The notes beneath the pieces are model-generated. The model saw nothing but the letters and a program-made list of their open reading frames with translations. It was not told the origin of the DNA and did no database searches. 64,000 nucleotides of DNA from Chondrosia reniformis (lineage: Eukaryota > Porifera > Demospongiae > Chondrillida > Chondrillidae): contig OX359189.1 of the NCBI GenBank assembly GCA_947172415.1, forward strand, positions 2,316,501 to 2,380,500, read 5' to 3'. Numbering within the stretch: the first letter of the stretch is position 1; each line of letters opens with the position of its first letter. A program made the position numbers and the translations under genes. Shown piece by piece: positions 1 to 64,000 of this stretch.

Positions 1-170
1 TATCTGATGGTGACAACATGGTTGACGAGAAATGCTCCTATTCTGAAACTAAACTGACTTAAAATTCAAACATTATTATGCATATTATTATTATCAAACT
101 TATAACACTTATGACGTCATTGACCTAGGTTGACGCCCCATATGGGCGTTGTTGCCTCAGCAATTAAAAA

Positions 171-3100
171 ATGGATTTGCGAAAGTGCTGCTACTTCGAG
201 CTCCTCGTAATTATAACTTTGTTACAGAGCCAAGCTATCGCCAAGATCTACAGAGGTCCCATTATCGGTACACCTACCATAGAACAGTGGCACAGAAACT
301 TTAGTGATCTACGAGAAGCTGAATTTGATGAAGAAGAAGCACACTTCTCTTTTAGTATCCACGAACTGGAGCTGTTTGGAAATACTGGAGAACCTCTAAA
401 GAAGATTGTAACTGCGTTTACTTCTAATAAACGGTCTTACGAGCTTCCGACATACTACTATCTTGATAGAGATACAAATTGTAAGTCTATACATAGATTA
501 TATAGCTTAATCTGCTGACGTATTCATTCCAATTATCAATACAAGCTTTACGATTTTATTTTTTAGCAATCTAGATAAAATCAATGTTATCTTTATCTTC
601 AGCAGGTGGAGGAAAGCAGGTATTAACTATCACTCCTGGTGATTTTATCAGGGAAATTAATGGCTACTTCACTGCTGACATTAACAATTATAACAGCCTT
701 TTCTACTTAACAGGTTTAAGGGCAATATCTAATAGCAGTGGTGAAATATGGGTTGGATATTCCGGTGCTGGAACTGATATGATGTCCATTGAAGGTCCCA
801 TTGTAGGATTCTATGGTGCTATATACTTTGATAGTCAGTCAGTTTTTGGAGGAATAGGTGTCTTCATTGATCCATCCCTCTGGCCAACCGACTTAGCTAG
901 AAGTAGATTAGTTAAGGGTAAAATGCTAGGTTACCTCTTCATCCAATCAAATAGCTGGAACTATTTTGATCACTACGAAGATAATGATCGACCATTCTCA
1001 ATGCGCATTGTTAATCTGACTATTGAATATAATGAAGTTTATGTTTATAAGATGAATATAACTTATGAAATAACAAGAGAAATAGGACAGTCAGAGGGTC
1101 GCTATACTTGGAGAAGTCTTGGTGGAGATGGCAGATATCCAGAATGTTGTACAATTACTAAGAATATTGTGTTTGGTAACTGGAGAGACTATATAGCTAA
1201 GATGATCGTGGGAACAACAACACAGAAGCATGAAGGTACAATTACATGAGATATATTCACTGAAGACAATGTATAGCAATTGTATATAGTATACCTTTGT
1301 ATAATATACGTATATATGAAACATCTAAGATACCATTTTCCTACATGCTATGCCTATTCTGTAAAAGAGCCTATTGGGGAACTAAACCTGAAGAGAGCTT
1401 TGGATGAAGATACAGGAGTCTTTTCTTACTTCTTTTTCCTTCTTTCATCTTCTTCTCAACTGGGATCAGACAGCCGTTTCTGGGAATTCCACCCTTCCTC
1501 AGTGATCCTAGGAGTCTTTGTCCTCTTCTTTATCTTGATCTTCTGTGAATCCTTGGCTCTCTATGCTAAATCTAGGGGCCTTATATACACTATATGTATT
1601 AGTATATTATATGGAGCATTGGCAATTTCCACTTAGTTGGGCCTTGCTTAGAGTATTTGAAGTTAGAAATATCATACTCAAATGAAGAGGAGCTGGTAGT
1701 CATGGAATTTGGTCAAAGGAGAATTAGCATGGGTGATTGGACTGAATTAGAGATTGAAAGACCAGTTGCATTTCATGGTATTATCGAAAGAGGATGTATA
1801 AATATGTTGGGAGCTTTTAGCTTAACAGCATCTAATGAAGTGCAATGTAAGCTTAGTCATGTAATATTAATTAACTACATATATGTGCATTCAACTGTAT
1901 TCATAAATATTTTATCCATAAATTCTGTTTTAACTCTAATTCCCTTCTCAGATGCTTGCACAAATCAAGGTGCTTTCAATTTTAAACTGGACCACATTAC
2001 TGCAGGAACGACTGCTTATGTTAAATGCAATGAGGCTGATGGAGAATTTGTAAGTAGGGATATTCCTGTGGTTTGTAGAGAAGATGGATTCTGGAACTGG
2101 CAAAATGATGATGGTTTTCCATTCTGTTCAAGTATGTAGCTTAATGGCGGCAAATATGCTTACGTGCTGTGCATATAGGTAACAAAAGTGCTTTAGGAGA
2201 TATGAATGGCATTGTAAAGTATTAAGGTTTCAGTGTGCAGCTAATTCCTAATAAAAGAGACATTTACTGCTACAATTAATAATTCATATATTGGTGAATC
2301 ATTGTATAATTTTATATTTTTAACTTTCTTTTTGTATGCTTATAGAACAATGTAATGTTAATTCATTGCCTTCTGTGTCCGGTCGATATATCTTTAAGAC
2401 TGACTTGCTGATCCCTTTTGAAAAAGTTGAAGTGGAATGTCTGCCAGGATACTACTTATATGACAGTGGAACCATACAGTGCGGTACTGATGGAGAGTGG
2501 AACATCACTGGTTTAGTAACCTGCTTCAGTTAGTTGCACTAGCTGACATCCATTTTTAATATCCACAACTGTATGTATATTAGTACTGGTAATGCTGATT
2601 TTCTTGCATTGGCCTAACACACATGGGATAGGCGACAAAGTGGATGATGTACGTATCTTATGTCACTAGACTACATCCTGGGTGTTACGAGTATCGACCA
2701 GGATATATGACATTTTCAATGGGATACAAATAGGCTAAACCCTGGCTTCTTCCTCTGTTTCAGACAATCACCTCGAAAGCATGGGTTTACCCTTTGTTTA
2801 CATAAATTGAAGTATGTGCATTCCAAAATGGACTGGAATGGAATGGAATGGCCTACATGTATAATATACTATTATACTACTTCTTATAATATATACAATG
2901 TGCTGACGTTTACTTTGCCTCATGCAGAGGAGTGTCCCCTGCCCCTCCCCCCTGCCTATGGGACTATTCTCTATCATTCTGATGATCCATTTCAATACAA
3001 TGACATTGTGGTAATTGAGTGTAATGATGAATATATGCTTAATGGCTCAGACAAATACATCTGCAATGCACTCCCAGCCACATTTGATTTAATCGGAGAT

Positions 3101-4286
3101 GTAGTACCAATTTGCGAAGGTTAGTCTAACTATATATACATATAAAATGTGTCTAAATTTTGCTCCTAGGCCTGTTAAACACTTTAAGTAAAATTGAAGA
3201 CCACAGGATGTCATACGTATATAGTTATGTATGTGTTGATGACTTGTTTTTCTGGTATTTTAGATTTTCTTTTTAATGGAACTAATCCATTTCCTGAGAC
3301 ATGTCCCACGTCTGCTACTACGCAAGAAGAAACAGTAACCACACCTACCACTGCAGGTCCTCTTCCAGCTCAAGGAAGTAAGTTATCATTGCCAGCTGTG
3401 TGTCTTCTTATTTGTATATACGTAAGTGTTCATAGAATCTTTCATACACCTAGCTAGGGTTAAAATGTTTAAAGAGGCATCCTATATGAATAATCTAAAA
3501 CATCAATTGTTAGCATACTTTGCCCATGAGACTAAGGTAATGTATATCAAATAGTAATGGTAAAATCACAATTACTCTAGACTTGTCACTTCTATTTTCA
3601 TCACACTGGTCATGCACACACTAGATTAGTTTTTTTTTTTCAGATAACCTACTATAAATTGTCAGGGTTTATTTCAGGAGGGGGCATTTGTCCCCCTTGA
3701 ATATTTTGCCCTAAAGCAAATTACCATTTTATTAGCAAACATATTAACTAGGGAACCTGTTTGCTGGAAATTAATAATCAAAAGCGAATTCAAATTTGTT
3801 GCTGATTTGCTATAATACATAATACTACATATGTAAAATTAACTTCTTAACAGAATTATACGTACTGCAAAATGAATGCAATAACAATTTCTACATGTAT
3901 GTATATACATATTTAGGATAGATATATAGTACGTATATAAACTCAGCAGCTGAAGATCCATGTCTAAAATAAAATTATTTATATCTTTGATGCCTTTTAG
4001 CATGGAATAGTTGCAGCAGTTTCTATATTCCTGGAGTAGTTGTTCTTCTTGTGCTCATCATACTAATTTTTATCTCCATCGGCTTGAACATATATTTATG
4101 CAAGAGGCTAAAGCGTTCAAGGCAAAAAGGTAGTCTTGACAATATATAATATTAGGATCATGGCTTACTGATTGTCTTGTTTATCTTTAAGGTTCATCTG
4201 AAGTTATTCATAGGCCGCGATCACTTTCAGAATCTAGTTCATTGGCTTTTGATGAAAATACTACTACTAAAAAGATTTTGTATTAA
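171..4286 (+). CDS. Jacalin-like lectin / sushi-domain type I membrane receptor (9 exons)
   Basis: Exons 171-480, 603-1235, 1652-1846, 1952-2131, 2346-2528, 2928-3119, 3264-3377, 4001-4129 and 4192-4286 join in frame to about 676 aa; every intron is phase 1. Residues 1-24 look like a signal peptide. Two jacalin-type beta-prism units follow: the first from exon 1 into exon 2 (ending GPIVGFYG...FGGIGVFI), the second across exons 2-3 (RPVAFHGI...NMLGAFSL). Exons 4, 5 and 6 each encode one sushi/CCP module with the usual Cys and Trp pattern. Exon 7 is a Thr/Pro-rich stalk, exon 8 a transmembrane helix followed by basic residues, exon 9 a tail of about 30 residues. The likely role is a cell-surface carbohydrate-binding receptor; ligand and signalling are unknown. 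The jacalin call rests on fold-like sequence pattern and is less certain than the sushi and membrane calls. Uniform phase-1 introns fit exon shuffling. Confidence 0.82.
1383..1575 (+). repeat. Dispersed SINE-like repeat, copy 1 (in an intron)
   Basis: About 190 bp in intron 2 of the lectin receptor. It resembles segments at 18660-18775, 22578-22730 (minus) and 26290-26415. Shared landmarks in order are GATGARGATAC, a pyrimidine-rich block, TCAGACAGC, TTTCTGGGAATT, TCAGTGA.CCT and GTCTTTGT. No coding capacity or clear pol III boxes were recognised. Confidence 0.6.
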
Positions 4287-4656
4287 CTTTTTAACCAAAA
4301 CACATCTATAGCTCTACCTTATATCCAAAAACAAGATATTCATGTGTATTCATATTCATGGAAATCCATTTACATTAATCTGGTTGCTAGTAATAAGTAC
4401 ATTTACACTTATATGGCCGCCATGTTTTTGCACAAGTTTCTAAATTTTCAAATTATCGAAAATTTCGGTCCATTTTACCACTTCTTCTGCGCTAATGCAT
4501 CCATTGAGTATATGATACGCAATATCAAGTATGCTGATTAACCAGGCTGGGGAATTTTTGCAAACAAAACAATCCGATTTCTTGGAATCCATTGATGGTA
4601 TTCTAAGAAATCGGAAGGGAACTTGGAGGAGTCGACTAGATTGACTAGCGATCGAA
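4287..4656. other. Intergenic spacer with a promoter-proximal hairpin
   Basis: No gene seen. The notable feature is an inverted repeat at 4573-4614: CCGATTTCTT at the left edge and AAGAAATCGG at the right, extended inward by GAAT/ATTC with one mismatch. It lies about 40 bp before the next start codon, so it would be in the promoter or 5' leader of the following gene. Confidence 0.5.
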
Positions 4657-6227
4657 ATGGCAGAAATGGCTCAGCTACCATCACCATATTCTGTTCTAGG
4701 GCAAGAAAGTTTTGAGCTAGATCCGAATATATCGCTAGACTTTAGTAGACAATTAACAATGGAGCTTTTGCTCTTTATTTACAACACATTGTGTCTCTTG
4801 AATAAAGTTTTTGGTTTGACTTTCAAGAAATCCGATCGAGGGTTTACAGGTTGTCTCCATAAATCCAAAGAGGAATTTCTTGGAAACAGACGTCAGCACA
4901 ATCGGCTTGGATATATTGGTCTTCTTTTGAGAACATCTGAGACACTATTTGAACTAGAATTACTTGAACCATATGAACTTGATACCAAACTAATGGAACT
5001 ACAAATGTACAAGCCAGATTGGTTACACGGTGTAGCTGTGCTGCATTTCCTTGGCAACGGATTATGCTGGAATGATATCGGCAGAAAAGCAAGCATTCAA
5101 AAAAAGCTAATCATTCGAATACAGACCATTTCCAAATATTGCAAAACATGTACCAAAGGTTATCCAATCAAAATAGCAGATTTCTTTGATGAAGGCAGTA
5201 ATAATTGTTTGCTAAGGTTACTGGACTCTATATGCTGTGATCACTGCAGAAAAGACGAGGAGGTGTCGAAATGCCTTGAAGAGTTAGACTTAAAAGGACT
5301 CAACCCAGTAGCGTGTGGAGACTGTGAGAGCATGTTGATTGATGTCCTAATATATGCTAGACTGTTACAGCGTAACAGACATCGAATGCTTGCATCTGTC
5401 TGGATTAATTTGGAATATCTCTTTCCGATATCAGTATACAAGGATCTTGAGAAAAACAAATTTTCTAATTTACTGGCAACAGGAAGGAAACTCTTTAAGG
5501 AAGGCTACAAAGAGGTAGGACAGTACTCTAGTATAATTCCTAAGACAAAAAAAACGAAAGAGTGAGATTATACGTCTCGGTTATCAATATGTGATTATGT
5601 TCATATCAGGATGGTTAAATGAGAAGAAAGATGACCTTGATATTCTGCTTGAAGAAGGATTTCTGCATAGGAAAGAAAAAAGACCTTTCTTTATTCAGTG
5701 TAAACATCACCTGAGATGGTGGGAAGAGGACAGGAAATGTTGTGAGCCCCAAATATTGAAGCATGTACGTAGATCATCTAAATGAAATATTATCCAGTGC
5801 AAATATGGGTCGCTATTCCAACCACTCCTTGAACATGGTAATTGAGCAGAGTCCCTGTAATAGCTGCTCTAATCTAAAGATTATACATGAGATTGCAAAC
5901 CTCCTGCCCACCTTTAACTTTTATTGCCAGTCCCTGATGTGTTATCTTCATGCACGGTTTGGAACAGATTTTTTAGAGAGGCTTATAGCTTCAAGAGCTG
6001 TTGTACTGAAGGATGATCTGAAACCATTTAGCAACAGACAAGATTGCATGACTCGTGGATGCAAACATACAACATGTCACCATGGCAAAGAATGCCACTA
6101 TTCCAAGCCCAATAAGGTATTGGATGTATATTACGTACAAGCTGTCTATCCATATTGCCCGAACTACACGTATGCATGTATATTAACTATAGTTATAAGT
6201 GTGTGCTGTTTTGCATTACATATGTAA
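4657..6227 (+). CDS. Unrecognised protein with zinc deaminase-like C-terminal motifs; frame broken
   Basis: A 302-codon open frame starts at 4657 (Cys-rich, otherwise unfamiliar). It appears to continue in a second frame at about 5610-5764 and a third at about 5763-6116. The second segment ends KCCEPQILKH and the third contains MVIEQSPCNSC followed by a helix and the strand NFYCQSLMCYL. This order (C/H-x-E-P, then about 36 residues, then a strand and PCxxC) is the zinc-site layout of the cytidine deaminase-like fold, with Cys in place of the usual His, as in tetrameric cytidine deaminases. The 302-codon frame can be joined to segment 2 at a weak GTATAA donor (5531) in phase. Segment 2 to segment 3 needs a one-base frame change near 5760-5785. 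The only intron that keeps frame (5765-5849) would delete the strand before PCxxC. It may be a pseudogene, a sequence error or an unusual intron. The C-terminal end after a GTATTG donor at 6117 is not resolved. Confidence 0.5.
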
Positions 6228-6541
6228 CCAATATTGAACGATATATATACATCCATGCAGTAGATACAGAAGGATTTTTCTTTTGTAGCAGTTTTAGATT
6301 AAATTTATCTTCAAATTTTATTTTCTCTCGAGTTTATATACTATACTACATCTTGATAAAATGTCAACTTAATAATAACATCATTATTGTATAAACTATA
6401 CGTATCTCAAAAACATATAAAGACTTATTGTATGCAAACTTTTGAGGAAATCAGTTGGTAGTCTATATTTTTAAACTCAACTTTTTCCTTGATATATTTA
6501 TGCATTACAATTCATGTATCAAATCCGTACACTCCAGTCAT
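6228..6541. other. Intergenic region between convergent genes
   Basis: AT-rich sequence between the deaminase-like gene and the stop codon of the phospho-lyase gene. No gene or repeat was recognised; it is probably 3' UTR sequence from one or both sides. Confidence 0.4.
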
Positions 6542-12400
<5,859 letters not shown>

Positions 12401-13173
12401 AGTTAGACCAAATTGAATAATAACTGGTTTATTAGGCAACCTTACGGTATAGAATACTTCCAAGCTGCATAGCAAGCAATACGTCCTAGGTTTTGGGTGA
12501 TCGAATCAAAATCACTTCCTGAGAAAAATTACTAACGCAGGTTACCAGATTAAAAAGCTACTGTACATGCATGTGTACACGACTATAATTAATTCATGAT
12601 ACGTACAATGATACAATTATCTGTAATGCAGTGCTTTATCTATAAAAAATGTTGGATATTACTTTTGATAATTGTACGATCCATTTTAACATATATACTG
12701 TCCTCATTTATAGTGCACTGCTTTTTTGTATTACGTACTGCAAAAAAGTTCAATACGTGATTATTCTTAGTGCACACTTCAGTATATAGGTATGGTGAGG
12801 GATGGGGCAGCTATGAAGCTAACACTTGTTGTCATGCAGCATTTACAGACAACTAAAGCCCAACGGAGTTTTATAATTTTGAAACATATTTCCATTTGAC
12901 AGACTTTTGTCCCTAAAATGTAAATGTACATTCACTTCTGGCATACAAACATAACCTATGTATGGGAGGTATAGGGCAAATATGAATATACATGTAGTTA
13001 CAAAATATAAAGTACAGTATTATATGCAATATGTAATTGCAGTGTCATATGCCTCAGTCCTCCAATGTTAACATTCATTTAATATGCTAATTATAACTGC
13101 TTTGAGTCAAAAAGATATTACTGTGCACATATAAATGTCCATCAATAAACAATGTTAGGTGTCAAGTGAGTTT
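12401..13173. other. Intergenic spacer, phospho-lyase to SDHC
   Basis: 773 bp holding the upstream region of the phospho-lyase gene and the downstream region of SDHC (both minus strand). It is AT-rich. No further gene, repeat array or RNA gene was recognised. Confidence 0.5.
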
Positions 13174-15070
13174 CTAGTGCTTGTAATAAGCCAGTCCCAT
13201 TGCAGCCAAGAGAGAGAGAAGCAGAACAGTATAGCCACTGAGGTAGACATTCTTCATTGAATTCAGTCCATATCCAACGTCCCAAAACTATAGAGAAGCA
13301 TTCAACAAAGGTACATTGCACTACTTAGGGGAGCATACATATATGAGGTCTTAGTATAGATCAGATACAACCTGTCAAACCTGTATACAAATTACCTAGA
13401 ACAACCATTTAACCTGTAAATACACATTATGAATACAAATACAGGTATGCTACACTACATAGAAATTGAATCTGGAAATGCACATTTGGCCTAGGGACCT
13501 ACACAATCACAATACATACGGAGCTATGAATAGTATACAGAGCTATGAATAGCATACGGAGCTATGAATAGCATAGGGAGCTATGAATAGTATCCGGAGC
13601 TATGAATAGTATATGGAGCTATGAATAGTATACGAAGCTATGAATAGTATACGGAGCTATGAATGGTATACGGAGCTATGAATAGTATACGAAGGTACAT
13701 ATGAATGGTAGAGGTGGAAAGCAAGGACATTACTTGTGATTGAAGACCACATGTTTTAATCTGATAATATGGTGGATCACTTCTGTGGGACTTACCAAAT
13801 GTCTGATGCCATTGATTCCATGAAAACAGAACGGCCAAGCTACAGCAAATTTCCCAAAAATCAAAACGTAAGGATGAGCACTCTCCAAGAATGTCAAAAG
13901 CTCCTGAAAACTCATTCCACTCTCTACATATCCAATAGTAGCTGTCCATAGGGCTACATACGTACGTACGTACATTAGAAGAGAATAGAAACCATTAACA
14001 ATGATACAGAAGTGGTTGCTATATGTTTGCCTGTTCAAACACATTAGAGACAGTGATGATAAAGACAATGTTAGGCAGAAAGTAGACAGCCTGAATAATA
14101 CACTATGAAGCAGTCGTCCACTTTTGGAGCCTCATTATTTTACTGTAAAATCATCACCTAGCCAAGCTGTATATAGCTGAACTGAAGCAAGGGTAATGTA
14201 CCGAAGGCATGTCACCATATGAGATCACAGTACACATACTTCCACTCACTCACCAAACGATAACACCCCTCCAGTGACTCGATGGGAGAAGGAGACCATT
14301 GAAGGAATGGGAAATCTGGAGAGAGAGAAGGGTGATAACGATATTCTTATAAACACTCTTTGGCAAATGCTGCTGTAGAAATTCAGGTTAGACATAAGAA
14401 TGAATTTTGAAAAGTGGTAATCAAATTTTACAAAATGGCCAAACAGTTTCCCAATAGAGATAGATTGGGTATGTGGGCTCACCTATATATTGAGATGAAC
14501 GGTGAGAGCGGTCGGCCTAGCCTGCGACTCCTCTCGAGAGGGTGTTCTGTAGAGTCTGTGGATGCTACTCTGATAGGTAGCACAGCCATTGACTCTCTAG
14601 CCCTAGCTACAGCAGCTGGTAAGAATGGTCTAGGACACCTGCGTAACACAAGACAAAGTCATATGTAATAATAAAAATAATAATTGTTTATTATTGTGAC
14701 ACGCATAAACTAAGATTAATAAACCAGTTTTAGGTTTAGAAGTCACATTACAAAGGAAAGACATGAAAAATAGTACTTGGAAGTTCATTGCTCTTCTGGA
14801 ATTGACAGCTAGGTATAGAGGGTGGGGGGTGAGGCGTGGGGTGCATTCTCTATATATCTCGTATACTACAGTATTGTAACATACGTATGTAACATATCAG
14901 TATGAAAAGAATATTTTCTAATCAGTAACAGGAGTTAATTAATAAGCAGTCATCCAGTACAATGCAGCTTATAGAACACACATTAACACAATATTAATAG
15001 CAAAAACGAGGCGCACAAAGTGGCACACTTACCATTTTATCCTACCGACTAATCTGATCTGGGCAGCCAT
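13174..15070 (-). CDS. SDHC: Succinate dehydrogenase cytochrome b560 subunit (5 exons)
   Basis: Minus-strand exons 15070-15033, 14638-14483, 14315-14254, 13953-13796 and 13287-13174 give 528 nt (175 aa). The N terminus MAAQIRLVGRI... is basic and resembles a mitochondrial presequence. The family signature RPLSPFISIY precedes FSHRVTGG, then FHGINGIRHL (His is the expected haem b ligand), then WDVGYG and a final hydrophobic helix. The protein is a membrane anchor of complex II in the mitochondrial inner membrane, binding haem and ubiquinone together with SDHD. It is divergently paired with SDHD; the two start codons are separated by 25 bp. Confidence 0.93.
13515..13702. repeat. Minisatellite, about 19-20 bp unit, about 9 copies
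   Basis: Tandem copies of GGAGCTATGAATAGTATAC with scattered changes, in the intron between exons 4 and 5 of SDHC. No relation to a splice site was seen here. Confidence 0.85.
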
Positions 15071-15095
15071 TTTGTTCTAAGGTATTGAAAGAAAA
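15071..15095. promoter_or_regulatory. Ultra-short bidirectional promoter/leader between SDHC and SDHD
   Basis: Only 25 bp separate the SDHC start (15070, minus) from the SDHD start (15096, plus). Unless transcription starts lie inside the other gene's first exon, both 5' leaders must be minimal. No TATA box is seen. Control elements would have to sit in the two first exons or introns. Shared control of two subunits of one complex is inferred. Confidence 0.7.
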
Positions 15096-16542
15096 ATGGC
15101 GACTGTAATGAAACTCTGTACACTAAGACATCTACCGAAAAGCGTCTTCTCCAGTACGAGTCTTGGTAAGTACGAATAGAGAAATGAATACTCGCGGAGA
15201 ATTACGTACTTTCATCAGATTTGATTTCTAAAGAATTGCTACACTTTAGGAAAGACGTAATTACTCGTTCGTGTAAGTGATACGCTAGCAATATTGGCTC
15301 TGGAAATGCTGTCTAATTAGCTAGCAGGTCTATCATGTCGAATGCATAAGTGTTCTAGTTCCTCTCTTGCATGATGTTGTTTCTCGAGTCTCTTTGCACT
15401 AACAACACCTGACAGGTCAAATGGATGAGAAGGGGCCTTTAGTTAAAATATGTGTGCTTCCTGTAATATGTTGTAACTGAGTTAACTGAGAGGTTGTACA
15501 TGGCTAATAGAGTGCAGTTTTTATCTCCATACAGGCTCAATGCGTTGGAGGACATTGCAACCTTTAAGTACACCATCCCCATCCTCAGTCGTACTGTACA
15601 GATCCAGTGAGTATGTCACATTTGGTGAATACAAGTGTTACATATTAATATACATAATATGGGTATGTTGGTCAGGTGAACCAGACCTTGTAGTCCTCCA
15701 TTTATCAAAATATAAATGGAGTGAGAGCGTTTTGCTGGCTGCATTTTATATGTGTTGATTTCAAAGTGTTTGTAAATATGAGCTTAGCATGTCTGTTTTC
15801 TGTTGCTAGGCAACACAGCAGCCACTGGTGGTGGAAACACAAACACCCACTGGAAGCTGGAGCGATACCTCTCCGTCTCCCTCCTGGGGTTGGTGCCGCT
15901 GGGTATAGTCTACCCCTCACCCTTGGTGGACTATGGACTGGCTGTTGTACTACCTATACATGCTCACTGGTATGGTTAACTATACAATATGCAATATGCT
16001 ACCACATACATAGCTCTACCTGCAATTTCACTTTAAAATTCCTGAGCAATCAGCAACACTTCTTCAAACAAAGGATAAAGAGATGTTCAACCCATACGTA
16101 GGTCTTCATCAGTTTGAACTTACTGATGAAGACCGACGGGCGGAAATGTCTTAATCCTTTTCTTTTTCATACTTGTTCATGTAGGTAGGTAAGTTGTAGT
16201 ATTGAGTTAACCCTCCTACTCTCCCATACATTAATGATTAATGTTTAACCTTTTTAGAAGGCTCTATCTCAGTCATCAAGCGACATGTTAGGCTTTGATT
16301 AGTATTATTTTGCTCAGAGTAAAATTCTCTATCTACTCCACATTGTGACTTCGACTTGATTGTTTGTATTATTCAGGGGAGTGGAGCAGATTCTGACTGA
16401 TTACATTCATCCTCCCCTCCTGAACAAGACATTGCACTTTCTTCTGTACATCCTTACCTTCTCAACACTCGGAGGACTAATTTACTTCAACTATACCGAT
16501 GTTGGAATATGCAGGGCAGTTGGAAAGCTCTTCATTGGCTGA
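15096..16542 (+). CDS. SDHD: Succinate dehydrogenase small cytochrome b subunit (4 exons)
   Basis: Exons 15096-15165, 15535-15606, 15810-15969 and 16377-16542 give 468 nt (155 aa), in frame. After a basic, Ser-rich presequence come THWKLERYLSVSLLGLVPLG, then PLVDYGLAVVLPIHAHWG and LTDYIHP. The last exon ends with a C-terminal helix. This order (HW..ER, DY.LA..L..H.HWG, DY) is that of CybS/SDHD. With SDHC it anchors the SDHA/SDHB head in the inner membrane and forms the quinone site. The protein is well conserved although small. A polyadenylation-like AATAAA lies near 16672. Confidence 0.93.
16095..16152. repeat. Short palindromic element with hammerhead-like half-sites
   Basis: In SDHD intron 3. 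GGTCTTCATCAG (minus-oriented core) is followed closely by CTGATGAAGACC (plus-oriented core) and then GGAAATGTC. It belongs to the dispersed hairpin family described at 26795-26985; here the second stem is degenerate. Confidence 0.55.
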
Positions 16543-16896
16543 TTCACATTACTGGACCAATACTTCATGCTGCATACACGTGTTCAGTAAATGATCTAAC
16601 TGTATTAGTGTAATGTTATCATTTCAATTACTGTTTTAGCTAAAAAGCTGTCATTTTAAGATTTAACCCAACAATAAAGTATGTGATCGCTGAACTAAGG
16701 GAGTAATTGCACTGAATGCCTGTGCAAAGGCTATGATGATAAGTAAATTATCACTGGAATGCACTACGCCAAACCAGCCATGTAGCCACAGTCTAAATTA
16801 AAACGGCTAGACTCTAGATTTATAGAGTAGGTCCCAATAAAATGAAGTACAATATCAAGTGTTTCAAACTGTGTATGTGTTCTAAATAATACTGTG
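16543..16896. other. SDHD/CHCHD7 convergent 3' region with a dispersed repeat
   Basis: Contains the presumed SDHD 3' UTR, then at about 16690-16815 a repeat (GTAATTGCACTGA, GGCTATGATGATAAGTAAAT, CCACAGTCTAA) that recurs at 50715-50800 and in part at 51053-51120 inside the NLR gene. Confidence 0.55.
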
Positions 16897-17248
16897 CTAT
16901 GTATCTGGTCGAAAGTCCTTTTTCCCTCCTCCTTGCCTTCTATCAAGGTTCTACATAAAATTTGTAACATAAAGGACATTAACTGATACAATTTTTGGTT
17001 AAAAATCAAAATATCATTCAAGAAAAGACAAACCATTTTCTTTTTGCATAATTTGTATTCCTGGAAATACTGCTGACACTTTTCTCTAGAATAATTGTTT
17101 TCGTCCATACATTTATACGATCTATCTGCTTCCTACGGCAAGTAAATGTTATGGTTTGACAATTTCATGTCCACCCCACTATACAGGCCAGACTTACAGC
17201 TAAGCATGGGTTCGTCTTGGGGTCGGTCCAACGAGCCCTATCGCCCAT
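16897..17248 (-). CDS. CHCHD7: CHCHD7-like twin CX9C protein (3 exons)
   Basis: Minus-strand exons 17248-17198, 17132-17034 and 16950-16897 are each a multiple of three and give 204 nt (67 aa). The protein opens MGDRARWTDPKTNPC and contains two CX9C pairs: C-LAEADRSYK-C, then C-QQYFQEYKL-C, joined by MDENNYSREK. This is the coiled-coil-helix-coiled-coil-helix layout, and MDENNY.R matches the CHCHD7/Cox23 family. Such proteins are imported into the mitochondrial intermembrane space by the MIA40 disulphide relay. It is shorter at the C terminus than vertebrate CHCHD7. Exon 2 uses a weak donor (GTTTGT). Divergently paired with SETD7. Confidence 0.88.
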
Positions 17249-17305
17249 TTTGTCTCGGTTAAAGGGATTTTCCCTCTTGCTATCGTTCGCGTGCACGTTT
17301 AAAAT
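17249..17305. promoter_or_regulatory. Bidirectional promoter between CHCHD7 and SETD7
   Basis: 57 bp between the two divergent start codons, GC-richer than the surrounding sequence and without a clear TATA box. It must contain, or be close to, transcription starts for both genes. Confidence 0.6.
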
Positions 17306-18484
17306 ATGGCAAAGCGAATCAAGTTGAAGAGTGCTGAAACGGAACCTCTAAACGACTCTCTTAGTTCAGAATCAGACGATGACGAGGTTATTTCCACTTC
17401 AGAATCAGATGAACTTGAAGATGACGATGAAACTTACCATGGTGCTTTTAACAGCCAAGGCCAGTCCCACGGGAGAGGCACGCTCATGTGGCCATCCAGT
17501 GGTGATATATTTAAGGGAAGGTTCAAGAACGGGCTGAAAGAAGGTCGAGGATGTTTCTACTTTAGGGATGGATCCATCTTGTCAGGTACTTTCAAGGACG
17601 ACCTGTTAAACGGAGAGGGAGTGTACAGGTACGAGGATGGGCGGTACCTTGTGGGCGTGTACTTGAATGGCTCGCTAAATGGACTATGTCGTGAATATGA
17701 CAAGCACGACAGACTCATATTTGAAGGACATTATCAAGATGATGTTCGGAGAGGGTTTGTAAGAACATGGGATGATTGTGGTGGAACCTTACTCGGTGAA
17801 GTAGATGAGAAAGGTAATCTATCAGGAGATAATATAATGTACATTTACCCTGATCAGAAAACAGCTCTAGTTGGAAGGTTTAAATTTAGTAAAATGGTTT
17901 CTGCAAGACCTGCTAAATTGCTTGAATCACCGACAACCTGCAACAAGGTACCAAATTATCAGCTAATAGAAGGGTTTGACCCAATTGGATTTGACCAATC
18001 ATCCAAAGGGAGTATCTCCTCCAATCCCTTAGTACCAGATGCCTATGAGCAAGCACTTGTCTACGTTGATCAATCTGACATTCCCAATGCAGGGGAGGGA
18101 TTGTTTGCTAAATGTGACCTGCCTGAGAACACAGTGTCGTCCTTCTACAATGGCATCCGATTGACTCATCACGAAGTGGACTCTCGCGTTTGGGAACTCA
18201 ATGACAACACCATATCACTGGATGACAAATGTGTGATTGATGTACCAAATGATTGCGCAATCCTCGATAACTATGTTGCAACCCTTGGTCACAAGGCCAA
18301 TCATTCATTTAGTCCTAATTGTGAGTATGCACCATTTTGTCATCCGAGATTTGGAGACATAAAGTGTATTAGAACTATAGCACCTATTCCTAAGGGCAAT
18401 GAGTTGACATGTAACTATGGTTACGACCACAAGATACCAGGGTCCTCTGTGCAAGATCTTCCCTGCTGGTACACCAAATCATAG
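17306..18484 (+). CDS. SETD7: Histone/protein lysine methyltransferase SETD7 (SET7/9), single exon
   Basis: One uninterrupted frame of 392 aa. After an acidic N terminus (residues 15-42) come MORN repeats from about 43 to 165 (YHGAF...GRGTL, FKGRFKNGLKEGRG, LSGTFKDDLLNGEG, and so on). The SET domain occupies about 245-378 and keeps SFYNG (about 283), GHKANHSF (about 328), HPRFGDIKCIR and the active-site YGYDH near 372. Family knowledge: SETD7 monomethylates H3K4 and many non-histone lysines. Compared with the vertebrate protein (366 aa) it has a longer acidic N terminus. The absence of introns is unusual among its intron-rich neighbours and could reflect an old retrocopy or intron loss. Confidence 0.95.
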   Translation: MAKRIKLKSAETEPLNDSLSSESDDDEVISTSESDELEDDDETYHGAFNSQGQSHGRGTLMWPSSGDIFKGRFKNGLKEGRGCFYFRDGSILSGTFKDDLLNGEGVYRYEDGRYLVGVYLNGSLNGLCREYDKHDRLIFEGHYQDDVRRGFVRTWDDCGGTLLGEVDEKGNLSGDNIMYIYPDQKTALVGRFKFSKMVSARPAKLLESPTTCNKVPNYQLIEGFDPIGFDQSSKGSISSNPLVPDAYEQALVYVDQSDIPNAGEGLFAKCDLPENTVSSFYNGIRLTHHEVDSRVWELNDNTISLDDKCVIDVPNDCAILDNYVATLGHKANHSFSPNCEYAPFCHPRFGDIKCIRTIAPIPKGNELTCNYGYDHKIPGSSVQDLPCWYTKS

Positions 18485-18996
18485 TAGAAGTGTCACAGTA
18501 ATTGTGCATATGTATGCTTACAGTTGTAAAGGGATTAATAGAAGTATCTTTGAAAAAGTTTCATCTTATGATCTTTTGAGTGTCTAAAGACAGTACATGT
18601 AATCTTTTGTCACACTACATACTTGGGGCTGGTAGATGCAGATGTGATGCTCTACTATTATATCGACAACTGCATTTTTATACACTCGAGAGATCAAAAG
18701 ATGAATCTCTCAACCCTTCATCAGTGACCCTGAGAATCTTTGTCTTTTTCTTGATCTTTTGCAGATCCTTGTCATATTCATATCAATAGACGTATGCACA
18801 TTCATATAATTCGTTTTACTCAAATTTCAAACTTATAAATGGAACAGTAATGTGTCATTTATGATCCATGCTACAAAACCTGATGCAATTATACAAAGTG
18901 ATACGTACATTTATTATATAATATACATATATATATATAATCATTGGTTCCATGCTAAAATTACTGCTGTCTGATCTCTTCTAAACATTTGTTGAA
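18485..18996. other. SETD7/AMPD convergent 3' region with repeat fragments
   Basis: Contains a fragment resembling the end of the hammerhead-like family (GAGTGTCTAAAGACA near 18577) and, at about 18660-18775, a copy of the dispersed SINE-like repeat (CAACCCTTCATCAGTGACC, GAATCTTTGTC, TTGATCTTTTG). No gene seen. Confidence 0.5.
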
Positions 18997-21900
18997 CTAT
19001 GTGGTTGGAAAGCTACCCAGGACCAGCTGCAGCTCCTCGGCAAGTGTCTCGTATCGATAGGCAATACGGATGTTGGGTACATTGGTGCGCGTGATGTCGT
19101 TTCCAGCTGGCCCTGCCTCGTCGTAATACATGCCCAACCAGTGCTGCTTTACCTGAAATGGAAACAGGGGCAATGCAGTAGTAAGGCCAAGCAAAATTGA
19201 TTTCCAGTTTACCATCCCTGCCTGCATGGTTTTTTAGTCCGTATTGTCAAACCTTCATATTTATTTGGACCTAATTTATTAGACAAGGCTAGTACTGTCC
19301 TAAACAGGTGACTGCTCACACAGGTACCCCCAGTATGTATGTAATGTCAGTTACTCCTACATCCTCTCTGCATTGTTCCTCCATCCCCATGCAGTATGTA
19401 CGTATGTTATGTATTAGCAGTGTCCATTCACAATACCTTGTGCTCAAACCCGCTCATCAGCACACTATTCCTTGCCAGCTCGCACATGTCACAGGGGTTC
19501 ATCTTAAACACTTGTGCAGCAATGCTATACTCTTCCATAAGTGGTTCCTATGGAAACATGTTTATAAGCACTTATGACCAGTATGCATGAAGTATGCAGT
19601 AGTGTACATGTACACACTAGATAGGATATTAAATATATCTTCTGATTTCATTTACTTGTTCTCCAAACTTCTCTTAAAAAATTATGAGGAAACAAGAATA
19701 AGGCTTGTAGTAACTATACACATATTACGTATGTAAGTAGCTTTCATTAGGAATGGGGGAGTCTTACAGGGTTGTGATACAAGATCCAGGGCTGTAATAC
19801 AAGACTCAGGATAGTGATGCAAGATTCAGTGCTGTGATGCAAGACTCAGGGTTGTGATGCAAGACTCAGGGTTGTGATGCAAGACTCAGGATAGTGATGC
19901 AAGACTCAGTGCTGTGATGCAAGACTCAGGATAGTGATGCAAGACTCAGTGCTGTGATGCAAGACTCAGTGCTGTGATGCAAGACTCAGGGTTGTGATGC
20001 AAGACTCAGGGCTGTAATGCAAGACTCAGTGCTGTGATGCAAGAATCAGGGTTGTGATATGTACGTATATAAATGCAATAAGTAACAGAAGTTTGTGTAA
20101 ATGTTTACTTTAGTAAAGTGGAACTGGAGAGGATCGTCAGTGGAAATAGACACCAGAAGTCCCCTAGAAAAGAAGTCATGAAGAGGGTTCTTGTTGTAGT
20201 CTAAGAAGAGGTGGTTGTTACTCAGAGGTGACATCGCCAGTCCAATCTGAGCCAGGTAGTACAGGTACTGAAGGGCAGGCACCTACATATGTACATGTAG
20301 GAGGATAGATGACATGCATGTACCAGTAACTGCAGTGTTCAAACTCCTACCAGCAGCACACCCATCCAACATTATGAGCAGCAAGGGGATAGAACACAGA
20401 CGTATATAGATTACATATGTACGCATGTTATAAATGGTTCTTATTCAATAGATGCGAACATATTTGATTACTAACACTAGAAGTACAGTTCATCTACACA
20501 ATTTCTTTTATACAATATCAGAAGAATCAAATACAATATAGAAAAGGTTTGAGGGGCATTTTGTGTGTGTGTGTGTGTACAATATCCTGAGGTGTGCATA
20601 TTGTATAGGTTCACTTTATACGTAGTTTGGGTGCTACATATGTACTTACTTACCTTTCTGAGCATGAGTCCATGGGAAATGTTCTGGCAGAGTAGAAAGG
20701 TTGAGACAAGATGATGAATAGCGCCTGCTTCCCCACAGTGTGGTCTGAATGCTAGAGTGTTGAGACCTCTCACCCTGAACATGGCAAGACACAGGATCAA
20801 TAACATTGAGCACATAACAGACCTTCTAGCATTACATACATGAAAGAGAAGAAATCCCATGTAACAGATCGACTTCTTTAGTCATACATTTAAGAGTATA
20901 GATATGGGCTTACGTATATTTGTAAGATTTAGCTAACACAGTATTCTGGAGAACAAACCCTCATGCTCTTCATAGGCTTTAGGAAGGTTTAAAATATTTG
21001 TCCAAATAGAGGCCCAGGGCTATTTTGAGCCTGGTTTCCATAAAATAATTCTCTTGGCATCCACACTCATATCCCTAGAAGCTGCTTACTAGTCCTCCCC
21101 CTCTTTGCAGCATACTTCACAGCCTTTTACTTATATCGTAGAACTATTACTTTGGTAATGCTACAGCAACATAAACTGGTTAGACATCTCGATCAGTTCA
21201 CCCTTCAACCCAGTGTGTCACATCAAGAGACTCTGGCCTCTATTAGAGACTTGGCTTATATGTACAAATAGCCCAGCTGACCCCAGCCTCTAAACGAAAC
21301 CCAGCTTCTATATGGACAAATATGGTCTGTGAAACAGTTGGGCAGTCCCAACCAACAACTTGACAGATTCAACAATGAATACACTTCTAAAACTGAGTCA
21401 AGGGAGAAATTAATAACCAATCACCAGGTATAGAGGTTCTACCATAGCTGATGTACGTATGTACGTAGCAAGACACTATTAATGCATTACAATGCATTTG
21501 GCTGATATATCTGTTTTACTGACTTTCTTAGTTTGTTGATCTGAGCAATGTTGGCATACATGTAGTAGATGTAGTAGGCGTAGGGAGGGTTGTCATTGTG
21601 TGTCCACTCGTTTGGCTCAGGACTGTTCATCTGGAACAAGTGAGACTCTTGTTTGCTCTCGTCATCCACACTGTCAATACCGCACACCTAGAACAAACAC
21701 ACAATCATCCACACTGTCAATACCGTACACCTAGAACAAACACACAATCATCCATACTGTCAATACCGTACACCTAGAACAAACACACTCATCAGTGAAT
21801 ACGCACAGTGTAACCTTGTTAATATGCCACAATTCGTTCAGTACTCTTTTGGCGGTATAATGAGTTTGGCAGATTAACCGAATAGCATCAAAAATATAGG

Positions 21901-24900
21901 TATTCAATAATATTTATAGATAAGCGTTCCTGTGTTGCTATCGAATTCTTCCTCTTAGAGTCACATATCGCTTTCTTCTGGGCCACTGTCATCAGTAAAT
22001 ACGTACATCTTTTAAATGGCTTGTGTTTGGAGTGTTATGGGCATGGCTGTGTGCTTACCGTCTGCAGGAACGTATGAAGCTCTGGATGACTGGAAGGATC
22101 TATACTGACTTCATAGAGAGGACGAAACAGGTTATCCAACAGTTGTCCAAAGTTCTCCAACTGGCCGGTTGTCTTATAAATGTCGCTAAAGTACACATAC
22201 AGATACGTATGTACGTAAGTACTTTATCAGATGGTACAATATTTAGTAATAACAATTTTTAGTATAGTGAACACAATTGTTATTCAATTAAATTCGATTA
22301 CTATGAATGTATAAAAGTACAAGGGTTTATTATAGTTTTGATAGTGAAATAGTCAATCATTTAAAAATGGACTTACAAGATTCTTGGTACTTGAATGAGC
22401 CAGCGTAGCTGAGTAGACCAGACTTCGTGTTTCAGGGCCCATTTGGCCAGTTTGTCCCACTCATCTGGCTTCCTTCCATACACTGATATCCTCAGTTCCA
22501 CGTGTTGGTATTTACTCTCCTCCAAGTCATATAGTACCTCCTAGAATATGCATACAGACACTCCAATGAGGTTGTCATGGTAACAGTTTAATAAAGATCA
22601 AAAAGAACACAAAGATTCCCAGGGTCACTGATGAAGAGTACGTACAATTCCTAGAAATAGCTGTCTGACCCAGTGGAGCAGAAGAAGAAGAAAACTCGTA
22701 TTCTCATCCAAACTCTCACTATGTTTAGTTCCCTATACGTAGGTCTTTTACTCTAGAATTGATGTACGTATGTAGCATGTTGAAAATGGTGTTTTAGATT
22801 ATTCATTTACTCTCCACTAGTGTACAATGTTGGTTTGATAACCTCATACACTTCAGAAATGGAATACACATGGGATAACTGTATTATATTAAGTTGAATA
22901 TGCATGGATGTCTAATACGAACAGTAATCTACATCATAGCAATTACTATGGCATTGTGTTCAATAATGATATGAAGATTTAGCCTTAGGTACATACGTAT
23001 GTAGGACTGCACACTCGGTCATTACTGGCCTACACTTTCACCTCTTCCACTCACTTTAATAAGTTGAGCAAAATAGGCCCCGCCCACGTAGTTATCTGTT
23101 TTCATGAAGATTTCTCTCAAAATACTTTGACCTACATTATAGGAGCAATTCAATAACGGGAAACAATTCAATATGGAAAAACAAGTAAAACTTGCAGTTG
23201 GCCACCGGCACTTGTTCTCACAAAGGTGTACATTACATTTAAATACTTAATTAATGGTTCCTGTCAGCTGACTGACCAATGGGATTGTACAATTAAACAC
23301 TTAATTAATGGTTCCTGTCAGCTGATTGACCAATGGGATTGTACAATTAAACACTTAATTAATGGTTCCTGTCGGCTGACTGACCAATGGGATTGTACTT
23401 GGAGTTGAACTTGTCAAATCGGTGAAAGGTATTTCTTCCCTAAGACACACAGCAGAAGAGAAAATGTCACAAGTAAACACAATATTTAAATCCAAAAATA
23501 GACCATCATTGATGAGGTAATGGAAGATGGTGGCAACCAATGCCTATAAAAGTAGACAACTATAGACCAACATCAGTCATTGAAGAAGACCCTTGGGGTC
23601 GAAATGTCTGACAACCAAGAAGAGACAACTAAACTGCATCTTTAGAGGCTTTAAAAGTTGAAAGATGATCCTTTCAAAAGTTCGACACAGTTACGTAGAA
23701 GAAATTCTTATTCTATTATCCAAGAATAGACCTCATGAGATAAATTATACAACACATACATATCGTACATGGTTACCAAGTATCAGCATTACTTATTGAA
23801 CAGGTACACTGTATGTATGAACGTTTTAACCCTTAGTTGTTATCAGCAATAATTAGAATTATCAACCACAATCATTGTAACAAGTGAACCCTTATCATTT
23901 CATAAACATATAATAATGAATACAGTATACGTATACTTACAGCATGTACATCCAGGGAATCAACATTCAAATCATAAGCTGAAATCTTCAGATCTTGAAA
24001 TACCTTATACCAAAATAGGTAAATCATACGTTATGCATATACTCACATACGTATGTAAGTACGTACATGCACATGTAAGTATTTATGTACGTACATGAAT
24101 TACCAAAAAAGCCAAACCACATGTGTTCTCAAGGTCAAACATCATACATATGTATATATAAGGATAATATGATTGCTGGGAATCAATAAACGGTACTAAT
24201 TAATCCCTTATCCAATTATTATTGGTATTATTATAAAACTAACTTATTAAAGTACACAGTAAGGTTAATTGACTAATTATGTACGTAATCCTATACCTGA
24301 AGTTGCCATTCACTGGACCCCTTCAGTAGATAAGCCTATTAAGTGAAGGCTAACTTGTGAGAGAGTCTTCTCTATTCCATTTTTCTTTGTCACTTTATCA
24401 TTTCCATGTTTCTTTAGTTTTGACTTCATAAATCTCAACAGATGCTTCTGGTTCATGGAAGAGGCCGCGTGAATGTGAGTGTCAACCTGAAGGAGACATT
24501 TATAGCATATAATCATCAATCCCTTGGGAACTTAAATATAACAAAATAAATAATGTAAATAATGATCACTCTTGCAAGCATTGTACACACACAGTACACA
24601 AATACCAGAGACAGTGAAATAGTTATAACACAGGGGAGATATATACCCCATTGCCATGACAGTCCGGGATCAAAATGGCTACATACGTAAGTGAAGAAAT
24701 GAGTGAAATTTTCTTCAAGGACTAAAAACAAAAACAAAACAAAAGAAGATTTACGTACTTCATTTCCTGTATAAACTTATTCACACCATATATCCTAGTG
24801 ATCAGCAATTCATACTGTATATAGTAAATAATGCCCCCCAATATCAACTTGTTGTCATGGCAATGGGGTATAAATATACGTACGTACAGTATATAGAAAA

Positions 24901-27900
24901 GCTGTGGAAATAGCATTTTATTGATCCATTCAGTGCGTATGTTGGCATGGGAACGTATGAGCACATCCTTCCTGACCTTCCTGACATTGTAGAAGTCTCT
25001 GTGAGGCACCTGCTTCTGACCAGCCAATTCCCTTGTCTCATTCAACATTACATGAATACCAAATTTGGACTCCAGAAACCTCAAACGTCGATAACAGAAA
25101 GACTTGCTACAAGTATACATACATACGTACATACGTATATTATGCACACATCCATGTAACTTATAGACGCTCACATGGGACCATGAACTGATATTGCTAG
25201 TACTCTGTTCCAGTCTGATATAAAGGATTCCTTGGTAAATTCTGGTGATTTAATGATAGGGTCTTCCTCGGAGTGTGGTTTTCCTTCTTTCAGATAGTAG
25301 TGACCAACTCCATTCTCCATTTTAAAGATGTAATCAAGTGAAGGAGGTATGGAGGTGTCAACAGTCGGGAGCGGGGGAGCCTTCATTGGCTCTACATACA
25401 CAATAAACAAGAAAGTTGTGTACACAAGTAAACTATATACGTGCAGTTCACAAAACTGTATATGTAACTGGCTCCCTCATCTCTTACTACCTTAAGTACA
25501 ACATTAAAGGTGACCCCTCCCACATTTTTAAGGTGACCCCTCCCACATTTTAGAGTTGACCCCTCCCACATTTTAAAGGTGACCCCTCCCACATTTAGAG
25601 GAAGGAAGGGTGACCAGGATAGAGGAGAAGAAACTGAAAAGATGGGAAAAGTCAAATGACTGGAAATGAAAAAGGTGGGAAAAGTGTTGATAAAAAGATT
25701 ACTGAAGACCAAATTTATCAGCTGCCAATGAAAACCCTTAGGGTCAAAATGTTCAAACAAAAGATTTAAACCAACTGCATTTGTAGATGTTCAAGGATGT
25801 ACGTACCAAAAGAAAAAAAATAGCTTATCTGATTAATGGCAGTGTCCTAGAAAGGGATACTCACTGATCAAGTCTCCTTGCTCAGTGAGGTTGACCTCTC
25901 CTGAAGACCCAATTCTCACAAGAAACTGCCTTCCGTGGCTATCAGTTCCCTCATTCTTGTTATCTAACCACTTTTCTGTAGTATGACAAAACTCTTGCAG
26001 ACTCCAAGCCATGTACTTTCTTCTCAACTGCAATGCTTGCTTTAAAGATTCACAAGCCTCTAGAAAGTCCTCATCCGTAAGCTACAAATATAACAAGAGA
26101 CACGCATCTCATGTATTAAAGTGTCATTAAATTGGTGAATAAACATTTCAAACAAAATGTGATTTGAAAAGGGAAAATAAGATGGAATATTACTTTGGTA
26201 AATCAGTAATAATTCATCTCAGTGACTTAATATTGAATTTACACATATTCATACACTTGCATGCCCTAAGACTAGTCCATACTAGAGTATGAGACCTAGA
26301 GAGAATTATGGATGAGGATACAAGTCTTCTCTTTGCTCTGCTCCACTGGAGCATACAGTCATCTTTGGAAATAAAAACCAACCCTTATCAATGACCTACG
26401 TAGTGAGTCTTTGAATCCTTAGTTGACCTATTCAGGTCAGGCTATTTAATTTGTAAGTTTCCTGATCCATTTATGCATGTCAACCACGTCCATAGTAAGT
26501 GGTGTTACAGACTACGTATTTGTTCATTAAATTAGCCAAACACCTGTTTATCAGTCAATAGCATCACATGAAAAATAAAGGATAGTTAATAGGATTTGGA
26601 AGGATCATCTTTTGACTTTTAGAGTGTCTAAAGACGCAGTTTTGTTGTTTCTACTGAGTGTCAGACGGTTTGACCCCGAGGGTCTTCTTCAGTGACTCAG
26701 AACTACGTACATAGGAAAACAGTCCATTCTATATTTCCCCTTAGCCTCACATGCTTATAGGAAAATGGTGTCTTTAGATTGCATATATTAATGTACAATA
26801 TATGAAGTTTATTGAGCAACAGCAACATTAAATCTTTGGAATAGAACGTTTCAACCCATAGGCCTTCATCAGCAATACAATAGATATATATATAATAATA
26901 ATATTGCTGATGAAGACCTACGGGTTGAAACGTTCTATTCCAAAGATATAATGTTGCTGTTGCTCAATAAACTTCATATATCATCATGATTGCGACAAAT
27001 AAACCCTATCACTTCATATTAATGTACGTATGGCCACTCACTCCTGCCATGTCACAAGCCAGATTGGCACCCATTATCTTAACTTTGGGAAAGTGTAATC
27101 TTGCACACACCAGGTCTTCCATAGAGGAACTCATTCTTGGAGACATGAGCCCGGGCTCCTCCTCAATGTTCAACATACCCCTGGTTGCCATCTTCTCCAA
27201 AACCTTAGTCTTGATTGTACTAATATCCTGTGTAAGGTTACCTTCCGACTGATGACGTTCTCCTAATATTAGATATGATATTGGGACTTTCCCATTAAAT
27301 GGGTACTTTCCCTTAACAAGTACTACAGTGCTGACCTGCATATTCAAAGGGCGTGGTATCAGAGGGTTCTGGGGTGTAGTGGGCGGGGGACCTTGTAAAA
27401 TCCTCCACTTCTAACTCTTCGCCACCTGGCGGATCACCTTGACCTTATACATATGTACATACATAGTACAGTGAAGCAGCGTACATACTCTAGTAACTAG
27501 TCTCAGAAAATTGTGTTTTAAAGTCTGTCCTCTTTATACTTAGCTTCATAAGCATGATAAACATAATTTTTGGAATATGGCGTTCCATATAGATGATTCA
27601 TACATGTACGTATATACAACAGCATATATTCATACAAATTTGCTTCTGCATACATCACTATTAGTAGAAGCAACAAATTTGTGGTTTTATGTAGACATCT
27701 TTATGGTCAGGTTTCTAACAATGATATTTTTACTGTTTACTGTGTAGGAAACACGTTTACCTGAATCTGGTTTTTCATGAGCGAGCAGTTTGACGGCCAG
27801 ATGCTGGAACACATCCTCACTTTCTCCCAATGTTAACTGTCTCTTAACCTTCCTTCCTCCTTTAAACAAAGAAACTGGCATCATTCGCATGCAGTCAACC

Positions 27901-28591
27901 ATGCAATCATCAAAATCAACACATTACATGCACAGGTCAAGTGAGGTAGGTAAATGTAGACCTTTTCACAATTCAACACATTACATGGACGCGAGTCAAG
28001 ATGAGGTTGGTAAATGTAGAATTCAACACATTACATACACGCGAGTCAAGATGAGGTAACGCACAAATCAACACACATTACTAGGTTATCCTAATTGGAA
28101 AGGAAGTGCATGCAAATTACCATAATTGATGAAACAAAGCCTTTCAAATACTAAAGCCTCGTGCAAATAACAAAATGTATACACTACCTTTTGATAATAC
28201 GTACATTAGGTCAATTAAGAACACACTACACACAAATAAGGTACGTCCATATTTTTATGCTATACTGAATTATCATGCAGCAAAGCAAAAAGTTCAAACC
28301 CGTGCCTGCAGCTAGAGGTTAGATTCATAAAATATGCAGTCATAAGACTAAATACAAATTGCAGCTTCTAAAACCAATAAAATCTGGCACTACGTGTATA
28401 GACCACTCTACGTCATGATTAAATGATGTACTTCTATTATTGTCCATTAGTTCAGGGAGTGACTTGATACTCCCTGTTGGTGACTTTACGGCATCTTTGG
28501 GGGAAGTTCCTCCACTAAAATTGTTTGTCATGTCAGGGAAATCAAGATTATGGCTAACCCCTCCAAAATCCTCGTTCGGCAAAGAGGCCAT
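18997..28591 (-). CDS. AMPD: AMP deaminase (18 exons)
   Basis: Minus-strand exons: 28591-28432, 27874-27761, 27443-27336, 27262-27042, 26081-25865, 25391-25175, 25106-24977, 24486-24355, 24003-23941, 23439-23385, 23131-23055, 22540-22377, 22185-22059, 21687-21524, 20774-20654, 20282-20109, 19547-19437 and 19152-18997. The sum is 2511 nt (836 aa), in frame. Signatures include HRDFYNVRK, the metal-binding [36 protein letters not shown] and [20 protein letters not shown]. The enzyme converts AMP to IMP in purine-nucleotide balance, normally as a cytosolic tetramer. Length and motifs suit the AMPD2/AMPD3 group, which cannot be split further here. The first two exons are tentative: the regulatory N terminus diverges fast and the acceptor at 27874 was chosen mainly on phase. 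Several introns hold tandem repeats that copy splice sites. Confidence 0.93.
19765..20062. repeat. 20-bp minisatellite, about 14 copies
   Basis: Tandem copies of GATGCAAGACTCAGGGTTGT with variants (GGATAGT, GTGCTGT), in the intron before AMPD exon 19547-19437. The variant types interleave, suggesting higher-order duplication. Confidence 0.9.
21663..21792. repeat. 43-bp tandem repeat (3 copies) containing an AMPD 3' splice site
   Basis: CATCCACACTGTCAATACCG recurs at 21663, 21706 and 21749. The first copy is the start of exon 21687-21524 with its acceptor (CTAG before GTGTGCGG on the minus strand), so the upstream intron contains two further copies of exon start plus acceptor. Confidence 0.85.
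22578..22730 (-). repeat. Dispersed SINE-like repeat, copy 3
   Basis: Minus-strand copy of the family at 1383-1575, with CTGGGTCAGACAGCTATTTC and ATCAGTGACCCTGGGAATC. It lies in an AMPD intron. Confidence 0.6.
23243..23400. repeat. 54-bp tandem repeat (3 copies) containing an AMPD 5' splice site
   Basis: ACTTAATTAATGGTTCCTGT recurs at 23245, 23299 and 23353. The copy nearest the exon includes the last coding bases of exon 23439-23385 and its donor (CCCATTG then GTCAGT on the minus strand). The two further copies repeat the same exon end and donor inside the intron. Confidence 0.88.
23568..23690 (+). repeat. Dispersed hairpin element with hammerhead-like core
   Basis: In an AMPD intron: TTGAAGAAGACCCTTGGGGTCGAAATG-type core (first base changed from the CTGANGA consensus), split as TTGAAGA / GACCC-TTG-GGGTC / GAAA. 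It is followed downstream by GCATCTTTAGAGGC and AAAGATGATCC, which are also found beside the copy at 26600-26700. Confidence 0.55.
25500..25756. repeat. GTGACCCCTCCCACATTTT tandem array plus a degenerate hairpin element
   Basis: Four copies of a roughly 24-bp unit GTGACCCCTCCCACATTTT at 25508-25600 in an AMPD intron. About 110 bp further on, 25712-25756 is a degenerate member of the hammerhead-like family (AATGAAAACCCTTAGGGTC then AAAATG). Confidence 0.65.
26290..26415 (+). repeat. Dispersed SINE-like repeat, copy 4
   Basis: GGATGAGGATACAAGTCTTC, then an ACTGGAGCATACAGTCATC block and CCTTATCAATGACCT. Same order of blocks as the copy at 1383-1575; in an AMPD intron. Confidence 0.55.
26600..26702 (-). 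repeat. Dispersed hairpin element with hammerhead-like core
   Basis: On the minus strand: CACTGAAGA, then GACCC-TCG-GGGTC, then AAACCGTCTGACAC. CTGAAGA fits the CTGANGA consensus, but the GAAA is read as CAAA. The flank TCTAAAGACGCAGTTTTG is shared, inverted, with the copy at 23568-23690. Confidence 0.55.
26795..26985. repeat. Near-perfect palindromic element with a hammerhead-like core in each arm
   Basis: The left arm starts ATATATGAAGTTTATTGAGC and the right arm ends GCTCAATAAACTTCATATAT, so the arms are inverted copies of about 85 bp around an AT-rich loop (about 26878-26900). The right arm has CTGATGA (26907-26913), stem GACC (26915-26918), UACG-type loop, GGTT (26923-26926) and GAAA (26927-26930). 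The left arm carries the same site inverted at about 26849-26875 with changes. It lies in an AMPD intron. It could be a MITE or the terminal inverted repeats of a Penelope-like element. Confidence 0.75.
27918..28062. repeat. 50-56 bp tandem repeat, 3 copies
   Basis: CAACACATTACATG at 27918, 27974 and 28024, followed by GCGAGTCAAGATGAGGT in two copies. It lies in the first AMPD intron, about 45 bp from the presumed acceptor of exon 27874-27761. Confidence 0.8.
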
Positions 28592-28700
28592 ATTTGACGC
28601 TCTGCACACGTGACCATCACGCGGTCCATTTCGCTGTTATGGTTACCACAAAAAGATAAATGGCGTCCTAAGATAGCGATTTACAAGAGAGTAAACTACA
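28592..28700. promoter_or_regulatory. Bidirectional promoter between AMPD and CFAP91
   Basis: 109 bp between divergent start codons (28591 minus, 28701 plus). It contains a GC-richer stretch with ACGTGACC and CGCGG and no obvious TATA box. A metabolic gene and a ciliary gene share this spacer. Confidence 0.55.
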
Positions 28701-35335
<6,635 letters not shown>

Positions 35336-35680
35336 AATTATACAGAACAACAGAAAAACACTTATAAAACTAAATGTGTATGTACGTACATGAGCTATAT
35401 TAGGGCTGTGTACTGGTTATATACTGTACTTCTAAAGATTGTTGTTTTGAATAGACTTTTGCTAAAGTGCAAATAGTCATGTATTTATATATATCTACGT
35501 ATGGTGGCTACTGAAACATGTATGATCATATAATTAATGAATCTACAAAGATCAAGTAAAGTAAGCATACACATCATCAATAAAAGTATTATCTTTATCA
35601 TATAATATCCTATATTGTAAACTACAGGATTACAGGTTAGGTTAAGTGTTTCACTAGCTATTTAGCTGTACGTAAATGTA
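35336..35680. other. Convergent 3' region, CFAP91 and the Death-nucleosidase gene
   Basis: 345 bp, AT-rich, with AATAAA-like signals (for example near 35580). No gene or repeat recognised. Confidence 0.45.
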
Positions 35681-38600
35681 TTAGTCTACTTTAGCAATGA
35701 TGCTCAGTGCTCTGCAAACAAGAGCTACAGAATGAAGGGTTGCAATTTCTTGTCTCTGATCATCATCTACGCGATCTGTTGATTGGCCAAAAAAATTGGT
35801 TGGATGCTTTCCAGTTTTGTCACTGCCTGCATGATCGGATACTCCCTTCACTACAAGGAAACTATCCCGACGCATATCCTTAGGTAATTTAAGCTCTGAG
35901 ACTCTTGATTTATCCCATGATCGAAGTTCATGTGCAATACCACAGCCCTCCATTTCAATGCCAATCAGATCATAATTATGATAGCCCCTTAATTCATCAG
36001 CTGAATTCTCTTCAGCCATAACAGTATCACCAGAATAGATGCAGTCAGCCTTAGTAGTGTGTATATGATCTTGGCAATCCTGAGGCTGACCCAATCGCTG
36101 AAACCAAGTTTCATCCATGTCATAAGTATTAATATTTTTGAAGGACAGTTTCTTCCCTTTAAACTTGTTGGTGTAGCTCCCTGCTTTCTGAGATAGCAAG
36201 ACATTTCCTCGATAATTTGCATTTTGACTTTTGTCTTTTGAGCTACACCCACAACAGCCAACACAAAATATAATCTCAAGAGGCCAATTTCTGACATTTG
36301 CTACCTCTAATATGGCACGGACAGCTGTCCTAGCCTTATCTTTACCGTAAGAAGTACCGATTTTCATATGTACCACCTTGATGCTCCCAAAATTGATCAT
36401 GTCAAATGTCAAATTTCCAGCGTACTCTTGTTTCACTTCTACTTCTAGACCATTCAAGACTGGGTCATTCTTGTAGGTGTAGCTTTTCACCTTTTCATTT
36501 TTTATTTTGCTGGAAATTCCAAAGAAGTTTCTGACTGTTTCTCTTTCATTGCCATTAGCAGTCAGCAACACAACTTTTACATTTTCATTAAATGTACCAG
36601 AGGCTGTGAAAATAAATATTTATTACATATTTATATACAGCCACTGATATGCTAACTTAATGATTATACTAGAAACATTAAAAAATTCGACAAAAATGGT
36701 GATGATATGGGGATGGCATAAAAAGTACAGAAACAAGGAAGGATGTTACACAGTGAAGCATTAGCTGTGCATGAATCATATAAGCGAGGGTGTTACACCA
36801 ATTCCTACATACATTCAAGGCTTATCTCTGCAGCTGGTTTAACAGTTGCTGGATGTTTCTGAGAAAAAGAGTATAAAAGTACAATTAATATGCACTATAT
36901 TCCCAATCATGTATATATACAATGCATACTTCAAAATTGATACAGTTTAACAAAAGTTGGCAAAATCAGCCAAAACTATGTACAATATTTTGTTGGTTTG
37001 CTTTTAGAGCATATAATTGTGATTGATAAATTGGTTGGCAGTTTATCAGCTAACTGGTTATTTGGCTAAAAAGTCATATTTGAACCTTCTTTGATTCAAG
37101 AGCTGTCACTACAGTGACAAGTTGTTTAATGTAAATTGCTTTCTAAAATTATACAAAGATGGATTTGAAGAACACCATGGTGCATCAGATTATGCACAAA
37201 TCACAAGCATATTGACATGTACACATACGTATATATAGCACTTCATGTATCAGGGTACACTACATGTATATACGTAGATGCATACAGTTTGTACTAGTAT
37301 TAGACAGGCATTATTGGATTTTGACCAACCTTCGTCTTCTTAGTACGTGCATGAACAATTCCTCCTATAGAATATGTACACAAATACACTCACTCACATC
37401 AAAGTTGTACTCATGTTTAAAACCTGTATATGGGGCTAGTAAACAGGCAATTCAACTGGCTATTAATGTGTACATAGGATGAATATGAGTATACATGTAT
37501 ACATATACAAATAACATATCTGTATATGTACAAATAAATAAAAAACATTTATAAAGATAATGTTAGAATGTTGTGCTTGGACGCACCAAGCTGAAGTAGA
37601 AATGATGCACCCAAACACAGAGTGTATGGTTAAGTTACTTAGATTTCAGTGTATATGCAAAGTCTTATCATATAATCTTCCCCATTCATACCAGCCTTGG
37701 GCTGATGGGGCTATACCATTAATAATAATAATATAATGACTGTCCTGTTTCGATACTTTGTGCAGATGTATTAGTGAACACTTCCATTCCTACTTCTAAC
37801 ATTATTTTTATACAGTAAATGTTTTTTTATTTACTTGTACATATGGTTTACGTGGAAATTGTCCCAAGGAAATTAATCTACCAATATGAATTGAAGGGTT
37901 GAAAAATAATAGCCCAGTCCCTTACACAAGCCCAGTCTCCAATAAAGGCCCCGGTTCAGAGGGGTTTGAAAAATACAAGCCCCGGGCTTGTATTATAGAT
38001 AATATGGTATTTGTGCTATTCTGTATAATTTGTGAATGAAAGCTATTTTTGATATGTGTCCAATAAGGCCAATTTTATATTCAGGTTGGAAATGATCTCA
38101 GTGATGGAATTGTTTCCAGCATATATAAAACAGAAGAAGCAGGCATATACATATATGTGTGAACATACATACGTATCACTGTACGTAGAATCTGATTAAA
38201 TTGTGTATATTTTGGTTATAGAAAGTACCTTATCTCAGACTGCAGCTACGTAACTTTCACTAAGGGCATGCACACATGTCCTAACATCAAATCTTACCCT
38301 TAAGTAAGAAGTCATCTATCTTCTTAGCAAGTTTCTGGTGAGATTCTCTAGTAGAGTCTTCCTTTAGAGCTTCTGACATAGCTTGCAGTTTTTTAACACT
38401 GCCTTCACTAAACAAAATATCAAACCAGATATCAGCAGCTTCCTCAGGGGTTGGAGCAGCATTAAGACGAGAGCTGGTTCCTGATTTAATTGCTTCCATT
38501 CTAAGAAGAGAGGATGCTATACTTTTAACATCACAGAAGTCTCTCATGTACTTGTGAAAGGCAACATTTTTGTCTTTAAGGAACCTGCGAACATCATCTT

Positions 38601-40658
38601 CAGATAAATCTGGAGGAATGCAAGTATATGGATGTGTCATAATGTACACAATCAATAATTTTGGATGTTGGATATATACTGTAGTACTATGACATAACCA
38701 AAATATAAATTTATTTAATTGTGACACTATTGTATGTACTTGTTTATATATATATAGAATAAAATGGCTGCTAGCAAATTGTTTCCACAAAGAAGTCATG
38801 TACACAAGAGTATACATATGTAGAGGGAAATGTCATATAAAACTACATTTGTCCATACACATAGAAGCTGGGTCTATATAGTTTAAAGGGTTGAGATGTA
38901 AAACAGTTTTGACAAATATAGCATGAATGACAAAAGACATTAAATTGATTCTGGCATTATCATACGTATATATGTAAGTACCTGAGTTACTTTCTTCTTT
39001 ATCGGATTCAGAACTGATAGCAACAGATTTGCCTTGCTTGCTATTTTTCTTTGATTTACCTTGTAGTTCAATATATGTAAAACACAGTGACCAAGTTCTA
39101 TATATATAATAATTAATTACTTGTTTAGTAGCTCCCTCCAGTATCAATTAATCTACGTATATAAAATATCCTTCCCTCAACTTTGGGAGCATATATAATA
39201 CCAATCTCATTTTAAATTTATTAGCTATTTTAATCAGCATTGTACTTTGAAGTAATGATTAAAGTATTTGGATTTTTGCATAAATTTCATTTTGGTGAGC
39301 AACTTTAAAATTTAAAATTATATACATAACACAACGAAAATGAAAATGTTAATCAGCTCAGCCAATATTTTATAATATAAGTCACTATTTTCTCACCTTT
39401 GGTGTGCTTTAATGACTTAGAACACTTCTTCCTTTTAGGAGAAGGTGTGTCTTCATCTGATTCTGCAATAATTTTAAAAAGCACTGTATATATAACAATT
39501 TGCTAGGGCTAAGGGCATTTAATAATTAGCGGCCGTTTCAACCCTATTTAGGGTCTTTGTCAGTGGTGATATAATCAGAAGAAACTAACTCACAGAGAAC
39601 TATATAATCCATTAAATTTAATAAAATGCTTGTTGTCCACAATTAAGAAAGGAATTATCCCCAAATGAATGACTTTGTAATAATACAGCTATGCAAACAC
39701 ACAGTTACGCAGAGCTCTATGTGTATTGTGTATGACTAACCACTGCTACCATCCTCCTCAGGAGAGGGTGAGTGAGGCGGTATTCTCTTTCTTTTGGATT
39801 CTATTAGATACAGTACAAGTTATATTACTGAACCTGTCTTGTTAGGACTTTGAGTATTAATGGAAATATTAAATGTACAAAGATTGTTCTTACTTGGTTG
39901 GTGGGTCCGTGAGGTCTTCTTATCTTTCTGTTTCCTCTTGGATTTGGTACCTGTGGACAAGTGAAGAGTGTTTCCTTCATTACCCACTTCTAGAAACACT
40001 AACACAATCATTGTAAACTAACATTAGTTATATACTTAATGGAAAGTTTACAAGCAGTCATTATATGCTTTTCAGGACAATTCTCTTACATAACACACCA
40101 CTTCTTCTCATCAGACCAATCAGACAACCATTTAGTAATCAGTGACACAGCCTGTCATGGAAACTTCAAGGAATAGGGTCGGCCATTTTCCATATTATGA
40201 ATTTAAAATGTAAAGGTTTGCAGAGAGTATACATTATATGCTACTAAACCACTCTCACATTCTGAACTAAAGATGTCCTTTTCCAAGTCTACAGCTGCTC
40301 CTGCTTCTCCTCCTTTTCTCAGAGCAACAAATAGCTCACTCCATGTACCTTTAGTATCCTCCACATTCAAATCAACCCAGTGGAGAAGACATTTGAAAAA
40401 GGCTTCATTAGAATCACCAATGCTATTACGGAGTTCTGCATCACATTTCTTAAGTGATATTCCAAGATGGGACAACACCTCTTTCCATTTACCTAAATCA
40501 TTTAAACGCACTCTCAGTTTAGATTCAAATTTTGGATAGTCTACAGAAAGGGAGAGAGTATTTACACAGAGCACTATAAAATATAGAAAAGGAGATATCT
40601 CATTTATATAAAACACTTTAATTCATTAATTACCTCTGACTTCTGATTCCTTGTTCAT
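35681..40658 (-). CDS. Death domain / CARD-like / nucleoside phosphorylase-fold protein (8 exons)
   Basis: Minus-strand exons 40658-40634, 40540-40250, 39989-39894, 39800-39741, 39462-39397, 39059-38982, 38609-38298 and 36603-35681 give 1851 nt (616 aa); all introns are phase 1. Exon 2 (residues 9-105) is Death-like, with LGKWKEVLSHLGISLKKCD...ALRKGG. Exons 3-6 are a Lys/Ser-rich linker. Exon 7 (about 206-310) is helical; its second half (PEEAADIWFDILFSEGS) resembles a CARD. Exon 8 (about 310-616) is a PNP_UDP_1-type domain: KVVLLTANGNERETV at the start, VGCCG, then DLIGIEMEGCGIA and FLVVKGVSDHAG, the conserved base/ribose-binding elements. In fungi and invertebrates this domain occurs as the effector or sensor part of NLR-like immune proteins. 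A role in cell-death or immune signalling using a nucleoside/nucleotide reaction is inferred. No NACHT is present. The Death call is moderate, the nucleosidase call strong. Confidence 0.85.
36670..36800 (-). repeat. Partial copy of the MITE at 53500-53738
   Basis: Shares GGGATGG..TAAAAAGTACAGAAACAAG, GTTACACAGTGAAGCATTAG and TGCATGAATCATA with one arm of the palindromic element at 53500-53738. It lies in the last intron of the Death-nucleosidase gene. Confidence 0.7.
37529..37842. mobile_element. MITE with ACAAGTAAATAAAAAACATTT-type ends, copy 1
   Basis: Inverted ends (left CAAATAAATAAAAAACATTT, right AAATGTTTTTTTATTTACTTG) surround about 270 bp that resemble 40838-41112 internally (AAGCTGAAGTAGAAATG, ATGCACCCAAACA, GTTAAGT.ACT). 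It is non-coding and lies in an intron of the Death-nucleosidase gene. Confidence 0.7.
39530..39575 (-). repeat. Hammerhead-like hairpin element, degenerate
   Basis: Minus strand: CACTGACAAAGACCC, then TAAATA, then GGGTTGAAACGG. Stem II and GAAA are kept; the core reads CTGACAA, with the G of CTGANGA changed to A. Confidence 0.5.
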
Positions 40659-42877
40659 TGTATTTCAAGGAGAAGATCAAAATAACTTGGCGTTTACGTA
40701 TTTAACCAACCTAACCAATATAAGTATTTCTGTAGTTTATATACAGCTAGAGGAAGATTCTATACAAGTGGAAAAAGACATATGTCTTGAAAGTGACAGA
40801 TTAAGGAAAAGTAATTGTATGTGACTATATATATATATACAAGTAAATAAAAACATTTAAAAAATGAAATGAGAAGTAGGTACCTATCACATCGCACCAT
40901 GATGGCTGAAGTAGGGATAGTGCGCCCAAACATGGAAGTGATGTGTATTGTTAAGTCACTGAAATTTGAGGCAGTATATATTCCATTTGTATATTGTTAG
41001 CCTTATTATATGATCATTGTCTTGTTTCATTGCTTTTTCTAGATGTGATAGGTACTGTTGCAGGAACTGCCATCCCTACTTCTCATTTCATTAAATGTTT
41101 TATTTACTTGTAAGAAGAAGAAAATTGAGGAAAACCGGAAGTAGGCCTGAAACCGTTTTACAAACTTGGAGCCCTTATGCGCTCTTGAAAATAGCTTCCC
41201 TCAATTGAAATCGTATAAAAAAGACACATAACGAGTTTAAAAGAACTAAAAACGCATTCGCTGCCTACTTATAAGGTGTTAACCCGTAATAATACATTGA
41301 ATTCGGCAGCCATTTTTTTCGGGCCATCCCTACTTAGAGAGTACTACGGTACCGTACTCTCTGATAAATATATAGATGTGACAATAAGTGGTATGACCTG
41401 CGTGTTTGAGGTGTCCTGAAGAATGGGACTGTTACTGTGACAGACCAAGTGGTTTCCATGGCTACAGTTATCATGGCTACTATTACCATTGGTGCTGTAC
41501 TAGCATGCAGCTGGGTCCATACAGATGGAATTATTGCTATAAATAAATAACTAATTCCTAGTGACTTTGTGTGCTTACACTTTTGACAAAACTAATTTTA
41601 GTTCTGGAAGTGTAGGATACTTAATTTTCAATGCTCATAAACTGCATGCACTTATACGTACATCACACCACCTACTATATACATTCGCACACACATGCAT
41701 GGCTTCTGGTTTATAGACCATCCTGCCATTTTTCGGGCCATCCCTACCTCTCTGATATACGTAGCCGTATTGTTTGATTCATACATACAGTATATATGTA
41801 ATTATACATATACACACACGCAGAGATAAATACGTACCTCAGATTCAGTACAATAACTTAAGATACTTCCCAAAAAGTGTATCTACGTAAATTATATATA
41901 CCATTATGTAATAGTAATTATTAATCTATCATAATCACAGGTGTTTAACCTGAGAAAACGGCTATACATGTAGTCGATCTTCAGTAAATGTTTACCATAT
42001 AAGGAATAATTGTGTACTCGATCCAATTTTGATTGGAAACATTCAGCAAACTTACAAAGCTACGTACATACAGTATAGCTACTATGTGGTACATCATTAT
42101 CTTGTATTTTAAAAAATCTATAATAGTATGGGTATGGGTATGGGTATCTTATTTAAACTGGGGATGGCCACTAGCCATAGCCATAGTAAAGGTTTTTAAA
42201 TGATTTCAAAGGCATAACAAAATAATAGAAAAAGGACATGTATTTCTTTGTATTTAATATAACACTATAGCTGTCTGACAATTATTAATAGAGATTGGAA
42301 ACACTAACCAAATGTCTTTCATCAACAGCTTGCATACGTGAAGAATTTTATCTACTCCAAATATGGAAGTAATATTTATACATGAGTAGGAGTTGTGTAT
42401 ACAATATCTTATGAATATAATCAGTTGGATAACAGAGGAAAACCCTGGCAATTGAAGACATATATAATCTTAGTCTCTACTTGTATGACTTATATTTGAA
42501 AGTATTCTTATAATACTATTAAATGAATCAGAAAAGAGAACATTTTTATATAAAATACATACATATATATACACAGAGTCTCCAGTATTCACATGTAATC
42601 AGCTGTTTATTTATTGGTTATATGTGCTAACACTAATTGGTATTCAGGTAGCAGTCTCATTTACAGGGGCCAGAAGTATGGCTGCATGATATGACAGAAA
42701 GGGCCTATCCTTTTTATGACTATATCAAAACCGTATTGCAGTAAATATTGACTATTAAATTGGATCTGCTATTTTTAAGCTCCACCTCTTCCCAAATAAT
42801 GTACAGCCAATAATTTTGATATAAAAAGTAGTGCAAAATGTCAATAGAAATAAAATCCTGCCAGTTGCATTCAGGAA
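40659..42877. other. Repeat-rich intergenic region between Death-nucleosidase gene and GPN1
   Basis: 2.2 kb without a recognised gene. It holds the MITE at 40838-41112. At 41322-41365 there is a hairpin element (CCATCCCTACTTAGAGAG, AGTACTACGGTACCGTACT, CTCTGATAA) related to 54214-54250; a partial copy lies at 41740-41760. A small (GGGTAT)n-like run lies at 42128-42150. Confidence 0.55.
40838..41112. mobile_element. MITE with ACAAGTAAATAAAAACATTT ends, copy 2
   Basis: About 275 bp. The left end ACAAGTAAATAAAAACATTT is the inverse of the right end AAATGTTTTATTTACTTGTA, and GAAATGAGAAGTAGG / CTACTTCTCATTTC extends the inverted ends inward. Related to 37529-37842. No coding capacity. Confidence 0.8.
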
Positions 42878-45314
42878 CTAATTATCATCACCTAAAATAC
42901 AATGGAAGATAAAAAGTAAGATACAAAATATAAAAGTAAATAAATGTTTACCTTCATCATCATCTTCATCATCCTCAGATTCCATTCCCAAACTGATACT
43001 TACACCTGGAACTGGAACTTTGGTGTGGAGCTGCTCCATAAGAGGTACTTCATCTCCTTCCCTTACGTCCCTTTCAATCTTCCTTAACTGTTCCTCTCTC
43101 TTCTCCTTTTCCCTCTCCTCCTGTGATCAATAAACACAACAAGCTTGTAGACACATGACAATTAGCCATGTCTTCTCAATCTTACCTGTTCAGCTCTCAG
43201 TTTCTCCAAAGCTGGTAAGTAGGACCTGCCAATCCAGAAGAGTTTTGCAGTCATGTGACACATATGTACTTGCATGTATAGACCTATATCACTGTGTTTT
43301 CTTGTCATTTGCCATTTTAGTGAACATGTTACTACTACATACTGTTTACATCCATTACATGACACTAATTACTTAGTATATAATATAAGAGGGGAAAAAT
43401 GAATGGAGCATTGTCATGGCAATTGTAGCTCAGTGGCAGAGCACTGGAGGTAATAACTAGATGTTAGATTCTCAGCAATAATTCTTTTATGCTTTACCTC
43501 TATGTCTGATAATAATTCTGGTTTGATTATCACTTTGATTATTAACGTACTAACTTTTCATACTCTGTCACAGCTTCATCTACTTTATCAAAGAATGAGT
43601 CAATTCCTGCTCCAGTAACTGAGGACACGCCCACACAACGTAGGTTCTTGTAAAACTCATCTAATACCAGACTCATGGAGCGTGAGAGGTTGGATACATA
43701 TGATGTCTCCTAGCAACAGAGGCGACACAGATATGCAATACAAATACATGGTAACAAGCATTAATACAACTACGTATACTAGAGAACACCAGCTGGGTGA
43801 AGGGGAAACTACCTCAATGAAAGGGAAATTCCCTGAATGAAGGACAAACCTGTTCTAGAGCTGTCTGAAAAGCTTCAAAATCCTCCATCCAGTCTAAAGC
43901 AAAACTGCAGTCCACAATGTCTATCTTGTTGAGCACAACAATGAAGGGCAGTTTGGTCTTGTAGAGGATGCTGCAGGCATACAACATGTTGGACATGAAT
44001 GTGACGGGGCTCATGCATCTTGCAGTGTCCATCACGTAGACCACAACAGTCGGATGAGATGAAGCCTGTGAAGGAGGAGGAGAGAGTGCTACACTATTAG
44101 ATAGACCACAACAGTCAGATGAGATGAAGCCTGTGAAGGAGGAGGAGAGAGTGCTACACTAGTAGATAGACCACAAGATGGCCGCCCTTACCAGTGCCTC
44201 AGTAATGATGCTACCTGATGCAGACCAGGTGAACACTTCTATCTGGCCTGGAGTGTCAATAAGCACATAACTGGAATCTGTGATGCGCTTGTCTATAAAC
44301 TTCAAGACTTGATCAAACCGGGTAGCAAAGAGGTTCAAGGATGTCATAATACCTCCATTAGGACCAAGATTGTACTGCTTCATCACTTCCTTGTACTTGA
44401 CCGTATCACGTATATCTGAGGAGGCATACACATCAGTCACAAGACAAACATGTGATTATCATGTGACCTACCTATATTAGCAGGATAGTGCACTTCATAC
44501 ACATTAGTCACAAGACAAACATGTGATTATCATGTGACCTACCTATATTAGTAGGATAGGGCACTTCATAAACATCAGTCACAAGACAAACATGTGATTA
44601 TCATGTGACCTACCTATATTAGCAGGATAGGGCACTTCATACACATCAGTCACAAGACAAACATGTGATTATCATGTGACCTACCTATATTAGCAGGATA
44701 GGGCACTTCGTGCACTGCAGGGTCCAGGTTGACAACATATGGAGGTGCAGCTCGAGCATGTAGATATGCGGACAGCCTCTGTACAGTAACAGTGTATTGT
44801 ATAGAACATAATAATCTACAGCTGGAAGGAGTAATACCTGGGGAAATCCCTCCAATCTTACATTTTAATTGTTTAACAATAAACATAATTCTATGATATA
44901 TATAGTAATTCCTAAATGTAGATAGCTCTGCTAAATACCCCCAACAATATTAAGGCCGTACAGTAATCAAAAGAGGCTTTCCCTGTAATTAGGACACTTT
45001 AGTTGTCTTCAGATGTATGCAGATAATGGGCCTCCCGCATGCAATGGGGACATTTGATCACGTGATCGTAACATGGAGAGCCTCCATGAAGCACTAGCTA
45101 ACTATTTAATGAACCGTTATAAGATGGACTGTGTCCAAACCTGCATGAACGTAGTCTTGCCTGAGCCCGCCATTCCTAGACAAATGATACAGGCCCTCTT
45201 GTGGTAGCTGTTGTCTGATGTGCTTTCGCCTTCTGTTCCACTTTGCCCTTTTAAGCTTTCTTCTTTAACTGCTGAGTGATCGCTTTGATCTGGAATATCC
45301 ATGCATTCTGCCAT
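42878..45314 (-). CDS. GPN1: GPN-loop GTPase 1 (XAB1), 8 exons
   Basis: Minus-strand exons 45314-45141, 44778-44685, 44415-44192, 44065-43850, 43709-43555, 43225-43186, 43120-42952 and 42891-42878 give 1086 nt (361 aa), similar to human GPN1. The P-loop [11 protein letters not shown] is followed by YVVNLDPAV, the diagnostic GPN loop NLGPNGGI, the switch motif [30 protein letters not shown] (guanine specificity) and VSSVTGAGI. The C terminus is charged and ends in an acidic [19 protein letters not shown] tail. Family knowledge: GPN1 pairs with GPN3 for assembly and nuclear import of RNA polymerase II. The last exon is only 14 nt. Two introns carry tandem repeats copying an adjacent splice site (44041-44170 and 44429-44710). 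Confidence 0.95.
43423..43490 (+). ncRNA. tRNA-like fragment (possible tRNA-derived SINE or pseudogene)
   Basis: TGTAGCTCAGTGGCAGAGCA is a good tRNA A-box/D-arm. A downstream GATTCTCAGC is a poor match to the B-box. No clear acceptor stem or CCA context is visible, so a functional tRNA is unlikely. It lies in a GPN1 intron. Confidence 0.35.
44041..44172. repeat. 65-bp tandem duplication containing a GPN1 3' splice site
   Basis: CCACAACAGTCGGATGAGAT at 44041 recurs almost unchanged at 44106. The unit holds the acceptor and first codons of exon 44065-43850, so an intact second copy of the acceptor sits in the preceding intron. Confidence 0.88.
44429..44710. repeat. 71-bp tandem repeat (about 4 copies) containing a GPN1 5' splice site
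   Basis: CAGTCACAAGACAAACATGT at about 44433, 44504 (variant), 44575 and 44646, each followed by TGTGACCTACCTATATTAG. The last copy overlaps the end of exon 44778-44685 and its donor (AATATAG then GTAGGT on the minus strand); the others repeat this exon end inside the intron. Confidence 0.88.
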
Positions 45315-45600
45315 TTTATTAATCTGCAATGGATGTGGTTAATTTCGCAAGAGAAATCGATTTCGGGTATAATTTGATCGCGATAGTTAGAACCACATAG
45401 GTCCATATCGAAAGCCACAATTGAGCAAGAATCTGCACAATCACCTAACCTGCATGTTCATGCTCTTTGATTAATATACATACAAAAATGTGCAATTGCA
45501 AAGGTCAGTATATTTAATACAGTGTATATACAAACTACATTTCTACATAAAATATATATAGGATGGACACCATTTAGGGAATCCACTCCAATCAGTGACA

Positions 45601-48600
45601 CTATGTATCAATTTTCTCTTTGATTGTTCCTTTCTCTTCAACTGAAGGGCTAGGGGAGGGCTGGGAAGTTTGGAGTTTTGCTTCTATATACGTACATGAT
45701 TAAAAATAACTAAAATTAAATACTATAGTCAGTCCAAAATCAAACTGTTAATTAGGATATTGGATTCACAGTATTTCTTTGAGTAATCATTGTAAGAGAT
45801 TCTTAGGAAATACATCTTATACCGTTTTCACATGGGCATCGAAAGTGGGTCGAAACCGAGTCGAACCCGAGTTAAATCGTTCACAAGAAACCGCAAAAGC
45901 GGGTCGAACCCGGGTTAGCGAAGCGAGTTCGACCCATGTACGAAGCAGGGTCGAACCCAGTTTAGCTCATTACGAAAGCGAGTTAAAGATGGCGGAGCGA
46001 GGACGAACTTGGACGGACGACGAAGTGACTGCGTTATTAAGCATTTGGAGCGAAGAATCGATACAGCAGCAGCTCTTAGGTGCTGTTAGGAATGTTGTAC
46101 CTTTTAGGCAGATAGCTGAAGAGCTGGAAAGGAAAGGATTTCATCGCGATTTTAAGCAATGTCGTGATAAAATAAAAGCGTTAAAGAAAACCTACAAATC
46201 GGCCATTGATAGGCTTCGAACTAGTGGTATTGGTGTCGAATCAGATGATGACCTTGAAGATCACAACATTTATGTGAACTTCAAGTGGTTTTGGGAGCTT
46301 CACTTTGTAATGAGGAGGAGAGCAGTAGTGAATCCCCCTTCATTGCTAGATACCTCCCAATTTTCCAGCCAGCTGTCACCAGGGGGAAGTTCATTTGATG
46401 GAACAGAGGACACAACCATATTGCAGACTCCAGCAGCCAGTCCCATAGCCACTCAGCAGCCTGAATCATCAATGCAACCGGGGCCATCTACGCAACCGGG
46501 GCCATCCACGCAACCGGGGCCATCCACGCAAACGGGGTCATCCACGCAACCGGGGCCATCCACGCAAACGGGGCCATCCACGCAACCGGGGCCATCCACG
46601 CAAACGGGGCCATCCACGCAACCGGGGCCATCCACGCAACCGGGGCCATCCACGCAACCGGGGCCATCCACGCAAACGGGGCCATCCACGCAACCGGGGC
46701 CATCCACGCAAACGGGGCCATCCACGCAACCGGGGCCATCCACGCAATCGGGGCCATCCACGCAATCGGGGCCATCCACGCAACCGGGGCCATCCACGCA
46801 ACAAAGACCATCCAAGAAGCGCAAGCTTACAAAGTTAGACAGGGTGGAGAAGTCTAACAAAGTTATGATGGAGACATTTGTTGCTGCACAAGAAAGAAGC
46901 CGGCAGGAAATGATGAAGTTGGAGCAAGACAGGATGAAATGGGAACAAGAGCAAGCTAAGAAAGCAGAAGAGAAGGAAGAAAGGTTCATGAGCTTAATGA
47001 AGGACATGCTAACAATGCTAATGCCAGCACCCCCACCAGTTATGCCACATTTGCCAGTGCCACATCCAGTGCCTGGTGTGCCCTGGCAGCTGCAGGATTA
47101 TCCACCAGGTCCTATGATGGGTTATCCGGCCGTTAATGATCATGCAGATGATGGTGAAGATGAAGAGTAGTTGTAATGTTAGCATTGTGACTAGACTAGT
47201 TTAATTTACAATACTTTGCCTTATATTCGTTTATATTAATCATTACTAAACAGTGTCAAAGTAGTCACAAAGGGCTTCCCTAATGTTCTGCCCAGTTGTA
47301 CTGACTGTCGCAGCAGAAGATGTTGATACATGCGTTATTTCTTCTCTTTCTATATTAGATATCCTCTGTATCCACTCTTCTTCACATGTATCACCTTGTA
47401 TTTCACACAGATTGTGCAATACACAACATGCAGTCACTAGAGTAGGTACTGACTTAATGTCATTATCATTTCGTTTCATGAGTGACCTCCATCTCCCCTT
47501 CAGTCGCCCAAAAGCATTTTCTACTACCACACGTGAACGACTTAATTGGTAGTTAAATTTTCTCTGCTTTCTTGTTAAACCTGTATCAGAGAAAGGTTTA
47601 AGAAGCCAACTTTTAAGTGGGTAGGCAGGGTCACCCAAAATAACCAAAGGAATGGGTGTGCCACATAATGTTCTTGTCCAGTTAGGTAAAAAAATTTCGC
47701 TTTCACATTTTCTGTAAAGTCTAGAGTTAGCCAACACCCTGGCATCATGCACACTACCTGGCCAACCAACATAAACATCCAAAAATCTGTAATCATGGGA
47801 TACTAAAGCTTGAAGTATCGTAGAATGATACCCTTTCCGGTTATAATAATCCAATGGATTTTCCTTTGGAGCAATGATAGGTATATGACTTCCGTCTATG
47901 GCACCAATGCATTGTGGAAATCCCCATTTACTGAAGAAACCATCAACTATATTTCTCAACCCTTCCCCTGTTGGGATATCAATATACATTGGTGCCATAT
48001 GTTGAACGATAACACCACATACATCATGTACAACACGACATACTGTTGAAATGCCAACTCCAAATAAGTGGCTAATGGTACGATATTCTATATTGGTTCC
48101 TAGTCTCCATAAGCAAATGGCAAGCCTTTGTTCAACAGTAAGGGGTTTCCTAACAACATGTTGTCTTTGGAGGTAAGGTTTAAGTTGTTGGCAAAGGAAT
48201 TGAAACGTACTCCTAGATATTCGAAAATTTTGCTTCCATTCTTTGTCACTCCAGTTTCCAGCAATGTTCTCCAAAAAAGATTGATTCCTTCTTTTACTCC
48301 AATGCATTCTTCTGCTCACGCATGCAGACGAAACACGATGCAGTATAAATCGATAAAAAATTGCTCTCTCTTCTTCTTGAACAGCATTAAAACGTAGAAT
48401 ACGTGTTCTTCTAGCGATATTCCTTGCCATCAGTGAACGTTTACGTTCCATACGTCTTCTTCGTAGCCACAATAGAACGAATACAACGATAAAAGCAAGC
48501 CGAAAATTTTCGTACGCCATCTTGATCTGATACGCTACACGAGTAAATACTACTAACAAAATCGTCTTGTGAACGGAAACCGAGTTCGACCCGGATTAAG

Positions 48601-51600
48601 CTAACCCGGGTTCGACCCACTTTCGATGCCCATGTGAAAACGGTATTATAGGCTGTTTTTGTATACAGCTAGGGACTGTATGTATGTAAGGACTAGATCA
48701 CAGGCATAAGATATGCATATATATCTAAACAAAATATTACACATAAACAAGTATCATCACCTAATGATTGCCTTATGTGAAGAGGTTTTAAGGTACAACT
48801 CCTATCCTCCCATGTGAACATCTCAGAGATGTGGGATGGTAGTATAGACTTGATCTCATCTGGAGCACTTGTCCAAATGCAATTCATAAAGGTAAAGTCA
48901 ATCTCATTAGAATTCTCTGACACACCTTCTAGCACAGCACAAGCTAGGTTTACGAGGGACTAGAAAGAGAAAGAGTCAAATTAATCAGATCCATTATCCA
49001 TGATTAAGATATTGCACATTGCATTGAGAGCACTCACAGATAAAAACCTGTAACAATAGAATTTATTTTACCAAGAATAAGACTAATTTTTCAGGCTTAG
49101 GTATTTAGAATATGGGTATATTCATTAATGTATAAAATCCCAGGCCTTAATTTTCAGATACCCTATATATAATAGTATTTAAAAGACAGACTAGCTTTGA
49201 TACAAGTAATGCATCTCAAAAGCTATCTGGCCCGGTGGAGAAGAAGCTTAAGAAGAAATCATTTGTATCCTCATAGAAAAATAGTGTTTAATATTATTCA
49301 TCTATTATATTGATGACTCAGCATTAATGACATGTATATTAGGGGTTCAACTCAATTTTTGTACATTGTTGGAAGATAAGGTTACATTACTTACTCTATC
49401 ATGTAACATTAAGTACACCTTTTTGCACTTGAAAATCTGCCAAATATATTTAAGGTTACTAAGAGACTGTTCAATTGCATTGTCATCCATATCTGACTAT
49501 ATAAGGGAAAAAGTCACTTCAAGTACACACATCTTTTACTGACACTAATAATCATTAAATATCCAAAGATTAACAGGTATTTTGAGTTGATATATGTATA
49601 TTCTAAATAATTATAAACATGTCAGGGAAGACTATCTCATACAATTTATACAAAATGCCAGGCAAGTTGTAATACTTAATATGTGTGTACGTATATACTC
49701 AATACACTGTGACTTACTATATCAGATAAGTAGTTAAAACTGACTGTAAGATCTCTTAATTGTTCAAAGTTTTGTAGGTAACACATTACTTTACTCCACT
49801 GCTGAACACTGAGGTATAATTTAAGTGTGCATTTGACACATCCAATCTGGCATGGGTCATTTGGCAGTGGAAAGTTGATAGAAATATCTAATGATATAAA
49901 AATATTGTAATATATAAAATTAATGAAAAAATGCACAAATAAGACTTCACTTTATATTAATCATATGCTCAAAAATCATCAGATTAACATAAACTTAAAC
50001 CCACCACGGCCAGTTGTTTCAAGGCTGATATCTTCTACAGTCCTGCTAGAGAAAATACCAATCAAAAAGGCTCTAACTAATTTTCTTGACCAAGGAGTAC
50101 TCGTTCCAAAAGGTATTCTTAAATTCACTACTTTCAAGGGAGGACCAATCCAAAACAATCTCTCCAATGAGTCATAATTTGCTGATAAAATCTACATAAA
50201 TCATAAATAAGAGCACAAAATTAACAAATTTGGATGACTGCCATCAAATTAATAATCCCCCACAAGTAAACGCTTGTGGTTTCATATCAAATGAAGGTGG
50301 AGACTACAGTCTTGTTGCCACTGTTAATAGAGACCTTGGTCCCCTGACTAGACTGGCATAATGTATTCAATTGCAAGTGATTATTCATAGTATACCTCTG
50401 CAATGGATTGCTATAATAAATCAGTGCTGTATTAAATTTTTCAAAGGGGTGTCATAACTGAGGTTCCAAGTGACTTGGGGGAGGGGGCAAGCACAGAAGC
50501 TAATTTAATAAATTATTAAATTCCAAAATTCAAGTAGGGGTAAAATGCCCCACCTCTAAATGTATACCACATTCCCACACATGTACACTTAATTTGAATT
50601 TGCTTAGCTCAAATTTCTGGATATATAAGTTAAATAACTACGTATATCTGTCCCAGCCAAAGTACCTAATGAATTTAATACATAAATAAATTAGAATTAA
50701 AATAAATTGAACTAAGGAAGATAATTGCACTGAGTTGTGGAAAGGCTATGATGATAAGTAAATTATCAAACCAGCCTAGTGACCACAGTCTAATCTTGGC
50801 TGGGGGACCAAGGTCCTATTAAACTGGCAACCATGCAGTGGTCACCACCCAGTCAGCCAAGATGGAAATAAATTCATCAAAAAACCACAGACATGCAGCT
50901 CTTTGCCCTCATTTGGGCTCATCAGTGTGGTACACTTCAATGATGGTGAGTTTGGATGACTGCCTTCACTTATTAATCTACCACATGTGAAACACTTGTG
51001 GTTGATTAGTGGAGGCTATAGTCTAAGTGAGACTGAGCACTCACAATCAATTAAGGGAATTAATTGCACTGATGCTATGCAAAGGATATGAATAATTGCT
51101 GGAAATGTATTACACCAATTTAATAGGACTTTAGAAATACATAAAGAGAAAAGACTAAAATATCACTTTCTCTGTGTGTTTATAATAATTAGAGAAAGTC
51201 CATTATAGAGCTTTGGATGACAGCTTTCTTACCAACTTTTCTTCCTTTCTAAATATAGCCAATTCTTCACGATGTGCTAGAGAGGAAAAATTCAAAGTGA
51301 GTGTAAGATCCTCCAAGTGTTTAGCCTTTCCAAGATAACACGACACTTTACTCCACTGCTGAACAGTGAGTTTTAGATCAAGTGAGCACTTGACACATGT
51401 CATCTCACATTGCTCGGGTAGAGTTAGATCTTTATTACCAATTTCTATAATATACACAATAAAGATCAGTATAAATTAGATCTGAATACTGTATGTGACA
51501 ATTATCATGTTATTTACCATGGGCACTAAAGTCTACAAGTGTCACAGTCTGGCTACACAATATTCCAACCAAGCAAGATCTAGATAGCTCTTGAGGGTAA

Positions 51601-54600
51601 GAATTATTCAATTCTAACTTGACATTTTTCAACAATGAATTCTTGCTTAATGATTCTTCTATAGCTACTGAGTCAAATTTGTTAAATGATGTTGCCTGTA
51701 TGTAATAGCAAAACATTGTTACACATGTAGTGAATTTCATAAAATTAAATGCTATATGTACATATGTGTAGGAACAGTATGGTAACAAAAATGCTGTGTA
51801 GTATATGGATATGTAATATCACCCAGTAGATAATTCATTGTGACAGATACGTACTAGCAGATATTATAGCTAATTGAGTACAATAAACTCCTCTCACAAA
51901 AGGTAAAGAAAGTTATCATAAAATTGAAAGCTAACTATTACTTTAAATATTTATCATGTTTGATAGAGTAGAGGTTCATCGCTACATTGAATATATGGCA
52001 TTTAATTATTGAGCTTGCCGTAGCGTTATGAAACAAGAATTTCAAGACGTTTTGGTCTGTGGACCTTCATCAGTTGAATCGCCATGTTTATTATAATATA
52101 TTTTGCCCTTAATACTATAAAACATCCCTCCACCTTAGTTAAATACGTACATGGGAGTAACAATGAAACAAACCTCCTTGGATAAGCTGAGCTGCCTTTT
52201 AGCGAGGTAACATAGAACTTCAGCACAATGGAGAGGTGCCACACTCAATTCCAGAGAAGATATATGTGAGGCCGTGGCTCCAAATGGTAGACTCAAAGAG
52301 TCCACTTCAGTTTTTCCTAAGAAAGAACATATAAAATTATTAAGAACATACAGCCTACATAATTAACTTCAGATTTCCAACAAGTCAAGTCCAATCATTG
52401 GTCAGATAAAGACATATACATGTATTGTACGTACGTACATACAATACTATGTATATACTATGTACAGTGGGGATACGAGTACTCGAAGGGCACGCGAGTA
52501 GCACGCGTTTAAATGGTTTATTACTTTTAATCCCCACTGTACATATGTAGATTTGGTTGAGTTATGTACCTCTGTCATATGCTGTAAATGATACTTCATC
52601 TACATTTGTGTTACTCAATGAACCAATTAAACAAGGTCTAAAGAGACCAGAAGCATACTGAAATTTCTCCAAGCTGAATTTCTTTAAAGATTTATTATCT
52701 TGCAATAGTTTACTTAGTTGATCCTAAACACAGTAAGAAAAATTAAACTGTTATACAGCTGAAGTGAAAATAATTATGTATATACACTATTTAGCTGTAA
52801 ATATAAATTTGAATAGGTACGTATGATTAAAATTAAGAAAATAACAATATAAACAATCACTGTTGCCAGCTTTAATATAGTTAATTTCAATGCATGCAAA
52901 TGCCCCTCCAGCATGTTGTGCTATAAACACTTAAACATCTGCATGCTTAAGGTGCATTTGCATTGAAAACTAACCAATGGTTGCAATTTTTTGATATTTT
53001 TGCTTGCTGTTGGTTCTTTGTACAGAACTTCAATTAATGACAATTTATGAGAAACTTGAAGTACTGCTAAAAGATACTCTGCGGAAACATCCTTCATTTT
53101 TAGGTGCTGAATACTTGAAGAAGTATATTCACCAAGACATTTTTGAAATTGGGTGAAATCTATATAAAAGATGTTTATGCATTAGTGTATGGTTGCTTAT
53201 TGAAGCTAAAATAGTGCAGATGCAGTTGAATTCCTTAGGAATGATTAAAAAATATGTTTACTGTGTGGAACATGTTACATTGTTGAGTAAACATTTTTTG
53301 TGTTTTAATCTTTGCAATAAAAACTTTTGCACAGGCTTTATGTTGGTCTAGTACGTATTAATATAACATTGGTTTTAAAGACTTGTCATCAGCTCAATTT
53401 GTGTGAAGAGATAGCTAATTTTCAGCTTAAAAAGCTCTTTAAAGAGAGTCCGAGTGTCTGCCATATTGTTGACAGATATAAATAAATAAATACATATATT
53501 AAACAATAAAAATTTTCTACAAAAATAGTGAAGATGTAGGGATGGTACAAAAAGCAGAGAAACAAGAAAGGGATGTTACACAGTGAAGCATTAGCTATAT
53601 ATGCATGAATCATACAACACCCTTGCTTGTAGGATTCATGTATAGCTAATGCTTCACTGTGTAACATCCCTTTCTTGTTTCTCTGCTTTTTGTACCATCC
53701 CTACATCTTCACTATTTTTGTAGAAAATTTTTATTGTTCTCTAGTTCCTGTACTTTTTATGGAGCATAAGCTAGGGATTCGTTGTATTTTAAACCACTTT
53801 GGTTTTGCAATTTTCGACTGAATATGACGTCATTAAAATGGCGAATTTATTGAGGTCTTTACTCTGGGGCCATGAAAACTGTCATATTCAATAATAGCGT
53901 TATCGCTCTCGCTTCTACAAAAGAATACAGCTCGGAAAATTTAGAGTATTTTCGCTTAAGAAGTAGTCCGAAGGCTTATTTCGTTTTTTAGTTACAGCGG
54001 GCGAAGAAGATGAAGAAGATGATGAAGAAAACGAAAATGGGAGATTTCAAAGTTCGTTCATTTGCCAACGATACACGGTCGCTTGCCTTCAAGGCCAATT
54101 TATAGCATGGCTGTTCTATATTTAACTCTACATAGTCTCGTTTCGGCAATTTTCAGCCTATTTCGGAATTTCGCTCCTATACCAATGTATGTGGAAAACG
54201 AAACAACCAGTACCATCCCTACATAGAGAGTACTACCGTACTCTCTGATAATGAACAGGAAGACATATTTTAAAAAGTAAAAACAATATAGGGGTGGGTG
54301 CCTTTGACACCTGATTTTTTCTTTTTCATCTTTTAAAGACATACATAGAACTCACCTGACTTTCCTAATGATTTGAGTGACAATGTTTTCAGATTCCTGC
54401 TTGTTAAGATGGCTGGAAGGGCAAGTTCCACTTGAATTGGGGATCTTTTAGCTGTAAAAGAAAGGATTTCGGTGTTACTGCTAAGATGGAGACAATAACC
54501 CAGGGTTTCTGTCTCGTACGCTGAAGAAGATGAAAATGTTAAATCCTTAAACATGTCATCTGTGAAGACTGCTTTAGCTAAATCTTCATTTTCAGCTTCA

Positions 54601-57600
54601 AAAAGGGAGATCATCAGCAGTTGAGGTAGAGCAGCCTTTTCCTTTTTTGAATGTTGATGCATGTTCTTAACTAATTTCAAAGGGTCAAAGCACACTAGCT
54701 TTGTAAATCCACAGTAGAACTTCCACACCTCCACCATCTCTGGCCTACCAAAATGCTCTTTCCACATCTTCTCCTGCTCAGTTGGACTCTGCTTGGCAAT
54801 GTGGAGTGCGGCCAGTGCCTCTTGTACTGTTTTGTGAGTAAACATGTACAGCTTGACGGGAGCTGCAAAGAAGGCATCCACAGATTCTGAAAAGAGAAGC
54901 TCATAAATGCTTCCATTGAAAACACTGTCTCTCAGTGAATCATTTAAATCGGCATCTGATATGACAAGCTTAAGATCTATGCAAAATTGGTAAGATATTT
55001 CGCAAAGTTTGTCAAATGCTGGGAAGACATCACTTGGAATATTGCTCAAATCAGTGACAGACACAGTTGCTTGAGGATCAATCTTGAGGTGGGAGTGGTA
55101 AAGTTGACCACAAATGTATTTCTTGTATATACCACCCATAGTACGTGGAAGACCATCCTCTCCCATGTACTCCTGCACCTTACACACTATCTTAAGGACC
55201 ACAGGAACACAACACATTCCACGAACAGCAGGAAGTGACAGCAATCGATTCTTTAGAATGTCACCCAGTTTTGCTTTATCAGTGAAATAGTCCTTAATGT
55301 ATGCATTTATCTTATTAATTTTAAAACCAAGAATTTCTACATGCACACATGACCCTTGTAATCTGGTGAGGAGGTCTAACTTGGTCACTGGTCGAGAGGT
55401 GACAATTACATCACACTCACTCAAGTAAGCTGAAGGTGCTGAAAGGAGGCTCTTTAAAAAGAAGCTCTGTTTCACTTCTTCTGATGCCTCATCATACCCA
55501 TCCAGGATGAACATGACACCTCTTCCATTTCTCAACTCTATAGTCTCACTTACTATTTCAGCCTTCTCGGTTGGCTGATTGGGAGGAAAAAACTTTTGCA
55601 GCAAATGGCATAGTTTGAACTCTTCTTTCATCCAGAGAGAGGCTTCACGAAGTGGAAATAGGATGACTAGATCATAGGATTGTCCCAGTTTTCTAGATAA
55701 AATATCTAGGCAAAATTTTCTGGACAAAGTGGTTTTACCACAACCAGGAGCTCCACTGATAATAATACGTTTGCCAGATTTACTCTCATCATAATTAAGA
55801 ATTCCTTCATATTTAATTGGTTTAGATTTCTCATGAATATCATCAATTCCATCGTAAGCTGCTTGAAGAAAATTGCGAAGATCTCTTTCTAGCCGAATGT
55901 ATTTTGGACGAGAGACTATAGCTAACTCTATAAAGTTCATATCAGGAAAACGAGCATCACCAGGTACAACCTTCATCCGAGTATAGCCCTTCTCCAAACA
56001 TGAATTGAAAAGCTCGATTACCTGTAGGAAATACACATACAATCATTATAATAGCTAACTATTTGAGAATCTACATTAGTAAATAAGACCATTCATTGAT
56101 CTAAAAACTTATAAAATTCTCTAGCAGCACACAAAGTAGAAGCCTATACTTGTTAAGAAGTGAGATGCAGTCACCAGCATATTGAGCTCATCCTATATGT
56201 TATACCAAAACTTACGTACTTTATTCTCTGGAAGATTACTGGAAATAGCGTCCCACAGGTTGCAGCTATTGTCTGAATCATCTACTGTACATATAAGAGA
56301 GAACACATTCGATATGTTATTATGTTCATATATCTAGCAGGCTTGAATGAAGCATGTAGTAAATAACAGGTTTTAGGAACTGAAAATCATTATCAACATG
56401 CTTCATAGTGATAACATACTATATATCTATTTCACATTAGCTGCCAAACTCAAAAATACAATTGTGGCAGATTATCCAGGTTTTAATGTCTACATATAGT
56501 ATCCTCACACCCAATGATAAAAAAGTACATTGGTAAAAAAACAACATACAGTTACACTCTTACTTGATTGGAAAGTGCAGCTAACAAAAGTGTGAACTAA
56601 CTTTTAGCTGGCTTAGTAAATAGCTGAGTATCTTGATTTAACCCTGCCTGCTTGGAACAAGTACCTTCTATTACATTAATGATAGAGATATAATGGTAAC
56701 ATTGCATTGCATACAACATACATACATATGTAAACAGTACTATTTACTTGATTTGAAATCATCAAGTGAGGACTGTCTTTTAGCTGATTTGGTAGCTAGT
56801 GGATTAGTTTGAATTTCTTTTGAGTTAGTGCCTGCAATGAGAAGATACTGCAAATTTGATCCTCTAATAACATGCATGACATTACATTGTTATACGTACC
56901 TTTACCTTTATACTTGCACTTTTTGGTTGACCTTGTGGCTTCCTTTGGTGACCTTTTAGAACCTACACATAAACAAAGCTTAATTGCTGTCTGCTTAGGT
57001 CTTTTACTAAAATTTATGTTACAGAGTGATATATTACTACAATTTTGCATACAGCAAGATTCCAATCTAAATTATGTAGTAACATGTCTATATAGCATTA
57101 TTTACTTGATTTGGGAACTTCAAGTATGGACTGACTCTTAGCTGGCTTGGTAAATAGTGGACTAGTTTGATTTTTCTCTGAATTAGTGCCTACAATTTAT
57201 GAAAAGATTGAATATTTATATCACCATACAGCCAAAAACAATCATTGGTTGCCAGCTTAAATTTAGGGATTTGGATCAAGATGAGATCTGATCCAGCTGC
57301 TAGCTGGTTCAGTGTAATGTACATACAAGGTACTATCTCAACAAAAAGACACATAACATGACATATACATACGTTTATACTTGCCCTTCTTGGTTGGCCT
57401 AATGGTAGCCTGTGGTGATCTTTTAGAACCTGCACACAAACAAAGCTTAATTACCATCTGCTTAGGTCTTTTACTAAAATTTATGTTACAGAGTGATATA
57501 TTACTACAATTTTGCATACAGCAAGATTCCAATCTAAATTATGTAGTAACATGTCTATATAGCATTATTTACTTGATTTGGGAACTTCAAGTATGGACTG

Positions 57601-59496
57601 ACTCTTAGCTGGCTTGGTAAATAGTGGACTAGTTTGATTTTTCTCTGAATTAGTGCCTACAATTTATGAAAAGATTGAATATTTATATCACCATACAGCC
57701 AAAAACAATCATTGGTTGCCAGCTTAAATTTAGGGATTTGGATCAAGATGAGATCTGATCCAGCTGCTAGCTGGTTCAGTGTAATGTACATACAAGGTAC
57801 TATCTCAACAAAAAGACACATAACATGATATATACATACGTTTATACTTGCCCTTCTTGGTTGGCCTAATGGTAGCCTGTGGTGATCTTTTAGAACCTGC
57901 ACACAAACAAAGCTTAATTACCATCTGCTTAGGTCTTTTACTAAAATTTGTTACAGAGTGATATAAAAAAATGTACTTCTATATATCCTACAAATGAACT
58001 AGCCATATACATTTATGTCCTGCTTGACTAAAGAAAGAAGTCTTGTGCAATTCTGATACCATACATGCCTGAGATGTATCAGATATGGTGGCATTAATTG
58101 AAAGAGCTGGTTTTTTAATTGAAAAAAATCTGGCTTAAGTTCCTCCAATGTAACACTTTATATCACATATACATATATACGTACATATGTATACATGTAC
58201 CAAAATTACCTAAAGAATGTAAACCATGTGCCTCTTTTAATTCATTAGCAAGGCTCTTCATCTCAAGACCAGGTTGTTCAAGCTTCTCACAGAAGTCCTT
58301 CCAAGTTGGATGTACAGTCACCTCCAACCACTTGTCAAGTATCATGATACACTTATCCTCAGGTGTTCCATTGCCTGCTAGAATGCCTTTAGCATAATCC
58401 TTAATTCCCAGTGCTACTCCCAGCGAAAGTAACTTATGAGATAACTTTGTGGAGTAAGGGAACAAGTTTTGAATCGTTAAAACATGGCTTTGAACATCTG
58501 AATGAAATATAAAAATGCTGCATGTATATACATATACATATGAACTCATTTCCAATACGTATTTACAAAGTCATTTATAAAAGTTAAATAATATGTAATT
58601 AAGCAACAATATGCCTAAACGTATATATGTGTATATATTGGTATGCCTTTCAGATGAAAAAGTGTATTGCTTCTTGGTAAACATTTTAGTAACAACTTTC
58701 CAGACCCTGTCTTGCCAACAGTGACATCTTCAATAAAAATGGAGGTGAGATAGCGGTCTGGGTTATGCAAGACTAGTGGAACATAGGATGCAGCTTTAAG
58801 TGTACAATATATGCATTCAATCACAGATACAGGATGAGCATAGACCCACCCACCAGCCCTGTTACTAAATATCAGAAGTACGTACGTATATCCAGCTATA
58901 GCTTAAACTCAGTGGCAAGTAAAACCAGCACTACAGACAAACAGTAAGTTTGGACTGACCCTCAGATCTATTGGCTACCGAAGATAAGTGGCACAAGCTG
59001 TACCTGTAACTGGGACCAAAATATTCAAGACTTTATAACTTACATACCTTCTACGTATATGTAAACCAGTTTATAAAATGGTTTGAGCCATTTACATGTT
59101 GAAAGTTAACTGTACAGGGTCGGAAACTAAACTGTCATGAAAATGCAGATTTAGAATTTAACTTAGTCATTAATTAGCCTTTGGTTGTAAATCAATAAAT
59201 TGAATAAATGTCGTCTGTACTATTGAAGTACTTTCAAGAGCAGCAATCAATAACTGAAGGGGAAGACATTCTTTCAGAGCAATTTAATCATGATGATGAT
59301 GATTAAATTCTGATGATAAGAAAGAAAAAGAAGTTAATTCACAGGGTCTAGATAACAATACTTAGGAAGGACCCCTGGCCGCCCGGGATCTTTTTACTTC
59401 TTCCCCCATATATACTGGAAATGCCACTGAAAGTTATATACCTCTACTGCTATCGCTATCTTTCAGAGTGACCATGGATCTTGTATCTGTGTTCAT
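45601..59496 (-). CDS. NLR immune receptor: Death - linker - NACHT - LRR (21 exons)
   Basis: Minus-strand exons: 59496-59442, 58497-58210, 57896-57840, 57656-57573, 57429-57373, 57189-57106, 56962-56900, 56831-56748, 56667-56602, 56284-56220, 56021-54356, 53159-52975, 52723-52570, 52316-52174, 51695-51518, 51444-51233, 50191-50005, 49887-49718, 49496-49419, 48959-48761 and 45683-45601. Sum 4158 nt, about 1385 aa, in frame. Residues about 19-115 form a Death-like domain (TWKDFCEKL...LANELKEAHG). Seven short Lys/Ser/Thr-rich exons make the linker. NACHT has Walker A GAPGCGKTT (about 391-398), Walker B FILDGYDEA (about 472-480) and VIVTSRP; winged-helix-type helices follow. Exons from 53159 onward encode LRR-like repeats, alternating phase 0 and 1. 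Family knowledge: cytosolic sensors that oligomerise and signal through Death-fold contacts; sponges carry expanded sets. Exon 1 was chosen on phase and is tentative. The final intron holds the Harbinger element. Confidence 0.9.
45989..47170 (+). CDS. Harbinger Myb/SANT-like DNA-binding protein
   Basis: 393 aa from the ATG at 45989 (MAERGRTWTDDEV). Residues about 5-110 form a Myb/SANT-like trihelix domain: RTWTDDEVTALLSIW, IAEELERKGF, QCRDKIKALKKTYK. Next comes an array of six-residue PSTQPG/PSTQTG units (about 160-275), then a Lys/Glu-rich coiled coil (about 290-345) and a Pro-rich end. Family knowledge: this protein works with the nuclease for nuclear import and binding of subterminal transposon DNA. 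The array is likely a flexible spacer whose length can drift. Confidence 0.9.
   Translation: MAERGRTWTDDEVTALLSIWSEESIQQQLLGAVRNVVPFRQIAEELERKGFHRDFKQCRDKIKALKKTYKSAIDRLRTSGIGVESDDDLEDHNIYVNFKWFWELHFVMRRRAVVNPPSLLDTSQFSSQLSPGGSSFDGTEDTTILQTPAASPIATQQPESSMQPGPSTQPGPSTQPGPSTQTGSSTQPGPSTQTGPSTQPGPSTQTGPSTQPGPSTQPGPSTQPGPSTQTGPSTQPGPSTQTGPSTQPGPSTQSGPSTQSGPSTQPGPSTQQRPSKKRKLTKLDRVEKSNKVMMETFVAAQERSRQEMMKLEQDRMKWEQEQAKKAEEKEERFMSLMKDMLTMLMPAPPPVMPHLPVPHPVPGVPWQLQDYPPGPMMGYPAVNDHADDGEDEE
46474..46806. repeat. 18-bp coding minisatellite in the Harbinger Myb gene
   Basis: About 18 copies of CCATCCACGCAACCGGGG, one unit per PSTQPG, with C/A and C/T changes giving PSTQTG and PSTQSG variants. The frame is kept because 18 is a multiple of three. 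Long antisense open frames here (46453-47007, 46488-46811) are artefacts. Confidence 0.95.
47246..48520 (-). CDS. HARBI1: HARBI1-type DDE nuclease (Harbinger transposase)
   Basis: 424 aa from ATG 48520. It has a basic N terminus with a hydrophobic stretch, then the HTH-like region TVEQRLAICLWRLGT...SHLFGVGISTVCRVV. The DDE domain follows: CIGAIDGSHI (first Asp), YYNRKGYHSTILQALV, DVYVGWPGSVHDARVL, LGDPAYPL (second Asp), VVENAFGRLKGRW (Glu) and CCVLHNLCE. All three catalytic acids are present and the frame is unbroken. It cuts and inserts the element at TWA sites. It belongs to the transposon and is not a domesticated host copy. Confidence 0.95.
   Translation of the reverse strand: MAYENFRLAFIVVFVLLWLRRRRMERKRSLMARNIARRTRILRFNAVQEEERAIFYRFILHRVSSACVSRRMHWSKRRNQSFLENIAGNWSDKEWKQNFRISRSTFQFLCQQLKPYLQRQHVVRKPLTVEQRLAICLWRLGTNIEYRTISHLFGVGISTVCRVVHDVCGVIVQHMAPMYIDIPTGEGLRNIVDGFFSKWGFPQCIGAIDGSHIPIIAPKENPLDYYNRKGYHSTILQALVSHDYRFLDVYVGWPGSVHDARVLANSRLYRKCESEIFLPNWTRTLCGTPIPLVILGDPAYPLKSWLLKPFSDTGLTRKQRKFNYQLSRSRVVVENAFGRLKGRWRSLMKRNDNDIKSVPTLVTACCVLHNLCEIQGDTCEEEWIQRISNIEREEITHVSTSSAATVSTTGQNIREALCDYFDTV
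50715..51120. repeat. Dispersed repeats in an NLR intron
   Basis: 50720-50800 (ATAATTGCACTGAG, GGCTATGATGATAAGTAAAT, CCACAGTCTAAT) matches 16690-16815. A second partial copy lies at 51053-51120 (AATTAATTGCACTGATGC, GCAAAGGATATG). No coding sequence; it lies between LRR exons. Confidence 0.6.
52030..52082 (-). repeat. Hammerhead-like hairpin element, degenerate
   Basis: Minus strand: CAACTGATGAAGGTCC, loop ACA, GACCAAAACGTC. The CTGATGA core and stem GGTC/GACC are intact; GAAA is changed to AAAA. It lies in an NLR intron. Confidence 0.5.
53500..53738. mobile_element. Palindromic MITE (about 240 bp)
   Basis: Left arm AACAATAAAAATTTTCTACA and right arm TGTAGAAAATTTTTATTGTT, with long inverted arms (GATGTAGGGATGGTACAAAA, AGAAACAAGAAAGGGATGTT, ACACAGTGAAGCATTAGCTA) around a short centre near 53615-53635. 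Nearly perfect, so likely young. It lies in the intron after the NACHT exon; 36670-36800 is an older partial copy. Confidence 0.85.
54214..54252. repeat. Short hairpin element, CCATCCCTACATAGAGAG type
   Basis: AGAGAGTACTACCGTACTCTCT is a perfect-arm hairpin preceded by CCATCCCTACAT and followed by GATAA. The same string occurs near 41322-41365. It may mark the end of a longer element that starts near 53740. Confidence 0.55.
56955..57960. repeat. 467-bp tandem duplication copying NLR linker exons
   Basis: Landmarks recur with spacing 467: exon starts at 56962, 57429 and 57896, and exons 57189-57106 and 57656-57573. The two downstream units are almost identical over the whole 467 bp; the third, partial unit (56962) is more diverged. 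Each unit carries two complete linker exons with splice sites, so each duplication adds 47 residues in frame. Confidence 0.95.
58640..58838 (-). other. Unassigned open frame in NLR intron 1
   Basis: About 66 codons, open from a possible acceptor near 58862, containing YVPLVLHNPDRYLTSIFIED and VGKTGSGKLLLKC. No GT donor in phase with the Death exon was found. The G-K-T-G-S-G-K string looks like a P-loop but lacks the final Ser/Thr and its context. It could be an alternative first exon, a decayed gene piece or chance; function unknown. Confidence 0.3.
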
Positions 59497-60532
59497 GGTC
59501 GCTTGGTTAAACCTAAGCAAGGGGTACGTAGAAACCTAAGAATTACCTCACATAGTTACTGACACCATTTAAATACTCACGTAAAACTGATCGAATATAA
59601 TACTTACAATTTGTCAAGCCCTATATATGGGTCTACTACAACGATGTATCGCCCATCTTGTTGCCTTTACGTATGGGGTGCGGTTTGTAAAAATTAGGCG
59701 GGCATTATGCACGTGATTGTTTCGTCTGTTGGTAATAAAAACATCGAAATTTTACAATTTAGCGTTATACTTCTACTTAGATTTCCACTATTTATGACTT
59801 CTGCTCGGGTAGTTCTCCCGTTGAAATAAAACAAAGATCATACATTATACAATGCCATGTGCGAAGGAAACTAAGCTCGGTTAACGAATTCTCGAGACTA
59901 CAACGCACAGCTGGAAACAACATGAAACAGCAGGATATGTGGAGGATTGCTTGAAATATATATATCTTAGTCGATTCAATGTGCAATTAAATAAGACCTA
60001 GACATATCAGATTTGTATGGAGAAATGTCCTTATAACTAAAAGTTGTCTTTATAATGTGCTATTCACATTATACACTTAAATGGGGGCAATAGCTACTGT
60101 ACATAATGCATTGCAAAACTGTAAACACTTTATACAACTAAAAAGCTCATTAATGACCATATAGAAAGTACTTGTCCATTCTAGTTTCTTTTGGAAAAAG
60201 ACTATAATAAAGATCAAAGTCTGTTACATATCTGTGGAACACTTGAAATAATAAATCCCTTGATATCCTGCATAATAAATTGAAGAGCATGTAATATAAA
60301 TTACACATTATAGGAAACTACAATTCTACTAAAAATGAATTGGATTACACAATGACAGATGAGAGTGTGAAGAATGAGATATATTTTTCTCCAAATGAAC
60401 TTGAACTACATGCAAGCTACTTGTTTTGGCCTATTCAGGTAGAGTTGGCAATATTTATGGATAATGCAGATAAATTAATTGCTGAGACTATATTTAAACA
60501 CTATTACAATATAACAATCATGTCCACCATTC
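59497..60532. other. Intergenic region upstream of the NLR gene
   Basis: About 1 kb between the presumed NLR start and the end of the sulfotransferase gene. A short ATGATGATGATGATT run lies near 59291. No gene or repeat array was recognised. Confidence 0.45.
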
Positions 60533-63417
60533 TTACCCTTCTTCATCAAGAGCTGGGAACGTGTGGCCTGTCTTATTGAGTAATTCATCCATTAAGAATC
60601 TTCTATCTTCACTAGACATTTGTCCATAATACACATTCATCCAGTCCTTGATAGTGACTGAACTGCTTTTGTGTTTGGTCTGTGTGGAGTACATCCATCT
60701 GGGGATTCCCCTTCTATCAAGCACCCTAAAAGTGTCTTTGTTGATTGAGTTGAAGTTTATAAAATATGAAAAATCAATAGCACAAGGATTGCACTGCCAA
60801 GACTGTGGAGAGAAGTGAGGATTGATCGATCTAAAGAAGAAAAAAAGTACTTACGTATAGATGCATGTTCATTTGAACAACAGCTCAGGTTGCCAAACTC
60901 ACCTTAATGGTTGCCAAGCTCACCCTAAAGGTTGCCAAGCTCACCCTAAAGGTTGCCAAGCTCACCCTAAAGGTTGCCAAGCTCACCCTAAAGGTTGCCA
61001 AGCTCACCTTAATGGTTGCCAAGCTCACCTTAATGGTTGCCAAGCTCACCTTAATGGTTGCCAAGCTCACCTTAATGGTTGCCAAGCTCACCCTAAAGGT
61101 TGCCAAGCTCACCTTAATGGTTGCCAAGCTCACCCTAAAGGTTGCCAAGCTCACCCTAAAGGTTGCCAAGCTCACCCTAATGGTTGCAAAGCTCACCTTA
61201 ATGGTTGCCAAGTAAGATAGTCCAAGTAATCGGCAAACATGATATAGCCCTTGTCAACTGATTGTGGTCTCTCTCCGTGATGCCTACCAATCTGATTGGC
61301 CATTTCATTACTTATTTTGACTCTATATCTTTGTTCACTGGAACTTCCAGAATGGTAGATTGGGTTTCCATGACGATCTGGGATAGCAAACTCCAGCTAA
61401 CAATCAAACATATATGAATCGAAAGATAGCCTGTCTCTTGTGTAAATAATCCACAAAATAGGAGTGTATAATCAATATGGACAATTACAAGCAGACATTT
61501 TCTTTTGGGTTTTCTGAATCAGTGTTATTTGCCCATAAAAGACTGTATCAGATGGGGGATGGAAATTTGCTTACATTTTTACTTAAAGGAGTAATACACT
61601 TTTAAGGTATAGTAGAGGAATATGGATAATGTAGATAGTGACTTCCAAGTGAGATTATCTATTTCATCATGGTCAAAATGCACATCTGGTGGCTAGTGGA
61701 CATGGGCCAAGGAAGGCGACTGAACATGAAATTATTAATTCACAGCACAAAATACTCATGACTACGTATATAGATAAGTAATCACAAGAAAAGACATTCA
61801 ACATCATGCAGTGTGTGGTTGCCAGGATACAGTGGATGAATTACGTATATGTATGTATATGGTGGGAATAAGTCTCTGTGCCAGCTAACATAAGTAGTAA
61901 TATATGTACGTATATATTGTGATCATTCCTAAATTATCTTCCTAATTAGGTGTCTGGGCGCTTGCAGTCTTTATTGATGACTAATTACTGCCTTTTTGGA
62001 CGATTAATGTAAACCACTTACCTTATCCATGAAACCGGATAGCATTCTCTCTGCTGGGTCCCGTAGGACTACAAACTTGATATAATCTGGGTCATGTAAT
62101 CTTCTCTGCTGTTCAGCTGGTGATAACCGTTGAAACATCAGTTTGTGGATTTGTGGATTATTATGAACATTAAATTTCATTAATGATTTATTGGCCGGCA
62201 TGTAGCCCATCATTACATGAAACATATACTTGTAATTGGAACATCCAACTGCATAGATAAGAAATAGGCATTACTCTGTGATAACCTGGGAATATATACA
62301 ACAAAAGTCCGCCTGCTATATACATAAAACACATACGTAGTTAATTTAAATGGAATTTTAACTTATAATAGTAAAATGACTGGATCTAAACCAAGTCTCA
62401 CCTTTTGGTATAAAACAAAATATGACTTTATACTGATCATTATATAATAGATTGGAATAACTGGTCCGTCTGCCAGAAAGTTCTCTATGATTACTGCAGT
62501 ATTCCCTTATCGTATGCCTTTGAGCCTAAAGACAATTTAAAATATTTACAATTGAACAAATTATAATGTATATTAATAGAATTTTTCCATTTTATATATG
62601 GAAATGGTATGGGTATCCTAGAATTTGGCTGTATTATTTAGATTATTGCATATTGAAAGAAATGCGTTTTTCTTAATTTGTCATAGCGATAATCAAATCA
62701 TAATCAAAAAGGAAAAAATTTAAAGAAGCAATTACTGGGAATTAAACCAAGGGCAACCAGTCTTGACCACCAGTGCGCAGGAATACTTGTTCAAGAATGT
62801 GGTGACTACACAGTCAGAAGGAATCCTTATTTAATCATGACTGTGTTAGTCACAGCTCAGTGGGAGAGAAGTTGGGTATGACACTTGATTTAATTTAAAG
62901 AGGCTCTCTCAAATAAAAGTGTTGGCTGCTATGGCAGCAGATGTCTTGTGGTGAGTAGGGGACCTCCAAAGCCACACTAGTGTGTGAAAACATTCATGTG
63001 CTTAATCAAGGTCACTGTTTTACATCTATGACTATGCATATAGTATACCTTCATTATACTATCAAAATCATCCATTGTCGCTTCAGAAGGATATAAATCT
63101 TTCAATGAAGACCCACTTCTGGATCCCTCAACTAGATGGGGAGAAAGATGATAAAAATAAAACGAAAAAGATTAGTTAGATGTTGTAAATCAGCAGAGAA
63201 AGTACAGACTGAACGCAGGTAGTTAGGGAAAGACATATGAAAGTAGACCGAGACTGAGACTTAGTCATAATCTATGCTATTGACAACATACAAATATTGT
63301 AGCTATAGCCTCACACTCACTATATTTATGTTGCATGGCACTAGAAGTCCAAAAATATATAAGGCAAGCAAACGTCACAAGCAACAGTGCGATCGGCACT
63401 TTCCGTCTGGTCAACAT
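60533..63417 (-). CDS. Golgi carbohydrate sulfotransferase, Sulfotransfer_2 family (6 exons)
   Basis: Minus-strand exons 63417-63321, 63131-63049, 62525-62402, 62248-62022, 61396-61197 and 60830-60533 give 1029 nt (342 aa), in frame. Residues about 6-24 form a single signal-anchor helix after MLTRRK, as expected of a type II Golgi protein. The PAPS-binding elements are IPKVGCSNYKYM (5'-phosphosulfate loop) and VVLRDPAERMLSGFMDK (3'-phosphate loop). HFSPQSWQCNPCAIDF matches the family's H..PQ...C.PC motif. Relatives (CHST8-14, HNK1ST) sulfate GalNAc, chondroitin or glucuronate; the acceptor cannot be deduced. Exon 5 ends inside the first unit of a 21-bp repeat array that repeats its 5' splice site. 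Confidence 0.9.
60891..61215. repeat. 21-bp minisatellite, about 15 copies, each with a potential 5' splice site
   Basis: Plus-strand unit GGTTGCCAAGCTCACCTTAA(T), with CCTTAAT and CCCTAAAG variants. On the minus (coding) strand each unit reads ATTAAGGTGAGCTTGGCAAC; the copy at the exon edge is the real junction (TTAAG then GTGAGC, 61197/61196). Open frames through the array on both strands are artefacts. Confidence 0.95.
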
Positions 63418-63618
63418 TCGAGCTACAGTCGATCAGATGCAGTACAGGTCTCTATACTATTAATACACTAGTTATAAGCCCGTATAGCTTTCCCTACAAT
63501 GGGTACTATCCTAAATTCCACCCCGACCAAAAGCCACTAGCCTGTATCATGTGACCACGCGGCGACCACGCCCCAACCCTTACTCCCCCGAGCTAGGCCA
63601 TGTTATAGTGAAACGAGT
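63418..63618. promoter_or_regulatory. Bidirectional promoter, sulfotransferase and downstream type II protein gene
   Basis: 201 bp between divergent start codons, with a GC-rich block (ACCACGCGGCGACCACG, about 63553-63570). No TATA box is obvious. Confidence 0.5.
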
Positions 63619-64000
63619 ATGAGCTTTCAGCTTTTGATAAGAAATAAGGCACTCAGATGCTTGCTGATGTCTACAGTATTGTTATTTGGAACGTTTCTTT
63701 TGTTAATTTTCAGTTTCTGGGACGGTTCTAACTCAAAATTGGTTCTTTCCAGTATTATTCGTAATCATGGCATTCTCTCGAGTAGTTTAACAACACTGAG
63801 AAGACTCCAGGATGAGTCTAACGCTGATAAAATTCCAATACCGCTATCAAGGGTAACTTTGCGGAATTATCGCAAAGCTCATCTTTTTGTTGAAATAGAT
63901 AAATCTCTCCAACGAATTTACTTGAAAACGGGTAAAAGATTAGTAATTCCTATGTTGAGCACGCCAGAGTACCGGCCTGTTACAGTTAACTGGCTGTGTT
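63619..64000 (+). CDS. Type II membrane protein, partial (runs off the window)
   Basis: Open from ATG 63619 to the window edge (127 codons, no stop). MSFQLLIRNKALRC is followed by a hydrophobic helix (about residues 15-37), then a Ser-rich stem and an unfamiliar luminal start (YRKAHLFVEIDKSLQRIYLK). The short basic N terminus, signal anchor and stem resemble Golgi glycosyl- or sulfotransferases, but no catalytic motif is reached. It is divergently paired with the sulfotransferase gene. Confidence 0.6.
   Translation, partial: MSFQLLIRNKALRCLLMSTVLLFGTFLLLIFSFWDGSNSKLVLSSIIRNHGILSSSLTTLRRLQDESNADKIPIPLSRVTLRNYRKAHLFVEIDKSLQRIYLKTGKRLVIPMLSTPEYRPVTVNWLC

Follow-up and report, generated by a model that had tools for sequence, protein, structure and literature searches.

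In the 64,000 nt stretch of Chondrosia reniformis DNA analysed here (the window), we found a gene that appears to join the 5′ part of NACHT-receptor (NLR-type) genes to a nucleosidase exon. By sequence comparison, exons 1–7 carry the N-terminal module of local NACHT genes, and exon 8 is a distant member of the PNP_UDP_1 superfamily, of the MTAN-type branch. What is new here is that exons 1–7 are a copy of a NACHT-gene 5′ end, standing in front of a PNP exon. The front half of an NLR-type gene appears to have been fused to a nucleotide-cleaving enzyme, and this suggests a sensor-effector pair similar to the fungal ones.

Structure of the gene

A preliminary description of the locus proposed a 616 aa product with phase-1 introns only. 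The rebuilt minus-strand model has 8 exons (35681–40658) and gives the same 616 aa product, with GT-AG borders and phase 1 in 7/7 introns; a nearer and equally legal acceptor for exon 3 leads to a product of 603 aa. From N- to C-terminus the protein comprises a Death-type domain, a charged linker, a CARD-like helical domain and an MTAN/PNP-type nucleosidase. The features are:

40634–40658, minus strand: exon 1, start codon, 25 nt, phase-1 donor; within the NLR-derived duplicate
40250–40540, minus strand: exon 2, Death-type domain
39894–39989 (short form 39894–39950), minus strand: exon 3, Lys/Arg-rich linker
39741–39800, minus strand: exon 4, charged linker
39397–39462, minus strand: exon 5, charged linker
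38982–39059, minus strand: exon 6, charged linker
38298–38609, minus strand: exon 7, helical, tentatively CARD-like domain
35681–36603, minus strand: exon 8, MTAN/PNP-type nucleosidase domain and stop codon
38023–40681, minus strand: NLR-homologous segment, exons 1–7 and parts of introns against the 5′ part of cluster NACHT genes
37498–38012, no strand assigned: dispersed repeats in intron 7, beginning where the NLR-type homology ends; putative fusion point
54336–56042, minus strand: NACHT frame of the neighbouring gene, NACHT match (context)
58166–58570, minus strand: frame upstream of the NACHT frame, Death-like by custom profile, subfamily different from exon 2 (context)

The exons are not chance open frames, since copies elsewhere are up to 91% identical in protein. 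The assembly was built from HiFi reads (about 70x) and Hi-C, as stated in passages of the genome paper (PMC12181767). Exon 8 contains no in-frame ATG ahead of the active-site-type Glu329, so that an upstream exon is required, and the exon 7 donor and the exon 8 acceptor are both phase 1. We infer from the sequence that exons 7 and 8 are joined in one transcript. No NACHT match was obtained in the 616 aa protein and none of the NACHT places found falls inside the gene, which upholds the earlier view of a single gene model with a Death-type domain and a nucleosidase but without NACHT.

The Death-type and CARD-like exons

Exon 2 had been described as Death-type. In a leave-one-out Death profile search it was recovered at E 0.0017 among 2637 frames, while Pfam Death (PF00531) gave E 0.025 and 15.1 bits, below the cut-off of 22.6. 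A relative of exon 2 with 51% identity (L043:7601–7903) reached 3.2e-4 and 21.2 bits with the Pfam model, just under the same cut-off.

Exon 7, for which a CARD-like segment had been proposed, is only weakly CARD-like, as judged from profiles and modelling. The top PDB matches of its family profile are to BCL10 CARD (E 0.032–0.12), and a single-sequence structure model has six helices (pLDDT 62.9). Pfam CARD (PF00619) matches 2/11 members of the exon 7 family (best 0.0023), and the window's exon is not among them. Foldseek with the exon 7 model returned nothing at E ≤ 0.001 and 12 weak matches, with no CARD among these. TRADD-N was considered as an alternative identity and rejected: neither the full protein (E ≤ 10) nor the exon 7 family (E ≤ 1) matched it, and exon 7 is modelled, with low confidence, as all-helical, in contrast to the RRM-like alpha+beta fold of TRADD-N. 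At least 150 genomic places carry a member of the exon 7 family.

Origin of the N-terminal half

A search for others sharing the first-exon/Death module, an idea of the preliminary description, led to NACHT genes at C1:2.02–2.25 Mb, 0.1–0.33 Mb away, whose 5′ end is duplicated in exons 1–7. In the DNA homology search of the gene region, in which 40 of 1630 candidates were scored, identity to this cluster among the matches listed was 80–87% for exons 1–2, 94–96% for the block of exons 3–4 and 80–92% for exon 7, with weaker values for exon 5 (74–76%) and exon 6 (72–83%). Homology covers the exons and parts of the introns; it starts at about 40681 and ends inside intron 7, where the dispersed repeats begin. 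In protein, the Death exon is 76–91% identical to 8/9 cluster copies and 57% to the ninth, and exon 7 is 87–91% identical to 3 copies. Exon 2 differs from the copy at C1:2075515 at 17/291 nt and 9/97 aa, and exon 7 from C1:2026468 at 17/309 nt; dN/dS was 0.48 and 0.52 for exons 2 and 7, from 17 changes each.

The genomic neighbourhood of these exons was examined against the 101 NACHT places scored out of 139 candidates. Among the best 21 of 29 Death-exon places (E up to 4.4e-6), a NACHT lies within 6 kb downstream in 9 and upstream in 0, and among the 150 exon-7-like places scored out of 342 candidates in 30 and 0, respectively (window gene included in both counts). One NACHT coordinate used was 464 bases off, which leaves the counts unchanged, as none of the Death or exon-7 places listed is close to it. 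In the 3 close exon-7 copies NACHT follows 1.4–2.8 kb later, and in the window gene the PNP exon follows 1.7 kb later. The DNA homology shows that the N-terminal half was gained by duplication of the 5′ end of NACHT genes; it would be joined to the nucleosidase exon across intron 7. Co-duplication of a promoter is unsupported, as homology ends 23 nt ahead of the start codon. A dispersed foldback-like repeat is present at about 40831–41372.

The preliminary description placed an NLR 5 kb away and linked the gene to it. This distance was wrong: some 14 kb separate the NACHT frame of the window from the gene start. By eye, frames at about 49–53 kb look LRR-like and could put the neighbouring gene at 8–9 kb; no Pfam family matched the one tested, at 52924–53181. 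The link to NLRs itself holds in that exons 1–7 copy a NACHT-gene module, but the cluster concerned is the one 0.1–0.33 Mb away. Derivation from the window's own NACHT gene was rejected, as its N-terminal domain differs and no exon-7-like frame was found nearby. Pfam did not match its upstream frame (58166–58570), and its NACHT frame has a phase-0 acceptor, which gives no support to a clean phase-1 swap.

The nucleosidase exon and its family

The assignment of exon 8 to the PNP_UDP type was confirmed as a distant one. PNP_UDP_1 matched the window's exon at E 0.0028 (17.5 bits, under the cut-off of 25.1) and 7/19 family members at E ≤ 0.01 (best 4.5e-5). The NCBIfam MTAN model matched 16/19 members at E ≤ 0.1 (best 1.6e-6), with the window's exon at 16.5 bits where the cut-off is 169. 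Compared with the PDB, the family profile matched MTA/SAH nucleosidases (best 6.5e-5, MTAN), while a phmmer search of the PDB with the PNP exon gave 0 hits and a plasmid search with this exon no match. A structure model from five sequences was of low confidence (mean pLDDT 45.7, pTM 0.52), and the PDB structure search with it, which ranks MTA/SAH nucleosidases first, lends weak support.

The catalytic-type residues of the 616 aa protein are Glu329, Glu528 and Asp566. In the exon 8 alignment E13, E210 and D250 are present in 19/19 rows and E212 in 18/19. The positions of E210–E212 and D250 align with E172-M173-E174 and the D197 stretch of E. coli MTAN, of which we take Glu12, Glu174 and Asp197 to be the catalytic residues; the correspondence of E13 to E12 was obtained from an alignment with bacterial relatives and reading by eye. 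From the alignment, the C-terminal half is predicted to be an N-glycosidase of the MTAN type that keeps the catalytic-type residues.

The PNP exon is found at 22 places in the genome. The alignment holds 19/22 of these: L037 and L046 were omitted because they duplicate other rows, and C12:6288397–6289238 (L023, L027, L041) because its frame is split, so that the finding of no stops in the aligned copies is biased by this omission. A death-fold-like exon lies upstream on the same strand at 10/21 other PNP places, in part by custom profiles only. Of 13 death-fold-like matches in the examined loci, 5 were picked by eye to build a profile; leave-one-out backs 4/5 of these, and L033 fails (E 4.5) but matches Pfam Death at 1.2e-4. 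Pfam Death and CARD did not match the upstream exons at L029, L030 and the two of L036, and L043 gave 0.12. An in-frame ATG is located just upstream in 7/16 other PNP copies examined, and these copies might start there. In two C6 copies the distance between an exon-7-like frame and PNP is about 1.7 kb, nearly that of the window gene.

Close PNP paralogs had dN/dS > 1 in 20/25 listed pairs with dS < 0.22; these pairs are not independent and the window's exon is in none of them. Six hand-chosen pairs (of 171) gave a pooled p of 0.043 for excess dN. Changes are densest at exon residues 30–89 and 120–179.

Four bacterial relatives were found, in which the catalytic-type residues are invariant; one is fused to a caspase-type domain and another adjoins a CAP12/Pycsar-type TIR gene. 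The sponge profile scored these relatives at 40–58 bits, E. coli MTAN at 18.5 and DeoD at 3.4, a comparison biased by the relatives having been found with that profile. On PADLOC models, the window protein did not match the CBASS PN-superfamily effector and matched PDC-M60C at 6.7e-5; within the family, 10/19 members match the former (best 2e-5) and 18/19 the latter (best 6.9e-12). E. coli MTAN, the housekeeping control, reached 1.7e-15 and 9.2e-12, respectively. Since it scores better than the window protein, matches to these defence models are nonspecific, and we rejected them as proof of a defence-type enzyme.

Possible function

We tentatively favour, at a little less than even weight, a two-part effector in which an NLR-derived Death/CARD-like module is combined with a nucleosidase and recruited by receptors sharing the module. 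An activated receptor would oligomerise, its module would nucleate a homotypic death-fold assembly that recruits the Death/nucleosidase protein, and clustering would switch the nucleosidase on. If the enzyme acts like the PNP effectors of bacteria and fungi, it may cleave a purine nucleotide, with ATP or dATP as the likeliest candidates, and so stop the infected cell. We counted in its favour the match of exons 1–7 to the cluster NACHT genes, the kept PNP residues, the caspase-type fusion and TIR neighbour of bacterial relatives, the death-fold-like exons upstream of other PNP places and the fungal two-component parallel. The position of the enzyme at the C-terminus, the place where NLRs have their sensor, speaks against it. 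A bolder version, which we regard as rather unlikely, is a two-component NLR-nucleosidase system in an early animal, in which an enzyme that cleaves ATP/dATP received a copy of the receptor's own module, inflammasome-like death-fold assembly leads to nucleotide depletion in place of caspase or gasdermin activity, and the enzyme family is under diversifying selection from counter-defence.

The NLR-type homology stops at the dispersed repeats in intron 7, and exon 8 could therefore belong to something else: exons 1–7 may be the truncated 5′ remnant of a receptor, and exon 8 the last exon of another transcript with an unrecognised first exon. The nearby ATG of some PNP copies fits such a view, but the lack of an in-frame ATG ahead of Glu329 in exon 8, the agreement in phase across intron 7, the still open exons 1–7, of which the two tested have dN/dS near 0.5, and the spacing in the C6 copies argue against it, and we consider it improbable. 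Even less probable are two readings of similar standing. An NLR senses with its C-terminal part and signals with its N-terminal part; the nucleosidase, in the sensor position, might be a bait or sensor that binds a microbial factor or is attacked by one, with the Death/CARD-like half as output. The fast change in close PNP paralogs would suit a bait, although the excess of dN is marginal and a pure bait has no need of catalytic-type residues. Alternatively, an MTA/SAH-type or other nucleosidase may tune purine or methylation metabolism in signalling, with no killing. MTA/SAH nucleosidases are the closest solved structures and curated models, and in C. elegans a purine nucleoside phosphorylase reportedly regulates the intracellular pathogen response. 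Yet housekeeping enzymes do not resemble a fast-evolving family whose 22 places often lie close to death-fold-like exons, and there are other PNP_UDP_1 genes, judged by eye to be MTAP and PNP.

Comparison with known systems

As described in sections of PMC9815663, fungal NLRs and separate PNP_UDP proteins share amyloid motifs as two-component systems of neighbouring genes. The PUASM and HRAM/NLR12 (NWD2/HET-S principle) pairs resemble the sponge case in the signalling segment common to NLR and PNP_UDP enzyme. In the sponge, this segment is a Death and CARD-like module, duplicated with its introns and N-terminal on both proteins, and the partner genes lie 0.1–0.33 Mb away, compared with neighbouring genes in fungi. 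Amphimedon proteins combine Death-like domains and TRADD-N with a variable C-terminus, for which PNPase is possible according to parts of Kaur et al. 2021 (PMC8195603). They are, as far as this account goes, similar in being sponge proteins with an N-terminal death-fold, a C-terminal PNP-type enzyme and a lineage-specific expansion, whereas the window protein has no TRADD-N match and shares its N-terminal module with NACHT-containing genes. Sponge receptors of the Death-NACHT-LRR type (NLRD) are known from Dysidea avara, as reported in excerpts of PMC12909245; the window gene's N-terminal module is common to NACHT genes of this genome, but the gene has neither NACHT nor LRR.

If the two-part effector is the right reading, the gene would be an animal counterpart of fungal and bacterial sensor-effector pairs with one signalling domain in receptor and enzyme, its copying event would still be legible in the DNA, and nucleotide cleavage would join the outputs of animal death-fold assemblies. 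Whether animals use ATP-degrading immune effectors could then be put to a direct test in a sponge for which a chromosome-level genome and public RNA reads exist. Rousset et al. 2023 in Cell reportedly presented immune ATP nucleosidases (CBASS effectors, Detocs). Such enzymes are described in portions of PMC11249213, PMC10197012 and PMC9966839. They share with the predicted sponge enzyme a PNP/MTAN-type domain, a catalytic-type set of Glu/Asp and the fusion to signalling domains. One loop differs: the four bacterial relatives read GIAGG or GIAAG there, and the window's nucleosidase GCCGC.

Structure of the proposed fusion gene

The preliminary description had proposed a 616-aa model with phase-1 introns only, and rebuilding the gene bore this out. 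The minus strand carries eight exons between 40658 and 35681, whose open frame encodes 616 aa, and each of the seven introns is GT-AG and in phase 1; a nearer acceptor of exon 3 is also usable and gives 603 aa. The exons, which are presumably joined in one transcript, encode the following parts:

exon 2: Death-type domain
exons 3-6: linker rich in Lys/Arg/Ser/Glu
exon 7: helical domain, tentatively CARD-like
exon 8: phosphorylase-superfamily (PNP) domain, 300 aa

Origin of exons 1-7

In searches of the genome (117,379,552 bases, 15 contigs), exon 2 had eight copies at 76-91% identity and one at 57%, and exon 7 three copies at 87-91%, in a cluster of NACHT (NLR-type) genes at 2.02-2.25 Mb of contig C1, 0.1-0.33 Mb from the window gene and on the opposite strand. 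Among the DNA matches listed, the similarity extends into introns, with identities of 80-87% for exons 1-2, 94-96% for exons 3-4 and, for exon 7 with its flanks, 92% (80% over a longer stretch). The homology stretches from about 40681 to about 38023, within intron 7, where many-copy genomic repeats start.

Other carriers of the Death module, which the preliminary description suggested looking for, were found in this cluster, where copies of these exons stand 5′ of NACHT exons. With the window gene included, the 21 best Death-exon copies comprise 9, and the 150 exon-7-like copies listed comprise 30, that have a NACHT exon on their own strand no more than 6 kb downstream; none has one upstream. 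Exons 1-7 are therefore the N-terminal module of NLR-type genes; where NACHT would stand, the window gene has the PNP exon. Exons 2 and 7 differ from the copies compared at 17/291 and 17/309 bases; dN/dS values of 0.48 and 0.52, from these few changes, hint at protein-level constraint.

The block of exons 3-4 with their intron (39739-40022) keeps its 94-96% identity at 11 listed places, two of these shorter, and one copy stands alone (C9:3752247). Exons 1-2 with their intron reach just 80-87%, and the higher identity of the block may reflect gene conversion or a mobile unit. Exon-7-like domains occur at at least 150 genome places (342 candidates), a few of them within one open frame each, about 1560-2340 aa in length (e.g., C2:9481862, C2:9497248, C6:1558563).

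The nucleosidase family

Exon 8 gave 24 matches in the genome search, with a split into two pieces at each of two places; relatives stand at 21 other places with 32-54% identity over full-length matches. A family profile built from 19 of the 22 places found MTA/SAH nucleosidases in PDB (best 6.5e-5), and a low-confidence predicted structure likewise points to this family by fold. Counterparts of the catalytic residues of E. coli MTAN are retained in the expanded sponge family: E13 (19/19), E212 (18/19) and D250 (19/19). E212 and D250 were matched in an alignment including E. coli MTAN, E13 through the alignment with bacterial relatives and by our reading of it. Residues 109-113 form a GCCGC loop, its three cysteines present in 19/19 rows; four bacterial relatives have GIAGG or GIAAG here, so substrate preference cannot be assumed. 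Further PNP_UDP_1 genes elsewhere in the genome were identified by eye as MTAP and PNP, and the two pieces compared with the family profile both scored below zero.

Stretches of up to 10 kb were fetched around the other PNP places, and Death-like and CARD-like exons were called with our own profiles. At 10 of the 21 places such an exon lies 1.2-5.4 kb upstream of PNP; all 13 death-fold-like hits are on the PNP strand, three of them downstream. Hits at L039 and L041 come from our profiles. Pfam, applied to the frames of L029, L030, L031, L033, L036, L040 and L043, supported Death in L031 (1.4e-6), L033 (1.2e-4) and L040 (0.018), weakly in L043 (0.12), and gave no Death or CARD match for the frames of L029, L030 and both of L036. 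In two copies on contig C6 a CARD-like frame stands about 1.7 kb ahead of the PNP exon, as in the window gene. All 16 copies examined offer a phase-1 acceptor close to where the PNP exon begins; 11 of them also have other candidate AGs. At L043:4450-7903 (C1:3.27 Mb) a PNP exon lies between a Death-like frame and a second Death frame, all three on one strand; the second belongs to the window gene's own Death subfamily.

Among recent PNP duplicates (L028-L045), dN/dS exceeded 1 in 20 of the 25 pairs listed at a dS below 0.22, for which the window exon is too distant, and duplicates with dN above dS retain open frames and catalytic-type residues. Six chosen pairs, pooled, showed a marginal dN excess (p 0.043) and no stops versus about 11 expected without selection, one split-frame copy having been left out beforehand. 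Residues 0-29, 90-119 and 270-299 show the fewest changes (about 5-6%) and residues 30-89 and 120-179 the most (13-21%); residues 180-269, which include E212 and D250, are in between (9-11%). This fast amino-acid change possibly reflects an arms race.

Possible mechanism and origin

The cluster receptor and the window protein have the Death, linker and CARD-like module in common. In the simplest mechanism the window protein would be recruited homotypically through this module; an activated receptor would template assembly, and the assembly would cluster the nucleosidase, which might then cleave a purine nucleotide. The gene structure, the source of the module, the catalytic-type residues and the growth of the family are shown here; the joined transcript, recruitment, activation, substrate and outcome we infer. 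A serious rival is that the nucleosidase itself is the sensor, with NLR logic retained. Homotypic recruitment follows the same logic as that outlined for fungi, where PNP_UDP effectors and neighbouring genes have amyloid motifs in common (PMC9815663). Published work connects the PNP_UDP domains of fungi with bacterial ATP nucleosidases (PMC10197012; PMC12881547) and reports a fungal STING-PNP fusion (PMC12424679); proteins that combine Death-like domains and a PNPase are already described from Amphimedon (PMC8195603). No description of the window gene or of an animal NLR module fused to a nucleosidase was found in searches of open-licence PubMed Central. Rousset et al. 2023 reportedly includes eukaryotic proteins of immune architecture. 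The kind of system is therefore known already, and the variant appears to be new.

A pattern scan of 84,980 prokaryotic genomes gave 167 candidate stretches, four of them relatives. Glu, EMEG and Asp positions are common to all four; one is fused to a caspase-type domain and another adjoins a CAP12/Pycsar-type TIR gene. This suggests descent from the pool of bacterial conflict nucleosidases, a reading weakened by a control: PADLOC defence models match 18/19 and 10/19 sponge members, but E. coli MTAN matched the same models too, and better than the window protein did.

Neighbouring features

17303-18484: SET7-type methyltransferase (Pfam)
40831-41372: dispersed foldback-like repeat directly upstream of the window gene; searching the genome with this stretch gave 166 matches
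43814-44949: ATP_bind_1 (GPN-type) protein (Pfam)
45752-48595: Harbinger/PIF-like element; Myb_DNA-bind_4 frame (plus) and DDE_Tnp_4 transposase frame (minus), both long and open (Pfam)
48.7-58.57 kb, minus: neighbouring NACHT gene, NACHT frame 54336-56042
58166-58570, minus: frame upstream of this NACHT frame, Death-like by our profile only
62007-62270: sulfotransferase (Pfam)

In the neighbouring NACHT gene, frames below 53.2 kb are LRR-like by eye; the one tested had no Pfam match. The frame at 58166-58570 resembles the frame upstream of the PNP paralog on contig C12 (L030).
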